From Halostella limicola (lineage in GTDB: Archaea; Halobacteriota; Halobacteria; Halobacteriales; Natronoarchaeaceae): 64,000 nucleotides of DNA. Where the stretch lies: contig NZ_RCDI01000003.1 of NCBI RefSeq assembly GCF_003675875.1, positions 558,001 to 622,000 on the forward strand, in the 5' to 3' direction. This document shows, piece after piece, positions 1 to 64,000 of the stretch (position 1 is its first letter; every line of letters begins with the position of its first letter). The notes below the pieces were generated by a model. That model made no database searches. It saw only the letters and a list, made by a program, of their open reading frames with translations, and was not told the DNA's origin. The position numbers were made by a program, and so were the translations under genes.

Positions 1-153
1 GAGGAGATAAAGGAGATCCACGGCGCGCGGCTCGACGACCGCGCGCGGACCGAGGACCGCGACCGCTCGTTCACGATGGTCGCGGACGACGTGGACGCGA
101 TAAGCGACGGGAAGCTCATCGGCCGCCCGGGAGGTGAGTCGGATGCGGATTGA
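1..153 (+). CDS. glmE: Glutamate mutase epsilon subunit, C-terminal 50 residues (partial)
   Basis: This open frame enters from the left edge and stops at 151-153. Its tail (FTMVADDVDAISDGKLIGRP) resembles the C-terminus of archaeal coenzyme-B12 glutamate mutase epsilon chains. The enzyme turns L-glutamate into (2S,3S)-3-methylaspartate. Context supports the call strongly, because the next gene uses that product. The last 11 bases overlap the methylaspartate ammonia-lyase gene, whose ribosome site (GGGAGGTGA, 129-137) lies inside this frame, so the two are probably translationally coupled. With only 50 residues visible, the identification rests on tail similarity plus neighbourhood. Confidence 0.6.
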   Translation, partial: EEIKEIHGARLDDRARTEDRDRSFTMVADDVDAISDGKLIGRPGGESDAD

Positions 154-1414
154 GGCCGTCCGCGCCGTCCCCGGCGTCTCTGGGTTCTTCTTCGACGACC
201 AGAAGGCAATCACGGAGGGCGCGACGCAGGACGGGTTCACCTACGAGGGCGACCCCGTCACGCCCGGGTTCGAGCGCATCCGCGAGGCCGGCGAGGCGCT
301 CACGGTCGACCTCGAACTGTCCGACGGTACGGTTGTCAGCGGCGACTGCGCCGCGGTCCAGTACTCCGGCGCCGGCGGGCGCGACCCGCTGTTCCGCGCG
401 GAGCGCTATGCCGACGCGATCGAGGGCCGCGTCGCCGACGCGCTGACCGGCCGGACGCCGACGGCGTTCGCCGAGAACGCGTCGGTCGTCGAGGACCTCC
501 CGCCGGTCGAGAGCGGCGGCGACCGCCTGCACACGGCCCTCAGGTACGGCGTCTCGCAGGCGCTGCTCGCCGCGGCGGCCCACGCGCGAAAGACGACCCG
601 GACCGAGGTGCTGGCGTCGGCGCTCGGGACGACGCCCGCCGACCGCCCGGTCCCGGTGTTCGGCCAGTCCGGCGACACCCGCTACGAGAACGCCGAGAAG
701 ATGCTCGTCAAGGGCGTCCCCGTCCTCCCGCACGGACTGTTCAACAGCACGGAGAAGATCGGCGAGGACGGCGAGAAGCTGGTCGAGTACCTCGACTGGC
801 TGTCGACCCGCGCCGGCGAACTCGGCCCCGAGAGCTACGCGCCGCGGTTCCACGTCGACGTGTACGGCACCTTCGGGCAGGCGTTCGGTCCGCCGTACGA
901 CCGCGCGGAATTGGCCGACTACTTCGCCGACCTGCGCGAGGCGGCAGCGCCGTACCCCGTGCAGGTCGAGGGGCCGATGGACGCGGGCGGCCGCGAGGAA
1001 CAGATCCGCGAGATGGCGGAACTCCGCGACGGCCTCGCGGACGCCGGCGTCGACGTGGACATCGTGGCCGACGAGTGGTGCAACACCTTCGACGACGTGC
1101 AGGCGTTCGTCGACGCCGGCGCGGCCGATGTCGTGCAGGTGAAGACGCCGGACCTCGGCGGCATCCAGCGCTCCGGTGAGGCCGTCCGCTACTGCGAAGG
1201 GACCGACACCCGCGCCTACCTCGGCGGGACGTGCAACGAGACGGTGACCTCCGCCCGCGCCTGCGCGCACGTCGCCCTCGCGACGGACGCCGCACAGGTC
1301 CTCGCGAAGCCCGGCATGGGCTTCGACGAGGGGTTCATGGTCGTCACCAACGAGATGCGCCGGGCGCTCTCTCGCCGCGGCGGAGTGGGTCGGGAGGTGG
1401 CAGCCGATGACTAG
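143..1414 (+). CDS. mal: Methylaspartate ammonia-lyase
   Basis: This enzyme (EC 4.3.1.2) removes ammonia from 3-methylaspartate to give mesaconate, in the cytoplasmic methylaspartate cycle. The 423-residue protein belongs to the enolase superfamily. The catalytic Lys is K334 in QVKTPDLGG. Metal ligands are D239 (HVDVYGT), E276 (VEGPMD) and D310 (VADEW), and H197 (VLPHGLF) matches the second base. Spacing agrees closely with the structurally known Citrobacter enzyme. I chose ATG 143 over GTG 134 because GGGAGGTGA at 129-137 sits at the right distance. The gene is part of an operon with the glutamate mutase tail upstream and the hydratase and lyase downstream. Confidence 0.95.
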   Translation: MRIEAVRAVPGVSGFFFDDQKAITEGATQDGFTYEGDPVTPGFERIREAGEALTVDLELSDGTVVSGDCAAVQYSGAGGRDPLFRAERYADAIEGRVADALTGRTPTAFAENASVVEDLPPVESGGDRLHTALRYGVSQALLAAAAHARKTTRTEVLASALGTTPADRPVPVFGQSGDTRYENAEKMLVKGVPVLPHGLFNSTEKIGEDGEKLVEYLDWLSTRAGELGPESYAPRFHVDVYGTFGQAFGPPYDRAELADYFADLREAAAPYPVQVEGPMDAGGREEQIREMAELRDGLADAGVDVDIVADEWCNTFDDVQAFVDAGAADVVQVKTPDLGGIQRSGEAVRYCEGTDTRAYLGGTCNETVTSARACAHVALATDAAQVLAKPGMGFDEGFMVVTNEMRRALSRRGGVGREVAADD

Positions 1415-1511
1415 CGAGAACGGAGCGTTAGCGACGTTCTCGGAATTGCGAGCGGGGAGTACAGCGACCCGCGAGCGAGGGAATCGCGGTACCGGAGGTG
1501 ACCGCGAATGA
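1407..1511 (+). CDS. Possible 34-residue ORF linking mal and mch
   Basis: Between mal and mch lies a 93-base gap holding a 34-codon frame. Its ATG (1407) overlaps the mal stop, a GGGAGGTGG site sits at 1392-1400, and its TGA (1509-1511) overlaps the mch start as ATGA. That geometry is typical of translational coupling. The peptide (starting MTSENGALATFSELR) matches nothing I know and has no domain or membrane segment. The DNA also looks like the GCGAGCGA-rich spacer common in haloarchaea, so it may be a ribosome bridge rather than a functional protein. Confidence 0.35.
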   Translation: MTSENGALATFSELRAGSTATRERGNRGTGGDRE

Positions 1512-2605
1512 CTGAGTGGACGGACTCCGAGACGTTCGCCGCGGCCTTGGACCGGGCGGAGACGCTGGAGAAGGGCAACTACTTCGAGGCGTTCGCGGAG
1601 GGCGACACGCTCTCGCACGACGCAGGCCTCCGCCTGACCCGCCACGGCAACGACCAGTGGATGAGCCAGACGCTCAACCACGACCCGGCGTACTGGCGGA
1701 CCGACGCCGCCCGCGAGCGCGGGTTCGAGGAGCCGCCGATCCACCCGGACTACCTCGTCGCCGCGACCATGGGGCCGAGCGTCGAGGACCTCAGCGAGAA
1801 GGGCGGCTACTTCCTCGGCCGCGACGACGTTACCATCCACGACCACGAGGTGTACCCCGGGACCGAACTCCGCGTGGAGTCGACCGTGCAGGCGACGCGC
1901 TCGTCGAGCTCCCGCCCGGACTACGGCATCGTCACGTGGGAGACCCGGGGGATCGACGCCGACGGCGGCGACGTTCTCCTCTCCTACGAGCGCACGAACA
2001 TGATCCCGCGGCGCGAGCCGCTGGAGACGGACGGCGGGCAGACGACCGAGCGCGACGACGGGGACGGTGAGGGCGACGGCGACGAGGGCGCCGACGAAAC
2101 CGACGACGCCCCCTCGCTCCCCGACGAACTGATCGCCCCCGACGGCCCCGCGTTCGCCGACTTCCGCCGGGCGCTGGACGAGGCCGAGGACCGCGACGCC
2201 GCCGTCGCGTACCGCCACGAGCGCGGGCGGACGATGGACGACACGCTCGTTTCCGGCCTCCCGCTGGCGACGCTCAACACCGCGAAACAGCACCACGACG
2301 CGAACTACATGGCGGACTCCCCCTCGGGAGACATCGTCACCTACGGCGACGTGACCCGCTCCATCGCGCTCGGCCACGCCCGCTCCGACGAGCGGACCCA
2401 CCGCGAACTCGCCTACGCCGACGAGCGCTTCCACACGTTCGTCACGCCGGGCGACACCGTCTACGGGTTCACCCGCGTCCTCGACGCCGACGCCTCGGCC
2501 GACGGCGCGCCAGACGGAGGCGGGCGGATCCGCTTCCAGCACGTCGCGTTCAACCAGAACGACGAACCGGTGTACTCCGGGACCCGCACCGCGCTCGTCC
2601 GATAG
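1508..2605 (+). CDS. mch: Mesaconyl-CoA hydratase (MaoC-like double hotdog)
   Basis: This enzyme hydrates mesaconyl-C1-CoA to beta-methylmalyl-CoA, the step before cleavage to glyoxylate and propionyl-CoA. The 365-residue protein has two hotdog-like halves: residues about 20-175 carry FAEGDTLSHDAGL and an EEPPIHPDYLVAATMGP segment, and residues about 205-365 end with FQHVAFNQNDEPVYSGTRT. A very acidic low-complexity linker (roughly residues 178-203, rich in Asp, Glu and Gly) joins them. GGAGGTGA at 1495-1502 supports ATG 1508. Its position between mal and a CitE-like lyase strongly supports this role over other MaoC hydratases. Confidence 0.9.
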   Translation: MTEWTDSETFAAALDRAETLEKGNYFEAFAEGDTLSHDAGLRLTRHGNDQWMSQTLNHDPAYWRTDAARERGFEEPPIHPDYLVAATMGPSVEDLSEKGGYFLGRDDVTIHDHEVYPGTELRVESTVQATRSSSSRPDYGIVTWETRGIDADGGDVLLSYERTNMIPRREPLETDGGQTTERDDGDGEGDGDEGADETDDAPSLPDELIAPDGPAFADFRRALDEAEDRDAAVAYRHERGRTMDDTLVSGLPLATLNTAKQHHDANYMADSPSGDIVTYGDVTRSIALGHARSDERTHRELAYADERFHTFVTPGDTVYGFTRVLDADASADGAPDGGGRIRFQHVAFNQNDEPVYSGTRTALVR

Positions 2606-2643
2606 CCGATCAGACCACAGCCACCACAGCTTCGACACCACCG

Positions 2644-3678
2644 ATGACACGACTCAGCCGCACGTTCCAGACCGCACCGGCCGCCGTCCCGAAGGAGAAC
2701 TCGGCGAAGTACCTCGACTCCGGCCTCCAGGCCGAGGGCTTCCAGGCCCCCGACTGGCTGGTCCCCGACCTCGAAGACGGGACCGCGCCGAACCAGAAGG
2801 AGGAGGCGCTTGCGAACACCGTCGACCGCCTCGCGGGCGGCACCGACTTCGGCGGCGAGATCTGGCCCCGCGTCCAGTGGGGCTACGACAGCGAGCGCGA
2901 CCGCGACCGGGGCCGCGAGGAGATCGAGACCCTCGTCCGCGAGGTCGGCGACGAGATAGACGGCGTGGTCGTCCCGAAGGTCGGCCGCGTCGAGGACGTC
3001 GAGCGCGCGGCCACCGCCGTCGCCGAGGCCGAGCGCGAGTACGGTCGCCCCGACGGCTCGATCGAGTTCTCGGTCATCGTCGAGACCGCCCGCGCCAAGT
3101 CCGACCTCCGCGAGATATCGAAGCTCGGCGCGGGCTCCCGGCTCGCCGGCCTCGTGTTCGGCCCGGTCGACTACACGGCGGAGCTCGGGGCTCGCGCCAT
3201 CGACGGCTCCCGACCCACCTGGGACGGCCTGCTCGCCGACCTCTCGAACGAGGCCAGCGCGAACGGCCTCGTCTCCGTCGGCGGCCCGTTCGACGACCTG
3301 TTCCGCGAGCGCGCCGGCGTCCGGTTCTACAACGGCGACGCCTACGCCAACCAGGTGGAGCGAGAGGCGAAGCTCGGCCTCGACGGGAGCTGGTCGCTGT
3401 ACCCGAAACAGACCGCGCAGGCGAACCGCATTCACATGCCGACCGAGGCGGAGCTCCGCCGCGACGTGAGCAAGATAGAGCGCTTCGAGGCGGCGAAGTC
3501 GGAGGGAACCGGCGCCGTCACGCTCGACGGCCAGATGGTCGACGAGGCGACGTTCAAGAACTTCGCGAACACCGTCCGCACCGTGCACGAGATCGACGAG
3601 GTCCACCCGGCCCAGACCGCCGAGGCGTACGACGAGGACCTGCTCGAACGCGCGCTCGACCTGGACCCCGCGTGGTAA
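2644..3678 (+). CDS. Beta-methylmalyl-CoA / malyl-CoA lyase (HpcH/HpaI, CitE-like)
   Basis: The protein has 344 residues and belongs to the HpcH/HpaI aldolase family. It should split beta-methylmalyl-CoA into propionyl-CoA and glyoxylate, closing the methylaspartate route. Visible family features are the DLEDGTAPNQKEEA segment near the N-terminus (acidic metal/CoA site), the PKVGRVEDVE strand, VIVETARAKSDL with the metal-binding Glu, and LVFGPVDYTAELG. The C-terminal KNFANTVRTVHEIDEVHPAQ is the usual CitE lid region. Only 38 bases separate it from mch, so it is probably the last operon gene. A malyl-CoA thioesterase role is possible in paralogues, but context favours the lyase. Confidence 0.88.
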   Translation: MTRLSRTFQTAPAAVPKENSAKYLDSGLQAEGFQAPDWLVPDLEDGTAPNQKEEALANTVDRLAGGTDFGGEIWPRVQWGYDSERDRDRGREEIETLVREVGDEIDGVVVPKVGRVEDVERAATAVAEAEREYGRPDGSIEFSVIVETARAKSDLREISKLGAGSRLAGLVFGPVDYTAELGARAIDGSRPTWDGLLADLSNEASANGLVSVGGPFDDLFRERAGVRFYNGDAYANQVEREAKLGLDGSWSLYPKQTAQANRIHMPTEAELRRDVSKIERFEAAKSEGTGAVTLDGQMVDEATFKNFANTVRTVHEIDEVHPAQTAEAYDEDLLERALDLDPAW

Positions 3679-4266
3679 TCAGGGCGGCTCGATCAGCTCG
3701 TCGGGGACGTCCGCGTCCAGCCCGTCGTGCTCGTCGCGCATCTCCTGAAGGTCGTCGTACAGCGACTGTGCGAGCACCGTGAGCATCTCGAAGCGGTCGC
3801 TCTCCGCCAGTTCCTCCTCGCTTTTCTCCTCGCGGAGGACGTCGAGCTTCGACTTCAGGCGCAGGTACTCGTTGAGGCGCGTGTCGTAGCTCGCCCGGAC
3901 GAGCTGGCGCTTTACCACCTCGTGTAGTTCCTCCTCGGTCGCGGGTTTGACCACGTAGTCGTCGAACGGCATGTCGACGACGTCCATCGTCGGCTCAAGC
4001 GCGGTCACCATGACGACCTGGAGGTCGAACTCCCGCTCGCGAAGCTCGTCGAGCACGTCGTCGCCAGACTTGTCGGGCATCTGCCGGTCGAGCAGGACGA
4101 CGTCGACGTTCTCGTCGGTCTCCGCGAGCGTCTCCTCGCCGCTGTAGGCCCGCCGAACCCGGTACCGGGATTCGAGATACCCCGCGTAGAGGTCCGTCAC
4201 CTTCTCGTTGTCGTCGGCGACGATAACCGTCCCCTCGTCTCCGTCCCCCTCGCCGCTATCGGCCAT
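3679..4266 (-). CDS. HalX-type response regulator
   Basis: This 195-residue cytoplasmic signalling protein has an N-terminal receiver domain (about residues 10-125) with the phospho-acceptor Asp in VVLLDRQMPDKSG, an acidic pair in VIVADDNEK, and the conserved Lys in YVVKPATEEEL. The C-terminal 70 residues form an alpha-helical, coiled-coil-prone domain (YLRLKSKLDVLREEKSEEEL) typical of the haloarchaeal HalX output module. No DNA-binding domain is visible. I chose the start at 4266 because GAGG lies just upstream and the receiver fold begins there; the longer open frame is not needed. It is convergent with the lyase gene, and no cognate histidine kinase is adjacent. Confidence 0.85.
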   Translation of the reverse strand: MADSGEGDGDEGTVIVADDNEKVTDLYAGYLESRYRVRRAYSGEETLAETDENVDVVLLDRQMPDKSGDDVLDELREREFDLQVVMVTALEPTMDVVDMPFDDYVVKPATEEELHEVVKRQLVRASYDTRLNEYLRLKSKLDVLREEKSEEELAESDRFEMLTVLAQSLYDDLQEMRDEHDGLDADVPDELIEPP

Positions 4267-4372
4267 TATTCCTCTGCAAGGACCCCGCGCCGAAATAGGT
4301 TTTCGGTCCTGTTCGAGAACTAGAACGATTCTCCGCGCCGAACGGCCGACCGCTCGGGCGGCGTCGAAAAGG

Positions 4373-4457
4373 CGCCGTCGGTGGGATTTGAACCCACATG
4401 GTGCGAAGCACCGCCGGTTCTCAAGACCGGCGGACGACCAGATTGTCCAACGACGGC
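4373..4457 (-). tRNA. tRNA-Ser (anticodon TGA)
   Basis: Read on the minus strand, this 85-nt gene has a perfect 7-bp acceptor stem (GCCGTCG with CGACGGC), an anticodon stem CCGGT/ACCGG around loop CTTGAGA, a long class II variable arm (GGTGC-TTC-GCACC), a T arm with GGGTTCAAATCCC and discriminator G. The anticodon TGA plus the long arm and G73 identify a serine tRNA. CCA is not encoded. A nested inverted repeat lies directly against its 5' end. Confidence 0.95.
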
Positions 4458-4459
4458 TC

Positions 4460-4539
4460 ATACTGTCGGTTGTCCCCGCGAGCCGCGATGCGCCACCTAG
4501 GGGTGGCGAACTGCGGCACGGACGTACAATCGACAGTAT
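4460..4539. repeat. Nested inverted repeat beside tRNA-Ser
   Basis: Outer arms ATACTGTCGGTTGT (4460-4473) and ACAATCGACAGTAT (4526-4539) are complementary at 13 of 14 positions. Inside lie CCGC/GCGG and then CGCCACC-TAGG-GGTGGCG, a perfect 7-bp hairpin. All arms nest concentrically, so the 80 bases can fold into one long stem-loop on either strand. No coding capacity is seen. It could be a tiny inverted-repeat element (MITE-like), a structured RNA, or the promoter region of the neighbouring tRNA. Confidence 0.6.
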
Positions 4540-4700
4540 CACTTACAGTTCAGTGGTTGGGTGACTTCAATCTGACGTACGGCGACGCAGTATTCCCTTT
4601 CCCACGCGCCCGGGACCGTCGAACGGCTCCGCTTCGGGTGACCACAGCGACGACTGTAGCCTACACAAGGGCCTTATCCTCATCCCGACAGGTGACGGGT

Positions 4701-5834
4701 ATGACTCCGCTCTCCCGACGAACTGCCCTCCGGATCGGCGGCGCGTCGCTCGCCGCCGCGGTCGCCGGCTGTCTCGGCCGTTCAGACGAGTCGGACCCGG
4801 CCGACGGATCGACTTCGCCGGACGACACCACGGACGCCTCGAACGGCGACGGCTCACTGGACGTCGAGATCAAACAGTACGACGGCGTCGACGGGACGCC
4901 CCGCTGGTACGACGAGACTAGCGCTCAACTGGTGGTGATTGACTCCGAGGAGCGCGCTCGTGCGGCCCTGGGAGCGCCGGTCGGTTCGGACGCGACCGGC
5001 GAGTTCGTCTCGGCGACGGACTTCGCGGAGTCCGTCCTGCTGTTCGTCGCGGCCGCCGCACCGAACGCCTGCTACGGCCGGATCGACGTGAGCGACGTCC
5101 GCGCCGACGGCGGCCGACTCGTCGGCTCCGCGGCCGCGGTCGACGAGAGCGACGGCGAGACGGCCTGCGCCGAGGTCGTCTCCTTCCCCGCCGCGCTGGT
5201 TCGGGTGACGTTCGACGGCGACCCCGTCACCGGCGCGTCGCTGTCGGTCACCGACGGCTGGGGCGAGACTGCCGACCTCGACGCGACCGCCGACGACTCC
5301 CTCGGGCCGGACCCTGAGGACCTCGCGGGGCACGTCCGCCCCGACGGCGACCCGGAACGGGTGCCGCCCGCGCTCGACTGCGACGACGACGAGTTCAGGC
5401 GTCACATCCAGCCCTTCGACGAGGAGGACCTCCAGTGGGGCGAGGCGACCGGCGACGACGGCGACCCACGGTTCGCGATGCGGGTCGACCGGACGGCGGT
5501 CGACCGCGGCGGCGAGGTTCGGGTGACGCTGACGAACGTCGCCGACGAGGTGCTGACCGTCGGCAACAGCGACAAGCACAGCCTGCAGGTGTACACGGAC
5601 GCGGGGTGGCAGGACGTCCGCGGCGCGACCGGCGACCACCCGTTCGCGTACACCGACGAGGCGTACGAGCTCCCGCCCGGCGAGGGATTCGAGTGGAACC
5701 TCTCGATGACCAAGGACAGCGTCGTCGCGGACCACCAGATCGACCTGACGGTCTGTCCGGGCCTGCCCGCCGGTCGCTACCGGTTCGTCTTCTGGAACCC
5801 GACGGTGGCGGTCGCGTTCGACCTGCGAGAATGA
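4701..5834 (+). CDS. Tat-exported lipoprotein of unknown function
   Basis: The 377-residue protein starts with a twin-arginine signal (SRRTALRIGG) followed by a lipobox ending AAVAGC, so it should be exported folded and lipid-anchored outside the cell. An Asp/Ser/Thr-rich linker (about residues 28-55) is followed by two regions. The first half contains two well separated Cys (NACYGR and ETACAE) that might pair. The C-terminal 120 residues (VTLTNVADEVLTVGN through YRFVFWNPTVAVAF) look like a beta-sandwich of the Ig-like or BsuPI-inhibitor kind. AGGTGA at 4690-4695 supports ATG 4701; the upstream part of the open frame is not needed. I assign no enzymatic function. Confidence 0.8.
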   Translation: MTPLSRRTALRIGGASLAAAVAGCLGRSDESDPADGSTSPDDTTDASNGDGSLDVEIKQYDGVDGTPRWYDETSAQLVVIDSEERARAALGAPVGSDATGEFVSATDFAESVLLFVAAAAPNACYGRIDVSDVRADGGRLVGSAAAVDESDGETACAEVVSFPAALVRVTFDGDPVTGASLSVTDGWGETADLDATADDSLGPDPEDLAGHVRPDGDPERVPPALDCDDDEFRRHIQPFDEEDLQWGEATGDDGDPRFAMRVDRTAVDRGGEVRVTLTNVADEVLTVGNSDKHSLQVYTDAGWQDVRGATGDHPFAYTDEAYELPPGEGFEWNLSMTKDSVVADHQIDLTVCPGLPAGRYRFVFWNPTVAVAFDLRE

Positions 5835-5861
5835 GGCCGCACTCGCCGGTGACGCGACCGG

Positions 5862-6608
5862 CTACTCCCGCCGGACCGACGGCGTCCCGTCCGCCGCGTC
5901 GACGGTGAGCCCGAGGTCCGCGATGGCCGTCGCGGTGTGTTCGGGGATGATCCGGCCGGCGTGGGTCCGAGCGCGGACCAGCGAGACGACGCTCGCGAGG
6001 TCCCGCCCCGTCTCGACGACCGGGAGCTGCGGGAGGAAGTCCACGTCGCGGCCGGCGTCGACCCCGCGGTGGGTCAGCGTCTCCAGGGCCGGCGGGGCGT
6101 AGGCGTCCTCGAAGTCGACGGTGTCGGTGAAGCCCGCGTAGTACGTCCGGCCGCCGTCGCTCGGGCCGAGGACGACCTCGCTCCGGCGGAGCTTCATCGC
6201 CGCGTTGTCGACCTCCTTGCGCCCGAGGGTCGGCACCGCGGGCGAGACGACCGCGGCCGACTGCACCTCCTCGCGTTCCAGCAGGTGGGTGACCGTGTTG
6301 CCCGCGCGTGCGGAGAACGACGACCCGGCCTGCACCTCGAAGCGGACGCCGTCGGTCGACCCGAGCGCGTCGGCGACGACGGCGCGGAGCTGCGCCTCGG
6401 AGCTCTCCTCGGATTCGGGCAAGTCCCCGTCGTCGCGGTAGTTCACGAGCAGGTCCGCACCGCTTCCCGCGACGGCCGCGACCACGTCCTTCAGCATGGC
6501 CTCGTAGAGGTCGGTCGCCTCGCCGGCGGAGAGCGGCGAGGTGTCGGGGAGCCGTGGGAGGACGACGCCGTCGCGCGGCGGATCCGCCAGCACTGCGACA
6601 ACTGTCAT
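5862..6608 (-). CDS. DUF2064-like nucleotide-sugar-transferase-fold protein
   Basis: This 248-residue protein begins MTVVAVLADPPRDGVVLPRL and contains SSFSARAGNTVTHLL, AVVSPAVPTLGRKEVDNAA and KLRRSEVVLGPSDGGRTYYAGF. The last two correspond to the GSDxPxL and LGPAxDGGYYLIG signatures of the DUF2064 (TIGR04282) glycosyltransferase-A-like family, though the first Asp-containing motif is degenerate here (SPAVPTL). The substrate is unknown. It is convergent with the lipoprotein gene (28-base gap) and divergent from a small membrane protein. The start is the first Met giving a complete Rossmann-like strand. Confidence 0.6.
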   Translation of the reverse strand: MTVVAVLADPPRDGVVLPRLPDTSPLSAGEATDLYEAMLKDVVAAVAGSGADLLVNYRDDGDLPESEESSEAQLRAVVADALGSTDGVRFEVQAGSSFSARAGNTVTHLLEREEVQSAAVVSPAVPTLGRKEVDNAAMKLRRSEVVLGPSDGGRTYYAGFTDTVDFEDAYAPPALETLTHRGVDAGRDVDFLPQLPVVETGRDLASVVSLVRARTHAGRIIPEHTATAIADLGLTVDAADGTPSVRRE

Positions 6609-6675
6609 ACACGCCACTCCGTGTTCCGTCCCTTTAGGGCCGCCGTTTTTGCCCCTCGCCCGCCTACCGGGACGC

Positions 6676-6867
6676 ATGCGCTGGACGTCTCTGCTCGGTG
6701 GTATCGCGGCCGTACTGGTCGGGTTCGCGGCGGTCGCCGCGCCGCTTTACTTCTTCTCGGTCGGCGCGCAGGGTCGCTCGTACGCGTCGCTGGGGCTGGT
6801 CGCCGTCGCGGTCGCCGCCTTCGTCGCGCTCGGGTGGGCGGACCGCCACGACACGCCCTACTGGTGA
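6676..6867 (+). CDS. Small two-helix membrane protein
   Basis: The 63-residue product consists almost wholly of two hydrophobic segments (roughly residues 5-25 and 35-53), ending DRHDTPYW. No known domain is seen. It is divergent from the DUF2064-like gene, with 67 bases between start codons, and convergent with the uracil-DNA glycosylase homologue. Codon use matches its neighbours, which supports a real gene, but function is unknown. Confidence 0.65.
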   Translation: MRWTSLLGGIAAVLVGFAAVAAPLYFFSVGAQGRSYASLGLVAVAVAAFVALGWADRHDTPYW

Positions 6868-6879
6868 GAGCGGGGCGCG

Positions 6880-7512
6880 CTATCTGCTCCGCCGGCCCTT
6901 CGTCTGCCGGTAGTCGCTCGCCATCAGCGCCGAGAAGTGCTCGACGAACGCCTGCGTCTGTTCCTCCGTCTGTTCGCCGGGGTCTATCATCGGCACGAGC
7001 TCGAAGCCGCGACCGCGGATCGTCGTCGCGTGGTCCTCGACGACGTCGAACTCCTCTGCCGGCGTCGTCGTGTACTCGACGGCGATCTCTTCGAGGGCGC
7101 GCTCGCCGACGGGGACGATGATCTCGGGGTTGATCATCCGGATCTCGGCGTTGAGGTAGGGCTCGCAGGTGACGACCTCCTCGTCCGTCGGCGGGCGCTC
7201 GGGGTGGCGACAGCGCGTGAGGTACGTGACGAAGGCGTTCTCCAGGTCCGGCTCGACGCTGTCGGCGGGGGAGGCACACAGCGCGAGTCGTCGGAGGATA
7301 GCGAGGAAGTTCTCGCTCCCCGGATCGCCGGTGAAGGGGACGCCCGTCTCGTCGGCCCCGGGACCGGGGCGCTCGCCCACGAAGACGAAGTCCGCGCCCA
7401 CGTCGCCGTACCCGTGGACGACCTGGGTCCGGGACTCGCAGAGGGCGGGACAGTTCTCGCAGTCCTCGTCCATCCCGAAGGGGTTCGAGGTGTCCTGTTG
7501 GTGTGCGTCCAC
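6880..7512 (-). CDS. Uracil-DNA glycosylase superfamily protein (family 4-like, iron-sulfur)
   Basis: This protein probably excises uracil from DNA arising from cytosine deamination. The 210 residues show Cys18 and Cys21 (CENC) plus two later Cys (TRCRHPE and VVTCEPYL), matching the four [4Fe-4S] ligands of family 4/5 enzymes. The active-site motif is VGERPGPGADETGVPFTG and the C-terminal His-containing loop lies near EDHATTIRGRG. I prefer GTG 7512 as the start because GGAGG precedes it closely; ATG 7473 has no such site. It lies downstream of, and on the same strand as, a small hypothetical gene. The exact family within the superfamily is not certain. Confidence 0.8.
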   Translation of the reverse strand: MDAHQQDTSNPFGMDEDCENCPALCESRTQVVHGYGDVGADFVFVGERPGPGADETGVPFTGDPGSENFLAILRRLALCASPADSVEPDLENAFVTYLTRCRHPERPPTDEEVVTCEPYLNAEIRMINPEIIVPVGERALEEIAVEYTTTPAEEFDVVEDHATTIRGRGFELVPMIDPGEQTEEQTQAFVEHFSALMASDYRQTKGRRSR

Positions 7513-7553
7513 GCCTCCTCCGAGGTGGTCCAGCGTGAAAACGGCCGCGGTGC

Positions 7554-7769
7554 TTACCGGTCGAGGCCGCCCCGCTCCTTCACGTTCAGGATGTTCCGCA
7601 CGTTGAGGTAGATCTCCTGCGGGTCCGTCTCCTCGTCCTCGTCGTAGAGGTCGCTGACGCGGTAGAGGATGGCGGCGATCTGCCTGCTCTCGGAGCTCTC
7701 CCCACGCACGTCGTCGGCGATCTCTCGCAGGGCCTCGACGCGCTCCTCGTCGGGTTCGAAGTCGCTCAT
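7554..7769 (-). CDS. Small acidic hypothetical protein
   Basis: The 71-residue soluble protein starts MSDFEPDEERVEALREIA and ends VRNILNVKERGGLDR. It is predicted helical and very acidic, without cysteines or membrane segments. I do not recognise the family. It lies 41 bases upstream of the uracil-DNA glycosylase homologue on the same strand and may be cotranscribed with it. Its start is divergent from the next gene, with 118 bases between. Confidence 0.65.
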   Translation of the reverse strand: MSDFEPDEERVEALREIADDVRGESSESRQIAAILYRVSDLYDEDEETDPQEIYLNVRNILNVKERGGLDR

Positions 7770-7887
7770 ACGCCCAGCTATCGCGCGACGGACTTGTAAC
7801 GACTGCGAAGCGCTCCCGCCCGCGGCGACGTATCTCGCCGCCGAGAGGTCGGCCAACGCGTAATGGACTCGCCGTCGAAGGGCGGGT

Positions 7888-8286
7888 ATGCGCATGGAGC
7901 TGCGGATCTGCAAGCAGTGCTACGAGGGAACTCACGGCAACCCGGAGAAGACGGCGGTGACCCGCGACATGGTGAACTGCGCGGAGCAGATCCGGGAGTA
8001 CAAGGACCTCATCGGGCTCGACTCCCTGTACATCACGCGGGTCTCCGAGGGCGACCCCGGCGGGGAGGAGACCCTGCCCGCCGTCGTCGCGAGCATCGAG
8101 AACGACCAGATCGCGCTCTCCGACACCCAGCTGACGATGGAGGACGACCAGCAGAACATGCTGGTCTACCCCGAGCCGGAGGACATCCTCGAGGTGCTGA
8201 CGCGGAACCTCGACCAGATCAGCGAGCAGACCCGCCAGGACGTCACCGTCGAACTCTCCGAGGAGGGGGCGCAGCTCGTCTCCTGA
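7888..8286 (+). CDS. Conserved-looking hypothetical protein with N-terminal CxxC
   Basis: The 132-residue soluble protein begins MRMELRICKQCYEGTHGN, with a CxxC pair and one more Cys (MVNCAEQ). The rest is a mixed alpha/beta region (DQIALSDTQLTMEDDQQN) with an acidic C-terminal helix. A start at the second Met (7894) is equally possible. I do not recognise a family or a catalytic motif. It is divergent from the small acidic protein and convergent with yqeC. A single CxxC with a third Cys could bind a metal but is not enough to assign one. Confidence 0.65.
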   Translation: MRMELRICKQCYEGTHGNPEKTAVTRDMVNCAEQIREYKDLIGLDSLYITRVSEGDPGGEETLPAVVASIENDQIALSDTQLTMEDDQQNMLVYPEPEDILEVLTRNLDQISEQTRQDVTVELSEEGAQLVS

Positions 8287-8319
8287 CGGCTCGGCGGCGC
8301 TGACTCCCGTCGCCCCCGC

Positions 8320-9069
8320 TCACTCGACGACTGCGACCAGCGGGTCCTCTGCGGTCATCCGCGCGAGGACGACACGGGGGGCGTCGCAGCGGGCCAGCGT
8401 CTCGGCCGCGACCTCCCTCGCGACGGCCTCCAGTTCCCCGTCGTCGACCTTGTTCACGAGCGGGACCGCCGTCGCACCGTCGGGGACGCCCTTCATACCG
8501 CCGCGCTCGCTGGCGAGCACCGCGGCGACGGCCTCGGGCGTGACCTCGTCGCCGACGTCGATGCCGGCGATCGCGGCGACGCGCTCCGGTCGATGGACGA
8601 GGTCGTCCGTCAGCGGCTCCCCGACGACGTGCGCGCTGGCGACCGGAACGACGACGTCGCTGGCCGGCGGGACCTGCGGCTCGCGGTCGTTCGGTGCCTT
8701 GAGGTCTCTGGTGCGCGCGCCGTCGGCCTTCACGAGCACCGCATCCGCGACTCCCGGGGCGGCGATATCGTCGACGACCGCCGCGTCGTACCCGCGGTAG
8801 CGGTCCTCGCGCTCCCGCTCGGGGACGAGCCCCAGCGGCCAGTCGTCGGCCTCGCGGAGCGCGCTCGCGGGGTCGTCGGTCACCGTCACCGCGGCGACGT
8901 GCCGGTCGAAGATCGGGATCCGGACCGTCGCCGTCACGACGGCGCGGTCGATCCGCCCCGCGAGCGCGTACAGCGTCGTCTTCTTCCCGCCCGCGCCGAC
9001 GACGCTGACGAGGGTGCTCCCGTCGCCCGGCGCGGCGCCGTCCGCGGCGAGCGCGCTCACGATGTCCAT
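8320..9069 (-). CDS. yqeC: YqeC-like protein (selenium/molybdenum hydroxylase accessory family)
   Basis: The 249-residue protein carries a P-loop-like VSVVGAGGKKTTLYALA near residue 25, then VLVKADGARTRDLKAP, PPASDVVVPVASA and PLVNKVDDGE, all landmarks of the YqeC family. Members occur near molybdenum hydroxylases and MobA-type genes and are thought to act in maturation of a labile selenium or molybdenum cofactor; the biochemical role is not settled. Here it sits 2 kb from mobA and the aldehyde oxidoreductase homologue. No selenocysteine machinery is seen in the window, so a molybdenum-related role is the better inference. Confidence 0.75.
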   Translation of the reverse strand: MDIVSALAADGAAPGDGSTLVSVVGAGGKKTTLYALAGRIDRAVVTATVRIPIFDRHVAAVTVTDDPASALREADDWPLGLVPEREREDRYRGYDAAVVDDIAAPGVADAVLVKADGARTRDLKAPNDREPQVPPASDVVVPVASAHVVGEPLTDDLVHRPERVAAIAGIDVGDEVTPEAVAAVLASERGGMKGVPDGATAVPLVNKVDDGELEAVAREVAAETLARCDAPRVVLARMTAEDPLVAVVE

Positions 9070-9107
9070 ACCCTACCGTCGACCCGGCGGCCCAAAAACG
9101 CGGAGGC

Positions 9108-10139
9108 CTACTGCCGCCGGCGCTTGACGATGCCGACGTTGTTCGCGACGCGCTCGGTCATGTCGCGGAACGCCTGTCCCGTCTCGCTGTCCCCGTCGAG
9201 GACGACGGGCTCGCCCTCGTCGCCGCCGTGGCGGACCTCCGGGTCCAGCGGGATGGACCCGAGGAACGGCATCTGATGCTCCTCGGCGAAGCGCTCGCCT
9301 CCGCCCTCGCCGAAGATGGGGTGGTCGCTCCCGCAGTCGGGACACCTGAACGTCGCCATGTTCTCGGCGATGCCGAGCACGGGGGTGTCGTGCTTGCCGA
9401 ACATCTCCAGGCCCTTGCGCGCGTCGTCGAGCGCGACCTCCTGGGGCGTCGTGACGATGACCGACCCCGCGATGGGAACGCTCTGGAGCAGGGTAAGCTG
9501 CGTGTCGCCGGTGCCCGGCGGCAGGTCGACGACCATGTAGTCGAGGTGCCCCCAGTCGACGTCCTCCCAGAGCTGGGTGAGGATCTTGTGGACCATCGGG
9601 CCGCGCCAGATGACGGGGTCGTCCTCGCCGACGAGGAAGGCCATGCTCATCAGCTTCATGCCGAACTGCTCGGGCGGGATGATCGTCTCGTCGGCGGTGG
9701 CCTGTGGCACCTCCTCGGCGTCGACCATCCGCGGGACGTTCGGCCCGTAGACGTCCGCGTCGAACAGGCCGACGCGCGCGCCCATCTGCGAGAGGCCGGC
9801 GGCGAGGTTGACGGCGACGGTGCTCTTGCCGACGCCGCCTTTCCCGCTCGCGACGGCGATGATGTTCTCGACGTTCGGGAGCACCTGCTCGTCGGCCGAG
9901 AGACCGCTGTCGACCTCCGCGGACAGGTCGGTCTCCAGCCCGGCGTCCGAGAGCACCTCGCGGACGCGCTCGGCGATCGCCGTCTCGTTCGGCGAGTACG
10001 GCGCGCCGAGCGCGAGCGAGACCCGCGCGGTCCCGTCCTCGACGGTCACGTCGTTGACGAGGTTCAGCGAAACGATGTCGTCTCCGAGGTCAGGGTCCTC
10101 GACGTCGCGCAGCAGGTCGAGAACGTCGTCTTCGTCCAT
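9108..10139 (-). CDS. Mrp/NBP35-family iron-sulfur carrier ATPase
   Basis: The protein is a cytoplasmic P-loop ATPase that carries and delivers [4Fe-4S] clusters. Its 343 residues comprise an N-terminal MIP18/DUF59 domain (about 1-85, VEDPDLGDDIVSLNLV) and a Mrp domain with the deviant Walker A GKGGVGKST, switch-like DADVYGPNVPRM, Walker B VVDLPPGTGD, and a cluster-binding CPDC in FRCPDCGSDHP. Iron-sulfur enzymes abound nearby (formate dehydrogenase, MoaA, HdrA-like), but such carriers are general housekeeping proteins. It lies downstream of mobA on the same strand, separated by about 130 bases containing a gene remnant. Confidence 0.92.
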   Translation of the reverse strand: MDEDDVLDLLRDVEDPDLGDDIVSLNLVNDVTVEDGTARVSLALGAPYSPNETAIAERVREVLSDAGLETDLSAEVDSGLSADEQVLPNVENIIAVASGKGGVGKSTVAVNLAAGLSQMGARVGLFDADVYGPNVPRMVDAEEVPQATADETIIPPEQFGMKLMSMAFLVGEDDPVIWRGPMVHKILTQLWEDVDWGHLDYMVVDLPPGTGDTQLTLLQSVPIAGSVIVTTPQEVALDDARKGLEMFGKHDTPVLGIAENMATFRCPDCGSDHPIFGEGGGERFAEEHQMPFLGSIPLDPEVRHGGDEGEPVVLDGDSETGQAFRDMTERVANNVGIVKRRRQ

Positions 10140-10181
10140 GACCGAAGATACGTCGCGTCGCGTCGATAAGGGTTTTGACCG

Positions 10182-10284
10182 TTACTCCAGGTCGGTCCCC
10201 GAATCGACCGTCTCCGCCCGCGCGAGGCCGTCCCGCACCTCGTCGATCCGCACGGTGACGTGCTCGCCCCAGTTACTCTCCAGA
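10182..10284 (-). pseudogene. Orphan coding remnant, TRAM-like tail
   Basis: Between mobA and the Mrp gene the minus strand reads WGEHVTVRIDEVRDGLAR, continuing AETVDSGTDLE and a stop at 10182. This has the look of a real protein end and resembles the final strands of a TRAM domain (GDxVxVxIxxVRxxxAxAxV). The frame has no usable ATG: only two internal GTGs occur, and upstream it overlaps the mobA 3' end in another frame. I read it as the 3' stump of a deleted gene. The TRAM assignment is a pattern judgement only. Confidence 0.35.
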
Positions 10285-10944
10285 CGATGCCTCGAAGCGC
10301 TGGGCGGCGGCCTCGAACTCCTCGTACGTGTTCAGGTTCTCGAAGGTGTCGAGCGTCCCGACCTCCCGGATCTCGTCCTCGTCCACGACGACGTAGTCGA
10401 GGTCGAACAGGGGTGCGACGATCTTGCGCTCGCCCGCCGCGAGCGCCTCCTCGCAGGCGTCGGCCATCGCGTCCGCGCGGTAGACGGCCTGCGTCGTCTG
10501 GAACCACTGGTCGTCCAGTTGCGGAACGGCGGCGTCGCGCCCCGCCGCCCGGTCGAACAGGTAGTCGACGACGGCGGGCTCGACGAACGGCATGTCGCAG
10601 GCGACGACGGCGGCGTACTCCGCCTCCGCCGCCCGCAGGCCCGTCCTGATGCCCGCCACCGGCCCCTCGTCGGGGTCGGGGTCCTCGGCGAACGTCACGT
10701 CGCGGTCGTACTCCGCCATCGCCGCCCGGATCGCGTCGACCTGGTCGGCGCGGCAGTTGACGACGAGCTCGTCGACCACGCCGGCGATCCCGTCCGCGAC
10801 CCGCCGGATCATCGGCGTCCCGGCGAGGTCGGCGACCGCCTTGTCCTCGTCGCCGAACCGCGTCGACCGCCCGCCAGCGACGATCACGCCGGCCCGGCGT
10901 CCTGTACCTTCCGCTGACTTTCCCGCTGAGCTACGATCACTCAT
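10273..10944 (-). CDS. mobA: Molybdenum cofactor guanylyltransferase MobA
   Basis: MobA attaches GMP to molybdopterin, making the guanine dinucleotide form used by formate dehydrogenase-type enzymes. The 223-residue protein has the nucleotidyltransferase signature VIVAGGRSTRFGDEDKAV near the N-terminus, then VVNCRADQ, DEGPVAGIRTGL and VACDMPFVEP with the metal-binding Asp. The start at 10944 gives a short Ser/Gly-rich leader; a longer version from 10980 would overlap the divergent gene. Only 29 bases separate it from the oxidoreductase gene on the other strand, so the two must share a compact promoter region. Confidence 0.9.
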   Translation of the reverse strand: MSDRSSAGKSAEGTGRRAGVIVAGGRSTRFGDEDKAVADLAGTPMIRRVADGIAGVVDELVVNCRADQVDAIRAAMAEYDRDVTFAEDPDPDEGPVAGIRTGLRAAEAEYAAVVACDMPFVEPAVVDYLFDRAAGRDAAVPQLDDQWFQTTQAVYRADAMADACEEALAAGERKIVAPLFDLDYVVVDEDEIREVGTLDTFENLNTYEEFEAAAQRFEASSGE

Positions 10945-10973
10945 TAGACGTTCCGTTCCGTTTTTGCTGATAG

Positions 10974-12746
10974 ATGTCACACCGCGCGCCTGCAGGGCTT
11001 CTCCGTGTCGACCTTTCGGACGGCACCGTTAAGAGCGAACGGGTCCCCGAGCGCTGGCGCCGCGACTACGTCGGCGGGAAGGGACTCGGCGCGCGCTACC
11101 TGTACGAGGAGCTCGACCCGGGGGCGGACCCGCTCGGGCCCGAGAACGTCCTGCTGTTCATGCACGGCCCGCTCTCGGCCGCGCTGCCGGGCGAGCCCCG
11201 GTACGCGGCCGTCACGAAGTCGCCGCTGACCGGGACCTTCCTCGACTCCTACAGCGGCGGCGAGTTCGCCGAGCGGCTCCGCGGGGCGCTCGGCGACCAC
11301 CTCGGCTTGCTCGTCACCGGCCGCGCCGAGGAACCGGTTCGGATCGAGATCGAGGACGGCGAGGCGACCGTCGAGCCGACCGATTCGTGGGGCGAGGACG
11401 CCGTGGCGACGTGCGAGGCCCATCCGGACGCCGCGGTGGCCTGCGTCGGCCCCGCCGGCGAGAACGCCGTCGAGTACGCGACCATCGCCTCGGACGAGGC
11501 GAACCACCACGCCGGCCGCGGCGGGGCGGGCGCGGTCATGGGAGCGAAGCGGCTCAAGGCGGTCGTCGTCCGCGGCGACCCGCCGGACGGGGACGACTTC
11601 GACGACCTGCGGGACCGCGCCGCGGCGGCCTACGGCGACGCCGAGGTCGGCCGCTGGCAGCGCGCCAGCGGTACGGTCGAGTCCGCGGAGTTCGCGAACG
11701 AGGTCGGCGTCCTCTCGACCCGCGGCTGGCAAGAGAGCGGGTTCGAGGGGACCGACGCCATCGGCGTCGAGGCGGTCCGCGACGCCGCCACGGGCCGGGA
11801 GAACGAGGACGCGGACGTGCCGGGCGGGTTCCGCGTCGACACCGACGACGGCGAGTACGTCCCCCGCGGGGCGAGCGCGATGTCGCTCGGCGCGGGGCTG
11901 GGCGTCGACGAGTTCGACGCCGTGGCGGCGCTCGGCGAGACCTGCGACCGCCTCGGCGTCGACGTCATCAGCGCCGGGAGCTCGGTGGCGTGGGCCGTCC
12001 GCGCGAGCGAGACCGGCGCGATAGACCGCGAGTTCTCGTTCGGCGACGCCGAGAGCGCCCGGACGCTCATCGAGGAGATCGCCGGCCGCGAGACGCCGCT
12101 GGGCGACGCGCTGGCCGACGGCGTCGACGCCGCGGCCGAGCGCTTCGGCGGGGGCGACCTCGTGCCGACCGTGAAGGCGATGGAGCTACCGGGGTACGAC
12201 CCCCGCGGTTCCCGCGCGATGGCGCTCGCGTACGCCACCAGCGACCGCGGCGGCTGTCACCGCCGCGCCCGCCCCGTCGAGGAGGAGGTGTTCGGCGACT
12301 GGTCGGACGGCGACCGCGTCCGCGCCGTGATCGCCGAGCAGGACCGCCGGTCGCTGGTCTGGAGCCTCGTCGGCGACGACTTCGGCGGCGAGGTGCTCGA
12401 CGACCTGGCCGCGGAGTGGTTCGCCGCCGTCGGGCAGGACCGCACGCCGGAGGGCCTCCGGACGGCCGGCGAGCGGATCTGGACGCTGGTCCGCCTGTTC
12501 AACGTCCGCGAGGGGTTCGACCGCGCGGACGACGAGCTGCCGCCCGTGCTGACCGAGTCGGTTGACGACGCCGACGGCATCGACCCGACGGCGTTCGACG
12601 ACCTCCTGCGGCGCTACTACGCGGCCCGCAGCTGGGACCGCCGCGGCCGCCCGACGAGGGCGCTGTGTGACAGGCTCGGACTGCTCGACACCGTGGACGA
12701 CGATACCCCCGTCGCGGACGCTCCCGCGACTCCCCCAGAGCAATGA
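10974..12746 (+). CDS. Aldehyde ferredoxin oxidoreductase homologue lacking cluster cysteines
   Basis: The 590-residue protein is clearly of the AOR family: N-terminal LLRVDLSDGTVKSERVPE, YVGGKGLGARYL, the cofactor segments GRGGAGAVMGAKRLKAVVV and GYDPRGSRAMALAYATSDRG. Known members oxidise aldehydes using tungsten or molybdenum bis-pterin plus one [4Fe-4S] cluster bound by CxxCxxxC and a distant Cys. Here the first motif region reads VPRGASAMSLGAGLG and the last ligand region reads RRSLVWSLVGDDFGG, so all four ligands are absent. Only five scattered Cys remain. It overlaps the following gene by ATGA and is divergent from mobA. A catalytic role without the cluster is uncertain. Confidence 0.85.
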   Translation: MSHRAPAGLLRVDLSDGTVKSERVPERWRRDYVGGKGLGARYLYEELDPGADPLGPENVLLFMHGPLSAALPGEPRYAAVTKSPLTGTFLDSYSGGEFAERLRGALGDHLGLLVTGRAEEPVRIEIEDGEATVEPTDSWGEDAVATCEAHPDAAVACVGPAGENAVEYATIASDEANHHAGRGGAGAVMGAKRLKAVVVRGDPPDGDDFDDLRDRAAAAYGDAEVGRWQRASGTVESAEFANEVGVLSTRGWQESGFEGTDAIGVEAVRDAATGRENEDADVPGGFRVDTDDGEYVPRGASAMSLGAGLGVDEFDAVAALGETCDRLGVDVISAGSSVAWAVRASETGAIDREFSFGDAESARTLIEEIAGRETPLGDALADGVDAAAERFGGGDLVPTVKAMELPGYDPRGSRAMALAYATSDRGGCHRRARPVEEEVFGDWSDGDRVRAVIAEQDRRSLVWSLVGDDFGGEVLDDLAAEWFAAVGQDRTPEGLRTAGERIWTLVRLFNVREGFDRADDELPPVLTESVDDADGIDPTAFDDLLRRYYAARSWDRRGRPTRALCDRLGLLDTVDDDTPVADAPATPPEQ

Positions 12747-13579
12747 CCGAACGGATCGATCTGGACGATGTCGACGCCGGCGAACCGGACGACGGAGACG
12801 AGTCGAACGAGGGCGACTGGATCTGGCGCGACGAGGGCGACGATGACGCCCCCGTCTCGACGCAGTCGGCGGCGGACGCGCCGGTCGGCCCCTCGTCTGC
12901 CGGAGACGGCGCTGCCGACGACGGTAGCCCGTCATCGGACGAGGAGGATGCCCCGACGCCGTCGAAGCCCGCGTCGAGTGAAGGCGGGTCGGCCGATGCC
13001 TCCAACGCCGCCGACGCGAGCGGCGAGGCCCGGGTCCCCCACGTCCCGCGTGAATCGCACGGGAGTCCAGCGGGGATCCCCAAGGAGACCGGCGGGGCCG
13101 GCGCGGGATCCGGCTCGGGCGGTCAGGGGACCGAGGCGTCGAACGACGCGGGCGGCACTGGCGCCGAGCCGCCGGAATCGGCGGCGAGCGGCCCTCACGG
13201 GGGCGGCGTCGACGAGATGGCGACGGCGTTCACCTACGAGGCGCTGAAACGGCTCTCGAACCCCGCGGCCGCCGTCGCCGACGCGAAGCGCTGGTCGGAC
13301 TGGATCGGTATCGTGGGGGACGTGCCCGCCCACGTCATCGGCACGTTCCAGCGCGAGCACGGCATCGACGCCGACTTCTTCAACGGGACCGGCACCGGGC
13401 CCGGCGAGCGGCTGGCCGGGATCGACGAACACTCGATGTTCTACTCCGAACGCATGGTCGTCGTCGGCGTCGCGGGCGAGGAGCCCATCGCCGAGGAAGC
13501 CGGCTGGGAGTTCGTCCCACTCGCCGACGCCGCGGCGAACGCCGGGTGGGACGCGGAGGCAGGTTCCGAAAGGGACTGA
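12743..13579 (+). CDS. Hypothetical protein with disordered N-terminus, coupled to the AOR homologue
   Basis: The first 145 residues of this 278-residue protein are low-complexity (Asp, Ser, Ala, Gly-rich) and probably disordered. The C-terminal 125 residues form a compact domain (FTYEALKRLSNPAAAVADAK, then WSDWIGIVGDVPAHVIGTF and EEAGWEFVPLADAAANAGW) that I associate tentatively with a haloarchaeal DUF (DUF7124-like). Its ATG overlaps the oxidoreductase TGA, indicating translational coupling and suggesting a partner or assembly role. No metal-binding motif is visible. Confidence 0.7.
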   Translation: MTERIDLDDVDAGEPDDGDESNEGDWIWRDEGDDDAPVSTQSAADAPVGPSSAGDGAADDGSPSSDEEDAPTPSKPASSEGGSADASNAADASGEARVPHVPRESHGSPAGIPKETGGAGAGSGSGGQGTEASNDAGGTGAEPPESAASGPHGGGVDEMATAFTYEALKRLSNPAAAVADAKRWSDWIGIVGDVPAHVIGTFQREHGIDADFFNGTGTGPGERLAGIDEHSMFYSERMVVVGVAGEEPIAEEAGWEFVPLADAAANAGWDAEAGSERD

Positions 13580-13647
13580 GACTGATACATCGAGGCGCGG
13601 AGGGGTTGGTCAACCGTTTTTGGCGTCGGCGTGGGAGTCACTAGCGC

Positions 13648-14142
13648 ATGACCAACCGATACGCTGTCCGGCAGCATCCGGTCCTCACGGCGCTCGTGTT
13701 GCTGGTCGGGGCGTGGCTGTTCCTCACCGTCCTGAACGTGTTCACGTCGATGGGCGCGACCGGGCCGTTCGAGGGGTACATCGGGCACACGCCGGCGAGC
13801 GGGTGGGTCGGGCTGGCGGTGCTCCTCGCCGCGCTCGGCTTCCTCGTCGTGGTGTACGGCGAACTGGGCGAGTCGGGGCCGCTACCCGACACCTTCCCGC
13901 CGGACGAGTCCGCCGAGCGCGGTCACGGCGGCGGGCGCGAGCACCACCACACCCAGCGCTCCGAGCGGATGGCGTCGGCCCGGACCGACCGGACGGAGCC
14001 GCGGACGTACTACGAGTGCCAGCGTTGCGGGACCGTCTCCGAGTCCGACGAGGCCATCGAGGAGCCGCACACCCGCTACTGCGGCGTCTGCGAGGCCGAG
14101 ACCGAGTGGGTGCCGGCGAACGAGGAGGGCCGGCGGGAATGA
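13648..14142 (+). CDS. Membrane protein with C-terminal zinc ribbon
   Basis: The 164-residue protein has two hydrophobic helices (about residues 11-33 and 51-72), a His/Gly-rich basic linker (GHGGGREHHHTQ), and a C-terminal zinc ribbon with CQRC and CGVC pairs (YYECQRCGTVSE, RYCGVCEAE). The ribbon is probably cytoplasmic. It overlaps the next gene by ATGA, and that product is another zinc ribbon with the same YYEC opening, so the two ribbons may be related by duplication. Function is unknown. Confidence 0.7.
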   Translation: MTNRYAVRQHPVLTALVLLVGAWLFLTVLNVFTSMGATGPFEGYIGHTPASGWVGLAVLLAALGFLVVVYGELGESGPLPDTFPPDESAERGHGGGREHHHTQRSERMASARTDRTEPRTYYECQRCGTVSESDEAIEEPHTRYCGVCEAETEWVPANEEGRRE

Positions 14143-14276
14143 CGTACTACGAGTGCGCCGAGTGCGGCCACATGGAGCAACTGCTGACCGAACAGGTGCG
14201 TCCCTGCCCCGTCTGCGAGAAGCCGCGAGCCTTCGAGCCGGCGTTCGCCGACGACGACGCGGGGGTGTCGTTTTGA
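14139..14276 (+). CDS. Tiny zinc-ribbon protein (45 residues)
   Basis: This small ORF encodes MTYYECAECGHMEQLLTEQ followed by a CPVCEK pair and an acidic tail. The CxxC-x17-CxxC spacing is that of a single zinc ribbon. Its ATG overlaps the upstream TGA (ATGA) and its stop overlaps the TTG start of the next gene (TTGA), so it is the middle member of a tightly coupled trio. Such tiny haloarchaeal zinc-finger proteins are often regulatory, but nothing here fixes a role. Confidence 0.7.
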   Translation: MTYYECAECGHMEQLLTEQVRPCPVCEKPRAFEPAFADDDAGVSF

Positions 14277-14647
14277 CGCTCTCGTTCGAGCCCGGCGACC
14301 GCTTCATGGAGGCGGTCGACGAGTGGAGCGACGAGCGGATGACCGACGCAGAGAGCGCGATGGAGACGAAGGCCGAACAGGCGCTGCTGGAGGTCGAACA
14401 CCTCGTGAGCGGCGTCGACGAGGTCGAGTTCGAGGTGGAAGGGACGACCGTCCACCATCACCCGACCCCTGACCTCCGCGAGTTCCTCGACGAGCAGGCC
14501 GCGGAGACCGGACTCGACCCCGAGCGGATCCTGAAGCTCCACGTCGATCTGTACGCCCGCGTCTTCCTCGAAGGGGACATGGCGGGGCCGCCGGGGGGAC
14601 CGACGGGCGGTCCGGCGGGCGGCCCTCCCGGCGGGCCCCCGACGTGA
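14273..14647 (+). CDS. Hypothetical acidic protein with Gly-Pro repeat tail
   Basis: The likely start is TTG 14273, overlapping the previous stop; ATG 14306 is the alternative if coupling is not used. The 124-residue protein has a helical acidic body (FMEAVDEWSDERMTDAESAM, then VEFEVEGTTVHHHPTPDL) and ends in GGP-rich repeats (PGGPTGGPAGGP and similar) from about residue 103. The Gly-Pro tail is probably disordered. No family is recognised. It is convergent with the Tat lipoprotein gene, 13 bases away. Confidence 0.65.
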   Translation: MTLSFEPGDRFMEAVDEWSDERMTDAESAMETKAEQALLEVEHLVSGVDEVEFEVEGTTVHHHPTPDLREFLDEQAAETGLDPERILKLHVDLYARVFLEGDMAGPPGGPTGGPAGGPPGGPPT

Positions 14648-14660
14648 CCGCGTCGGCCGC

Positions 14661-15893
14661 TCAGAACCCGGGCAGCGCCCGGTACTCCCGCGTCGGGACG
14701 TAGAAGTTCGCCCGCGATCGGACGGTGATAAACTTCAGGATGCCGTTGTTGTCCGTGTCGCGGACGCGCTCGCTCTCGTCGCGGACGTACCAGCCGTTCA
14801 TCGCCTTGCGCGTCTTCTCGAAGTCGTCGAGCGACGCCTGAAAGGAGAGGAAGTGGACGCCCGCCCGGCCGCCGTCGACGGTGTTGAAGTCTCGCCGGAG
14901 GACGATCGGTTCCCCGTCCTCCCGGACGCGGGCGACCTTCTCGTGGTGGCCGACGACGTCGTGCTCGCTCGCGTGCTCCGGGACCGCGTCGCTGAACGGG
15001 ACGGTGTCGGTGAACCCCTCGACGTCGTCGGCGTCGAACTCGGGGGAGAACATCCGGGCGACGCGCTCCTCCTCGTCGAACGCGTCGAACCACCGCGTGA
15101 GCGACTGCGTGAGGTGGCTCAGGTGCATGGTCGTCCCCCCGCCGTAGGGACCGTCGTCGATGGTGACACGGTCCTCGCTGGCCTGCGTGCCGCGCAGGCC
15201 GGAGCGAAAGCCCATGAACATCCGGTCGCCCTCGGACAGCGGGGGATCCTCCGGGATCCCCTCCGCGCCGGTGTGTTCGACCGGCAGCCCCTCGCCCACG
15301 AACCCCGTCCGGCGCCCGACGGTCGAGAACGCGTCGCCGAGCTTGTCGTCGACCGGCACGTCGCCGATCGAGTCGCGGTTCCCGACCATGGCGTTCTCCG
15401 CGGCCCCGAGGTGGGAGGGAACGTCGCTCGACAGCACGAGCGCGGCGTCGATGTCGAGCAGGTCGGGGTCGTCCGTCCGCGAGAGTACCTCGGGGCGGCG
15501 GACCGGGACCGCGTCGAGCGCGCCGACCCGCTCGAAGTAGCCCGGCCCCCAGGCGAGGAGGTGGAAGAGCCCGCTCGGCGACCAGTCGAAGGCCGCTTCC
15601 AGCGCCCGCATCGCTCGCTCTATCGTCCGCCCAGTCTCGACCGACGGCGACGCCTCCAGGTCGAGCAGCAGGACGCGGTGGTGGCGGGGAAGCAGCGGGT
15701 TCCCGTGGTCGTCCTGTCTCACGTACGCCGACTGGGCGTGCTGTCGGTCGGGGAGGACGTCCGCGTGCGGGTTCGGGTCGAGGTCCAGATCCGTCTCGGA
15801 CCGGGAGGCCGCGAGCGGGTTGGAACACCCCGCGAGGCCGACGGCCCCGGCGATGCCGGCGAGCTTGCCGAGGAGGGCGCGGCGCCGTTCCAT
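14661..15893 (-). CDS. Tat-exported lipoprotein, DyP-peroxidase-like
   Basis: The 410-residue protein begins with a twin-arginine signal (ERRRALLGKLAG) and lipobox VGLAGC, predicting export and lipid anchoring. The body resembles the DyP-type heme peroxidase fold: MFMGFRSGLRGTQAS, HLSHLTQSLTRWFD with candidate proximal His residues, and the C-terminal VLRRDFNTVDGGRAGVHF followed by LSFQASLDDFEKTR, typical of DyP proteins. The canonical GxxDG motif is not obvious, so catalysis is uncertain and the protein may be a divergent relative (DUF7405-like). The start chosen is directly at the signal peptide. TATA-like TTATTAG lies about 31-37 bases upstream, suggesting a leaderless transcript. Confidence 0.65.
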   Translation of the reverse strand: MERRRALLGKLAGIAGAVGLAGCSNPLAASRSETDLDLDPNPHADVLPDRQHAQSAYVRQDDHGNPLLPRHHRVLLLDLEASPSVETGRTIERAMRALEAAFDWSPSGLFHLLAWGPGYFERVGALDAVPVRRPEVLSRTDDPDLLDIDAALVLSSDVPSHLGAAENAMVGNRDSIGDVPVDDKLGDAFSTVGRRTGFVGEGLPVEHTGAEGIPEDPPLSEGDRMFMGFRSGLRGTQASEDRVTIDDGPYGGGTTMHLSHLTQSLTRWFDAFDEEERVARMFSPEFDADDVEGFTDTVPFSDAVPEHASEHDVVGHHEKVARVREDGEPIVLRRDFNTVDGGRAGVHFLSFQASLDDFEKTRKAMNGWYVRDESERVRDTDNNGILKFITVRSRANFYVPTREYRALPGF

Positions 15894-15920
15894 GTGGATC
15901 GGTATCGTGTACCGTGTTCC

Positions 15921-15972
15921 GGCTAATAAGCGCGTCGTGTGTCCGAAAGCCGAGGGCTGGAAGCGTTTAAGC
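15921..15972. promoter_or_regulatory. Divergent promoter region with two TATA-like boxes
   Basis: On the minus strand TTATTAG (about 15924-15930) lies 31-37 bases before the lipoprotein start. On the plus strand GTTTAAG (15965-15971) lies about 28 bases before the first small membrane gene. The spacing at both genes suits leaderless archaeal transcription. Confidence 0.5.
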
Positions 15973-15995
15973 GAATTCGGGGCCACACTGGGATT

Positions 15996-16133
15996 ATGTT
16001 ACACGCTAGCAGTGGTCTCGCTCGCGCCGAGCTCCCGCTCCCGCCCGACGTCGCCGTGGCCGTCATGCTCGTCGGCGCCGTCGTGTGCGGCATCATCGCC
16101 TACGACGCCTATCGCCACCACTGGAGGGCCTGA
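15996..16133 (+). CDS. Single-helix membrane protein, first of a coupled trio
   Basis: This 45-residue protein (start MLHASSGLARAEL) has one transmembrane helix (about residues 18-36) and a basic end YDAYRHHWRA. TATA-like GTTTAAG at the expected distance supports ATG 15996 as a leaderless start. Its TGA is immediately followed by the ATG of the next gene. The three genes encode only small membrane proteins and probably form one complex. Function is unknown. Confidence 0.6.
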   Translation: MLHASSGLARAELPLPPDVAVAVMLVGAVVCGIIAYDAYRHHWRA

Positions 16134-16415
16134 ATGTCGGAGCGAACCGTCGACCGCGGGCGCCGGCGCTTCGACGGGGCGACGCTGCACGGCTACCTCC
16201 GGCTGGTCGTCTACACGCTGGCGGCGCTGCTGGCGTTCGCCTTGCTCGCCGTCGGTACGGTCGCGATCATCGCCGAGCTGAAGGGGACGTGGCACTGGGC
16301 GATCCACCTCGAATCGACGGTCAGCTACGTCGGTCTGTTCATCTACTACCTGCTGTACGCCCTCGTCCCGCTGTTCGGTCTCCTGCTGGTCAGCCGGTGG
16401 TGGGTCGATGCGTAA
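16134..16415 (+). CDS. Two-helix membrane protein, paralogue of its downstream neighbour
   Basis: The 93-residue protein has two strong hydrophobic segments (about residues 22-46 and 61-86). The loop between them, AELKGTWHWAIHLES, matches AELHATWTWYFRMER in the next gene, so the two are tandem paralogues. Conserved Trp and charged residues in the loop suggest an interface rather than a catalytic site. It starts directly after the upstream stop and overlaps the downstream start by 8 bases. No known family is recognised. Confidence 0.65.
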   Translation: MSERTVDRGRRRFDGATLHGYLRLVVYTLAALLAFALLAVGTVAIIAELKGTWHWAIHLESTVSYVGLFIYYLLYALVPLFGLLLVSRWWVDA

Positions 16416-16641
16416 CCTCGCCCGCGTCTGTCGCGCCGGGACGATCCTCTCGGGGGCGGCGCTCTGTCTCGTCGTCGCCACCGTCGGCGCCGTCGCGTTC
16501 GTCGCCGAACTGCACGCCACCTGGACGTGGTACTTCCGGATGGAGCGGGCGATAGAGACCGCGACGCCCGTCGCGATGTGGCTGCTCGCCACGTCCGTCG
16601 CATTCCTCTTCGGGACGGTCGCGACGGCGGAACACTCGTAA
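16408..16641 (+). CDS. Two-helix membrane protein, tandem paralogue
   Basis: The 77-residue protein has helices at about residues 12-33 and 51-70 separated by AELHATWTWYFRMERAIE, homologous to the loop of the preceding gene. It is the last gene of the coupled trio; 78 bases then lead to the Lrp-type regulator. Codon usage is like its neighbours. No function is assigned. Confidence 0.65.
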   Translation: MRNLARVCRAGTILSGAALCLVVATVGAVAFVAELHATWTWYFRMERAIETATPVAMWLLATSVAFLFGTVATAEHS

Positions 16642-16719
16642 CGGGGCGCGCGCCGCCAGTCCCGTTCGCGTGACAGGACGGTAAAGGCCCATTCGTCTCG
16701 GCGCCGAACGACGGGTACC

Positions 16720-17196
16720 ATGGAGCCGCCAGACCTCGACGACGTCGACCGCGGTATCCTGCACATGCTCCAGCTCGACGCCAGAAACAACTCCGCATCG
16801 GTCATCGCCGACGAGGTGGGCGTCGCACCGAACACCGTCCGGAACCGCATCGACCGCCTCGAAGCGGCCGGCGTGATCCGGGGGTACCACCCGCACATCG
16901 ACTACGAACGGGCGGGATTCCAGCTTCGCGTCGTCTTCGTCTGCACCGCACGCGTCGCGGAGCGGGGCGACCTCGCCGACCGCGTTCTGGACGTCGAGGG
17001 CGTCGTCGGCGTGACGGAGATCCTCTCGGGAACCGAGAACATCCTCGTGGAGGCCGTCAGCGACACGACCGACGACCTCACCCGGATCGCGGCCGGGCTG
17101 GAGGACCTCGGCCTCGAGATCCGGGACGAGCGCTTCGTCAAGAACGCCCGCGTCCAGCCGTTCGACAACTTCGGCGTCGACGAAGCCCGGGAGTGA
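16720..17196 (+). CDS. Lrp/AsnC-family transcriptional regulator
   Basis: The 158-residue DNA-binding protein has an N-terminal winged helix (about residues 8-55; DDVDRGILHMLQLDARNNSA then VGVAPNTVRNRIDRLE as the recognition helix region) and a C-terminal alpha/beta sensor domain (RVVFVCTARVAERG, VVGVTEILSGTENILVEAVS) of the RAM type. It ends FVKNARVQPFDNFGVDEARE. Such regulators are local or global and respond to amino acids or other small ligands. Target genes cannot be read from sequence; the adjacent membrane trio is the nearest candidate. Confidence 0.88.
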   Translation: MEPPDLDDVDRGILHMLQLDARNNSASVIADEVGVAPNTVRNRIDRLEAAGVIRGYHPHIDYERAGFQLRVVFVCTARVAERGDLADRVLDVEGVVGVTEILSGTENILVEAVSDTTDDLTRIAAGLEDLGLEIRDERFVKNARVQPFDNFGVDEARE

Positions 17197-17229
17197 TCCG
17201 ACGGCGCGAAGACGAAAGGCGGCCGACAG

Positions 17230-17321
17230 CACTGCGCGATCGCGCACTCACTCGATTGAAGATTTGCGCAGTGACGGCCACATTTTCCTCGTGTAACCGG
17301 CACTGATTCGGAAAATATTAT
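17230..17321. promoter_or_regulatory. Palindrome-rich promoter of the HalOD1-type gene
   Basis: CACTGCGC (17230-17237) and GCGCAGTG (17266-17273) form a perfect inverted repeat. The first arm overlaps a 12-bp palindrome GCGCGATCGCGC (17234-17245). Downstream, AATATTAT (17314-17321) is a TATA-like box about 30-38 bases before ATG 17352. The repeats lie where an upstream activator or repressor would bind. Confidence 0.4.
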
Positions 17322-17351
17322 GTCGGACCGCAACTTGCCTGCGGCCGTACT

Positions 17352-17585
17352 ATGCCTGCACTGCAGCGGGGGACTAACGACAACTACGTCTACTCCGTTC
17401 TCCAGAGTATCGCTGCCGACCGGGGGACCGATCCGACGGAACTGCCGCCGCTCACGCGCGCCGTCGACCCCGACGCGCTGGAACGGCTCCTCGATTCGCC
17501 CGGGACGGCGTCCGTCACGTTCAGCTACTGCGGGTACGAGGTGACCGTGACCGGCGACGGCGGCGTCTCGCTCAACGGCGACTGA
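17352..17585 (+). CDS. HalOD1-type output domain protein
   Basis: The 77-residue protein contains VYSVLQSIAADRGTDPTELP, the LTRAVDPDALERLL segment and SVTFSYCGYEVTVTGDG, the pattern of the haloarchaeal HalOD1 output domain. Stand-alone copies are common and of unknown biochemical role; they are thought to act in signal output. A short gap leads to a tiny zinc ribbon gene, likely cotranscribed. Confidence 0.7.
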   Translation: MPALQRGTNDNYVYSVLQSIAADRGTDPTELPPLTRAVDPDALERLLDSPGTASVTFSYCGYEVTVTGDGGVSLNGD

Positions 17586-17593
17586 CCGCGCCG

Positions 17594-17722
17594 ATGCCGA
17601 CGAACATCAGGTGTCTGAACTGCGGGTTCGTCGTTCTCGGCTTCGAATCGGCGTCGCTCCGCCCAGTCGACGGCGACGAGTGTCCCGAGTGTGGCGGCGA
17701 TTCGTTCGAGGTCGCCGACTAG
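17594..17722 (+). CDS. Tiny zinc-ribbon protein (42 residues)
   Basis: This short gene encodes MPTNIRCLNCGFVVLGFES, then a second pair in DECPECGGDSFEVAD. Two CxxC pairs 19 residues apart fit one zinc ribbon of the rubredoxin-like or small regulatory type. It lies 8 bases after the HalOD1 gene and just before the DUF763 remnant on the other strand. Confidence 0.65.
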   Translation: MPTNIRCLNCGFVVLGFESASLRPVDGDECPECGGDSFEVAD

Positions 17723-17887
17723 TCACTCCAGTTCCGCCAGCCGCTTCAGCGACTCCTGTTTCGTCTCGCGGTCGACGGGCTAGGGCGTACCGTCCTTGCC
17801 GCCGTGAGCGTAGGCGTACTTCGCCGGGTCCTCGCGCGAGCTTTCGGCGTCGAAATTCGGCACGGCCTTGCGACCGACCGTATCAGG
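17723..17887 (-). pseudogene. DUF763 C-terminal remnant with amber codon and internal deletion
   Basis: Minus-strand translation gives EDPAKYAYAHGGKDGTP, a TAG stop (17780-17782), then PVDRETKQESLKRLAELE and the final stop at 17723. This matches, from memory, the end of DUF763 proteins, where GGKDGxPYPVDRxTY is typical, so the TAG replaces the expected Tyr. The usual helical segment after PVDRET also seems missing. The upstream end abuts the TorD-like gene, and the rest of DUF763 (over 300 residues) is absent. The remnant indicates a past deletion here. Confidence 0.7.
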
Positions 17888-18509
17888 AGACCATCTGCGC
17901 CGCGAGTTCGTCCTCGAACGCGACGAGGCCCTCGGCGATGCCGGCGGCGGCGAGATAGAGGTCCTCGTCGGTCTCCTCGCGCACGTCCGCGGCGAAGTCG
18001 TCGATCCACCTGAGGAGGTGCTCGTCGAGGAACACCCGCTCGTAACCGAACGCCTCGACCTCGCCGTTGCGCTGTCGCCGGACGAGGTTCCGGAGGAAGC
18101 CCAGTTCGACCGCGACGAAGTCGTTCTCCTCCGGGTAGTCCTCCGGCGGCTCCCACCCGACGGCGGCGTAGCTCTCCTCGACCTCCGCGAGCCCCTCGCC
18201 CACGAACTTCGTGTCGTCCCGGTAGTGGGTCTCGTGGGGGACGACGAGGGGGCGCGGCCCGACGAACAGGCGGGTGTACTCGCCCGCGAGGTCCTCCCGC
18301 AGGGCGTCGGCCGGGCGGTCCGCGGTCCGCTCCGCGAACCGTTCCAGCGCGTCGAACCCCTCGTCGAGCGCGGGGTTGACCTCGTCGTCGGGGACGGTCA
18401 CCTCCTCGGCGAGGTCGGCGATGAACGCCTCCGAGGGAACGTCGCCGAGGGCGTCGATCGCGAAGTCGAGCAGCTCGATCCGTGCGTCGTAGAGTGCGTC
18501 TGTGTCCAT
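17883..18509 (-). CDS. TorD/DmsD-like molybdoenzyme chaperone
   Basis: The 208-residue all-helical protein carries EYTRLFVGPRPLVVPHETHY, a hallmark of the TorD family, and later NDFVAVELGFLRNLVRRQ and VFLDEHLLRWIDDFAADV. Family members bind the Tat signal and apoprotein of molybdopterin oxidoreductases and guide cofactor insertion. The formate dehydrogenase catalytic subunit encoded nearby has a Tat signal and is the obvious client. The gene follows the HdrA-like gene by two bases, so they are cotranscribed. Confidence 0.85.
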   Translation of the reverse strand: MDTDALYDARIELLDFAIDALGDVPSEAFIADLAEEVTVPDDEVNPALDEGFDALERFAERTADRPADALREDLAGEYTRLFVGPRPLVVPHETHYRDDTKFVGEGLAEVEESYAAVGWEPPEDYPEENDFVAVELGFLRNLVRRQRNGEVEAFGYERVFLDEHLLRWIDDFAADVREETDEDLYLAAAGIAEGLVAFEDELAAQMVS

Positions 18510-18511
18510 GG

Positions 18512-20638
18512 TCAGGCGCCGTCGAACAGCAGCTTGGGTCGGCAGTCGTTGCAGTACTCGAACACGCTATGCTCGGCGTTCGGCGCGAGGCCCGCCACCT
18601 GGTCGCCGACCTCGGACTCCACCTTCTCGGCCGACTCGACGCTGGTGAACTCCCGGCCGCAGCGGACACAGGCGAGCATCTCGCCCTCGTAGACGGTGGT
18701 CCAGCCGGGGTCGAGGTCGACGAGGCCGTCGCGGTTCTCGGGCAGCAACGAGAGGTCGAGGCCGTCGCGCATCGTGATCGCCGACTCGGGACAGCCGTCC
18801 TCGCAGAGGCCGCAGTTCACGCAGCGCTCGTGGTCGAACTGCAGGTCGCTGCCCTCCCGCCGGATGGCGTCGGTCGGACAGAGGTTCGTGCAGGTCGGCG
18901 TCAGCGCGCAGGCGTCGTCAGAGACCTCCATCCGGCCGAAGTTCTTCAGGCCGCGGATCACGTCGCGCTCGGGGTCGACGTGGTCGAGGATCGCCCGCAC
19001 GCTCTCGAGCGCCCACGAGTGGTTGTCGAACGGGGGCGTCGCCCGCCCGTCGTCGACGTCGCCCGACGCCTCGTAGCCGCCCGCCGGCACCGGCGACTCG
19101 CCGACCCCGTCGACGAACGACGACAGCGAGTCGACGAACTCGTCGGGGTCGGTCGGGTCGGGCGCGAGGAACGTCATCCGCTCGCCGAGGCCGAGGTCCC
19201 GGCAGGCGGCGTTGACCCGCTCGACGAGTTCGGCCTTCGGGTCCGGCCCCGAATGCAGGCAGCTCCCGCCGCAGCCGACGACCGCGACGCCGTCAGCGCC
19301 CGCTGCCAGCGCGTGCAGCGCGTGCGCCTCGCCGACCGTGTCCGTGCAGTTCACGCGCACCGGGAGGACCGGCGGATACTCCAGGTCCCGGCCGGCGGCC
19401 GAGAGGCGGCCGTACTCCCTGAGCGCCTCCTCGGCGGACTCCGAGCAGACGAACGCGACCACCTGCTCGCCGATGGGGTCGCCGCCGCCGAGCAGCCCCC
19501 CGGTGTCGGGGGCCTCGACCAGCGTCTCCACCTCGCGGGCGATGCGCTCGTTCGAGGGGTCCCGCAGCTTGACCGCGCCGGTCGGACACGAACTCGTGCA
19601 CGCGCCGCAGTCCTGACAGGCCACCGGATCGAACTCGACCTCGTCGATCCGCGGGCGCGCGACCGCGCCGTGGGGGCACGCCTCGACGCACTCGTTGCAC
19701 CCGCGCTGGCTCGACGCGCCCGACGCGCAGACGTCCATGTCGATGTCGAGGTGATCGGGCTTCTCCACGCCGCCGAGCAGGCGCTCGACGGCGGCGACCG
19801 TGCCGGCGTCGACCGGCCCCGTGTAGAAGCCGATGCGGCCGCCACGGTCCTTCGATCGGGCGGCCGGATAGATCACCTGGTCGGCCTCGACGGTCCGCTC
19901 GACGCCGCCCATCTCGATGGCGTCCGTCGGACAGCAGTCCGTCCACTCGCCGTCGGGCGCCTCCGGCGCGATGTCGACGGGTTTGCGGGAGACGAGCCCG
20001 TCCGGCCCCTCGCGGACGCACTCCATGCAGGAGATGCAGTCCTCGGTGACGCGCGCTTCCAGGGTGAGCTCGAACCCGCCGTACTCGCCGCCGACGTGCG
20101 TGACGCGCCCCCGCTCGACGTTCACGTCGTCGAGGTCGACGTCCGCGCCGGCGTACTCCCCGCCGTTGGCGATCAGCGTCACGTCGGCGTCCCCGGCCAG
20201 CGCGCTCGCCGTCTCCGCGTCGCCGACGACGGCGACCCGGTCGCCGGCCTCCCGTGACACGCTCCGGGAGATCGGTTCCTCCTGCCGGCCGGCGTACCTG
20301 GCGTTCAGCATCCGGCTGGTCTTCTCGGTCGCGGCCGCCTCGTCGTGAACCCATCCCGCGCCTTCGCGGTGGTCGACGAACGCGACCGCCTCGGGGTGGA
20401 GTCCCTCCTCCTCCGCGAGCCGGCGGAACCGCTCCTTGCAGCCGTCGTCGACGGCCGTGACGAGCAGCTCGTCGAGGTCGTACTCGTCTATCACGTGCGC
20501 CACTTTCCGCAGGCCGTCGTCGCCGCAGAGCCGGCTCGAACTCGCCGCGACGTCGACGCCCTTTACCCCCTCGCGTGCACCTTCCAGGTCCACGCGACAC
20601 GAGTCACCGCAGGAACAGACGAAGGCCCCCGTATTCAT
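18512..20638 (-). CDS. HdrA-like polyferredoxin fused to an MvhD domain
   Basis: This 708-residue cytoplasmic iron-sulfur protein starts with the HdrA N-terminal module (VCSCGDSCRVDLEG, SRLCGDDGL). The large FAD domain of HdrA is reduced to a short Rossmann-like stretch (RVAVVGDAETASALAG). Ferredoxin motifs follow from residue 200 (CISCMEC, CNECVEACP, CQDCGACTSSCP). About residues 398-490 form an MvhD/FrhD-like domain (VVAFVCSES, RVNCTDT, GCGGSCLHSGPDPK). Two more clusters (CTNLCP, CVNCGLCEDGCP) and a terminal CVRC/CNDC pair end the protein. Placement beside torD and divergent from fdhA suggests electron transfer with formate dehydrogenase. The partner and direction of electron flow are inference. 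Confidence 0.82.
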   Translation of the reverse strand: MNTGAFVCSCGDSCRVDLEGAREGVKGVDVAASSSRLCGDDGLRKVAHVIDEYDLDELLVTAVDDGCKERFRRLAEEEGLHPEAVAFVDHREGAGWVHDEAAATEKTSRMLNARYAGRQEEPISRSVSREAGDRVAVVGDAETASALAGDADVTLIANGGEYAGADVDLDDVNVERGRVTHVGGEYGGFELTLEARVTEDCISCMECVREGPDGLVSRKPVDIAPEAPDGEWTDCCPTDAIEMGGVERTVEADQVIYPAARSKDRGGRIGFYTGPVDAGTVAAVERLLGGVEKPDHLDIDMDVCASGASSQRGCNECVEACPHGAVARPRIDEVEFDPVACQDCGACTSSCPTGAVKLRDPSNERIAREVETLVEAPDTGGLLGGGDPIGEQVVAFVCSESAEEALREYGRLSAAGRDLEYPPVLPVRVNCTDTVGEAHALHALAAGADGVAVVGCGGSCLHSGPDPKAELVERVNAACRDLGLGERMTFLAPDPTDPDEFVDSLSSFVDGVGESPVPAGGYEASGDVDDGRATPPFDNHSWALESVRAILDHVDPERDVIRGLKNFGRMEVSDDACALTPTCTNLCPTDAIRREGSDLQFDHERCVNCGLCEDGCPESAITMRDGLDLSLLPENRDGLVDLDPGWTTVYEGEMLACVRCGREFTSVESAEKVESEVGDQVAGLAPNAEHSVFEYCNDCRPKLLFDGA

Positions 20639-20737
20639 TGCCCACCATGGTAGGGCGCGGCGAGGGAAGTGTGTTAGCACTGTTCGGCACAGGGACAGGT
20701 ATCTCATCGGGAATCAACGTCCGCGATCGATAACTAA

Positions 20738-20829
20738 GAATTTAGATTTTTGAATATATGTGCTCTTTATCACGCTTATCGGGGAAAATAACCGTGTTAT
20801 AACGTCGGTTAGTTGGACTCTTGACTAAC
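20738..20829. promoter_or_regulatory. AT-rich control region of the formate dehydrogenase operon
   Basis: This is one of the most AT-rich stretches in the window. It holds several TATA-like boxes (for example TTATAA at 20797-20802) and an inverted repeat GTTAGT (20808-20813) / ACTAAC (20824-20829). The repeat lies at about the predicted transcription start, where a regulator could act. Divergent transcription of the HdrA-like gene also begins from this side. Confidence 0.45.
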
Positions 20830-20862
20830 ACTCTTTGCGTTTCCCGTGGATCATCTTACGTC

Positions 20863-20919
20863 ATGCGCACAGATACCAAGACGATCGGTACGGCGACCGA
20901 ACGGAGTGTCGGCCGGTGA
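20863..20919 (+). CDS. Possible 18-codon upstream ORF before fdhA
   Basis: ATG 20863 opens a short frame (MRTDTKTIGTATERSVGR) whose TGA (20917-20919) overlaps the proposed GTG start of fdhA as GTGA. The fdhA start has no Shine-Dalgarno site, so ribosomes finishing this leader could initiate fdhA. No homology is claimed; it may be a coupling device or chance. Confidence 0.35.
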   Translation: MRTDTKTIGTATERSVGR

Positions 20920-23900
20920 GCGGCGAACCGGTAACGCTGGACCTCGACAGGCGCTCGTTCATGAAGGCGAGCGCGCTGGCGGGCGCCGTCGCGATCGGGG
21001 GCGCGACGACGGGCCAGGTCCTCGGGCAGGAGGAAGAGGACGGCGGCGACGAGGGAGAGACGCCCGACGGCGCGCTCGGGAACACCGAGACGGTGAACTC
21101 CGTCTGCAACTACTGTGCCGTCGGCTGCGGGTTCAAGGGCGAGCGCAAGGGGAACGCCTTCGTCGGGCAGGAGCCCTGGTTCGAGAACCCCATCAACAAC
21201 GGCTCGCTCTGCGCGAAGGGCGCGAGCATCTACGAGACGGAGCACTCGCCCAAGCGCGTCAAACACCCGCTACAGCGGGTCGACGGCGAGTGGCGAAAGA
21301 TCACCTGGGAGCAAGCGTACAACACGATCACCGAGGAGATCGAGCGGATCTGGAACGAGTACGGCCGGGACAGCATCTACTGGCTCGGCAGCGCGCACCA
21401 CTCCAACGAGGAGGCGTACGCGCTCCGGAAGCTCATCTCCTTTATGGGGACGAACAACGTCGACCACCAAGCCCGCATCTGTCACTCCCCGACCGTCGCC
21501 GGCCTCGCGAACACGTGGGGCTACGGGGCGATGACCAACACGATCAACGACTACCGCAACTACGACCTGGACATCATCATCGGGCAGAACCCGGCGGAGG
21601 CCCACCCCATCGCGATGCAGCACATCCTGGAAGGCCAGAAGCGCGGGGGGACGATGATCGTCGTCGAACCGCGGTTCACAAAGACCGCGGCGCACGCCGA
21701 CCAGTTCTACCGACTGCGGTCGGGGACCGACACGGCGCTGATGCTGGGGCTGATCAAGTACCTCCTCGACAACGACGCGCTCGACATGAACCACATCGAA
21801 CAGCGCGTCAACGGGTGGCCCGACGTCGAGGCCGAGGTGGACAACTACGACCTCGAAACCGTCTCCGACATCACTTGGCTCAGCGAGGAGGCGATCCAGG
21901 AGATCGGCGACCTCATCATCGACAACATGCCCAACGTCCAGATCGAGTGGGCGATGGGCGGTACCCAGCACACCAACGGCACGCAGAACATCCGCTCACA
22001 CGCCATCACCGCGCTGGCGACCGGCGGTATCGGCCGCGCAGGCGGGGGCCTGCAGGTGATGCGCGGGCACGCGAACATCCAGGGGACGACCGACCTCGGC
22101 CCGAACGCCCACATCCTGCCGGGGTACTACTCGGTCACCGACGCGTCGACGTGGCGGTACTGGGCGCACGTCTGGTCCCAGAGCCCGTACACCGACGGCG
22201 AGATCTCCTACGAGGACATGTACGAGAAGTTCGACCACATGCCGGAGGACCTCTGGGAGGAGCAGGCCGGCGGGGGCGACTCGATCATCGGCGACCCCGA
22301 GAACCAGGAGGACGTCACCTCGATGATGTTCCAGAGCGGGCTCACCGTCTCGCGGTGGTACGAGTCCGCGCTGGACCAGGAGGACCGGCTGCTGGAGTCG
22401 AAGCTCTACCAGCCCGAGAAGACGAAGATGGCCGTGTTCTGGGGGCACTCGGCCAACTCGCTGACCGAGATGGACCGGATGAAGCAGGCGATGGAGGAAC
22501 TCGACACGCTCGTCGTCGTCGACATGTTCCCGTCGGTGGCCTCCGTGATGGCCGAGCGCGACGACGGCGTCATCTTCCTGCCCTGCGCCAGCCCGTACGA
22601 GCATGCCGGCAGCGTCACCAACTCCCACCGCTCCGTCCAGTGGAAGGAGCCGATCCGACCGCCGGGACACAACACCCGGCCGGACCTCCAGATCATCCAG
22701 CAGCTCGCCGACCGCATGGGCTTCGGCGAGCACTTCAACTGGGGGGCGGGACCGGAACTGTACAACGGCACGGAGTCCTACGAGGAGGTACTCAGGGAGA
22801 TCAACCTCGGCGTGCGCACCATCGGGTACCAGATGTCGCCCGAGCGCCTGCAGTCCCAGCAGGAGTACGACGAGGTGTTCAGCGAGGAGGACCTGGAGGC
22901 GAAGGCCGGGCCGCACGAGGGCGAGTACTGGCAGCTGCCGTGGCCCTGCTGGGGCGAGAACCCCGAGGGCGACGTCCCCGACCACCCCGGGACCCCGATC
23001 ATCTGGCGGGATCGGATGGACCCGCGCGAGGGCGGTCACGACTTCCGCGCCCGGTGGGGTTCGGAGGCGCCGGGCCCCGACGAGTGGGAGGACATCCGCG
23101 GTCAACGGGGCTATCCGAACGAGGAGTACCCGCTGCAGGAGACGTACGACCAGCAGGGCGACGACGGGCTGGACATGCTCCGCGGCCCGTACGAACCCGA
23201 GTGGTGGGACAGCGAGGTCCGGGGCGTCCCGCAGTATCCCGGATTCGCGAACACGATCCCGCGCGACCCCACGAACTCCAGCCACATGGCGGGGCCGGTC
23301 CGGTACGCGTTGAACCCCGACCGGTCGGCGTACGAGGCGGCGCGGGACTTCCAGGACATCTTCCTCGGCAACATCGACCCGTCCGAGTACGAGCAGTACA
23401 CCAACTCCCAGCCCGACCCGCCGACCGGGCGCGGCCGGGCGCGGGGCGTGGCGTGGAACTTCTACGACCCGGTGCCGATCCACCGCGAACCGGTCGAGAG
23501 CCCGCGCCAGGACCTGATCGACGAGTGGCCCGCGTTCGGCGCGCAGACGAACCTCTACCGCCTCGACCAGAACAACCAGGCCGTCCAGCAGGACGCGACC
23601 CAGCGGGCCCACGAGCAGGGGTTCGACCTCGTGATGACGACGGGGCGGCAGGTCGAGCACCAGGGCGGCGGCGCGGAGACGCGGAACAACGTCTTCACCG
23701 CCGACCTCCAGCCGCACATGTACGCGGAGATACACCCTGACGTCGCCGAGGAGATCGGCGTCGACGGCGGCGACCTCGTCGTCGTCTCCACCACCAACCG
23801 GGGGTCCGTCCTCGTGAAAGCGCGCGTCACCTACCGCGTGGACCAACGGGAGGTGTTCCTGCCGTACCACTGGGGCGGCGTGTTCAAGGGGAAGGACCTC

Positions 23901-24161
23901 TCCGACCGCTACCCCGACGGCCTCGAACCGCTCGCGATCGGCGACAGCGTCAACATCATCACCGCGCCGGGGTACGACTCGGAGACCCAGATGCAGGAGA
24001 CGAAACCCGCGCTGGTGAAGGTGAACCAGGCGACGGAGGACCTGCTGAACGAACTGAACATGGACACCCACCTGCTCAACGAGGGGTTCCCGCAGGACGA
24101 GAGCGGCCTCGGCCAGCAGAAGACGTACGACGTCCGGGACCGCCCGTCGGATAGCCACTGA
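20916..24161 (+). CDS. fdhA: Formate dehydrogenase catalytic subunit (Cys-type, Tat-exported)
   Basis: This molybdopterin oxidoreductase should oxidise formate to CO2 outside the membrane. The 1081-residue protein has a Tat signal (DLDRRSFMKASALAG), a [4Fe-4S] site from residue 64 (CNYCAVGC) completed by SLCAKG, and an active-site Cys189-His in ARICHSPTVAGL where bacterial homologues often have selenocysteine. The molybdopterin-dinucleotide domain occupies the C-terminal 150 residues (TTGRQVEHQGGG, YHWGGVFKGKDL). I chose GTG 20916 because it places the Tat motif as usual; a TTG at 20835 is less likely. Three electron-transfer genes follow tightly. Confidence 0.9.
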   Translation: MSGEPVTLDLDRRSFMKASALAGAVAIGGATTGQVLGQEEEDGGDEGETPDGALGNTETVNSVCNYCAVGCGFKGERKGNAFVGQEPWFENPINNGSLCAKGASIYETEHSPKRVKHPLQRVDGEWRKITWEQAYNTITEEIERIWNEYGRDSIYWLGSAHHSNEEAYALRKLISFMGTNNVDHQARICHSPTVAGLANTWGYGAMTNTINDYRNYDLDIIIGQNPAEAHPIAMQHILEGQKRGGTMIVVEPRFTKTAAHADQFYRLRSGTDTALMLGLIKYLLDNDALDMNHIEQRVNGWPDVEAEVDNYDLETVSDITWLSEEAIQEIGDLIIDNMPNVQIEWAMGGTQHTNGTQNIRSHAITALATGGIGRAGGGLQVMRGHANIQGTTDLGPNAHILPGYYSVTDASTWRYWAHVWSQSPYTDGEISYEDMYEKFDHMPEDLWEEQAGGGDSIIGDPENQEDVTSMMFQSGLTVSRWYESALDQEDRLLESKLYQPEKTKMAVFWGHSANSLTEMDRMKQAMEELDTLVVVDMFPSVASVMAERDDGVIFLPCASPYEHAGSVTNSHRSVQWKEPIRPPGHNTRPDLQIIQQLADRMGFGEHFNWGAGPELYNGTESYEEVLREINLGVRTIGYQMSPERLQSQQEYDEVFSEEDLEAKAGPHEGEYWQLPWPCWGENPEGDVPDHPGTPIIWRDRMDPREGGHDFRARWGSEAPGPDEWEDIRGQRGYPNEEYPLQETYDQQGDDGLDMLRGPYEPEWWDSEVRGVPQYPGFANTIPRDPTNSSHMAGPVRYALNPDRSAYEAARDFQDIFLGNIDPSEYEQYTNSQPDPPTGRGRARGVAWNFYDPVPIHREPVESPRQDLIDEWPAFGAQTNLYRLDQNNQAVQQDATQRAHEQGFDLVMTTGRQVEHQGGGAETRNNVFTADLQPHMYAEIHPDVAEEIGVDGGDLVVVSTTNRGSVLVKARVTYRVDQREVFLPYHWGGVFKGKDLSDRYPDGLEPLAIGDSVNIITAPGYDSETQMQETKPALVKVNQATEDLLNELNMDTHLLNEGFPQDESGLGQQKTYDVRDRPSDSH

Positions 24162-24163
24162 CA

Positions 24164-24856
24164 ATGTCATCTAACCAAGAATCCCAGGACCGCGAGGTGA
24201 TGCGACAGAGCGTCTTCAGCACCGGCGAAGGGACGCGTATCTTCCCGGACGTGGAGGCCTGTATCGACTGCGGCGGCTGCTACGTCGCGTGCAAGCGCAC
24301 GTGGGACGTGCCCCGCGACGACCAGCGGATCTCGATCTCGACGATGCTGGAGGGGCAGATGGCACAGCCGCCCGAGAACAACCCCAACAGCGGGACGGCG
24401 ATGAGCGAGGGGCAGGACCCGGGCGAGACGAGCATCCCGATGCAGTGTTACCACTGCGACAACGCGCCCTGCGTCTCCGTCTGTCCCACCGACTCGCTGT
24501 TCAAGAACCCGGACAACGAGTTCGTCGAGGTGCGCGACGACCTCTGTATCGGCTGCCAGTACTGCCTCTCGGGGTGTCCGTTCGGCGCGCCGCAGTTCCC
24601 CGAGTCCGACGACGGCGGCGCGCAGATCGCAGGGAACGGCGGCGTCATGGACAAGTGCACCATGTGCGAGGAGCGCCAGCTCGAGACGGGGAAGGGGCCG
24701 GCCTGCGCCGAGGAGTGCGCCACCGACGCCATCCTCGTCGGGACGGCCGACCAGATCTCGGAGGAACTGGACCGCCGCGGCGAGGCCTCGTTCTTCAACG
24801 AGGCGGCCCTGGAGATCATCTTCGGCGAGGAAGACGCCAGGGTGTTCGACCGATGA
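24164..24856 (+). CDS. fdhB: Formate dehydrogenase iron-sulfur subunit
   Basis: The 230-residue protein carries four groups of ferredoxin cysteines (CIDCGGCYVACKR, CYHCDNAPCVSVCP, CIGCQYCLSGCP, CTMCEERQ with ECATDAI), the pattern of four [4Fe-4S] clusters in FdnH/DmsB-type subunits. It should pass electrons from FdhA to the membrane cytochrome. It has no signal and no C-terminal transmembrane anchor, unlike E. coli FdnH. It probably exits with FdhA by hitchhiking. Two bases separate it from fdhA and its stop overlaps the next start. Confidence 0.92.
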   Translation: MSSNQESQDREVMRQSVFSTGEGTRIFPDVEACIDCGGCYVACKRTWDVPRDDQRISISTMLEGQMAQPPENNPNSGTAMSEGQDPGETSIPMQCYHCDNAPCVSVCPTDSLFKNPDNEFVEVRDDLCIGCQYCLSGCPFGAPQFPESDDGGAQIAGNGGVMDKCTMCEERQLETGKGPACAEECATDAILVGTADQISEELDRRGEASFFNEAALEIIFGEEDARVFDR

Positions 24857-25443
24857 GCGGCGCGGGCGACGACCGGAACGGCCGGGACGAGGACGCCGAC
24901 CGCCCGCCCGACGATGAGCGAGTCGCGACCGACGATCCGTACGACGAGCGCGAGCCGGTACGCGAGACGCCGGAAGAGTCCCGGGAGCGACAGAGCCACT
25001 ATACGGACCCCGACAGCAAGCTCACCGACCGACTCGCCGTCCTCATCAGCGCCGTCGTCGGGCTGGTCGTGACGGGGCTCGCCTACTGGTGGGCGCAGGG
25101 GTTCGCCGTGTTCACGGAGAACCTGTACCGCGTCCAGCCGACGATCGAGGGTGGCGGCATCGGTTCGGACTGGAACGCGGGCAACACCGACCCGGCGCTC
25201 GACGCGCTGATCGCGCTCATCCACGCGGTCGACGTCATCGCGGGCGTCGGGATCCTGGTGATGGTGTTCCTCCACTGGACGGCGTTCCGACGGCTCGCCG
25301 CGCAGATGCGCCAGCCCGGGGAGCGCCGCTCGGACGCGGTCGCCGCGGACGGTGGTCAGGCGTCGTCTGCCGACGCCGGACCGCGGTCGACCGGATCCGA
25401 CGGCGGAGCGACCGACGCCGATAGCGGAGGTGAGGCCGGATGA
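24853..25443 (+). CDS. Formate-dehydrogenase-associated membrane protein
   Basis: The 196-residue protein has a charged N-terminus (about 55 residues), a hydrophobic helix (LAVLISAVVGLVVTGLAYWW), an extracytoplasmic loop (QPTIEGGGIGSDWNAGN), a second helix (VIAGVGILVMVFLHWTAF) and a disordered acidic tail. ATGA overlaps tie it to fdhB upstream and the cytochrome gene downstream. It has no heme or cluster motif that I can name. Since FdhB lacks its usual membrane helix, this protein may anchor the complex; that is inference. Confidence 0.7.
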   Translation: MSGAGDDRNGRDEDADRPPDDERVATDDPYDEREPVRETPEESRERQSHYTDPDSKLTDRLAVLISAVVGLVVTGLAYWWAQGFAVFTENLYRVQPTIEGGGIGSDWNAGNTDPALDALIALIHAVDVIAGVGILVMVFLHWTAFRRLAAQMRQPGERRSDAVAADGGQASSADAGPRSTGSDGGATDADSGGEAG

Positions 25444-26447
25444 CCAGCCTCGACCACGGCAAGTTCACGCGGGTCACCACCGTCTTTCACTCGCTGCTGG
25501 CGCTCGACGTGTTCATGCTGTTTTTCAGCGGCTACGCCATCATGTTCAACGACGAGCTCTGGTGGCTGGTCGAGGCGCTGGGCGGGTCCATGGGGGTGAT
25601 CGCCGTCCACCGGATCGCGGGCCTCGGCCTGATCACGCTGACCGTGTTCTGGATGACGCTGCTGATCATCACACCCGGCGGGCGGGACAACTTCGGCGCC
25701 GTCCTGCCCGGTCGGGACGACATCGAGGCGGCGATCCAGGACGTGAAGTTCGCGCTGGGCTACGCCGACGAGCGCCACCCCAACGCCCGCCAGTTCGCCG
25801 GATACAAGGCCGACGAGGTGCCCCTGCTGTCCTACGTCGGCAAGGGGGTCGTCTGGATCTTCGCGGTGGAGCTGACGCTCTTGATGATCACGGGGCTGCT
25901 CATCTGGAGCAAGACCGGCGTCATCAGCCTCTTCACGACGAAGGCCTCCGCGATGGCGTTCGTCGCGTTCCACGGCTTTCTGGGGATCGTCATGCTGATG
26001 GGCGTGATGTTCCACATCTTCGAGCACGGCGCGCACCCCGCCTTCTACCCGGTCGAGATGAAGGCGTTCCTGCCGAAGGACGTCACGCCGGAGTACCACG
26101 CCGAGGACGAGGACCACGACACGACGGGGATCGAGAACCTCGAACTCTCCCCGACGTGGAACTGGGCCGCGAACCTGCTCGGCCTGCTGGTGGTCGTCGG
26201 CATCGTCAGCGTGCTGGTCGGCAGCATCTTCGACGAGACGTACCCGATCCCGCGGGAACTCGCCGTGGGCGGCGGCCCGACGAACCTGCTGCTCACGATC
26301 GGCATCAACGTCGGCATCCTCGTGCTGTTCATCGGCCTCGTGCTGTCGATGTACGGCAACGTCATGCGGCGCCGCTACGAGCGCCAACTGGCCGAGGAGC
26401 GCCGCGCGACCGCCGCGGACGGGAGCGGCGAGACGAGCGACGACTGA
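25440..26447 (+). CDS. fdhC: Formate dehydrogenase cytochrome b subunit
   Basis: This integral membrane di-heme cytochrome should deliver formate electrons to the quinone pool. The 335-residue protein shows the FdnI/FdoI pattern: His17 (VFHSLLALD) in the first helix, IAVHRIAGLGL, AFHGFLGIVML and MFHIFEHGAHP as candidate heme ligands, and helices at about residues 15-35, 50-77, 137-160, 172-190, 238-258 and 282-302. It is longer than E. coli FdnI (about 217 residues), with an added C-terminal pair of helices. It overlaps the upstream gene by ATGA and ends the operon. Confidence 0.88.
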   Translation: MTSLDHGKFTRVTTVFHSLLALDVFMLFFSGYAIMFNDELWWLVEALGGSMGVIAVHRIAGLGLITLTVFWMTLLIITPGGRDNFGAVLPGRDDIEAAIQDVKFALGYADERHPNARQFAGYKADEVPLLSYVGKGVVWIFAVELTLLMITGLLIWSKTGVISLFTTKASAMAFVAFHGFLGIVMLMGVMFHIFEHGAHPAFYPVEMKAFLPKDVTPEYHAEDEDHDTTGIENLELSPTWNWAANLLGLLVVVGIVSVLVGSIFDETYPIPRELAVGGGPTNLLLTIGINVGILVLFIGLVLSMYGNVMRRRYERQLAEERRATAADGSGETSDD

Positions 26448-26520
26448 CTGCCGCTACCCGGTTTTTCGCGCCCTCTATCGGGTCAGAAGTACTAATTCCT
26501 CTGATGCGATACTTGTCGGT

Positions 26521-27051
26521 ATGGGCCACCGCGACCGCCCTGAGCGTCCGCCCGGGCGCGAGACGCGGCCGGCGTACTCGCGAAAGCGGCGGACGTGGTA
26601 CGGACACGGACAGTTAGCACGGACCGAACTCGACGAGACCGGCCGATTCATCCACGACACGCTGCGACTGTCGGCCGACGTCTTCCTCGGTAGTCTCCCG
26701 GTCCTCCTCTTCGTCATGCTGGCCGGCGGTCTGGACGTCTACGGACCGCGGACCGCGCTGCTCGCCGCGATACTCGCGCTGACGCTCGCCGGTACGGCCG
26801 TCCGCGGCGGCTGGATACCGCCGCTCGCGACGAGTACGCTCGGCTGGGTCGCACTAACTCCGTCGCTCGTCGCCCTGCGAGTCGTCTACTACAACTTCAC
26901 GCTGGGCGTCGCGGCGTACGGCGGCGTGGCGGTCGCGACCGCAGTCGAAACCCCGCCCGTCTCGCTCGCTGTCGCCGTTCTCGTCGGCGTCGTGGCGGCG
27001 CTCTCGTTCCCGCGCGTCGCCGAGACGACGGCGCGGACGCTCGACCGGTGA
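26521..27051 (+). CDS. Multi-helix membrane protein of unknown function
   Basis: The 176-residue protein has a basic N-terminus (about 45 residues) and then four or five hydrophobic segments, beginning VFLGSLPVLLFVMLAGG and ending with [15 protein letters not shown]. The ACTAATT box at 26489-26495 lies about 26-32 bases before ATG, consistent with its own leaderless promoter, so it is probably not part of the formate dehydrogenase operon. No family is recognised. Confidence 0.6.
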   Translation: MGHRDRPERPPGRETRPAYSRKRRTWYGHGQLARTELDETGRFIHDTLRLSADVFLGSLPVLLFVMLAGGLDVYGPRTALLAAILALTLAGTAVRGGWIPPLATSTLGWVALTPSLVALRVVYYNFTLGVAAYGGVAVATAVETPPVSLAVAVLVGVVAALSFPRVAETTARTLDR

Positions 27052-27148
27052 CCGCGGCTCCGATCCCTGCTTGTTCCTCCGAAATGGTAGGTTTCAGCCC
27101 GTGACACGCCGCGTCACGCTTTACTGGCTCGGCGTTCGACGGTAGCGT

Positions 27149-27337
27149 ATGGTAGGGGTCATCTACGATATCGCCAGCGTCATCGTGCTCCTGATCGCCG
27201 TCGCCGGCCTCGCGTACGCGATCGGTATCACCGGATCCCCGGGGACCGACGACACGAACCCACGGTGGTCGGGCCTGCTGGTGACGCTGCTCGTCGCGGT
27301 GTTCTTAGCAGCGATGATCGGCCCGCTCGTGATGTGA
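27149..27337 (+). CDS. Small two-helix membrane protein
   Basis: This 62-residue protein (start MVGVIYDIASVIVLL) has two hydrophobic helices joined by a short Asp/Asn-rich loop (GTDDTNPRWSG) and ends in IGPLVM. Codon bias is typical for the window. It lies alone between the multi-helix gene and a decayed regulator. No function can be assigned. Confidence 0.6.
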   Translation: MVGVIYDIASVIVLLIAVAGLAYAIGITGSPGTDDTNPRWSGLLVTLLVAVFLAAMIGPLVM

Positions 27338-27392
27338 GCGCTCGGCGAGACCGGCCGGTCGCGGCCGCACCGCGACGCCGCCGAGCCTCCGG

Positions 27393-27582
27393 CTAAAATA
27401 TATTCTTATAACATATTCCCGCCGATATCTCCTCGTCGGTCGCCTCGTGGAGTTCCGAGAAGGGAGCGTCTCGTCGGTCACCCGTCGCCGTCGACTAGCG
27501 CTCGCAGCACGCGCAGGCGAGTCTCGCTGCCGAGCACTTGGAAGGCGTCCCTCGGAGCGTCCGCCTCGCGGGGATCGGACAT
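27393..27582 (-). pseudogene. Frameshifted, truncated winged-helix regulator
   Basis: On the minus strand ATG 27582 reads DAFQVLGSETRLRVLRALVD and stops after 34 codons (27478-27480). In another frame the sequence continues APFSELHEATDEEISAG and ends at 27393. Together they resemble the start of an ArsR-like haloarchaeal HTH protein, where a helix of this type is followed by FSELRE. One frameshift plus loss of the remaining domain explains both pieces. I read it as a dead transcription factor gene. Confidence 0.6.
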
Positions 27583-27681
27583 GCGTGAGAGTCACTCCCC
27601 CGCTGGTAATAAGCCCTGTCGTGCGTCGTCGCGCCCGATTCCGTAACCGGTACCGGTTACGAAAGCGCGAGACGGACGGCG

Positions 27682-27692
27682 GATTTAATAAC
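27682..27692 (+). promoter_or_regulatory. TATA-like box of moaA
   Basis: GATTTAATAAC is centred about 27 bases upstream of ATG 27714, the spacing expected for a leaderless archaeal promoter. A/T-rich bases contrast with the GC-rich surroundings. Confidence 0.5.
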
Positions 27693-27713
27693 TCGTAGTC
27701 ACGACTCTGATGC

Positions 27714-28742
27714 ATGCTCGAGGACGGGTTCGGTCGGGAAGTGACGGGCGTCCGCGTGTCGTTGACCGACCGGTGCAACTTCGACTGCGTCTACTGCCAC
27801 AACGAGGGGCTGGGGGACACCCGCGGCCCGATGGACCCGCAGGACGACGAGATGACCGCCGACGACGTCGTCCGCTTTCTGGAGGTCGCCGCCGAGTTCG
27901 ACGTCGACTCCGTGAAGTTCACCGGCGGCGAGCCGATGCTCCGGCAGGACCTAGAGGAGATCATCCGCCGCACGCCCGACGAGATGGAGGTGTCGATGAC
28001 GACCAACGGCACCTTCCTGCCCGGCCGCGCCGAGGACCTGGTGGACGCGGGCCTCGAACGCGTCAACGTCTCGCAGGACGCGCTCGACCCGGACGACTTC
28101 GCCGAGGTGACCAAAAGCGGCGCGTACGAGAAGGTGCTGGAGGGCGTCGACGCCGCGCTCGACGCCGGCCTCGACCCCGTGAAGCTCAACATGGTCGTGT
28201 TCGAGCACACCGCCGGCTACGTGCCGGAGATGGTCGAGCACGTCGCCGAGAACGACGGCCTCCAGCTCCAGCTCATCGAGTACATGCCCGAACTCACCGG
28301 TCGGCCCGAGTGGAACATCGACATCCAGCGCGTCCACGACTGGCTGGCGGAGCAGGCCGCCGAGATAGAGCGCCGCGAGATGCACGGCCGCCGCCGCTAC
28401 TGGGTCGAGGGCGACGCCGACGCCGGCGAGGCGGGGGCCGGCGAGGCCGCGGCGACCGACGGGGGGCGAAACGCCGGCCGCGGCATGGTCGAGATCGTCG
28501 ACCCCGTCGAGAACGCGGACTTCTGCGCGAACTGCCACCGCGTGCGAGTCACGCACGAAGGATACCTCAAGGGGTGTCTCAACCGCAACGACGACCTCCG
28601 CTCGATGGGCGAGATGACCAAGCCCGAGATCCGCGAGGCGTTCCGGGAGACCGTCGAGAACCGCGTGCCCTACTACGGCGAGTACATGGTCAAAGACGAT
28701 GACGGCGACTGGGTCGTCAACGACGAGTACATCGGCGCGTAG
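27714..28742 (+). CDS. moaA: GTP 3',8-cyclase MoaA
   Basis: MoaA is the radical SAM enzyme that starts molybdopterin synthesis by rearranging GTP. The 342-residue protein has the SAM cluster at Cys21, Cys25 and Cys28 (CNFDCVYC), the GGEP motif ([11 protein letters not shown]), and the second, GTP-binding cluster in [20 protein letters not shown] 25-residue Gly/Ala/Glu-rich insertion (about residues 235-258) precedes that cluster and is probably a disordered loop. The usual C-terminal double Gly is not evident here. It sits near fdhA, torD and mobA, consistent with supplying the pterin cofactor. Confidence 0.93.
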
Positions 28743-28903
28743 CGGGCGCGACCGCCGGTCGCTCCCCGCCTCTCGGTTTGCCGCGCAGTCACTGGGGCCG
28801 ATACTTTCGTGACGCTTAAGTACCCTCCGCGGAGTAGAATTGGATGCAATACGCTGTAGGGGTGCGGTACCCCGAGTCCGGAAGGGCGAAGATAGATACG
28901 CGA

Positions 28904-28988
28904 GTCGTGGTAGCCTAGCCTGGCCCAAGGCGCAGGGTTGCTAACTCTGTGGCGTCAAGCCTCCGGGGTTCAAATCCCCGCCACGACG
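28904..28988 (+). tRNA. tRNA-Ser (anticodon GCT)
   Basis: The gene has a perfect 7-bp acceptor stem (GTCGTGG with CCACGAC), an anticodon stem CAGGG/CTCTG around TTGCTAA, a class II variable arm (GGC-GTCAA-GCC), a T arm GGGGTTCAAATCCCC and discriminator G. The anticodon GCT reads AGC/AGU serine codons. The TATA-like CTTAAGT near 28815 suggests a transcript with a leader. It immediately precedes the ribosomal operon. Confidence 0.95.
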
Positions 28989-28995
28989 TCGTTTC

Positions 28996-29061
28996 CGAAC
29001 CGGACTTCCGGTTCGCGAGGGGCTTGCCCCCGAAACCATCGAAGCGTTTTCGACGCTTCGA
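28996..29061 (+). other. Three consecutive hairpins between tRNA-Ser and rps13
   Basis: CGAACCGGA-CT-TCCGGTTCG (28996-29015), GGGG-CTTG-CCCC (29018-29029) and TCGAAGCG-TTTTCGA-CGCTTCGA (29039-29061) are all perfect stems packed into 66 bases. They end 20 bases before the rps13 start. They may separate the tRNA from the mRNA during processing, or serve as a ribosomal-protein binding site in the leader. Confidence 0.6.
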
Positions 29062-29081
29062 CCCCGACAACGATACCAGCT

Positions 29082-29609
29082 ATGAGTGCAGAAGAACCAC
29101 AGGACGAACCCGAAGACGATGAGGATCTTCGGTACTTCGTCCGCATCGGGCAAACGGACCTCGATGGGACGAAGACCGTAGAGCGATCCCTCATCGAGAT
29201 GAACGGCATCGGGCGACGAACGGCCCGCATCATCGCCGAGGAGGCCGACGTCAACCGCAAGGCGACGTTCGGCCGCCTCGACGACGACGAGATCGACCGC
29301 GTGGTCGAGCAAGTCGAGAACTACGCGGACGCGGTTCCCGAGTGGCTCACCAACCGCCGGAACGACTTCTTCTCCGGCGAGTCCACTCACGAGACCGGCA
29401 ACGACCTCTCGATGACGCGCCGGCAGGACATCAACCGCATGAAGATGATCAGCTCCTACAAGGGCGTTCGCCACAACCGCGGACAGAAGGTCCGCGGCCA
29501 GCGCACGAAGTCCACCGGTCGTACCGAGGGGACCATCGGCGTGAACGTCGAGGAGATCCGTGAGGAAGAGGCCGAGGAAGCGGCCGCCGAAGAGGGTGGT
29601 GAGGAATAA
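29082..29609 (+). CDS. rps13: 30S ribosomal protein S13 (uS13)
   Basis: uS13 sits in the head of the small subunit and contacts the P-site tRNA. The 175-residue protein has the helix-two-turn-helix rRNA-binding signature [18 protein letters not shown] and the C-terminal basic tail [19 protein letters not shown]. An acidic N-terminus (about 18 residues) and an acidic Glu-rich tail are haloarchaeal additions. It is the first protein gene of a conserved archaeal operon and overlaps rps4 by one base (TAATG). Confidence 0.97.
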
Positions 29610-30133
29610 TGCCCCTCGGAAGCAAAACGAAGGCCTACGAGACGCCGAATCACCCGTTCCAGGGCGAGCGCATCGCCTCGGAGCACGACCTGGTCGGCCG
29701 CTACGGCCTCAAGAACAAGGAGGAGCTCTGGCGCGCTCAGTCCGAACTGCGTTCCTACCGCCGCGAGGCGCGTGCGCTGCTCGGTCGCGCGCAGGGCGAC
29801 GCCGAGGCCGCCGCGAAGCGCGGCGACGAGTTCCTCGCCCGCCTGAAGCGCATCGGCGTCCTCGACGAGGAGGACGGCCTCGACGACATCCTGTCGCTCG
29901 AGATCAACGACGTGCTGGAGCGTCGCCTCCAGACCGTCGTCTACCGCAAGGGCCTGGCGAACACGCCCGAGCAGGCGCGACAGTTCATCGTCCACGGCCA
30001 CGTCGTGGTCGGCGACGGCCGCGTCACGCGACCGTCGTACAAGGTCGACGTGGACGAGGAGCCGGACATCGCCTTCGACGAGACGAGTCCGCTCGCGGAC
30101 GAACTCCACCCCGAACGCGCGGAGGAACAATAA
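29609..30133 (+). CDS. rps4: 30S ribosomal protein S4 (uS4)
   Basis: uS4 nucleates 30S assembly by binding 16S rRNA. The 174-residue protein begins [19 protein letters not shown] and has the S4 RNA-binding domain in the second half ([37 protein letters not shown]). The archaeal length and absence of a zinc motif are normal. In many organisms uS4 represses its own operon by binding the mRNA leader, which makes the upstream hairpins relevant. One base separates its stop from the next start region. Confidence 0.97.
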
Positions 30134-30134
30134 C

Positions 30135-30527
30135 ATGAGCGAATCAGAAGACGGCAAGTGGGGCATCGCCCACGTGCACGCATCGTTCAACAACACCATC
30201 ATCACCGTCACCGACCTGACGGGCGCGGAGACGGTCGCCAAGTCGTCCGGCGGCGCGGTCGTCAAGCAGAACCGCGACGAGGCGTCGCCGTACGCGGCGA
30301 TGCAGATGGCCGAGACCGTCGCCGAGGAAGTGCTCGCGGCCGGCGTGGAAGGCGTCCACGTCCGCGTCCGCGGCCCCGGCGGCAACCTCCAGAAGAGCCC
30401 CGGCCCGGGCGCGCAGGCGACGATCCGAGCGCTCGCCCGCGCCGGTCTGGAGATCGGCCGCATCGAGGACGTCACGCCGATCCCGCACGACGGGTCGCGC
30501 GCTCCCAAAGGAAAGGGCGGATTCTAA
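30135..30527 (+). CDS. rps11: 30S ribosomal protein S11 (uS11)
   Basis: uS11 is on the platform of the small subunit, near the mRNA exit. The 130-residue protein starts [20 protein letters not shown] and contains [20 protein letters not shown] and the conserved end [19 protein letters not shown]. Its length and sequence are typical of archaeal S11. It lies in the standard S13-S4-S11-RpoD order. Confidence 0.97.
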
Positions 30528-30530
30528 CCC

Positions 30531-31310
30531 ATGGCAGAGGACTACGACGTTGAGTTCATCGAACGCGAGGACCGCTCCGCCCGGTTCCTCGTCCGGGGCG
30601 TCACGCCGGCGTTCGCCAACGGCATCCGCCGGGCGATGATCGCCGACGTGCCGACGCTCTCCGTCGACACCGTCCGGGTGATCGAGAACTCGTCGGTCAT
30701 GTTCGACGAGCAGATCGCTCACCGGCTCGGGATGGTGCCGCTGACCACGCCGGAAGGCGAGTTCGAGGAAGGCGACCAGGTCACCCTCAGCATCGACGTC
30801 GAGGGACCGAACACGGCCTACTCGGGCGACATCGTCAGCGCCGACCCGCAAGTCGAGCCCGCCGACGACAACGTCCCCATCATCGACCTCAAGGACGACC
30901 AGCGGCTCGAACTGGAGGCCGAAGCGGTGCTCGACACCGGCAAGAACCACGCCAAACACCAGGGCGGCGTGGCGGTCGGCTACCGACACCTCCAGTACGT
31001 CGAGGTCGTCGGCGACGCCGACGAGTTCGAGGAGCAGGAGCCGCACATCCTTCGCGGCGTCCTCGAAGAGCGCGCGGCGGAGCACGCGGACGCCGACGCG
31101 ACCAACGGCGACCTCGTGCTGACCGAGGAGTTCGACAACGACCTCTCGAAGCGCTACCCCGGCAAGGAGGTCGAGGTCCACGACGTGCCGAACGCGTTCG
31201 TGTTCCACGTCGAGACCGACGGCTCGTTCACGGTCGAGGACCTCGTCACCCGGTCGGTCGACACGATCGAGGACCGAGCGGCGGAACTCCGCGAAGCAGT
31301 CCAGCTATAG
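30531..31310 (+). CDS. rpoD: DNA-directed RNA polymerase subunit D
   Basis: RpoD (Rpb3-like) dimerises with RpoL to start RNA polymerase assembly. The 259-residue protein has the dimerisation motif [20 protein letters not shown] near the N-terminus, then [11 protein letters not shown] and a central domain. The ferredoxin-like cysteines that many archaeal RpoD proteins use for a [4Fe-4S] cluster are not present here; the region reads [20 protein letters not shown]. That cluster is variable among archaea. The C-terminus [20 protein letters not shown] returns to the dimer interface. Confidence 0.95.
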
Positions 31311-31447
31311 AGTACAGATGAACCTTCACACCAGTTCCCTGACGGCGGCTCGCTCCGGCGAGAGCCGCGGTGCCGTCTTCCGATCGGCAACCGAAACTGG
31401 TTTGAAGGGCCACGAGAAAGACATCAATGCCCGCAAGGGTGCGACGT

Positions 31448-31532
31448 GCAGGGATAGCCAAGTTAGGCCAACGGCGCAGCGTTCAGGGCGCTGTCTCGTA
31501 GGAGTCCGCAGGTTCAAATCCTGCTCCCTGCA
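31448..31532 (+). tRNA. tRNA-Leu (anticodon CAG)
   Basis: The acceptor stem GCAGGGA pairs perfectly with TCCCTGC. The anticodon stem CAGCG/CGCTG encloses TTCAGGG, giving anticodon CAG (codon CUG, abundant in this genome). The variable arm is long (class II), the T arm is GCAGGTTCAAATCCTGC and the discriminator is A, as expected for leucine. It is embedded in the ribosomal operon between rpoD and rpl18e; a hairpin at about 31347-31368 lies in the preceding 137-base spacer. Confidence 0.95.
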
Positions 31533-31558
31533 TCACTTCTTCCATCAGGAGGTACGTT

Positions 31559-31909
31559 ATGAGTAAGACAAATCCGAGGCTGAGCAGTCTTGTCGCCGAG
31601 CTGAAATCGGTGGCGCGGGATGCGGACGCGAACGTCTGGAAGGACGTCGCGGCCCGCCTCGAGAAACCACGCCGAACGCACGCCGAGGTCAACCTCGGCC
31701 GCATCGAACGGTACGCCCAGGAGGACGAGACGGTCATCGTCCCGGGCAAGGTTCTCGGGAGCGGCGCACTCCAGAAGAGCGTCACCGTCGCCGCCGTCGA
31801 CTTCTCGTCGACCGCGGAGACCAAGATCGAACAGGTCGGCGAGACCATCGATCTGGAACAGGCGATAGAACAGAACCCCGAAGGTAGCAACGTGCGGGTG
31901 ATCCGATGA
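31559..31909 (+). CDS. rpl18e: 50S ribosomal protein L18e (eL18)
   Basis: eL18 is a large-subunit protein related in fold to bacterial L15. The 116-residue protein begins [20 protein letters not shown] and contains [20 protein letters not shown] and [20 protein letters not shown]. An AGGAGGT site at 31547-31553 supports the start. The gene follows tRNA-Leu by 26 bases and overlaps rpl13 by ATGA. This L18e-L13-S9-RpoN-RpoK order is the standard archaeal arrangement. Confidence 0.97.
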
Positions 31910-32343
31910 GCATCGCAGAGTTCGAGGCCGACGTCGTCGTGGATGCGCGCGACTGCATCCTCGGCCGCGTGGCCAGCAAGGTCGCAGAGGAAGCCCTCGA
32001 CGGGCAGCGCGTCGCCGTCATCAACGCGGAGGACGCCGTCATCACGGGCGACGAAGAGAACATCATGTCGAAGTACCGGAAGCGTCGGGAGCTGGGTTCG
32101 GACAGCGGGCCCTACTACCCGAAGCGACCGGACGAGATCTTCAAGCGGACCATCCGCGGCATGCTCCCCTACAAGAAGACGCGCGGCCGCGAGGCGTTCG
32201 AGAACGTCCGCGTCTACGTGGGCAACCCCCACGACCGCGACGGGGAGATCCTCGACGGCACGTCGCTGGATCGGCTGTCGAACATCCGCTTCGTCCACCT
32301 GGGCGACGTCAGCGAACAACTGGGTGCTAACGTCACATGGTAA
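31906..32343 (+). CDS. rpl13: 50S ribosomal protein L13 (uL13)
   Basis: uL13 binds 23S rRNA early in large-subunit assembly. The 145-residue protein has [56 protein letters not shown] and [19 protein letters not shown], all family signatures. It overlaps its upstream neighbour by 4 bases and rps9 by 7 bases, indicating coupled translation. Confidence 0.97.
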
Positions 32344-32732
32344 CCAACACGAGCGGCAAGAAGAAGACCGCCATCGCCCGCGCCACCGTGCGCGACGGCG
32401 ACGGCAAGGTCCGTATCAACTCCCAGCCGGTAGAGCTGGTCGAACCGGAACTCGCGCGCCTGAAGATGCTGGAGCCGTTCCGCATCGCCGGCGACGAGCG
32501 CGAGCAGGTCGATATCGACGTCCGCGTCGAGGGCGGCGGCATGAGCGGGCAGGCGGACGCCGTCCGCACCGCGATCGCCCGCGGCGTCGTCCAGCACCTG
32601 AGCGACGCCGAACTCCGCGACGCGTTCATGGAGTTCGACCGCTCCCTGCTGGTCAACGACGTCCGGCAGTCCGAGCCCAAGAAGTGGGGCGGCCCCGGCG
32701 CGCGGGCCCGCTACCAGAAGTCCTACCGTTAA
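32337..32732 (+). CDS. rps9: 30S ribosomal protein S9 (uS9)
   Basis: uS9 lies in the head of the small subunit and its C-terminal Arg reaches the P-site tRNA. The 131-residue protein starts [20 protein letters not shown] and ends [17 protein letters not shown], the universal basic tail. [20 protein letters not shown] is the second family signature. It overlaps rpl13 and precedes rpoN by 9 bases. Confidence 0.97.
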
Positions 32733-32741
32733 GGTGATAGC

Positions 32742-32936
32742 ATGATGGTACCTGTCCGGTGTTTCACGTGCGGCAACGTCGTGGGTGAACACTGGGAAGA
32801 GTTCAAGGCGCGCGCACGCGAGGGCGACGAGGACCCCGAGGCGGTCCTCGACGAGCTCGGCGTGGAGCGTCACTGCTGTCGCCGGATGATCGTCTCGCAC
32901 AAGGACCTCGTCGACATCGTCTCCCCGTACCAGTAA
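32742..32936 (+). CDS. rpoN: DNA-directed RNA polymerase subunit N
   Basis: RpoN (Rpb10-like) is a small zinc-binding subunit that stabilises the RpoD/L assembly. The 64-residue protein has [20 protein letters not shown], giving CxxC, and the second pair in [15 protein letters not shown]. This is the complete CX2C-Xn-CC zinc motif of the family. Either of the first two Met codons could be the start. It shares its last base with the rpoK start (TAATG). Confidence 0.97.
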
Positions 32937-33118
32937 TGGCTCAACACGAACGCTTCAGCCGGTACGAGAAGGCCCGAATCCTCGGCGCACGAGCGCTGCA
33001 GGTGTCGTACGGCGCGCCCGTGCTCATCGACACCGACCAGACGGAGCCGATCCTGATCGCAGCCGAGGAGTACGACGAGGGCGTCCTTCCGTTCACCGTG
33101 AACAGGGATATGCAATGA
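32936..33118 (+). CDS. rpoK: DNA-directed RNA polymerase subunit K
   Basis: RpoK (Rpb6/omega-like) helps assembly of the large subunits. The 60-residue protein reads [20 protein letters not shown] then [20 protein letters not shown], the conserved core. It overlaps eno by ATGA and rpoN by one base. Length is normal for archaea. Confidence 0.96.
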
Positions 33119-34320
33119 CGCTCATCACCAGCGTTCGCCTGCGCCGCGTGCTCGACTCCCGCGGGAACCCGACCGTCGAGGCCGACGTGCTCACCGAGAG
33201 CGGCGGCTTCGGCCGCGCGGCGGCCCCGTCCGGGGCGAGCACCGGCGAGTACGAGGCGATCGAGCTACCGCCGCAGGAGGCGATCGCGAAGGCCCGCGAG
33301 CTCGCCGTCCCTCGACTGGAGGGGCAGGTGTACGCGGGCAACCAGCGCGACGTCGACGCCGCTCTGCGCGGCGCGGACGGCACCGACGACTTCTCCGAGA
33401 TCGGCGCGAACAGCGCCGTCGCGATCAGCATGGCCGCCGCGAAGGCGGGCGCCGACGTGCTCGGCGCACCCACCTACCAGCACCTCGGCGGCACGTTCCG
33501 CGGGGAGAACTTCCCGACGCCGCTGGGCAACGTCATCGGCGGCGGCGAGCACGCCGCGGACGCCACCCACATCCAGGAGTTCCTCGCCGCGCCGGTCGGC
33601 GCGCCGAGCGTCTCCGACGCGGTGTTCGCCAACGCGGCCGTCCACCAGGAGGTCGCCGAGATCCTCGACGAGCGCGGCGTCCCCGCCGGCAAGGGCGACG
33701 AGGGCGCGTGGGCCCCGTCGATCGACGACGCGGAGGCGTTCGAGATCATGGACGAGGCCGTCGACACCGTCGCCGACGAGTTCGGCTTCGAGATCGGCTT
33801 CGGCCTCGACATGGCCGGCGCCGAGCTGTACGACGCCGACGAGGACGGCTACGTGTACGGCGACCGCGTCCGCGACACCGACGAGCAGATCGACTACGTC
33901 GCGGACCTCGTCGACGAGTACGACCTCGTCTACGTCGAGGACCCCCTCGACGAGGACGACTACGAGGGCTTCGCCGAGCTGACCGACAGGGTCGGCGACC
34001 GGACGCTCGTCTGCGGCGACGACCTGTTCGTCACGAACACGGAGCGCCTGCAGACGGGCATCGAGGAGGGCGCCGGCAACAGCATCCTCATCAAGCCCAA
34101 CCAGATCGGCACGCTGACAGACGCGTTCGACGCCATCGAGCTGGCGGGCGAGCACGGCTACGACTCGGTCGTCTCGCACCGCAGCGGCGAGACGGAGGAC
34201 GCGACCATCGCACACCTCGCCGTGGCGACCGACGCCCCGTTCATCAAGACGGGCACGGTCGGGGGCGAGCGAACCGCAAAGCTGAACGAACTCATCCGCA
34301 TCGCGGACGACGCACTGTAA
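33115..34320 (+). CDS. eno: Phosphopyruvate hydratase (enolase)
   Basis: Enolase converts 2-phosphoglycerate to phosphoenolpyruvate in glycolysis and gluconeogenesis. The 401-residue protein has [19 protein letters not shown], the lid region [11 protein letters not shown], metal ligands in [15 protein letters not shown] and CGDDLF, catalytic Lys in [10 protein letters not shown] and the [17 protein letters not shown] signature. It is encoded in the ribosomal operon, as in most archaea, between rpoK (ATGA overlap) and rps2 (2-base gap). Confidence 0.97.
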
Positions 34321-34322
34321 CT

Positions 34323-35099
34323 ATGGCAGACAACGACACAGATCAGGAAGGGCTCGACGCCGCCGAAGAAGAGGTCGACCCCGAGCCGGCCGAAGGGGCC
34401 GGCCCGGCGGCCGACACCGACGCCGAGCCCGCCGAGGAAGCGACCGCCGAGGACGCCGCGGAGGCGACCGAGGACGAACAAGAGGGTGCCCTCGACGAGG
34501 ACGTCATGTCCGACGAGGAGGCCGACCTGCTCATCCCCGTGGAGGACTACCTCGGGGCGGGCGTCCACATCGGGACCCAGCAGAAGACCCAGGACATGGA
34601 GCGGTACATCCACCGCGTCCGGACCGACGGGCTGTACGTGCTGGACGTCTCGAAGACCGACAGCCGGATCCGCACCGCCGCGGACTTCCTGTCGAACTAC
34701 GACCCCGAGCAGATCCTCGTCACCTCCTCGCGCCAGTACGGCCGGTTCCCGGCCGAGAAGTTCGCGGAGGCTGTGGGCGCTCGCGCCCGCACCGGGCGCT
34801 TCATCCCGGGGACGCTGACGAACCCCAAGTACGACGGCTACATCGAGCCGGACGTGCTGGTCGTCACCGACCCCATCGGCGACGCCCAGGCCGTCAAGGA
34901 GGCCATCACGGTCGGCATCCCGGTCATCGCGATGTGTGACTCCAACAACAGCCTCGGCAACGTCGACCTCGTGGTCCCCACGAACAACAAGGGTCGCAAG
35001 GCCCTCTCCGTCGTGTACTGGCTGCTGGCCAACGAGACGCTCGACCGCCGCGGCGCGGAGCCGGCCTACTCTCTCGACGACTTCGAGAGCATGGTCTGA
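34323..35099 (+). CDS. rps2: 30S ribosomal protein S2 (uS2) with long acidic N-terminus
   Basis: uS2 binds the small-subunit body late in assembly. The core begins near residue 68 ([20 protein letters not shown]) and includes [19 protein letters not shown] and [20 protein letters not shown]. The first 65 or so residues are an Ala/Glu/Asp-rich extension, longer than in most archaeal S2 proteins I know and probably disordered. It is the last gene of this operon block; a T-rich stretch follows the stop. Confidence 0.96.
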
Positions 35100-35175
35100 T
35101 TTTTCGGGAACGGCAGTTTCAGTTTTCTCGACTCGGCGATTCGCCCGATAGCGACGGATTTCCGAGGGGGATCGG

Positions 35176-35245
35176 ACCGCGCTACTTTTCGACGCGGTCG
35201 TGTGCCGGCGACCGCGCTACTCTTCGACGCGGTCGTCCGCCGGCG
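35176..35245. repeat. Tandem 35-bp duplication at a gene 3' end
   Basis: ACCGCGCTACTTTTCGACGC (continuing to 35210) is followed directly by a second copy at 35211-35245, differing at three positions. The second copy contains the stop codon and last residues of the minus-strand membrane protein; the first copy repeats them just downstream. It looks like a recent slippage or repair duplication. Confidence 0.75.
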
Positions 35246-35702
35246 TCCGTGCGTCCCAGTGCAGCGCCCACCCCGAGACGGCGGCGCCGACGGCGAACGC
35301 GGCGACGGCGACGTACATCGGCCCGAGGTGGACCAGGTGGTCGTAGCCGAACGCGGCCCCGAAGTGCGGCGGGATCGACACCACGAACGCGGTCGCCGTC
35401 GTCGCGACGGCGCTCGCCCACGCCCACGGATAGCCCCGGCGAACGCCGTACCACGAGAGACAGACGACGGCGACCCCGGTCGCCAGCGTGAAGCCGTCGA
35501 GCGCGAGGTGGAGGTGGTCGACGTAGTCCATCATCGCCGGGTCCGGGTCGGCCTCCGGGGCGAGCGAGTCGACGCCGACCTCGTAGCGGACGCCGTTTAC
35601 CGTCCGCACGATCGAGAAGAGGGCGTATCCGACGAGTATCGCGCCGGCGACCGTCATCAACTGTGCTCCCACGTGGCGGGCTCGGTGGGTGTCGTCGCTC
35701 AT
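35217..35702 (-). CDS. Four-helix membrane protein of unknown function
   Basis: The 161-residue protein has four hydrophobic segments (about residues 13-32, 67-88, 93-112 and 125-146), with PPHFGAAFGYDHLVHLGPMY between the last two carrying several His. It starts MSDDTHRARHVGAQLM and ends ARTPADDRVEE. The family is not recognised. Its 3' end is duplicated in tandem just downstream. It is convergent with rps2 and divergent from the P450 gene. Confidence 0.65.
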   Translation of the reverse strand: MSDDTHRARHVGAQLMTVAGAILVGYALFSIVRTVNGVRYEVGVDSLAPEADPDPAMMDYVDHLHLALDGFTLATGVAVVCLSWYGVRRGYPWAWASAVATTATAFVVSIPPHFGAAFGYDHLVHLGPMYVAVAAFAVGAAVSGWALHWDARTPADDRVEE

Positions 35703-35810
35703 CGGTCGTCGTACGTCGGCGAGTCGGGTAACTCTCGGCCCAAAGGACGCCGTCCGCCGCAGTGCGTATCGCCCCCGTCTTTCATGCGAGTCGAGTCCTA
35801 ATCACTGTCG

Positions 35811-37157
35811 ATGGCAGACACACCGCCCGGTCCGAAGGGGGAACCGCTGTTCGGCGACAGTCGGCGGTACGCCCGCGACCCGTTCACGTTCATCTCGGCC
35901 CTGGAGGAGGCCTACGGCGACGTCTCGCGGTTCGACATGGGGCCGATGGACACGTACGTCGTCTGCGCGCTGGAGACGGTCGAGCGGGTGCTCGTCTCTG
36001 AGTCCGACCGCTTCCGCAAGCCCGACTTTCAGGGCGACGCGCTCGGCGACCTGCTGGGCGAGGGACTCCTGCTCTCCGAGGGCGAGACGTGGGAGCACCA
36101 GCGCGACCTCGCGCAGCCGGCGTTCTCCATGCGGCGGCTGTCGGGGATGGCCGACCGGATCACCGACCACGCCGAGGACCGGGTCGCCGACTGGAGCCCG
36201 GGCGACGTGATCGACGTCGAGGACGCGATGACGCGGGTGACGCTGGACGTCATCCTCGACCTGATGATGGGCGTGCGGTTGCCGGAGGAGCGCGTCCGGA
36301 CGATCCAGGCGCAGCTCGAACCGCTCGGCCGGCGGTTCGAACCCGACCCGATCCGGTTCGCCGCGCCGGAGTGGGCCCCGATGCCGGGCGACGCCGAGTA
36401 CGAGCGAGCGCTCTCCAAGCTGGAGGAGGTGATCGACGGCATCATCGACGCCCGCGAGGGCTCCGTCGGCGACGAGGACGGCCCGACGGACTTCCTGTCG
36501 ATCCTCCTGCGGGCCCGCGACCGCGGGGAGCAGCCCCCTGACCGGCTCAGAGACGAGATGATGACGATGCTCCTGGCGGGTCACGACACGACGGCGTTGA
36601 CGCTGACGTACACGTGGTTTCTGCTGTCGGAGCACCCCGAGGCGGAGCGCCGCGTCCACGAGGAGATAGACGCCGTCGTCGGCGACGACCGCCCCGGCGC
36701 CGAACACGTCGCGGAGTTCGAGTACGTCGAGTGGGCGATCAAGGAGGCGATGCGGCTCTACCCGCCCGTCTACACGATCTTCCGGGAGCCGACCGAGGAC
36801 GTGACCCTGTCCGGGTACGACGTCGAAGCGGGCACCTCGATCATGCTCCCGCAGTGGGGGCTGCACCGCTCCGAACGGTTCTGGGACGACCCCGAGACGT
36901 TCGACCCCGAGCGGTGGCGCCCGGAGCGCGCGAAAGAGCGTCCGCGGTTCGCGTACTTCCCCTTCGGCGGCGGCCCGCGCCACTGCATCGGCAAGCACCT
37001 CGCGATGCTGGAGGCCCAGATCATCCTCGCCACGGTGGCCGGCGAGTACCGCCTGGAGTTCACCGGGGAGACGCCGCTGACCCTGCTCCCGTCGCTGACG
37101 GTCCACCCCGAACAGGCGATGACGATGCGCGTCGCGGAGCGGTCCGAAAACCCCTAA
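35811..37157 (+). CDS. Cytochrome P450 (CYP174-like)
   Basis: The 448-residue soluble heme monooxygenase has the I-helix oxygen-binding motif LLAGHDTTALT, the K-helix ExxR (IKEAMRLYPP), the PERW loop (FDPERWRPER) and the heme-ligand loop FGGGPRHCIGKH with Cys392. The N-terminus PPGPKGEPLFGD is a proline hinge without a membrane anchor. From memory, haloarchaeal P450s of this type are CYP174A. The substrate is unknown. It starts the run leading into mevalonate kinase (24-base gap), which hints at an isoprenoid substrate. Confidence 0.92.
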   Translation: MADTPPGPKGEPLFGDSRRYARDPFTFISALEEAYGDVSRFDMGPMDTYVVCALETVERVLVSESDRFRKPDFQGDALGDLLGEGLLLSEGETWEHQRDLAQPAFSMRRLSGMADRITDHAEDRVADWSPGDVIDVEDAMTRVTLDVILDLMMGVRLPEERVRTIQAQLEPLGRRFEPDPIRFAAPEWAPMPGDAEYERALSKLEEVIDGIIDAREGSVGDEDGPTDFLSILLRARDRGEQPPDRLRDEMMTMLLAGHDTTALTLTYTWFLLSEHPEAERRVHEEIDAVVGDDRPGAEHVAEFEYVEWAIKEAMRLYPPVYTIFREPTEDVTLSGYDVEAGTSIMLPQWGLHRSERFWDDPETFDPERWRPERAKERPRFAYFPFGGGPRHCIGKHLAMLEAQIILATVAGEYRLEFTGETPLTLLPSLTVHPEQAMTMRVAERSENP

Positions 37158-37181
37158 GCACCTCGGCGCGCAGGCACCGGT

Positions 37182-38195
37182 ATGACCGTTTCGAGCGCCC
37201 CCGGGAAGGTGTACCTCTTCGGGGAGCACGCCGTCGTCTACGGCGAGCCCGCGGTCCCCTGCGCGATCGAGCGCCGGGCGCGGGTCACCGTGGAGGAACG
37301 AGCGGACAGCAAACTCCGGGTCCACGCCGAGGACCTCTCGCTCGACGGCTTCACCGTCGAGTACAGCGGCGACGCCGGCGGCCGCCCGGACGTGGACGTC
37401 TCCGAGACCCTGGTCGAGGCGGCGATGGGCTACGTCGACGCCGCCGTCGAGCAGGCCCGCGACGCCGCGGACGCCCCCGACGCCGGCTTCGAGGTCACCA
37501 TCGAGAGCGACATCCCGCTGGGCGCGGGGCTCGGCTCCTCGGCCGCCGTCACGGTGGCCGGCATCGACGCGGCGACGCGGGAACTCGGCGTCGAACTGTC
37601 GACCGAGGACCTCGCGGACCGCGCCTTCCGCGCCGAGTACGAGGTGCAGGAGGGGCAGGCCTCGCGCGCCGACACCTTCTGCTCCGCGATGGGCGGGGCC
37701 GTGCGCGTCGAGGGCGACGACTGCCGGAGCATCGACGCGCCGGACCTCCCGTTCGTCATCGGCTTCGACGGCGGCGCGGGCGACACCGGGAAGCTCGTCG
37801 CCGGCGTGCGCGGCCTCCGCGAGGAGTACGGCTTCGCCGCCGACACCGTCGAGGCGATCGGCGATGTCGTCCGGCGAGGCGAGCAGATCCTCGCGGACGC
37901 CGCCGAGGGCGAGGAGGGCGACGAGTGGCTCGCCGAGCTCGGCGACCTGCTGAACTTCAACCACGGCCTGCTGGAGGCGCTCGGCGTCTCCTCGCGGTCG
38001 CTGGACGCAATGGTCTGGGCGGCCCGCGACGCCGGCGCGCACGGGGCCAAGCTCACCGGTGCGGGCGGCGGCGGCTGCATCGTCGCGCTGGACGAGACCG
38101 AGGAGACCGAGACCGCGCTGAAGTTCACGCCCGGCTGCGAGGAGGCGTTCCGCGCGGAACTGGCCACGGACGGCGTCCGGGTGGAGTCGCGATGA
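37182..38195 (+). CDS. mvk: Mevalonate kinase
   Basis: This GHMP kinase phosphorylates mevalonate for isoprenoid lipid synthesis. The 337-residue protein has VSSAPGKVYLFGEHAVVYGE at the N-terminus, the P-loop-like IPLGAGLGSSAAVTVAG, the catalytic Asp region RADTFCSAMGGAV, and the C-terminal motif AKLTGAGGGGCIVALDE. It overlaps the isopentenyl phosphate kinase gene by ATGA. The pair carries out two steps of the archaeal mevalonate pathway. Confidence 0.95.
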   Translation: MTVSSAPGKVYLFGEHAVVYGEPAVPCAIERRARVTVEERADSKLRVHAEDLSLDGFTVEYSGDAGGRPDVDVSETLVEAAMGYVDAAVEQARDAADAPDAGFEVTIESDIPLGAGLGSSAAVTVAGIDAATRELGVELSTEDLADRAFRAEYEVQEGQASRADTFCSAMGGAVRVEGDDCRSIDAPDLPFVIGFDGGAGDTGKLVAGVRGLREEYGFAADTVEAIGDVVRRGEQILADAAEGEEGDEWLAELGDLLNFNHGLLEALGVSSRSLDAMVWAARDAGAHGAKLTGAGGGGCIVALDETEETETALKFTPGCEEAFRAELATDGVRVESR

Positions 38196-38920
38196 ACGTC
38201 CTCAAGCTCGGCGGCAGCGTCGTCACGGAGAAGGACCGCCCGGAGACGCTGGACGGTGCGGCGCTCGACCGCGCGGCCGACGCCGTCGCGGCCGCCGGCG
38301 ACGACCTCGTCGTCGTCCACGGCGGCGGGAGCTTCGGCCACCACCACGCAGAGGAACACGGCGTGTCGACGACCGCGGGGACCAGAGACGCCGACGGCGT
38401 GCTCGCCATCCACGGCGCGATGACGACGCTCAACGGCTTCGTCGTCTCCCGACTGCGCGAACGCGACGTGCCCGCCGTGCCGGTCCATCCGCTCTCGGCG
38501 GCGTCCCGTGACGAGGCGGCGCGGCTCACGCTACCGACCGAACAGGTCGCGACCATGGTCGCCGAGGGGTTCGTCCCGGTCCTCCACGGCGACGTGATCG
38601 CCCACGAGGGCGAGGGCGCCACCGTGCTCTCCGGCGACGAGATCGTGACGCGCGTCGCCGAGGACCTGAACGCGGATCGGGTCGGCGTCTGCTCGACGGT
38701 ACCGGGCGTGCTGGACGCCGACGGCGACGTGGTCCCCCGGATCGACTCCTTCTGCGACGTCGCGGACGCGCTCGGCGGGAGCGCGGCGACGGACGTCAGC
38801 GGCGGCATGGCCGGCAAGGTACGCGAGCTGCTCGCGCTGGACCGGCCCGCCTCGGTGTTCGACCTCGACGGCCTCCCGGAGTTCCTCTCGGGCGGGCGGC
38901 CGGGGACGACGATCGAGTAG
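38192..38920 (+). CDS. ipk: Isopentenyl phosphate kinase
   Basis: This amino-acid-kinase-fold enzyme converts isopentenyl phosphate to isopentenyl diphosphate in the archaeal mevalonate pathway. The 242-residue protein starts MNVLKLGGSVVTEKD and contains GGGSFGHHHAEEHG, with the diagnostic catalytic His, then VPVLHGDVIAHEG and TDVSGGMAGKVRELLAL. The His distinguishes it from other kinases of the fold. Translation is probably coupled to mvk. In many archaea this cluster continues to RNase J and the prenyl synthase; here a GNAT gene and a chemoreceptor interrupt. Confidence 0.93.
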   Translation: MNVLKLGGSVVTEKDRPETLDGAALDRAADAVAAAGDDLVVVHGGGSFGHHHAEEHGVSTTAGTRDADGVLAIHGAMTTLNGFVVSRLRERDVPAVPVHPLSAASRDEAARLTLPTEQVATMVAEGFVPVLHGDVIAHEGEGATVLSGDEIVTRVAEDLNADRVGVCSTVPGVLDADGDVVPRIDSFCDVADALGGSAATDVSGGMAGKVRELLALDRPASVFDLDGLPEFLSGGRPGTTIE

Positions 38921-39376
38921 TCAGAGCTCCGTCTCCACGACGTATCCCCAGCGCTCCATCCCCTCGTCCTCGTAGAACGACAGCGCCGCGTCGTTGCCCG
39001 CTCGACTCGCCAGCGCGACGTACTCGCAGTCCCGCTCGGCGGCCCACTCCTCGACGAAGTCGAGCAGTTCCGCGCCGTACCCCTCGCCGCGGCGGGGTTC
39101 GTCGACGACGAGGTCGTGGATCCAGGCGTGACGCGCGTGGTGGAGTACGCGCTGGACGGAGACGCCGACCACCGCGACGAGGTCGCCCTCGTCCCGAGAT
39201 ATCGAGTCGGCGGTAGCGCCCTCTCCCGCTTCGAACAGACCGAACAGTCGATAGTCGTCCTCCTCGCGCCACGACCGGACGAACGCCTCGGTCTCGTGGC
39301 TCCAGAGCTGTCGCAGGAGCGGGACGGCCGCGTCCCACTCGCCGTCCGTGGTCAGTTCGGCGACCCTGGTCGACAT
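38921..39376 (-). CDS. GNAT-family N-acetyltransferase
   Basis: The 151-residue protein has the acetyl-CoA-binding signature IHDLVVDEPRRGEGYGAELL and the C-terminal ALASRAGNDAALSFYEDEGM motif. The start at 39376 (MSTRVAELTTDGEWDAAV) is preferred over GTG 39388. The substrate, protein or small molecule, cannot be read from sequence. It is tail-to-tail with ipk, adjoining it directly, and may be a later insertion in the mevalonate region. Confidence 0.85.
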   Translation of the reverse strand: MSTRVAELTTDGEWDAAVPLLRQLWSHETEAFVRSWREEDDYRLFGLFEAGEGATADSISRDEGDLVAVVGVSVQRVLHHARHAWIHDLVVDEPRRGEGYGAELLDFVEEWAAERDCEYVALASRAGNDAALSFYEDEGMERWGYVVETEL

Positions 39377-39519
39377 GGGCGTGGTCACGGTACGCGGGGG
39401 TATCAGCGCACCGCCGGTGAGATAACGGTTAGCACGCCCGTCGCCGCGGGCGCGGTCCGCACGAACCGATACGTGAGACGGAGCGACCGACCGGGGGGCT
39501 ACGAAACCGCCGCCCTCGT

Positions 39520-41991
39520 CTACTGCTCGCCGAAGGTGAACTCGTCGACCGCTCCGTCGGACGACTCCTCGGACCGGGCGTCGGCCGCCCCGCCGTCCGA
39601 CCCGTCGGACAGTTCGTCGATGACCTCACCGTCCGGGTGCGACGCGTCACCGGCGTCGACGTTCGCGGTGGTCTCGAACCGGTCGAGCGCCTCGGAGAGC
39701 TCGGCCGCCCGCTCGGCGAGGTCGCTCGCGCTGTGGGTCACCTCGCTCAGCGCGGTGGTCTGTTCCTCGGCCGCGGCGGCGACGTTCTCGGCTTCCGACG
39801 TGGTCTCCTGACTGATCGTCGCCACCTCGTCGACCATGGTCACGACCTCCTGCGTGGAGGCGGCCTGCTCCTCGGTCGTCGCGGAGATCTCCTGAACGCC
39901 GGAGTTGGTCTCCGCCGCGTAGTCGGCGATCTCCGCGAGGGCGTCGGCCGCGTTCTCGACCGCGTCGCGGTTCTCGGCGATGCGGTCGGCGGTCTGCTGG
40001 ACCTCGCCCGCGGTGGCGTGGGTCTGGTCCTGGATCTGTTCGAGGAGCTCCTCGATGTCCTCCGCGGCCTCCTTCGTCTCCGCGGAGAGTTCCTTCACCT
40101 GCTCGGCGACGACGCCGAAGCCGCCGCCGGCGTCGCCGGCGCCCTCACCGCGGGAGGCCTCGATGTTGGCGTTGAGCGCCAGCATGTTCGTCTCCTTGGC
40201 GATGTCGGTGATGAGGTCGATGAGCTCGTCGACCTCCTGCATCTGCCCCTCCAGTTCCTCGATAGCGGCGATCGCGTCCGCGGAGTCGTCCTCGATCTGG
40301 GCCATGCGGTCGACCGCGGCCCGCGCCGCTTCGCGACCCTGCTGACCGGTTCTGGCGGTGCGCTCCGCGATGTCGGCCACCTCGTTCGAGGTCGCCGCGA
40401 TCTCCTCGGTCGTCGTCGAGAGGTTCTCCATCTCCTCGTTGACGACCCGGAGGCTCTCGCTTTGCTCCTCGGCGCCGTCGGAGATCTCCTGGGTGGAGCT
40501 TGCGACCTGCTCGCTCGCGTTCCGGACCTCCTCGCTGGAGGCGGTCACCTGCTCGGAGGCGGCAGCGACGTCGCCGGCGAACGCCTTCGCCCGCGCCGTC
40601 GTCCGCTCTATCGCCTCGACCATCGCGTTGAACTCCTCCGCGATGTCGCGCATCGCCTCGTTCTCGCTCTCGGGGTCCATCCGCGCGCCCAGGTCGCCCT
40701 CGGCGCACTCGCGCATCACTTCGCGGTAGTCGTCGGCCTTCGACTGCAGGTGCGAGTTGATGCGCTCGGTCCGCTCGCGGGCCATCTGGGCCTCGTTGCG
40801 GGCCTCTTCGGCGCTGCGGATCTGCTCTTTCAGAGAGGTCCGCATGCCGTCGAACGAGTCGTACAGCCGGCCGATGCTGTCGATCCGGTCGCTCTCGAGG
40901 TCGACGTCCAGGTCGCCGTCCTCCATGCGCTCGGCCCTGTCCCGGAGCCGGTCGATCGACCTTGAGGTGTTCCGGCCGATGACGCCGCCGACGAAAACGA
41001 TCAGGAACACGCCGCCGAGAGTGACGTAGGTCCCGTAGTCGCTCACCGTCTGCACGAAGCCGTACGCCTCGCTCTTCGGCGTGTGGACGACGAGGATGAA
41101 CGGCGATCCGGGCTCCAGTCGCACCGCCGTGGCGACGTACTCCTCGTCGGCGTACTGCGACCCGGCCACTTCGGCGAGTGCCTCGCCGGGAGTGCCGACG
41201 TCGTGCACCTCGGGGTCGGTCGTCACCTCGTCGGTGGCGAAGTCGCGCTCGTTCCCGTACGACCGGTACAGCGTCGTCCCCTCGGGTCCGAGCACGACCT
41301 GCCCGTGCTCCGTCCCCTCGGCCCCCGGATAGACGATGAACGAGATGCGGCCGTCGTCGTCGCTCAGCAGGTCCGCCCGCTGGCTCATGTTCTGTCCCAC
41401 GACGACGAGCTTGTCGCGGTTCTCCCCGTCGTCGACCAGCCGCTGGTACTGCAGGACGTTCGTCCCGTCGGCGGTCCGGTCGGCGATCGGGATCGTCTCG
41501 TACGCGAACATGTCCAGGTAGTAGCCGCCGTGGACGGACCTGTTCTCGTAGACGCCCTCGCCCATGCCGCCGAACTCCTGTGCCCAGTTCTCGTCGGAGG
41601 CGTTTATCGGCTGTCCGGTCAGCTCCTCGTTCGTGCTGTAGAGGACCGTGCCGTCGTCGACGTCGACGTAGTGGATGTGGTGGTTGCCCTCGATCCGCCG
41701 GTGCTGCGCTTCGAGGTACGCGCCGACGTCCTCCTGATGCGTGATCTCGGAAGATATCCTGTCGACCTTCAGGCCGGTGTTGTCAGTCTGCATCGCCACC
41801 TGTTGGGCCTCCTTTTGAGCGATCTCCTTCGAGTCCTCGTGGACCCGGTCCTGTACCTCGTCGGCCATCACGTTCGTGCCGACGAGGCCGACCGCGCCGA
41901 CCGTCGCGGCGAGAACGAACAGCGCCAGCATGAACTTCAGCGCGTAGCTGCGACGCACGAAATCCGGTACTGCTCTCCGTATACTGTCCAT
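39520..41991 (-). CDS. Methyl-accepting chemotaxis transducer (haloarchaeal Htr type)
   Basis: The 823-residue membrane receptor has an N-terminal helix (about residues 20-42), a large extracellular domain (about 45-310) resembling dCache sensors (HHIHYVDVDDGTVLYST, then FAYETIPIADRT), and a second helix (about 320-345). A HAMP region (RSIDRLRDRAERMEDGDLDV) precedes a long coiled-coil. The signalling hairpin is NMLALNANIEASRGEG and GFGVVAEQVKELSAET. It should pass ligand signals to CheA/CheW. No other che gene is adjacent. The end EFTFGEQ is acidic but not an NWETF-like CheR tether. I placed the start at 41991, just before the basic stretch of the first helix. Confidence 0.93.
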   Translation of the reverse strand: MDSIRRAVPDFVRRSYALKFMLALFVLAATVGAVGLVGTNVMADEVQDRVHEDSKEIAQKEAQQVAMQTDNTGLKVDRISSEITHQEDVGAYLEAQHRRIEGNHHIHYVDVDDGTVLYSTNEELTGQPINASDENWAQEFGGMGEGVYENRSVHGGYYLDMFAYETIPIADRTADGTNVLQYQRLVDDGENRDKLVVVGQNMSQRADLLSDDDGRISFIVYPGAEGTEHGQVVLGPEGTTLYRSYGNERDFATDEVTTDPEVHDVGTPGEALAEVAGSQYADEEYVATAVRLEPGSPFILVVHTPKSEAYGFVQTVSDYGTYVTLGGVFLIVFVGGVIGRNTSRSIDRLRDRAERMEDGDLDVDLESDRIDSIGRLYDSFDGMRTSLKEQIRSAEEARNEAQMARERTERINSHLQSKADDYREVMRECAEGDLGARMDPESENEAMRDIAEEFNAMVEAIERTTARAKAFAGDVAAASEQVTASSEEVRNASEQVASSTQEISDGAEEQSESLRVVNEEMENLSTTTEEIAATSNEVADIAERTARTGQQGREAARAAVDRMAQIEDDSADAIAAIEELEGQMQEVDELIDLITDIAKETNMLALNANIEASRGEGAGDAGGGFGVVAEQVKELSAETKEAAEDIEELLEQIQDQTHATAGEVQQTADRIAENRDAVENAADALAEIADYAAETNSGVQEISATTEEQAASTQEVVTMVDEVATISQETTSEAENVAAAAEEQTTALSEVTHSASDLAERAAELSEALDRFETTANVDAGDASHPDGEVIDELSDGSDGGAADARSEESSDGAVDEFTFGEQ

Positions 41992-42301
41992 CAAACAGTT
42001 ATATAGAAAGAATGACAATAAACTCTTCGGAAGATTTTAGTTTCATGTCAACGATACCCTCCCGCCGCGAGTAATTGATCCCTTTTCGACACCTAATAGT
42101 CTTGCCTGCGTGCACTTCGCTGCGGTAAACTGTCATATCGTTCCAAGTGGTCGTTTCTCCGAGAGAGGAAACCCGCAGGACGCGGAATACTAAACTTATG
42201 TTACAGTTTGCCACGGCAATACGGTCACCGGGAACGATCTGACGACCGAGCGTTCCCCTGAGTCGTGCGGTCGCGGTCGCCGAGCGAACCACCACCGCTC
42301 G

Positions 42302-42327
42302 ACCCACGCAGTTTTTAAGACGTGGGT
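42302..42327 (+). promoter_or_regulatory. TATA box enclosed by an inverted repeat, upstream of the RNase J leader
   Basis: ACCCACG (42302-42308) and CGTGGGT (42321-42327) are perfect inverted arms flanking the TATA-like TTTTTAAG (42312-42319). A protein on this site would block TBP, so it looks like a repressor operator. Transcription would begin near 42341. The rest of 41992-42300 shows no gene that I can support; AT-rich tracts near 41992-42020 probably serve the chemoreceptor promoter. Confidence 0.55.
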
Positions 42328-42343
42328 GTCTAAAGGGAGATAA

Positions 42344-42470
42344 CGGAAACCCGCGGGCAAGTGCGGGGCGGGACGACCGCCCTCGCATAGCGGGTGCGTG
42401 GCCGACGTGCTGTAAGACGCCGGGGTCAGGTATCCGGCACCCCGCTGGGTGTTTCAGTGAGCGACATTGC
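42344..42470 (+). ncRNA. Candidate structured RNA or long mRNA leader before RNase J
   Basis: Transcript from the TATA box above would carry about 160 bases before ATG 42505. Its first hairpin has outer stem CCCGC/GCGGG and an inner stem TGCGGGGCGG-GACGA-CCGCCCTCGCA (one bulge). A second unit has AGCGGGTG pairing with CACCCCGCT (one bulge) and an inner CCGG/CCGG loop. No plausible protein reading frame uses this span. It could be a riboregulatory leader that RNase J itself senses, or an independent small RNA. Confidence 0.45.
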
Positions 42471-42504
42471 CACCTCGCGTGGCTTTCAATGCTCGGATCA
42501 AACC

Positions 42505-43851
42505 ATGGAAATCGAAATCGCAACCATCGGCGGCTACGAAGAAGTCGGTCGGCAGATGACTGCCGTCCGCGCGGGCGACGACGTCGTCGTGTTCGACATG
42601 GGTCTGAACCTCTCGCAGGTTCTGATCCACGACAACGTCGAGACCGAGAAGATGCACAGCCTCGACCTGATCGACATGGGCGCCATCCCCGACGACCGGG
42701 TGATGAGCGAGCTCGAGGGCGACGTGAAGGCCATCGTGCCGACCCACGGCCACCTCGACCACATCGGCGCCATCAGTAAGCTGGCGCACCGCTACAACGC
42801 GCCCATCGTCGCGACGCCGTTCACGATCGAGCTGGTCAAACAGCAGATCGAGGGCGAGCAGAAGTTCGGCGTCGAGAACAACCTCGTGAAGATGGAGGCG
42901 GGCGAGACGATGAGCATCGGCGAGCGCAACGAACTGGAGTTCGTCAACGTCACCCACTCCATCATCGACGCGATCAACCCGGTCCTGCACACGCCCGAGG
43001 GGGCCATCGTCTACGGCCTCGACAAGCGGATGGACCACACGCCGGTCATCGGCGACCCCATCGACATGAAGCGGTTCCGAGAGATCGGCCGCGAGGACAA
43101 CGGCGTCCTCTGTTACATCGAGGACTGTACGAACGCGAACAAGAAGGGGCGCACCCCCAGCGAGGCCGTCGCGCGACGCCACCTCAAGGACGCCCTCTAC
43201 AGCATGGAGGACTACGACGGCGGCATCGTCGCGACGACGTTCTCCAGCCACATCGCGCGCGTCCGGAGCCTCGTCGAGTTCGCCAAGGACATCGGCCGCC
43301 AGCCGGTGCTTCTGGGCCGCTCGATGGAGAAGTACTCCGGCACCGCAGAACGGCTCGACTTCGTCGACTTCCCCGAGGACCTGGGGATGTTCGGCCACCG
43401 CAAGTCCGTCGACCGGACGTTCAAGCGGATCATGAAGGAGGGCAAGGAGAACTACCTGCCCGTCGTGACGGGCCACCAGGGCGAACCGCGCGCGATGCTC
43501 ACCCGGATGGGCCGCGGCGAGACGCCGTACGAACTGGAGGACGGCGACAAGGTCGTCTTCTCGGCGCGGGTCATCCCCGAGCCGACGAACGAGGGCCAGC
43601 GCTACCAGTCCGAGCGCCTGCTGAAGATGCAGGGCGCGCGCATCTACGACGACATCCACGTCTCCGGCCACCTGAACCAGGAGGGCCACTACGAGATGCT
43701 CGACGCGCTCCAGCCCCAGCACGTCATCCCCGCCCACCAGGACATGAGCGGCTACTCCTCGTACGTCAACCTCTGTGAGAGCGAGGGGTACAAGCTGGGT
43801 CGCGACCTGCACGTCACCCGAAACGGTAACCTGATCCAACTCGTCGAGTGA
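42505..43851 (+). CDS. rnj: RNase J-type beta-CASP ribonuclease
   Basis: This metallo-beta-lactamase/beta-CASP nuclease is a 5'-3' exoribonuclease in archaeal RNA decay. The 448-residue protein begins [20 protein letters not shown] and has motif 2 THGHLDHIG, a following His in [14 protein letters not shown], the motif 4 Asp in [16 protein letters not shown], and beta-CASP markers [26 protein letters not shown] and [15 protein letters not shown] chose ATG 42505 because it starts the conserved first strand. The stop is 3 bases before idsA, and the pair is commonly adjacent in archaea. Confidence 0.94.
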
Positions 43852-43854
43852 GCC

Positions 43855-44904
43855 ATGACTAGTCCCGAGGCGCGCGAAGAGACGGTGCTGGCGGCGGTCG
43901 GGAAGCGGCGCGAACTCGTCAACGAGGCGATCACGGAGGAGCTGCCGGTCGTGGAGCCCGAACGCCTCTACGAGGCGTCGCGGTACCTCCTCGACGCCGG
44001 CGGGAAGCGCCTCCGGCCGACGGTCGTGCTCGCCGTCGCCGAAGCGCTCGCCGACGAGACGCCCGAGACGGCCGACTACCGGTCGTTCCCCGACCTGACC
44101 GGCGACGCGGTCGACGTCATGGCCGCCGCGGTGAGCGTGGAGGTCATCCAGTCGTTCACGCTGATCCACGACGACATCATGGACGACGACGACCTCCGTC
44201 GCGGCGTCCCGGCCGTCCACCGCGAGTACGACCTCGAGACCGCGATCCTCGCGGGCGACACGCTGTACTCGAAGGCGTTCGAGATCATGCTCGACACCGG
44301 CGCCCCGGCCGACCGGATGGTCGAGGCGGTCGACACGCTCGCGAACGCGTGCACGCAGATCTGCGAGGGCCAGTCGCTCGACGTCGAGTTCGAGACCCGC
44401 AGCGACGTCCTCCCGGAGGAGTACCTGAAGATGGTCGAACAGAAGACCGCCGTCCTCTACGCCGCGAGCGCGGCGATCCCCGCGCTCCTGCTCGGCGCCG
44501 ACGAGGAGACGGTCGACGCGCTGTACGGCTACGGGCTCGACGTCGGCCGCGCGTTCCAGATCCAGGACGACGTGCTCGACCTGACCGTCCCGAGCGACAA
44601 GCTCGGCAAGCAGCGCGGGAGCGACCTCGTGGAGGACAAGCGGACGCTGATCACGCTCCACGCCCGCGAGCAGGGCGTCGACGTCGAGTCGCTTGTCGGC
44701 ACCGACGACGTGGACGCCGTCACCGAGGCGGAGATCGACGACGCGGTCGCCGAACTGGAGGCGGCCGGCAGCATCGAGTACGCCCAGGAGACGGCCCAGG
44801 AACTCGTCGAGAACGGGAAGGACCGCCTGTCGGTCCTGCCCGACAACGACGCCCGGCGTCTGCTCGAGCAGATCGCCCACTACCTCATCGAACGCGGCTA
44901 CTGA
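43855..44904 (+). CDS. idsA: Geranylgeranyl/farnesyl diphosphate synthase
   Basis: This prenyltransferase condenses isopentenyl diphosphate units to make C15-C20 chains for archaeal lipids. The 349-residue protein has the first Asp-rich motif DDIMDDDDLRRG (near residue 105), upstream GGKRLRPTVVLAV, and the second motif FQIQDDVLDLTV with the usual KxxGxD variant KLGKQRGSD. Chain length depends on residues just before the first motif (VEVIQSFTLIH), which suggests C20 but is not decisive. It is probably cotranscribed with rnj. Confidence 0.93.
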   Translation: MTSPEAREETVLAAVGKRRELVNEAITEELPVVEPERLYEASRYLLDAGGKRLRPTVVLAVAEALADETPETADYRSFPDLTGDAVDVMAAAVSVEVIQSFTLIHDDIMDDDDLRRGVPAVHREYDLETAILAGDTLYSKAFEIMLDTGAPADRMVEAVDTLANACTQICEGQSLDVEFETRSDVLPEEYLKMVEQKTAVLYAASAAIPALLLGADEETVDALYGYGLDVGRAFQIQDDVLDLTVPSDKLGKQRGSDLVEDKRTLITLHAREQGVDVESLVGTDDVDAVTEAEIDDAVAELEAAGSIEYAQETAQELVENGKDRLSVLPDNDARRLLEQIAHYLIERGY

Positions 44905-45031
44905 CTCCGGGGCGCGCTTCTCGCCCTCGGGACTCCCCGGCGCACAGCGACGGTGCCGTCGGTCCGTCCGGCGGACCCGGCGGAGCGGCCGTCGTCGCTG
45001 GCCGCGGAGCGCGGGTCGCGCCGAGCGGCCG

Positions 45032-45511
45032 TCACTCCTCGTCCGTCCAGTAGTCCACCGCGTCCCCGGTCCGGTAGTAGCCGTGGACGCTGCGCTCGCC
45101 CTCGCCGCCCGGCGGGGCGCCGACGAACACGCCGATCTTCTCCGAGTCCGGGTACACCGTCACCTCGGGATCCTCCATCGTCGACGTCATCAGGTACCTG
45201 AGCGTCCCGTCGGAGTCGTTGACGACCCGGTGGGCGCCGGACTCGTCCGCGGGGAGCGCTACGTAGTCGCCGGCCGACAGCGACACCGTCTCCCCGGCGA
45301 GTCGAAGCGACCCGCGCCCGTCGAGGACGTACAGCGCCTCCTCGTTTTCGGTGTGGTAGTGGTACGGCCACGCCCGCTCGCCCGCCGGGAGCTCGTAGAG
45401 GCTGCAGCCGAGGCGGTCGCCGCCCGCGGCGTCGCCCAGCTTTTTGCGACGCAGCGTCATCCCGTCCTCGTCGAGCGTCGTCCACTCCAGATCGGTCTCG
45501 TTGACCTTCAT
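45032..45511 (-). CDS. Cupin-domain protein
   Basis: The 159-residue protein carries one cupin: YHYHTENEEALYVLDGRGSL (motif 1, with two His and a Glu) and SGAHRVVNDSDGT (motif 2 with a His). These suit a metal centre. Cupins of this type include sugar isomerases, dioxygenases and binding proteins; I cannot choose among them. It is convergent with idsA and in the same direction as the permease gene upstream. Confidence 0.8.
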   Translation of the reverse strand: MKVNETDLEWTTLDEDGMTLRRKKLGDAAGGDRLGCSLYELPAGERAWPYHYHTENEEALYVLDGRGSLRLAGETVSLSAGDYVALPADESGAHRVVNDSDGTLRYLMTSTMEDPEVTVYPDSEKIGVFVGAPPGGEGERSVHGYYRTGDAVDYWTDEE

Positions 45512-45600
45512 GCGTCCGGGAACGCGTCGCCGCGCAAAAAACGACGGGGCGAGCGGCGGGGAGTTTCGGCGGGCCGAGACGCGAGCGATCGGCCGAGCCG

Positions 45601-46911
45601 TCAGTCAGTCGGCGTCTCGTCGGAGGAGCCGTCTGCCGGCGCGTCGTCGCCCCCGTCGTCATCCGGCGCATCGCCGGACACTCTATCGGACGGGCTCTCA
45701 GACGACGATCTGCCGTCCGCGGCGTTCTGTTCCGCGGACTCCGGCGGAAGCGCCTCGTCGTCGGCGTCGGGAGCGTGTCCCGCCGGCGGGTCGAGTTCCT
45801 CCGGCGGCGCCGCCGCGGGCTCGGGCGTCAGGGACTCCCCGCGGACGAGCTCCGGCAGGATGATCCGGGCGAACTCCACGACGAGGACGACGATCAGCGG
45901 GCCGAGGAAGAGGCCGTACCAGCCGAACAGCAGCGGGCCGAAGATGTACGCGAAGAGGACGAGGCCGACGTGGAGGTCCCGCCCGGAGATGTACGGGCGC
46001 AGGAGCACCTCGGGGACCGTGTCGACGAACGTGAACACGACGGCGGCGAAGAAGAGGCCGAACCAGACCAGCGCCGGGTCCATCACGACCGCGGCTGCGG
46101 TCAGGTACAGCGCGACGGGCACCCAGACGATCTTCATGCCGACGATCGGAACGAGGCTCCCCGCGCCGGTGAGGAGGCCGAGCAGGGTCGGCACGGGGAC
46201 CGCCAGACCGGCCGGTGCGATCAGGTTGACCGCGTTGTACACCAGCGTGCCGACGACGGCGTTGGCCGCGGCGAAGAGGATGTTCCCGAAGTAGATCGAC
46301 TCCAGATTGCGGTCGACGGCGGTGAGGTACGCCTCCGTCGCGGAGCCCTCGCCCGCGAACTCCTCGCGGAACCACCACGCGAGCCGCCGGTCGTCCCGCA
46401 GGAGGTAAAAGCCGATGGCCAGCGCGACGAAGAGGTGGAGCAGGACGTTGACGACGACGCCGAGGTAGGTCGTGACGGCCTCGACGACCTGCTGGACGCC
46501 CTCGACGGAGCCGAACTCCAGCAGCTGCTGGGGGTTCTCCGTCAGGATCCCGAGGATCTGCTGGGGGTCCTGGAGCCACTCGACCTGCATGTACGGCTCG
46601 AGCGCCGCGGTGTACTCGAGCGCGTTCGGCGCGACCTGGGCGAGCTCCCGCGCGCCGACGACGACGGTGTAGCCGAGCAACACGAGCACCGGCATCGAGA
46701 TGGTGAGCAGGGAGACCATCGCCGCGAGGCTGGCCGGCTTGACGCGGGTTCGCGTGCGCCGATGGATCCGCCGCGTCGCGTAGTAGACGAACAGCCCCAG
46801 TACGAAGGTCCCGACGTACGTGTAGACGACGAAGGCCAGCGCGACGAACAGGAGGGCGGCGACCGCCCACCACGCCAGGCGGTTGCGGTCGAGAGGGGAC
46901 GCGTCTGCCAT
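45601..46911 (-). CDS. AI-2E-family transporter-like permease
   Basis: The 436-residue membrane protein shows the AI-2E/YdiK family layout: two N-terminal helices, a long extracytoplasmic segment (about residues 85-140), then several helices with IGFYLLRDDRRLAWWFRE, TGAGSLVPIVGMKIVWVPVA and PYISGRDLHVGLVLFAYIFG. The last 85 residues are a disordered Asp/Pro/Ser-rich tail (after LVRGESLTPEP). Family members export diverse solutes, including Na+ in exchange for H+; autoinducer transport is not established here. The start at 46911 follows family length. Confidence 0.87.
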   Translation of the reverse strand: MADASPLDRNRLAWWAVAALLFVALAFVVYTYVGTFVLGLFVYYATRRIHRRTRTRVKPASLAAMVSLLTISMPVLVLLGYTVVVGARELAQVAPNALEYTAALEPYMQVEWLQDPQQILGILTENPQQLLEFGSVEGVQQVVEAVTTYLGVVVNVLLHLFVALAIGFYLLRDDRRLAWWFREEFAGEGSATEAYLTAVDRNLESIYFGNILFAAANAVVGTLVYNAVNLIAPAGLAVPVPTLLGLLTGAGSLVPIVGMKIVWVPVALYLTAAAVVMDPALVWFGLFFAAVVFTFVDTVPEVLLRPYISGRDLHVGLVLFAYIFGPLLFGWYGLFLGPLIVVLVVEFARIILPELVRGESLTPEPAAAPPEELDPPAGHAPDADDEALPPESAEQNAADGRSSSESPSDRVSGDAPDDDGGDDAPADGSSDETPTD

Positions 46912-47081
46912 GCGGCGGGCTACCAAGCGAACGCACAAGAAAGTAGGGAGGGCCGCGGACGGGACTCGCCCGCCGCGCACAGACTACTGCCGCCCGCGAA
47001 GAGAGCCGCTCCGGTCGGCGTCCCGCCGTCGCAGGGACGGATCCGCGGGGGTTTTGACGGCGGCACCTGTACCCGGACACA

Positions 47082-48833
47082 ATGGACCAGGAACTCCGAG
47101 AGCGGATCGAGGCGGCGGCGGAGAAACACGCCCTGCTCAACGCGGTGAAACACGAGAGCGACGCCGACGTCGGCGCGATCATGGGCCCGATGATGGGCGA
47201 GAACCCCGAGTTCCGGGAGCATGGCGACGAGGTGCCGGGCGTCGCGGGCGGGGTCATCGCCGAGGTGAACGACCTCTCCCACGAGGAGCGCGTCGAGCGC
47301 CTCGAGGCGATCGCCCCGGAAGAACTGGCGGAGATCCTGACGGAGGACGAGGGCGACGACCAGGTCCTCCCCGACCTGCCGAACGCCGAGGAGTACGACG
47401 AGATCCGGATGCGGAGCGCGCCGAACCCCAACGGCCCGTGGCACATCGGCCACGCGCGGATGCCCGCCGTCATCGGGACGTACAAGGAGATCTACGACGG
47501 CTGGTTCTGCGTCCGCTTCGACGACACCGACCCCGAGACAAAGCGGCCGGACCTCGACGCCTACGACCAGATCCTGGAGGACATCGAGTACCTCGGCTTC
47601 GAGCCCGACGCCGTCTACCGCGCCAGCGACCGGATGGAGACCTACTACGACCACGCCCGCGAGCTGATCGAGAAGGGCGGCGCGTACACCTGCTCGTGCC
47701 CGCAGGGCGAGTTCTCCGACATGAAAAACAGCGGCGAGGCCTGCCCGCACCGCGACAAGGACGCCGAGACCACGCTAGAGGAGTTCGAGGCGATGGTCGA
47801 CGGCGAGTACGAGAGCGGCGAGATGGTGCTGCGGGTCCGGACCGACATCGAGCACAAGAACCCCGCGCTCCGCGACTGGGTGGCGTTCCGCATGATCGAC
47901 ACGCCCCACCCCCGCGAGGAGGCCGCGGAGTACCGCTGCTGGCCGATGCTCGACTTCCAGAGCGGGATCGACGACCACCTCGTCGGCGTCACGCACATCA
48001 TCCGCGGCATCGACCTGCAGGACTCCGCGAAGCGTCAGCGGTTCGTCTACGACTACTTCGACTGGGAGTACCCCGAGGTGCTCCACTGGGGCCACGTCCA
48101 GATCGACGCCTTCGACGTGAAGATGTCCACCTCGACGATCAAGCGGCTCATCGAGGAGGGCGAACTCGACGGGTGGGACGACCCGCGCGCCCCGACTGTC
48201 GCAGCGTTCCGTCGGCGGGGGATCCGCGGCGAGGCCATCACCGAGGCGATGGTCGACCTCGGCACCTCCACGAGCGACGTCGACCTCGCGATGAGCGCCG
48301 TGTACGCGAACAACCGCGAGCTGATCGACGACGACGCGAACCGCTACTTCTTCGTCCGCGCGGGCGGCGAGGACGGGGACCACGAGGCGGTCGAACTCCC
48401 CGTCACCGGCGACGCGCCGGCCGAGGGGACCCCGCCGGTCCACCCCGAGCACGAGGACCGCGGCCGGCGGTCGATCCCGGTCGACGACGCCGTCATCCTG
48501 GAGGCCGCCGACCTCCCCGCCGAGGGCGAGAAGCTGTGGCTGAAGGGGTACGGTCCCGTCGAGTACGCGGGCGACGAGCTCCGCTTCACCGACGACGACA
48601 TCGACGTGGTCCGGGAGGGCGACGCCGACGTGGTCCACTGGGTGCCCGCCGACGAGAACGTCTCCCTGCGCCTCCGGACGCCGGACGGCGACGTGACGGG
48701 CTACGCGGAACCCGGGTTCGGCGACGTCGCGGCCGACGAGATGGTGCAGTTCGTGCGCGTCGGGTTCGCGCGGGTCGACGGGCACGGCGAGGCGGGCGGC
48801 GACGAGTCCGTCGCGTACTTCGCCCACGAGTAG
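47082..48833 (+). CDS. gltX: Glutamate-tRNA ligase (archaeal type)
   Basis: This class I enzyme charges glutamate onto tRNA-Glu (and often tRNA-Gln, which archaea then amidate). The 583-residue protein has an N-terminal helical extension, the HIGH motif in PNPNGPWHIGHARMPAV, FCVRFDDTDPETKRPDL, and KMSTSTIK as the KMSKS-type loop. The C-terminal beta-barrels contain AADLPAEGEKLWLKGYG. Length and motifs match archaeal GluRS. It stands alone, divergent from the permease gene. Confidence 0.95.
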   Translation: MDQELRERIEAAAEKHALLNAVKHESDADVGAIMGPMMGENPEFREHGDEVPGVAGGVIAEVNDLSHEERVERLEAIAPEELAEILTEDEGDDQVLPDLPNAEEYDEIRMRSAPNPNGPWHIGHARMPAVIGTYKEIYDGWFCVRFDDTDPETKRPDLDAYDQILEDIEYLGFEPDAVYRASDRMETYYDHARELIEKGGAYTCSCPQGEFSDMKNSGEACPHRDKDAETTLEEFEAMVDGEYESGEMVLRVRTDIEHKNPALRDWVAFRMIDTPHPREEAAEYRCWPMLDFQSGIDDHLVGVTHIIRGIDLQDSAKRQRFVYDYFDWEYPEVLHWGHVQIDAFDVKMSTSTIKRLIEEGELDGWDDPRAPTVAAFRRRGIRGEAITEAMVDLGTSTSDVDLAMSAVYANNRELIDDDANRYFFVRAGGEDGDHEAVELPVTGDAPAEGTPPVHPEHEDRGRRSIPVDDAVILEAADLPAEGEKLWLKGYGPVEYAGDELRFTDDDIDVVREGDADVVHWVPADENVSLRLRTPDGDVTGYAEPGFGDVAADEMVQFVRVGFARVDGHGEAGGDESVAYFAHE

Positions 48834-49261
48834 GCCGCTCGCGGTTCGGGGGCTCGCGGCCGCAGTCGCCCACCTCCACGGGCGACCGGATTAATTTTCT
48901 CTGCTGAACTCTCTCCCTCGCTTTGGTTTTCACACGCCAATACACAGCTATCGTCCATAGTTTTTAATTATGGACGCGGTCTACACCCAGTCGCCGGCCG
49001 AGAACACCACCGACGGTCGGCGTCCTAGGGTGGGACCATAGGAACCGAGAATCCGCGGTAGCGTACGGCCAGCAAGCGGCAGACCGCGTATCACCGGAAG
49101 CACCGCCCGCGAATCGACCCACGGAACACGCCGCACGTGTTCGCATCCGGTCCGACGGCGGGAGGACTGACCGGCCCCTCCCGCGACGGTCGTGGGCGTC
49201 TTTCACCACCGTCCCACGCCGTTCTCGCTGGCGCTTTTGTCTCTCGATCCGTACCGACCGG
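48834..49261. other. 428-base stretch without a supported gene
   Basis: This gap is longer than most in the window. It starts with an AT-rich zone (TTAATTTTC near 48891), then a perfect 8-bp inverted repeat CGTCCATA-N9-TATGGACG (48952-48976) with a T-rich loop that could end gltX transcription. The rest is GC-rich; a minus-strand open frame at 48964-49209 lacks a plausible protein composition. I see no tRNA, repeat family or transposase remnant. Confidence 0.5.
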
Positions 49262-49603
49262 TCAGTCGCGTTCGCGCTCGAAGGCGACCCCGGCCGTGAA
49301 CCCGACCCCTGCGAGGCCGAACCCGAGCGCCGCGACGGTGAGGTTCGGCGTCGGTTCGACGCCGTTCAACAGCACGAACGCGCCGAACGTCGTCACGCCG
49401 GCGAACAGCCCCGACCACAGGTTCCCGCTCGCCCCCCACGCGTCAGGGTGGCGGAGCGCGACGGCCGTCGCGACGGCGTACGTCTGCGCGACGCCGACGA
49501 GGAGGAGGGCCGACCAGGCGTCCGGCGACGCGGCGAGATAGAGGGCGCCGGTCACGACGGCGGCGACGAAGACCCCGAGAGCGTACCGCTTCGTCCGATC
49601 CAT
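49262..49603 (-). CDS. Small membrane protein of unknown function
   Basis: The 113-residue protein has three to four hydrophobic segments (about residues 7-26, 31-50, 61-81 and 89-108) and little else. It begins MDRTKRYALGVFVAAVVTG. No family is recognised. It lies 63 bases from the DUF456 gene on the same strand and may share its transcript. Confidence 0.6.
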   Translation of the reverse strand: MDRTKRYALGVFVAAVVTGALYLAASPDAWSALLLVGVAQTYAVATAVALRHPDAWGASGNLWSGLFAGVTTFGAFVLLNGVEPTPNLTVAALGFGLAGVGFTAGVAFERERD

Positions 49604-49666
49604 ACGGGACGTACCGGTCCTGAGGGGGATAGCCTTTATGTCCGGTTCGCCGCGGCGAAAACAACC

Positions 49667-50143
49667 TCAGATAACTACGACCAGAACGAACGACACGAGC
49701 ATCGCGGTCGTCAGCACGACCTGCATGAACGTCGACCCGAGCATGCCGACGGTGGCGTACACCGCCGCCTTCGCGCCCGCCGACCGGCTCTTGCCGCGGT
49801 AGGCCTCGACGAGGAATATCGTGACCGCGACGGCGACCAGCGCGCCGAGGGGGCCGACGACGAACAGCGTCACGACGGCGGCGACGGACCCGAGCAGCGT
49901 CGCCACCCACGACGCACCGCCGGCTTTCGCCGAGATGGCCCCGGCGAAGTAGTCGACGACCACGACGAGCAGGCCGATGAGGGTGAACGCGGCGAGCGCG
50001 AGGGTCCCCGGCTCGCCCGTCGTCCACCAGTAGACGTACACGCCGGACAGCGAGAGGACGGCGCCGGGTACCATCGGTACGACGCTCCCGACCACGCCCG
50101 CGACGAGCAGCGCCACGGCCAGCACGGCGACGAGTTCGACCAT
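49667..50143 (-). CDS. DUF456-family membrane protein
   Basis: The 158-residue protein has the DUF456 pattern: short Gly-rich hydrophobic helices starting VVGSVVPMVPGAVLSLSGVY, then YFAGAISAKAGGASWVATLL, and a basic FLVEAYRGKSRSAGAKAA before the final helix. The function of the family is unknown. The start at 50143 (MVELVAVLAVALLVAG) leaves a normal N-terminal helix. Its promoter region is shared with the divergent ferredoxin/ETF operon. Confidence 0.8.
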   Translation of the reverse strand: MVELVAVLAVALLVAGVVGSVVPMVPGAVLSLSGVYVYWWTTGEPGTLALAAFTLIGLLVVVVDYFAGAISAKAGGASWVATLLGSVAAVVTLFVVGPLGALVAVAVTIFLVEAYRGKSRSAGAKAAVYATVGMLGSTFMQVVLTTAMLVSFVLVVVI

Positions 50144-50210
50144 ACCCGAGGATAACGCCGCGGAGACTAAGGTTTGGTCCCACATTAACGTTCGTGCAAA
50201 ATTTTTTGAG

Positions 50211-50224
50211 GTACACCGGTGTAC
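50211..50224. promoter_or_regulatory. Perfect 14-bp palindrome between divergent genes
   Basis: GTACACCGGTGTAC is a perfect palindrome located 22 bases before the ferredoxin ATG and 68 bases from the DUF456 start. AT-rich AAAATTTTTTGAG (50198-50210) adjoins it and may be the TATA region. The placement suits a dimeric repressor controlling the ferredoxin/ETF operon. Confidence 0.55.
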
Positions 50225-50239
50225 GGTATGTGAGGGTAG

Positions 50240-50575
<336 letters not shown>

Positions 50576-50587
50576 GGTGGTCACGGA

Positions 50588-51436
50588 ATGCGAACGGTCG
50601 TTCTGACCAAGGGAGTCCCTGACTTCCGCGAGGGGCAGGTGTCGTTCGACGAGGACGGGCATCTCGAACGGGGCAAGACGCCGACGGTGATGAACCCGAA
50701 CGACGAGCACGCACTGGAGGCGGCGTTCCAGACGAAGGTCCGCCACGGCGGCCACCTGAGCGTGATGAGCATGGGGCCGCCGGGGTACGAGGAGGTCCTG
50801 CAGGAGGCGATGGAGTCGGTGTACGCCGACGACCTCTACCTGATCTCGGACCGCGAGTTCGCCGCCGCGGACACGTGGGCGACGGCGATCACGCTCACGA
50901 CCGCGATCGAACACTTAGAGGACCAGCCCGACCTCGTGTTCGCGGGGTTCAAGACCGCCGACGGGGAGACGGGCCACACCGGTCCGCAGGCGTGCTGGGG
51001 GCTCGACATGCCGATCCTCACGCACGTCGTGTCGCTGCGCGTCGACGAGGGGCGAGTCCGCGCGAAGCGCCTCGTCGAGGGCGACGTCGAGGAGATCGAG
51101 ACCGTCGAGACCGACCTGCCGGCGTTCGTCGTCGCGGACCCCGAGTTCGAACCGACGTACCGCCGCGCCGAGCACCGCCTGACGCTGAAGGACCTGCGCG
51201 AGGAGACGCGCGAGCGCGCCGAGAACTACGACGACCATCTCACGGTCTGGGACCACGAGGAGCTGAACCTCGACCCGGACTACGTCGGCCTCGACGGGTC
51301 GCCGACCATCGTCGAGTCGGTCGACCCCATCCCGAAGGCTCCCGCCGAGCGCGAGGCGACGATGGTCGACCCCGACGACCCCGACGCGATGAGCAAGGTC
51401 GTCGAGGAACTGACGCCGTACGCCGGAGGTGACTGA
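50588..51436 (+). CDS. fixA: Electron transfer flavoprotein beta subunit (FixA)
   Basis: The 282-residue protein contains the ETF-beta landmarks MNPNDEHALEAAFQ, VMSMGPPGYEEVLQEA, LVFAGFKTADGETGHTGPQ and LPAFVVADPEFEPTYRRA. It holds AMP or, in bifurcating types, a second FAD, and works with the alpha subunit encoded just after. An associated FixC oxidoreductase implies quinone reduction. Its end contains GGAGGTGA, serving the next start. Confidence 0.92.
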   Translation: MRTVVLTKGVPDFREGQVSFDEDGHLERGKTPTVMNPNDEHALEAAFQTKVRHGGHLSVMSMGPPGYEEVLQEAMESVYADDLYLISDREFAAADTWATAITLTTAIEHLEDQPDLVFAGFKTADGETGHTGPQACWGLDMPILTHVVSLRVDEGRVRAKRLVEGDVEEIETVETDLPAFVVADPEFEPTYRRAEHRLTLKDLREETRERAENYDDHLTVWDHEELNLDPDYVGLDGSPTIVESVDPIPKAPAEREATMVDPDDPDAMSKVVEELTPYAGGD

Positions 51437-51438
51437 CA

Positions 51439-53094
51439 GTGCCAGCGATAGACCCCAGCGAGTACGACGTGCCGGAGCTGACGAGCGAGATCAAAGACAT
51501 CGAGGACGTAGCGGAGTTACGGGCCATCCTCGACGCGGAGGAGGCGGGCGAGGACCGCGCCGCCGCGAAGACGGTGATCGAGTCCCGGATCGAGAAGTTC
51601 AGCGAGGACGAGGACGGCGACGAGGAGATCGACCCCACGGAGCTCACCGTCGCCGAACTCGGCAACGCGATCCAGGGGCTAGACGACGTGGAGCGCCTCC
51701 GCGCTATCCTCGACGCGGAGGAGGGCGGCGACGACCGCGACAGCGCGAAGAAGCTCGTCCAGAAGCGGATCGACTCCGTGACCGAGGACGAGGGCGAGGA
51801 CGAGGAGGAGCAGCTTCCGCCGGAGGAGAAACACCCGGAACTCGACCACCCGACCGCCGACAAGCGCCACGTCCGCGCGATAGAGGACGGCACCTACGGC
51901 GACATGTGGGTGTACTGCGAGACCCAGCGGGGCGAGCTCATCGACTGCTCGCGCGAGATGCTGGGCAAGGCGCGGGAGCTGATGGACGAGTACAACGACG
52001 ACTACTCGGAGGACGAGCGGGTCGTCGCCGTCCTGATCGGCGACGACGTGGAGCGCCTCGCCGACGAGTGCATCTCCTACGGCGCGGACGTCGTCGTCTA
52101 CCACGAGGACGAGCGCCTCGACCGGTTCCGGCACAAGTCCTACGCGCAGGTGTTCTGCGACATGGCGCGGTGGGGCGGCGACCCCGGCGAGGGCAACCCC
52201 GACCCCGCCGACTGGCGGGACTACGACGAGCCGCGCTACGTGCTGTTCCCGGCGACGAACAACGGCCGCGACCTCTCCGCGCAGGTCCAGGCGGAGCTCG
52301 ACTCCGGGCTGGCGTCGGACTGCTCGGGCCTGTACATCGAGGAGGTCACCATCTCGAACCCCGTGAAGACGGGGAGCGCGGGCTCGAAGAAGGAGTTCGA
52401 GCGCGTCCTGCACATGAAGCGCCCGGACTTCTCCGGGTTCGAGTACTCGACCATCCTCTGTCTGGACAACCCCGACCGGGACTTCCACCCGCAGGGCGGG
52501 TCGGTCATCCCGGGGAGCTTCGAGGTGCCCGACCCCGCCCCGGAGCGTCAGGGCGAGGTGGTCGAACACGACCTCGACCTGCAGGACGACTGGTTCCGCG
52601 TCGACGTCACCGACTACGACCAGCTGGACGAGGGCGTCGACCTCACCGGGCACGACGTCGTCGTCGCGCTCGGCCGCGGCATCGGCGACGACCCGACGCG
52701 GGGCATGGAGCTCGGCATCGATCTGGTCGATGCGTTCGACGACGCCGCACTCGGCATCTCGCGGGGCATCGTCACCTCCTCGTACCAGTTCGAGGGCCAC
52801 GTCGAGCGCTACGCCGCGGAGGAGCGCCAGATCGGCGAGACGGGACAGATCGTCGAGCCGGACCTCTACGTCGCCGCGGGCATCTCCGGGGCCATCCAGC
52901 ACAAGGTCGGGATGGACGAGTCCGACACGATCGTCTCGATCAACACCGACCCCGACGCCGACATCCGGGACTTCTCGGACTACTTCGTCGAGGGCGACCT
53001 GTTCGACGTGCTGCCCGAACTGATCGAGGCCGTCGAGCGCGGCGAGTTGCCGAAAGCCATCGCCGACGGCACGGGAGGTGACGGCGATGACTGA
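51439..53094 (+). CDS. fixB: Electron transfer flavoprotein alpha subunit with duplicated N-terminal extension
   Basis: Residues from about 140 form ETF alpha, ending with the FAD-binding QIGETGQIVEPDLYVAAGIS, then GAIQHKVGMDESDTIVSIN. The 551-residue total exceeds the usual 310-400 because the first 120 residues hold two copies of a helical repeat: VAELRAILDAEEAGEDR (about residues 27-43) and VERLRAILDAEEGGDDR (about 84-100), each followed by a basic/acidic helix. The repeat's role is unknown. GTG 51439 is preceded by GGAGGTGA (51425-51432). It overlaps fixC by 8 bases. Confidence 0.92.
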   Translation: MPAIDPSEYDVPELTSEIKDIEDVAELRAILDAEEAGEDRAAAKTVIESRIEKFSEDEDGDEEIDPTELTVAELGNAIQGLDDVERLRAILDAEEGGDDRDSAKKLVQKRIDSVTEDEGEDEEEQLPPEEKHPELDHPTADKRHVRAIEDGTYGDMWVYCETQRGELIDCSREMLGKARELMDEYNDDYSEDERVVAVLIGDDVERLADECISYGADVVVYHEDERLDRFRHKSYAQVFCDMARWGGDPGEGNPDPADWRDYDEPRYVLFPATNNGRDLSAQVQAELDSGLASDCSGLYIEEVTISNPVKTGSAGSKKEFERVLHMKRPDFSGFEYSTILCLDNPDRDFHPQGGSVIPGSFEVPDPAPERQGEVVEHDLDLQDDWFRVDVTDYDQLDEGVDLTGHDVVVALGRGIGDDPTRGMELGIDLVDAFDDAALGISRGIVTSSYQFEGHVERYAAEERQIGETGQIVEPDLYVAAGISGAIQHKVGMDESDTIVSINTDPDADIRDFSDYFVEGDLFDVLPELIEAVERGELPKAIADGTGGDGDD

Positions 53095-54745
53095 CGCCGA
53101 GCACTACGAGGCGGTCGTCGTCGGCGCGGGGCCGGGCGGTGCCGCGGCCGCGGCGACGCTCGCGAGAAACGGCGTGGAGACGCTGGTGCTGGAACGCGGC
53201 GTCGACGCGGGGTCGAAGAACGTCAGCGGCGGCCTCATCTACGCCGAGGAGTCCGCGCCGTACACCATCGACACGCTGTTCCCCGGCTTCCGCGGCGCGG
53301 CCTCGGAGCGCCCGGTCACGAAGTACTACCTGCACAACGTCGCCGGCGACAGGGTGAAGACGTTCGACATCACCGACCTCCACGAGCACGACACGGAGTG
53401 GTCCGACGCCGTCCTCCGGCGGAAGATGGACTCGTGGCTCGCGGAGCGGGTCCACGAGATGACCCGCGACGCGGGCGGCGGCCTGCTGACCGACGTGCGG
53501 GTCAACGGCCTCCTACGCGACGAGGGCGAGATCGTCGGCGTCACCTGCGACGAACTCGATCCGATCCGCGCGGACCTGGTCGTCGCGGCCGACGGCGTCA
53601 ACTCGGAACTCGCCCGCGACGCCGGACTGATGGACTGGGAGGAGCCCGAGGAGTGGTTCCAGGGCGTCAAGGCCGTCGTCGACGTGCCCGACGTCGACGA
53701 GCGGTTCGACCTCGGTCCCGACGAGGGGGCGGCCCACCTGTTCTCGGGCGACCTGTTCGAGGGCGTCCGCGGCGGCGGGTTCGTCTACACGAACCGCGAC
53801 TCGCTGTCGGTCGGCACCGTCTTCCACCTCGACAGCCTCGTCGCCGAGGAGGCCGAGCCCCACCAGCTGCTCGACGCCCTCCTCACCCACCCCCTGCTCG
53901 CCGACTGGATCGGCGACGAGTACCGCGAGCGCGAGTACGCGGCCAAGCTCGTGCCGGACTCGAAGAAGGTGGCCCACCGCAACCCTCACGAGGACCGCCT
54001 CGTGCTCGTCGGCGACGCCGGCGGGCAGATGCAGGCGCAGGGGCCGATCATCAAGGGGATGAACCACGCCGTGACGGCCGGCGCGCTGGCCGCCGAGGCG
54101 TACGTCGAGGCGAAGTCCCGCGGCGACACCGACAGCGCCGGCGAGCGCTACGCGAAGAAGCTGCGCGACGAGGGCGTGATGGACAAGCTCCGCCCGAAGC
54201 GATACGAGGTGGCGAGCGCCCTCGGCGAGAACGAGCGCGCGACCGACCTCGCCGACCGCGTGCTGGAGTCGACGGTCGGCCGCCTCGGCGTCCGCGCGCT
54301 CGGCGACCGGCTGGAGGCGCTGTACTCCTCGCCGTTCCTCGCGATGCTCGCGCCGGACACGCGCACGCCGTACGTGACGATGCCGACGGTCATCGCGGAG
54401 GAGCTCGGGACGCGCGTCCACGGCACCGCCGACTACGAGCCGCCGGATCTCGCCGACCGCATCGGGGAGCTCACCTACGACACGGACGTGGGCAACCCCC
54501 ACATCGAACTGCTGGACAACTCCGCGGAGGCCAGCGGCGCGGCGGTGCACGCCTGCCCCGTCAGCGCGAAGGACTTCGGCGGCGGCTGCTACCGCGAGGA
54601 GACGGTCAAGGTCAACGGCCACGAGGAGACCGCCGTCAGCCTCGACACCCAGCCCTGCGTTGAATGCGGTACCTGCGCCATCGTCGCGGATACCGACTGG
54701 GAGCACCCCCGCGGCGGCAAGGGCGTCGAGTTCCGCGAGGGGTGA
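53087..54745 (+). CDS. fixC: FixC-FixX fusion: ETF-quinone oxidoreductase
   Basis: The 552-residue protein takes electrons from the ETF and passes them to quinone at the membrane face. It has a dinucleotide-binding AVVVGAGPGGAAAAATLARN, the GLIYAEES region, and VLVGDAGGQMQAQGPIIKGM typical of FixC. The last 90 residues are a FixX-like ferredoxin: CPVSAKDFGGGCYRE, PCVECGTC and WEHPRGGKGVEF. In Rhizobium these are separate proteins. ATG 53087 has GGGAGGTGA six bases upstream. Confidence 0.92.
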   Translation: MTDAEHYEAVVVGAGPGGAAAAATLARNGVETLVLERGVDAGSKNVSGGLIYAEESAPYTIDTLFPGFRGAASERPVTKYYLHNVAGDRVKTFDITDLHEHDTEWSDAVLRRKMDSWLAERVHEMTRDAGGGLLTDVRVNGLLRDEGEIVGVTCDELDPIRADLVVAADGVNSELARDAGLMDWEEPEEWFQGVKAVVDVPDVDERFDLGPDEGAAHLFSGDLFEGVRGGGFVYTNRDSLSVGTVFHLDSLVAEEAEPHQLLDALLTHPLLADWIGDEYREREYAAKLVPDSKKVAHRNPHEDRLVLVGDAGGQMQAQGPIIKGMNHAVTAGALAAEAYVEAKSRGDTDSAGERYAKKLRDEGVMDKLRPKRYEVASALGENERATDLADRVLESTVGRLGVRALGDRLEALYSSPFLAMLAPDTRTPYVTMPTVIAEELGTRVHGTADYEPPDLADRIGELTYDTDVGNPHIELLDNSAEASGAAVHACPVSAKDFGGGCYREETVKVNGHEETAVSLDTQPCVECGTCAIVADTDWEHPRGGKGVEFREG

Positions 54746-54752
54746 TCGCACG

Positions 54753-55145
54753 GTGACCGCGGCGAACCGCGACCCCGGCCCCGACGCCGACGCCGTCGGC
54801 GACCGGATCGACGACCTCGCCGACCGCGCCGCGGCGGCCCGGGCGTCGTTCGACCCGCCCGCGGACCCGCCGGACGAGGAGCGGGCGCTGTCGCTGCTGC
54901 GCGAGGGGTTCGGCCCCACAGTCTCCCTCTACGTCGAGTGCCGCACCGGCGGCGACCCCGTCAGGTTCGACGCGGCGGAGTTCGAGCGACTGGAGGCGGC
55001 GATGAACGAGTGGCTGGAACTGTACGCCGCCTGCTACGGCGTCGAGTTGGACGCGGACTACACCGTGCGGACGGCCGCGGAGGCGCTGCTCGACACCCAC
55101 GACCTGACCGACGTGGCGCGGGTGCTGACCGGCGTCCCGGAGTAG
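54753..55145 (+). CDS. Hypothetical protein at the end of the ETF operon
   Basis: The 130-residue helical protein starts at GTG 54753, seven bases after fixC. Its core contains ALSLLREGFGPTVSLYVECR and EAMNEWLELYAACYGVELD-like helices, ending DLTDVARVLTGVPE. No cofactor motif is apparent. Close spacing suggests an accessory factor for the flavoprotein complex, but the family is not recognised. Confidence 0.65.
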   Translation: MTAANRDPGPDADAVGDRIDDLADRAAAARASFDPPADPPDEERALSLLREGFGPTVSLYVECRTGGDPVRFDAAEFERLEAAMNEWLELYAACYGVELDADYTVRTAAEALLDTHDLTDVARVLTGVPE

Positions 55146-55266
55146 GCCGAGCCGACGCTGGCCCGGACGACGCGGCGGTTCGCCGCAGTGCCCTCAGAGA
55201 GCGCCCGCTTCCAGATAACGAAAGTTCGTGACAAAATCTAAGTCGTGGCGAGTGCTAACGGGCGCC

Positions 55267-55998
55267 ATGGAACTGACCGGGGAGTTCGAGTTCGGCCACG
55301 ACGACCGGCGAGAGATCTACGACTACGTGGAGAGCCACGGATCGCTGGAGCCGAAGCGGCTGCGGCGGGCGCTCGACATGGACCCGCGTGCGTTCGGCCA
55401 CCACGTCGCCATCCTCAAGCGCGACGGGGTGCTGGAGGAGGTAAACGGCGAACTCCGCGTCGCGTTCGAGGACGCCGACCGGCAGGAGTTCGAGGCCGAC
55501 GGCGTCGACTGCACGATCCGGCAGGCCAGACAGGAGGATCTCACCGGCCTCGTCGGGTCCATCCGCGACGTGGCCGAGGCGGGGAGCTACATCGAGGCCG
55601 AGACCGTCGCCGACGTCATCGACCACGAAGAGGTGTTGCTCCGGCACAACGAACTGGAGTCGCGCATCTTCTTCGTCGCCACCGTCGACGAGGACGTGGT
55701 CGGGTGGGTTCACCTCGACGTCCCGGAGGTCGGCAAACTCGAACACACCGCGCGGCTCACGGTGGGCGTCTTGGAGGAGTACCGCGGCCGCGGCATCGGC
55801 GAGCGCCTCCTGCAACGCGGGGTCGACTGGGCCGCGGAGAACGGGTACGAGAAACTCTACCAGAGCGTCCCCTCGACGAACGAGGAGGCGATCGACTTCC
55901 TCGATGAGCACGGGTGGGAGACGGAGGCCGTCCGCGAGGACCACTACAAGGTCGACGACGAGTACGTGGACGAAGTGATGATGGCCCGCGAGCTATAG
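55267..55998 (+). CDS. HTH-GNAT fusion acetyltransferase
   Basis: The first 70 residues look like a winged helix (YDYVESHGSLEPKRLRRALD then FGHHVAILKRDGVLEEVNG). The remaining 170 form a GNAT domain with LTVGVLEEYRGRGIGERLLQ for acetyl-CoA and VPSTNEEAIDFLDEHGWETE near the end. The protein may therefore bind DNA or RNA and acetylate a partner. AAAATCTAAG at 55233-55242 lies near -29 of ATG 55267, so transcription is probably leaderless. The upstream part of the longer open frame is not needed. Confidence 0.82.
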   Translation: MELTGEFEFGHDDRREIYDYVESHGSLEPKRLRRALDMDPRAFGHHVAILKRDGVLEEVNGELRVAFEDADRQEFEADGVDCTIRQARQEDLTGLVGSIRDVAEAGSYIEAETVADVIDHEEVLLRHNELESRIFFVATVDEDVVGWVHLDVPEVGKLEHTARLTVGVLEEYRGRGIGERLLQRGVDWAAENGYEKLYQSVPSTNEEAIDFLDEHGWETEAVREDHYKVDDEYVDEVMMAREL

Positions 55999-56148
55999 GT
56001 CCGCGCCCTCTATCGGGTCCGCGACGATCCCCTCTTTCTGCGCGAGGACGCGCCCGTGCGCCGCACAGACGAGTCGGTTCTCGGCCCACGGCACGTGCAG
56101 GCGCACCGCCGCCTTCCGGTCGCACCCCTCCTCGGTACACGTCCGCAT
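55993..56148 (-). CDS. Small Cys-rich putative zinc-binding protein (51 residues)
   Basis: This short gene encodes MRTCTEEGCDRKAAVRLHVP, then ENRLVCAAHGRVLAQKEG and ends PIEGADL. The C-x4-C ... C-x2-H arrangement fits one small zinc site. It overlaps the HTH-GNAT gene tail-to-tail by six bases. Composition is clearly protein-like and unlike shadow frames. Confidence 0.65.
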   Translation of the reverse strand: MRTCTEEGCDRKAAVRLHVPWAENRLVCAAHGRVLAQKEGIVADPIEGADL

Positions 56149-56303
56149 GGGCGGTCGAACGCCGCGGACCGCCTTCGGTCTACCGGTGGTCGAGGCCCGC
56201 AGTCCCGCGACACTCGCGCCCGTCGACGCCCCTGACGGGACTCACTCGACCGTTCCGAGCGAGCACCGCAACCGTTACCCCCGCTCCGGACGCGGACGAC
56301 CGC

Positions 56304-57023
56304 ATGAGCGACAGCGCTATCGTCGTCGGCGCGTCCTCCGGCATCGGCCGCGAACTGGCCCGCGAACTCGCCGCGGACGGCTACGAGGTGGGCCTCGCCG
56401 CCCGGAGCCTCGACCGCCTCCGCGACCTCGGCGAGGAGCTACCGACCGAGAGCTACGTCGCGCGGCTGGACGTGACCGACCCCGAGGAGGCGCGCGACCG
56501 GTTCCACCGCCTCGCCGACGCGATGGGCGGCGTCGACCTCGTCGTCGCGAACGCCGGCACGGCGCACGTGAACCCCGACCTGGACTGGGGACCCGAGCGG
56601 GAGACGATCGACGTGAACGTCGGCGGGTTCGCCGCGATCGCGACCGCCGCGATGGACCGCTTCGAGGAGCGCGGATCGGGCCACCTCGTCGGCGTCTCCT
56701 CCGTGGCGGCGCACGTCGGGAACGGCGACGCGCCGGCGTACGGCGCGTCGAAGGCGTTCGTCTCGAACTACCTCTCGGGCCTGCGGGCCCGCGCCGCGGG
56801 GACGGACGTGTCCGTCACGACGATCGAACCGGGCTACGTCGACACCGACCTGATGCTCGACGACGACGCGTTCTGGGTGGCGTCGCCGGAGACGGCGGCC
56901 GAGCAGATCGCCGACGCGATACGGGCGAAGCGGTCGCACGCCTACGTCACCCGCCGCTGGCGACTGGTGGCGTGGCTGCTGAAGGCGGTGCCGGAGTCGG
57001 TGCTGCAGAGGGTCTTCTCGTAG
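56304..57023 (+). CDS. Short-chain dehydrogenase/reductase
   Basis: The 239-residue NAD(P)-dependent oxidoreductase has the glycine motif VVGASSGIGRELARELAADG, the VVANAGTAH strand, catalytic Ser in VGVSSVAAHVGNG and YGASK with catalytic Tyr and Lys, followed by IEPGYVDTDL. Arg residues after the second strand (GLAARSLDRL) suggest NADP preference. The substrate is not deducible. It is tail-to-tail with tmcA, two bases apart. Confidence 0.9.
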   Translation: MSDSAIVVGASSGIGRELARELAADGYEVGLAARSLDRLRDLGEELPTESYVARLDVTDPEEARDRFHRLADAMGGVDLVVANAGTAHVNPDLDWGPERETIDVNVGGFAAIATAAMDRFEERGSGHLVGVSSVAAHVGNGDAPAYGASKAFVSNYLSGLRARAAGTDVSVTTIEPGYVDTDLMLDDDAFWVASPETAAEQIADAIRAKRSHAYVTRRWRLVAWLLKAVPESVLQRVFS

Positions 57024-57025
57024 CG

Positions 57026-59269
57026 CTACGTCCCGAATCGCTCGCGCTCCTCGCGGGCCGTTTCGTCGCCGTACGCCTCGACGAGCGGCTCGTACGCGTC
57101 GCCGATCGCCCGCATGCACTGGCGCGCGGAGGGGAACTCCAGCGCGTCGGCAACCGCGGGCCACTCGCGGGCTTGGAGCGCCCGGAGGACGAGCAGGCGC
57201 TCCTCCCGGGGCGTCAGGTCCGCCTCGCCCTCGACGAGGTGGCGGACTGCGAGCACGCGGAACGGCCGCGGGGACACGTCGAACAGCCCCGGACCGTAGG
57301 CGGCGTCGGCGACGACGCGCCACTCGTACGGCGTGAGGTCGAGGTCGGGGACGGCCTCGGCGGCCCGGAGCGCGGCCCGCACCACGTCGGGGTCGGCGTC
57401 GTCCAGCGCGTCCGAGAGGACGCTCCCGATCCGCCGGACGAACCGGGCGGCGTGGCGGTCGCGTAAGTCGCGGCCGGCCGCCGACAGGGGGTCGACCATC
57501 ACCGCGGAGTACTCGCCGCTCGCGTCGTTGCGGGTCGTCGAGAGGTGGACCGTCGAGTAGCCGTTCTCGCGCCAGAAGTCGACGAGGCCGGGGGCCGCGC
57601 CGTAGCCGACGCTCAGGTAGTCGAGGTCGGCGAACTCCTCGCGGACCGCGTCGAGCAGGCGGGAGCCGAGCCCCCGCGAGCGCACGGCGTGGTGGGCCGC
57701 GATGCGGACGACCCGCAGGCCGGCGGGCCGCCCGGCGTCCTCGTCGCGCAGTTGGCTGGTGAGCACGTCCGGCACCATGTTTCCCCGGACGCGGCCGCCC
57801 TCGTACATCTCCCGCCGCACGTCCGCCGGGAGGTCCCCCTCGCGGGCGAGGAGGGCGACGCTGACGACGTGTCCGTCGAGGGTGAGCGCCCGCACCGAGA
57901 GGTTCGGCGCGTCGAGCAGGCGCGCGAGGTCGTTCGGCTCGGTCCGGTAGTGCGCCAGCACGAGCAGGCCGAACGCCTCGCGGAGCAGGTGCTCGTCGGC
58001 GAGCAGGTCCTCGGGGGTGAGCGCCTCGTACTCGACCGACTCCGGCGTCGCGTCCGCCACGAGCGGGTCGACCGGCGGCCGGGCGTCGAGCATGAGCGCG
58101 CGGAACGCCCACACCTCGACGGGGTCGCCGCCGGCGTACCGGATGGGGTCGTCGAGGCGGACGTCCGTCACCTCGTGGCCGCTCTCGGCGAGGCGGTCCC
58201 GGAACCGGACGGAGAACCCGCGCCCGGCGCCCTCGTAGCCGTGGACCGTCGTCGCGAACGCGACGCGGTCGGCCGCGAGGAACGATTCGAGCAGGCGGAC
58301 CGGCAGCGCGGCGGCCTCGTCCACGATGACCACGCCGGGGTCGCCGGGCAGGTCCGCGGCCTCCACCGCGCGGGCGAAGCGGACGCAGCCGCCGCCCGCC
58401 GCCTCGATCCGCTGCGGTGGGTCGCGGTCGACGCCGGCCAGCGCGCCCTCCGCGTCGAGCAGTTCCCGCGCCCGGAGGAACGCCTCGCGGGCGCTCCGGT
58501 ACTGTCGGGCGGTGACCAGCACGTCGTCGCCGGCGAGCGCGAGTGCCCCCGCGGCGAGGCCCGCGGCGCTCGACTTCCCGCGCCCGCGGTCCGCCTCGGC
58601 GACGACCGCGGTACCGGGTTCGCGGAGCGCTTCGAAGGATCTCACGGCGTCGGCCTGGTCCGTCGTCAGACAGGCCTCGTAGGCCGTCCTCGGAAAGGCG
58701 CGCTCGCCGTCGGCCGGAACGGGAACCGGGTCCGCCGGCAAGCGAGGAGCCGGGTCCGTCAGGCCGTCGCGCTCGAGGCGGTCCGCGTCGACGTCGTAGA
58801 CGGCGATCCCCGGGTGCTGTCGGAGCGTCCGGACGAACCGCTCTCGGAAGTGTCCGGTCACGTCGCCGACGCCGAACGGCGGCACCGCGAGGCTCTCGTC
58901 GAAACAGTCCCGGCTGTCCGGCCACTCGTCGAGCGGCGGCGCGAGCAGGACGAACAGGCCGCCGCCGTCGACTGCGCCGACCACGCGGCCGACGGCGTTG
59001 GGACGGAGTTCCTCGTGGGCGTCGACCACGACGGCGTCGCGGGTCTCGCCCAGCAGGTCGCCCGCGCGGTGGGACGGGAGGTGCTCGCACCGGAACCGGT
59101 CGTCCGGCCCGACGAGCGTCGTCCGCGTGAGCGGGAGGTCGACGCCGTCGAGCACCGCTTCGGCCGCCTCGTAGCAGGCGGCGTGGTCGCCCGTCAGGAC
59201 GAGCATCCGCCGCTCGTCGGCGCGGCGGGCCTCCGTCCGGAGCGACCGCGCCGGTGCGACTGCGTTCAT
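57026..59269 (-). CDS. tmcA: tRNA(Met) cytidine acetyltransferase TmcA
   Basis: TmcA makes N4-acetylcytidine at the wobble base of elongator tRNA-Met and, in archaea, at many rRNA and mRNA sites. The 747-residue protein has an N-terminal domain (VLTGDHAACYEAAEAVL), an RNA-helicase-like ATPase with EADRGRGKSSAAGLAAG and VIVDEAAALPVRLLES, and a GNAT domain (VVRIAAHHAVRSRGLGSRLL). The C-terminal part binds tRNA. ATG 59269 is preceded by AAGGAGGGAGC, a clear ribosome site. Confidence 0.93.
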   Translation of the reverse strand: MNAVAPARSLRTEARRADERRMLVLTGDHAACYEAAEAVLDGVDLPLTRTTLVGPDDRFRCEHLPSHRAGDLLGETRDAVVVDAHEELRPNAVGRVVGAVDGGGLFVLLAPPLDEWPDSRDCFDESLAVPPFGVGDVTGHFRERFVRTLRQHPGIAVYDVDADRLERDGLTDPAPRLPADPVPVPADGERAFPRTAYEACLTTDQADAVRSFEALREPGTAVVAEADRGRGKSSAAGLAAGALALAGDDVLVTARQYRSAREAFLRARELLDAEGALAGVDRDPPQRIEAAGGGCVRFARAVEAADLPGDPGVVIVDEAAALPVRLLESFLAADRVAFATTVHGYEGAGRGFSVRFRDRLAESGHEVTDVRLDDPIRYAGGDPVEVWAFRALMLDARPPVDPLVADATPESVEYEALTPEDLLADEHLLREAFGLLVLAHYRTEPNDLARLLDAPNLSVRALTLDGHVVSVALLAREGDLPADVRREMYEGGRVRGNMVPDVLTSQLRDEDAGRPAGLRVVRIAAHHAVRSRGLGSRLLDAVREEFADLDYLSVGYGAAPGLVDFWRENGYSTVHLSTTRNDASGEYSAVMVDPLSAAGRDLRDRHAARFVRRIGSVLSDALDDADPDVVRAALRAAEAVPDLDLTPYEWRVVADAAYGPGLFDVSPRPFRVLAVRHLVEGEADLTPREERLLVLRALQAREWPAVADALEFPSARQCMRAIGDAYEPLVEAYGDETAREERERFGT

Positions 59270-59385
59270 GCTCCCTCCTTCGCCCCCTCGGGTAAGGGGC
59301 TTTGCGCTTGCGGGCGACGGCCGAGTTCGGCGACGGCGCTGCCGTGTTTCTGTCTCACACGCCACCGAACGTTTGAAAGCGCTTT

Positions 59386-59558
59386 TATGGGGTGGCGCGT
59401 TATTCAGTGCTACAGCCTGCGCGGGGTTGATGATGCTCCTAGCCGCACAGGATTCTCGCCGTCGGGAAACTGACGGCCGCCGGGAATCTCCCCAGCGGTT
59501 CCCGGCACGCCACCGACGTGGCGACGGCAGGGGAGCGCGAGCCCACGCGCAGGAGGTG
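59386..59558 (+). promoter_or_regulatory. Structured leader of the L7Ae operon with C/D-like boxes
   Basis: CTTTTATG (59387-59394) looks like the TATA box, giving a transcript of about 150 bases before L7Ae. The leader contains TGATGA (59428-59433) and CTGA (59470-59473), the box C and box D words of kink-turns that L7Ae binds. Two perfect hairpins follow: GCCGGGAA/TTCCCGGC (59479-59506) and CGCCAC-CGAC-GTGGCG (59508-59523). GGAGGTGA at 59551-59558 serves the start. Autoregulation by L7Ae is inference. Confidence 0.5.
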
Positions 59559-59565
59559 ACTAACA

Positions 59566-59928
59566 ATGCCAGTATACGCAGATTTCGACGTCCCGGCTGA
59601 CCTCCAGGACGACGCCATCGAGGCGCTCGAGGTCGCCCGAGACACAGGTACGGTAAAGAAAGGTACGAACGAAACGACGAAGGCGGTCGAGCGCGGCAAC
59701 GCCGAGCTCGTCTACGTCGCCGAAGACGTCCAGCCGGAGGAGATCGTGATGCACCTGCCCGAGCTCGCCGACGAGAAGGGCATCTCCTACGTCTTCATCG
59801 ACACGCAGGACGACGTCGGCCACGCGGCCGGCCTCGAGGTCGGCAGCGCCGCCGCCGCGATCGTCGACGCCGGCGACGCCGGCGACGACGTCGAGGACAT
59901 CGCCGACAAAGTCGAGGACCTTCGCTGA
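59566..59928 (+). CDS. rpl7ae: 50S ribosomal protein L7Ae
   Basis: L7Ae binds kink-turns in 23S rRNA, C/D and H/ACA guide RNAs and RNase P RNA. The 120-residue protein begins [20 protein letters not shown] and has the RNA-recognition core [20 protein letters not shown] then [17 protein letters not shown]. The C-terminal [20 protein letters not shown] is also conserved. It opens an operon with S28e, L24e and ndk, an arrangement common in archaea. Confidence 0.97.
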
Positions 59929-59939
59929 GGCGATAACCA

Positions 59940-60170
59940 ATGAGTGCTGAAGAGACTGAAGACGGATCCACGTCCACGCCCGCAGAGGTCATCGAGATCG
60001 TGGGCAAGACCGGGATGCACGGCGAGGCCATGCAGGTCAAGTGCCGCATCCGGGAAGGCGAGAACCAGGGCCGAATCATCACCCGCAACTGCCTCGGCCC
60101 CGTCCGCGAGGGCGACGTTCTCCAGCTCCGCGAGACCGCCCGCGAGGCCGACTCCATCGGGGGGCAGTAA
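59940..60170 (+). CDS. rps28e: 30S ribosomal protein S28e
   Basis: The 76-residue protein has the eS28 core [20 protein letters not shown] and [20 protein letters not shown]. It binds near the mRNA exit on the small subunit. An acidic N-terminal stretch is a haloarchaeal feature. It starts 11 bases after L7Ae and ends 2 bases before L24e. Confidence 0.96.
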
Positions 60171-60172
60171 CC

Positions 60173-60556
60173 ATGCCGCAGACGCGAGAGTGCGACTACT
60201 GCGGGCAGGACATCGAGCCCGGCACCGGGACGATGTTCGTCCGCACCGACGGCTCGACGACGTACTACTGCTCCAGCAAGTGCGAGAAGAACGCCGACCT
60301 CGGTCGCGAACCGCGCGACACCGAGTGGACGGCCGCCGCCCGCGAGCAGGCCGACCGCCGCGCGTCCCAGGCCGCACAGGAGTCCGCCGCAGAGGCGGGC
60401 CGCGAGGACCAGGACGTCGACGAGACGGCCGACGCCCGCTCCGCCGACGAGTCGGACACCGAGTCCGAGGAAGAGCGCGAGCAGAGCGGCGCCGACGAGA
60501 CGGCTGACGCCGACGAGGCCGACGCCGAGGAAGACGAAGAGGAGACCGAAGAATGA
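60173..60556 (+). CDS. rpl24e: 50S ribosomal protein L24e with long acidic tail
   Basis: The first 55 residues are the eL24 zinc-ribbon domain: [20 protein letters not shown] and [18 protein letters not shown], giving four Cys. The other 70 residues are an extremely acidic Ala/Glu/Asp-rich tail ([19 protein letters not shown] and on), roughly doubling the usual archaeal length of about 60. The tail is likely disordered. It overlaps ndk by ATGA. Confidence 0.95.
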
Positions 60557-61017
60557 GCGAGCGCGAGCGTACCTTCGTGATGGCCAAGCCCGACGCGGTC
60601 CAGCGCGGACTCGTGGGCGAGATCGTCTCCCGTCTGGAGGAGCGCGGCCTGAAGCTGGTCGGCGCGAAGTTCATCCAGATGAGCCAGGAGCGCGCCGAGG
60701 AGCACTACGCAGAGCACACCGACAAGCCGTTCTTCGACGACCTGACGGACTTCATCACGTCCGGCCCCGTCGTCCCCATGGTGTGGGAGGGGCAGGACGC
60801 GACGCGACAGGTCCGCCAGATCATCGGCGACACCGACCCCGCCGAGGCCGCGCCCGGCACCATCCGCGGCGACTTCGCCCTCGATCTGGGTCGCAACGTC
60901 GTCCACGCCGCGGACCACGAGGACCCCGGCGCGAACGAGCGCGAGATCGACCTCTACTTCGACGAGGAGGAGCTGGTCGACTACGAGCGCGTCGACGAGA
61001 CCTGGCTGTACGAGTAA
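60553..61017 (+). CDS. ndk: Nucleoside diphosphate kinase
   Basis: Ndk balances nucleotide triphosphates through a phospho-histidine. The 154-residue protein has [40 protein letters not shown] with catalytic His118, and the end ETWLYE. The conserved Ser two residues after the catalytic His in most Ndk proteins (NxxHxSD) is Ala here (NVVHAAD). It is translationally coupled to rpl24e and ends the operon. Confidence 0.96.
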
Positions 61018-61116
61018 CCGCTTTCCGGTCCTCTCCGTTTTCTTTCGCCGGCCAGCCGCGGCGCCGTTCGGCGACGCCGGCCGGCGCGTCTCTGGTCGGC
61101 TTCTCGACGGCTCCGC

Positions 61117-61488
61117 CTACGCTTCGACCCAGTCGACCACCGTCGCCGACGGGTCTTCGGTTCCCGCCGGGCAGACGACCGTGCCGCGCTGTCGGTCGTC
61201 GATCGGCACGTGCGTGAACCGGATCGACTCGTTCGAGCAGTCCGCCGAGACGGAGACCGACTTCAGCCCCTCGCTCGACGGGTTGTGCACCGCGACCCTG
61301 ACGGCGACGCGACCGTCCTCCAGCGTCTCCGTCCCCGTCACCTCGGCTTCCGGCGTCGCGTCGGTGGGCGTCGCCGCGGCGTGCCAGGCGACGAAGGCGA
61401 ACAGGGACAGCGTCACCGCGACGCTGACCGCCATCACCGCCCACTCGGCGACCGAGGGTTCGTCGTCGCCGCCGGAGAAAGAGCTCAC
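61117..61488 (-). CDS. TIGR02588-like single-pass protein, partner of DUF2391 protein
   Basis: The 123-residue protein starts at GTG 61488, overlapping the upstream stop as GTGA. It has one membrane helix (about residues 16-38, VMAVSVAVTLSLFAFVAWHA) and a beta-sandwich exterior domain (RVAVRVAVHNPSSEGLKSVS) with Cys in SADCSNES and VVCPAG that could pair. This pattern and the pairing suggest the TIGR02588 family, which accompanies TIGR02587 membrane proteins. The function of the pair is unknown. Confidence 0.7.
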   Translation of the reverse strand: MSSFSGGDDEPSVAEWAVMAVSVAVTLSLFAFVAWHAAATPTDATPEAEVTGTETLEDGRVAVRVAVHNPSSEGLKSVSVSADCSNESIRFTHVPIDDRQRGTVVCPAGTEDPSATVVDWVEA

Positions 61489-62336
61489 AGTATCACCCTG
61501 GCGGCCGCGCCGCCGACGGTGGTCGGGAACGAGAGGACGACGACCTTCTGGGCGTTCACCGAGAGCGAGTACGTGAGGTAGCCGAACCCCCAGAGCAGCA
61601 GCACGGAGACGCCGACCCCGACGGCGTAGACGATGCAGGTCTGTCCCGCGTGAGCCAGCATCTCCCGGAGCTTCCGCTCGGCCGACCGCCGCCGCGACTG
61701 GCCGCGGAACTCCAGTTCGTACAGGATCAGGTAGGCGACGACCAGCGACATCGCGATCACGGCCGCCAGCCGAGGCCATCCCGCGTACATCGCGAGGAGG
61801 TTCACCTCGATGCTGGCGCCCAGCGGCAGGGAGAAGAAGATCGCCCCCGCGGCGAAGACGGCGACGTTGGCCCGGAGCGACCGCCGCTCCGCGTCGTCGT
61901 CCTCGCCCTCGTCTTCGGCCTCGTGGAGGAGGCGGTTCGCCAGCGCCGCGCCGAACCCCAGCGGGACGACCTGCAGCAGCGCCGTCCGCGCGACCACGTG
62001 GGCCGGGGTCGAGAGGTCCATCACGCCGTAGACGAACAGGACGACCACCGCGGCGACCACGCTCTGTAACGCGAGCTCGGCGAAGTCGACCGTCAGCCGA
62101 ACCGGATCGTACTCCGGGTTGTCCTCGTCTTCCTCCTCGACGCGGAACCCGCTGCTTCGCGTGATGAACAGCACGATGCCGAGGCCGATCACGGCGTAGG
62201 CGATCAGATGCGACGCCGGTCGCTGCCAGGCCAGCCACCACATCTCGACGGTGAGCAGTATCGTCACCCCGGAGACGACGAGCGCGCCGGTTATCCCCCG
62301 TACCTGGTTGCGGACCACCAGACCGGTCGTCGTCAC
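61485..62336 (-). CDS. DUF2391/TIGR02587-like membrane protein
   Basis: The 283-residue protein has about seven hydrophobic segments, with RNQVRGITGALVVSGVTILL and TVEMWWLAWQRPASHLIAYA at the N-terminus, a charged cytoplasmic loop HEAEDEGEDDDAERRSLR and FSLPLGASIEVNLLAMYAGW. These are landmarks of the TIGR02587 family. No catalytic motif is known. It overlaps its downstream partner by four bases (GTGA), so both proteins are probably made in equal amounts. Confidence 0.78.
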   Translation of the reverse strand: MTTTGLVVRNQVRGITGALVVSGVTILLTVEMWWLAWQRPASHLIAYAVIGLGIVLFITRSSGFRVEEEDEDNPEYDPVRLTVDFAELALQSVVAAVVVLFVYGVMDLSTPAHVVARTALLQVVPLGFGAALANRLLHEAEDEGEDDDAERRSLRANVAVFAAGAIFFSLPLGASIEVNLLAMYAGWPRLAAVIAMSLVVAYLILYELEFRGQSRRRSAERKLREMLAHAGQTCIVYAVGVGVSVLLLWGFGYLTYSLSVNAQKVVVLSFPTTVGGAAARVIL

Positions 62337-62480
62337 CGGTTCCCACCTCTCGCCGCGGACGTGGGCGTCGAGTGCATGGATCGGGGCCTACGACGGTCGC
62401 GGCCTTCAAGGTACGACGCCGAGGGGCGCGGCGATCCGGCTCCGAGCGCTTTACCACGCTCGCGCTCGTTCGGTCGACCG

Positions 62481-62837
62481 ATGACTGTCCCGCTCGCTCC
62501 CCTCCACGCCGGACACGGGGATCCGGTTCCGAACGCCCTGCTCGGCGTCACGTTCGGGGCTTCCCTCGCAGTCGGGTTCCTCGCCGTGCTCGCCGACCGC
62601 GACTCGGCCGCGAACTACGTCGCCGGCGCCGTCATCGCCTTCCTGACGGCGTTCGCCGTCGTCGAGAGGACGCCGCACACGAACCTGCTCGCGGACGTCC
62701 CCCTCGTCGCGGCGCTCGCCCTAGCGGTGCCCGCCGTCCACCTCGCGGTCGCCGCGCGGCGGTCGAGCGCGCGGATCGGGTTCCTCGCGGTGCTGTACGC
62801 CGGCCCGGTCGCGCTCGTCGCATACCTGATCGGCTGA
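62481..62837 (+). CDS. Four-helix membrane protein of unknown function
   Basis: The 118-residue protein (start MTVPLAPLHAGHGDPVPNAL) has four hydrophobic helices at about residues 18-38, 45-62, 70-88 and 97-116. It is divergent from the DUF2391 gene (144-base gap) and 43 bases before the acylase gene. No family is recognised. Confidence 0.6.
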   Translation: MTVPLAPLHAGHGDPVPNALLGVTFGASLAVGFLAVLADRDSAANYVAGAVIAFLTAFAVVERTPHTNLLADVPLVAALALAVPAVHLAVAARRSSARIGFLAVLYAGPVALVAYLIG

Positions 62838-62880
62838 TCCGCCACCTCGGATTTATTATTCACCGCTCTCAGTGGGCGGT

Positions 62881-64000
62881 ATGAACGCCGATACGACCCG
62901 CCGCGCGCTGCTCGGGGCGATCCTGGGCGGCGGCGTCGCCGCCGGTTCACTGTCGCCCGTTCGGGGCTATCTCGAACGGTTCGCACCGTTCTCCGGCGCG
63001 GCGTGGCGGCAGGCGACCGACGACCTGAACGGCACCGTCGAGAGCCCGCACGGGCCCGCCGAACTCCGGTACGACGACCGCGGCGTCCCCCACGTCACCG
63101 CCGACGACGAGCGCGCGCTCTACTTCGCCGCGGGCTACGCCGCGGCGGCCGACCGGCTGTTCCAGATGGACCTCCAGCGCCGGGTCATGGGCGGGGAGGT
63201 GTCGGCGGTCGTCGGCGACGCGGCGCTCGACTCCGACGAGTTCCACGTCCGGATGGACTTCGCGGGGGCCGCGGACGCGACGTGGGACCTCGTCCGCGAC
63301 ACCGACACCGGCCCCGTCGTAGCAGCGTACGCGGACGGCGTGAACGCGTACGTCGAGAACGAGGCCCTGCCGATGGAGTTCGGCCTCCTCGACTACGAGC
63401 CGGACCCCTGGAGGCCGGCGGACACGATGCTGATGGAAAAGCAGATATCGTGGACGCTGACCGGGAGCTTCGGCACGCTCCGGAAGGCGACCGCCGCGAG
63501 CGAACTCGGCGAGGAGGCCGCCGAGTCGCTGTATCCCGCGCGGCTCGACCACGACGTGCCGATCCTCCGGGAGCGCGGGAACCGCGAGGGTCGCGGCGAC
63601 GGCGACCGCGCCGACCGCGACGCTTCCGCCGTGTCGCCGGGCTCCGATCGCGGCGAGGTCGACGCCCCGCTCGTCGACTGGCTCGGGCGGTTCGAGTCGC
63701 CGCCGGGCGTCGGCTCCAACAGCTGGGTCGTGTCCGGCGAGCACACCGAGAGCGGCGCGCCGGTCGTCGCGAACGACCCGCACCTCTCCCTGATGGCCCC
63801 GCCGGTGTGGTACGAGATGCACCTCCGGGGCGACGGCGTAGACGTCCGCGGCGCGACGTTTCCAGGCGTCCCCTTCGTCGTCATCGGCGAGAACGACGCG
63901 GGGGCGTGGGGGTTCACGAACGTCGGCGCCGACGTGATCGACTTCTACGAGTACGAGACCGACGGCGAGACGTACCGCTACCGCGGCGAGGAGCGCGAGT
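62881..64000 (+). CDS. Penicillin-acylase-family Ntn hydrolase (partial, runs off the window)
   Basis: Only the first 373 codons are present; the frame is open to the window end. The N-terminus (NADTTRRALLGAILGGG) looks like a Tat or anchor signal. The alpha-chain part contains AAGYAAAADRLFQMDLQRR and MGGEVSAVVGDAALDSDE. The autocatalytic cleavage site is the GSNSW motif with Ser279 as the expected nucleophile, followed by VVANDPHLSLMAPPVWYEMH. The linker before it is Asp/Arg-rich. Members cleave amides such as acyl-homoserine lactones or beta-lactams; the substrate here is unknown. A TATA-like ATTTATTATTC (62851-62861) suits a leaderless start. Confidence 0.9.
   Translation, partial: MNADTTRRALLGAILGGGVAAGSLSPVRGYLERFAPFSGAAWRQATDDLNGTVESPHGPAELRYDDRGVPHVTADDERALYFAAGYAAAADRLFQMDLQRRVMGGEVSAVVGDAALDSDEFHVRMDFAGAADATWDLVRDTDTGPVVAAYADGVNAYVENEALPMEFGLLDYEPDPWRPADTMLMEKQISWTLTGSFGTLRKATAASELGEEAAESLYPARLDHDVPILRERGNREGRGDGDRADRDASAVSPGSDRGEVDAPLVDWLGRFESPPGVGSNSWVVSGEHTESGAPVVANDPHLSLMAPPVWYEMHLRGDGVDVRGATFPGVPFVVIGENDAGAWGFTNVGADVIDFYEYETDGETYRYRGEERE

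What the first reader, a model, noticed from the sequence alone, without database searches (positions are those of the whole stretch)
10974..12746. AOR-family enzyme that has lost all four [4Fe-4S] ligands
The fold landmarks and the pterin-binding segments are kept, yet the CxxCxxxC triplet and the distal Cys are replaced by non-cysteine residues. Known AOR enzymes need the cluster for electron exit. This protein may use a different acceptor, work as a non-redox protein, or depend on the coupled downstream gene.
Basis: partly seen in the sequence, partly recalled or inferred. Interest (0 to 1): 0.62.

Follow-up and report, generated by a model that had tools for sequence, protein, structure and literature searches.

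The report
Cluster-less tungsten-enzyme relative beside formate dehydrogenase
In salt-loving archaea, a relative of tungsten aldehyde-oxidising enzymes has lost its iron-sulfur cluster while staying intact and conserved, and its gene keeps company with formate dehydrogenase and molybdenum-cofactor genes, so it may be the missing helper that prepares the metal cofactor for that enzyme.

Summary
Confirmed and enlarged. The 590-aa ORF is a full-length AFOR protein (Pfam AFOR_N 7e-63, AFOR_C 9e-85; AlphaFold pLDDT 95, about 2 Å from PfAOR/FOR). All four [4Fe-4S] cysteines are gone. This is no frameshift or one-off: 64 of 64 haloarchaeal orthologues examined lack them, under purifying selection, as one clade beside a four-Cys sister. 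The GPEYE motif (with Glu313), Asp489 and Cys494 are also replaced by clade-specific residues (RGA, Trp, Asp); His448, Thr243 and Asp343 remain.

Context points away from aldehyde oxidation. Within ±7 kb, 45 of 80 loci carry a formate-dehydrogenase-type enzyme and 63 of 80 a formate-dehydrogenase or Mo-cofactor gene, against 0 of 20 for cysteine-bearing haloarchaeal AFORs. The window itself runs YqeC-Mrp-MobA-AFOR-DUF7124 ... TorD-HdrA-FDH(α,β,cyt b)-MoaA. FdhD, needed elsewhere for formate dehydrogenase, was found in 0 of 391 haloarchaeal genomes, a gap already noted in print (PMC10609526).

Best explanation (about 0.45): a non-enzymatic or non-AOR descendant that holds the bis-pterin Mo/W cofactor during maturation of formate-dehydrogenase-type enzymes. 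Main rival: a C1 enzyme with another electron exit. Function is inferred, not shown; 78 genomes have FdhA without it.

The parts
10974..12746 (+). Cluster-less AFOR protein, 590 aa. All four [4Fe-4S] cysteines and Glu313 lost; His448, Thr243, Tyr427 and Asp343 equivalents kept (H429, T234, Y408, D330).
   Evidence: model; fold match
11796..11873 (+). Codons for residues 275-300, where PfAOR has the CxxCxxxC loop and GPEYE motif; here ...VPGGFRVDTDDGEYVPRGA, no Cys.
12360..12383 (+). Codons for residues 463-470 (WSLVGDDF), where PfAOR has DSAGLC with Asp489 and Cys494; W463, D468, D469 and F470 are invariant in 64 of 64.
12743..13579 (+). DUF7124 protein, second, AFOR-linked copy of a haloarchaeal core protein. 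Acidic N-terminal tail and HAD-like C-terminal domain. Overlaps the AFOR gene by ATGA.
10273..10980 (-). MobA-like molybdenum cofactor guanylyltransferase, divergent from the AFOR gene. Its likely start is the internal ATG near 10944, about 30 bp from the AFOR start.
9108..10139 (-). Mrp/ApbC iron-sulfur carrier ATPase
8320..9069 (-). YqeC, a cofactor accessory protein
17883..18509 (-). TorD/NarJ-type chaperone (Nitrate_red_del, PF02613)
18512..20707 (-). HdrA/FlpD-like ferredoxin protein
20835..24161 (+). TAT-exported formate-dehydrogenase-type alpha subunit, twin-arginine RRSFMK and active-site signature RICHSPTVAG (Cys-His)
24164..24856 (+). FDH beta-type iron-sulfur subunit (best NCBIfam hit FDH3_beta, below cut-off)
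25440..26447 (+). Cytochrome b561-type membrane subunit (PF01292)
27714..28742 (+). Archaeal MoaA (GTP 3',8-cyclase), the first step of pterin cofactor synthesis

Best explanation
The protein descends from a tungsten aldehyde oxidoreductase but no longer works as one. It has kept the cofactor cradle and lost the wire and the acid residue. Most likely it holds a Mo- or W-bis-pterin, the cofactor form known from this family, and passes it on during maturation of formate-dehydrogenase-type enzymes, together with MobA (which turns bis-MPT into bis-MGD), YqeC and, in many loci, a TorD-like chaperone. SHOWN: loss of all cluster ligands and Glu313 across one conserved clade; intact predicted fold; gene linkage to formate dehydrogenases and cofactor genes; no recognisable FdhD in haloarchaea. 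INFERRED: that it binds a bis-pterin at all, that it carries rather than converts, and who receives the cofactor.
For: Fold intact at pLDDT 94.9, Z 48.7-49.8, rmsd 1.9-2.1 over 566-574 residues to 9mqx, 1b25 and 1aor. No route for electrons: all four ligands absent 64/64. Cradle partly kept: G95 64/64, D343 64/64, H448 64/64, T243 64/64, R76 58/64. Linkage within +-7 kb: FDH-type alpha subunit 45/80, MobA/YqeC/SAMP1 29/80, TorD- or HdrA-like 33/80, any of these 63/80; control of 20 four-Cys haloarchaeal AFOR loci 0/20 for FDH, MobA, YqeC and TorD. Cofactor genes adjoin it even where no FDH lies within 7 kb, in 15 loci. All 43 linked FDH-type subunits that could be read carry the FDH Cys-His signature. 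FdhA in 206 of 220 AFOR+ genomes vs 78 of 171 without; MobA in 40/40 vs 31/40; NasA much weaker, 23/40 vs 14/40, p=0.07. FdhD 0/391 and no credible hit in 30 genomes at E<=1. Precedent: E. coli YdhV, same family, holds bis-Mo-MPT, which MobA converts to bis-MGD (PMC9103625).
Against: 78 genomes have FdhA without this protein, so it is not needed for every haloarchaeal FDH. MobA and YqeC also sit beside FdhA in genomes without it, so those links may be indirect. Arg182, Asp489 and Cys494, all cofactor contacts, are lost, so cofactor binding is not assured. Three of the four residues of the aldehyde-oxidising quartet remain, which fits a modified enzyme as well. C1-metabolism genes are nearby in 23/80 loci. 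Co-occurrence is not corrected for phylogeny.
Confidence: 0.45

Rival explanations
1. It is still an enzyme of C1 or aldehyde metabolism. It binds a W/Mo-bis-pterin and oxidises a small carbonyl (for instance formaldehyde), giving electrons directly to a partner protein instead of through its own cluster.
For: H448, T243 and Tyr427 (58 Y, 6 F) kept. Near formaldehyde-dehydrogenase-like genes in 14 loci, sarcosine/dimethylglycine dehydrogenase-like in 7, formate-THF ligase in 3. Formate dehydrogenase would be the next step of such a pathway.
Against: Glu313, proposed to be catalytic (PMC10413684, PMC13328260), is Ala or Gly in 64/64. The cofactor in known AORs passes electrons to a cluster 3.5 Å away through Cys494, which is gone. 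Cofactor-maturation genes rather than electron carriers are the commonest direct neighbours.
Confidence: 0.25
2. It is a non-redox enzyme using the bis-pterin metal site, as acetylene hydratase does in another family: a hydratase, hydrolase or isomerase.
For: Loss of the cluster removes only electron transfer; the central cavity residues H448 and T243 and the fold persist.
Against: No linked pathway suggests a substrate; the link to MobA, YqeC and FDH is unexplained.
Confidence: 0.12
3. It is a structural or regulatory partner of formate dehydrogenase or of the MobA step that no longer binds any cofactor.
For: Three cofactor contacts replaced in every member by invariant new residues (W463, D468, H178), suggesting a new surface or use.
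Against: G95, D343, H448 and the RGGxGAVMG segment are conserved as strictly as in active AFORs, which is unexpected if nothing is bound.
Confidence: 0.13
4. It is an ordinary AOR: the cysteines are displaced, hidden by a frameshift, or the gene is decaying.
For: None found. One relative is decayed: L096 keeps only a 169-residue fragment.
Against: Loss in 64/64 orthologues, no Cys in the region, dN/dS 0.13-0.22, monophyletic clade.
Confidence: 0.02

Closest known systems
Class I tungsten oxidoreductases (P. furiosus AOR and FOR; H. volcanii WOR83, PDB 9q1t)
   Same: Whole fold, both AFOR domains, RGGxGAVMG segment, Asp343, Thr243, His448; single-subunit gene.
   Different: No [4Fe-4S] ligands, no Glu313, no Asp489 or Cys494; neighbours are FDH and cofactor genes. 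The 2026 classification defines Class I by a cluster-bearing large subunit, and the passages read describe no cluster-less clade (PMC13328260).
Four-Cys sister clade in haloarchaea (L098, L101-L108)
   Same: Nearest kin, 40-44% identity; shares Y93, H182-H183, three Trp and the loss of Asp489 (Tyr or Phe).
   Different: Keeps all four Cys and Glu313; lies among sugar and amine catabolism genes in L098, not by FDH or MobA.
E. coli YdhV (AOR family)
   Same: AOR-family protein in a Mo organism that holds bis-Mo-MPT, a MobA substrate (PMC9103625).
   Different: YdhV has its cluster cysteines by family definition and is thought to be a redox enzyme; no role in FDH maturation is known. Not aligned here.
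FdhD formate dehydrogenase accessory sulfurtransferase
   Same: Proposed analogy only: FDH-linked and cofactor-handling.
   Different: Unrelated by sequence; no FdhD match in this protein. FdhD works with bis-MGD after MobA, whereas an AFOR cradle fits bis-MPT before MobA. No conserved CxxC-type sulfur relay here.

Membership tests
AFOR / tungsten oxidoreductase (WorL) enzyme | Both AFOR domains (PF02730, PF01314), full length | tested here: met
   6.8e-63 and 8.5e-85
AFOR / tungsten oxidoreductase (WorL) enzyme | AOR three-dimensional fold | tested here: met
   pLDDT 94.9; Z 48.7 to 1aor, rmsd 2.0 over 566
AFOR / tungsten oxidoreductase (WorL) enzyme | Four cysteines for the [4Fe-4S] cluster | tested here: not met
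   absent in the query and 64/64 orthologues
AFOR / tungsten oxidoreductase (WorL) enzyme | Aldehyde-oxidising quartet Thr243, Glu313, Tyr427, His448 (PMC13328260) | tested here: not met
   T, Y and H present; Glu313 is Ala300
AFOR / tungsten oxidoreductase (WorL) enzyme | Cofactor contacts Arg76, Gly95, Arg182, Asp343, Asp489, Cys494 | tested here: not met
   Arg76, Gly95 and Asp343 present; the other three replaced (H, W, D)
AFOR / tungsten oxidoreductase (WorL) enzyme | Bound tungsten-bis-pterin and aldehyde oxidation | not testable with these tools
   needs purified protein
FdhD accessory protein | Sequence match to FdhD (PF02634 / TIGR00129) | tested here: not met
   only AFOR models match; no FdhD in the genomes
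FdhD accessory protein | Required for formate dehydrogenase activity; binds bis-MGD and transfers sulfur | not testable with these tools
   78 FdhA+ genomes lack the protein, so it is not universally required

The most novel reading that the evidence does not exclude
The cluster-less AFOR is the haloarchaeal answer to the missing FdhD: a redox-dead tungsten enzyme re-used as the cofactor chaperone that prepares and delivers the Mo/W-bis-pterin (with MobA, YqeC and TorD-like partners) to formate dehydrogenases.
Probability: 0.2. Interest if true: 0.85.

Novelty: new variant of a known kind. Interest (0 to 1): 0.68.

Why it matters
A 2023 review of molybdoenzyme maturation states that halobacteria often encode formate dehydrogenases while fdhD is absent, leaving open how the cofactor is inserted and sulfurated and by which proteins (PMC10609526). 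This work checks that absence in 391 genomes and names a candidate with clear genetic linkage that can be knocked out. It would also show a metal enzyme losing its electron wire and being re-used to handle the same cofactor, with a sister clade that still has the wire to compare against.

Tried and rejected
Frameshift or displaced cysteines: rejected. Pseudogene: rejected by dN/dS 0.13-0.22 and 138 near-invariant positions. Gene fusions of AFOR with MobA, DUF7124, YqeC, TorD-like or FDH parts: none found. DUF7124 as an AFOR-specific partner: rejected as stated, since one DUF7124 copy exists in 80/80 genomes with or without AFOR; only the second copy is linked. Strict dependence of FdhA on the AFOR: rejected, 78 genomes have FdhA alone. 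Intermediate E-values as transitional forms: they were orthologues with long inserts or members of the four-Cys sister clade. First count of 45 'FdhA' neighbours: split into 22 cytoplasmic FdhA and 23 TAT-type FdhN-like by score. A first FDH active-site pattern was too strict and was corrected. (FdhN-like in 34 genomes, 33 of them AFOR+) scored only two candidates per genome and missed the window's own copy, so it is a lower bound and little weight is put on it. Presence was set by a score threshold; about ten genomes with weaker best scores were not each verified. Model coordinates are not readable here, so the empty cluster pocket could not be measured. Literature was limited to open-licence PMC; a cluster-less clade could be described in supplements or elsewhere.

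Full report
OBSERVATION. The ORF at 10974-12746 (+) encodes 590 aa and matches AFOR_N and AFOR_C over its whole length. The best solved relatives are tungsten aldehyde oxidoreductases. The protein has five cysteines, at 147, 157, 324, 428 and 565, none at a cluster-ligand position. The alignment with P. furiosus AOR puts C288, C291 and C295 in a shortened loop and C494 at Asp468.

NOT ONE PROTEIN BUT A CLADE. About 220 of 391 haloarchaeal genomes carry an orthologue, set by a score threshold. In 64 orthologues aligned here every one lacks all four ligands, while 57 other AFORs and the 9 sister-clade proteins keep all four. A tree puts the cluster-less proteins in one group (SH-aLRT 100) next to a four-Cys haloarchaeal group (the pair at 99). 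The sister shares Tyr93, His182-His183 and the loss of Asp489, so part of the change came before the cysteines went. dN/dS between close orthologues is 0.13-0.22, and 138 positions are near-invariant. This is a working protein.

WHAT IS KEPT AND WHAT IS LOST. Kept: Thr243, His448, Gly95, Asp343, Arg186 and Lys420 equivalents in 64/64, Tyr427 as Tyr or Phe, Arg76 in 58. Lost: Glu311-Tyr312-Glu313 (now Arg-Gly-Ala/Gly), Arg182 (His), Asp489 (Trp) and Cys494 (Asp). From the A. aromaticum structure, Arg76, Gly95, Arg182, Asp343, Asp489 and Cys494 equivalents bind the pterins, Glu313 and His448 equivalents are the proposed catalytic residues, and the cluster lies 3.5 Å from the cofactor (PMC10413684). 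The AlphaFold model is confident (pLDDT 94.9, pTM 0.95) and superposes on 1aor, 1b25 and 9mqx at 1.9-2.1 Å over 566-574 residues. So the frame of the cofactor site stands, the electron exit is gone, and the acid residue is gone.

NEIGHBOURHOOD. In the window the gene is divergent from MobA, with about 30 bp between the likely starts, and is followed by a DUF7124 gene with an ATGA overlap. Beyond MobA lie Mrp/ApbC and YqeC. About 5 to 16 kb downstream are a TorD-like chaperone, an HdrA-like protein, a TAT-exported formate-dehydrogenase-type alpha subunit with the Cys-His signature, its iron-sulfur and cytochrome b subunits, and MoaA. Over 80 loci, counted within ±7 kb, 22 have a cytoplasmic FdhA and 23 a TAT-type FDH (45 in all), 29 have MobA, YqeC or SAMP1/MoaD, 33 have TorD- or HdrA-like genes, 30 have DUF7124, and 63 have at least one FDH or cofactor gene; 17 have none of these, 6 of which have a C1-metabolism gene instead. 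Each of the 43 readable FDH-type subunits has the CHxxTV motif. Twenty loci of cysteine-bearing haloarchaeal AFORs, including both others of this genome, have no FDH, MobA, YqeC or TorD-like gene (Fisher p = 1.4e-6 for FDH, 5e-11 for any). A wider look finds more links: the window's own FDH begins 8 kb away, and in G007 FdhA, YqeC and formate-THF ligase lie within 23 kb.

GENOME-LEVEL CO-OCCURRENCE. FdhA (TIGR01591) is in 206 of 220 genomes with the protein and 78 of 171 without (odds ratio 17.5). The TAT-type FDH is found in 7 of the 14 exceptions and by linkage in one more (G074, locus L218). MobA is in 40/40 with and 31/40 without, and the nitrate reductase NasA in 23/40 and 14/40, p = 0.07. 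These counts are not corrected for relatedness. FdhD was found in none of 391 genomes, and a loose search of 30 gave only noise, while 8 of 14 control genomes rang. A 2023 review says the same and calls it an open question (PMC10609526).

HOW IT MOST LIKELY WORKS. Known AOR-family proteins hold a bis-MPT cofactor without nucleotides. E. coli YdhV holds bis-Mo-MPT, which MobA converts to bis-MGD in vitro after extraction (PMC9103625). A protein that keeps this cradle, cannot pass electrons, and sits beside MobA and FDH genes in a lineage without FdhD is most simply read as a holder of the bis-pterin during FDH maturation. The steps 'binds bis-pterin', 'carries it' and 'to FDH' are inferences. 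The chief difficulty is the 78 genomes with FdhA and no such protein, and the loss of three cofactor contacts. The main rival is a C1 enzyme with an outside electron exit.

COMPARISON WITH WHAT IS KNOWN. By homology it belongs to the AFOR superfamily. As a tungsten oxidoreductase enzyme it fails tested defining features (cluster ligands, Glu313, half of the cofactor contacts), so it is not filed as one. The 2026 classification of 92 clades describes cluster-bearing large subunits with very little variation in cluster and cofactor ligands; the passages read mention no cluster-less clade (PMC13328260), though its supplements were not available. It is not a member of FdhD.

VERDICT. Observation confirmed. 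New variant of a known kind. Interest 0.68, mainly because it offers a testable candidate for a published gap.

Noticed in passing
12743-13579 and G000:C2:1126834-1127166: DUF7124 occurs in all 80 haloarchaeal genomes tested; a second, more diverged copy is the one linked to the AFOR gene. The domain model resembles HAD phosphatases (Z 9.3 to 1te2, weak).
   Followed up: partly
L096:5926-7282 (Natrinema zhouii): Only a 169-residue remnant of the AFOR gene is left, followed by an intact DUF7124 gene: a recent loss.
   Followed up: no
L098, L101-L108: A four-Cys haloarchaeal AFOR clade that already has Tyr or Phe for Asp489 and His for Arg182; a natural comparison for the cluster-less clade.
   Followed up: partly
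L220, L226, L229, L239, L246 and others: Many FdhA+ genomes without the AFOR carry a different FDH with the alpha subunit split (about 757 plus 310-370 aa), a NuoF-like gene and a second molybdopterin oxidoreductase.
   Followed up: partly
14661-15986: DUF7405 protein with a weak Dyp-type peroxidase match (E 0.0014), recurring near the AFOR gene in 12 loci.
   Followed up: no
18512-20707: HdrA/FlpD-like multi-cluster protein tied to the TAT-type FDH in haloarchaea, without HdrB or HdrC seen nearby; possible quinone-side or ferredoxin partner.
   Followed up: no
L225, L228, L233, L245, L255: MobA, and in some loci YqeC, adjoins FdhA also where no cluster-less AFOR lies close by; YqeC looks like an FDH-linked cofactor gene in haloarchaea.
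   Followed up: partly
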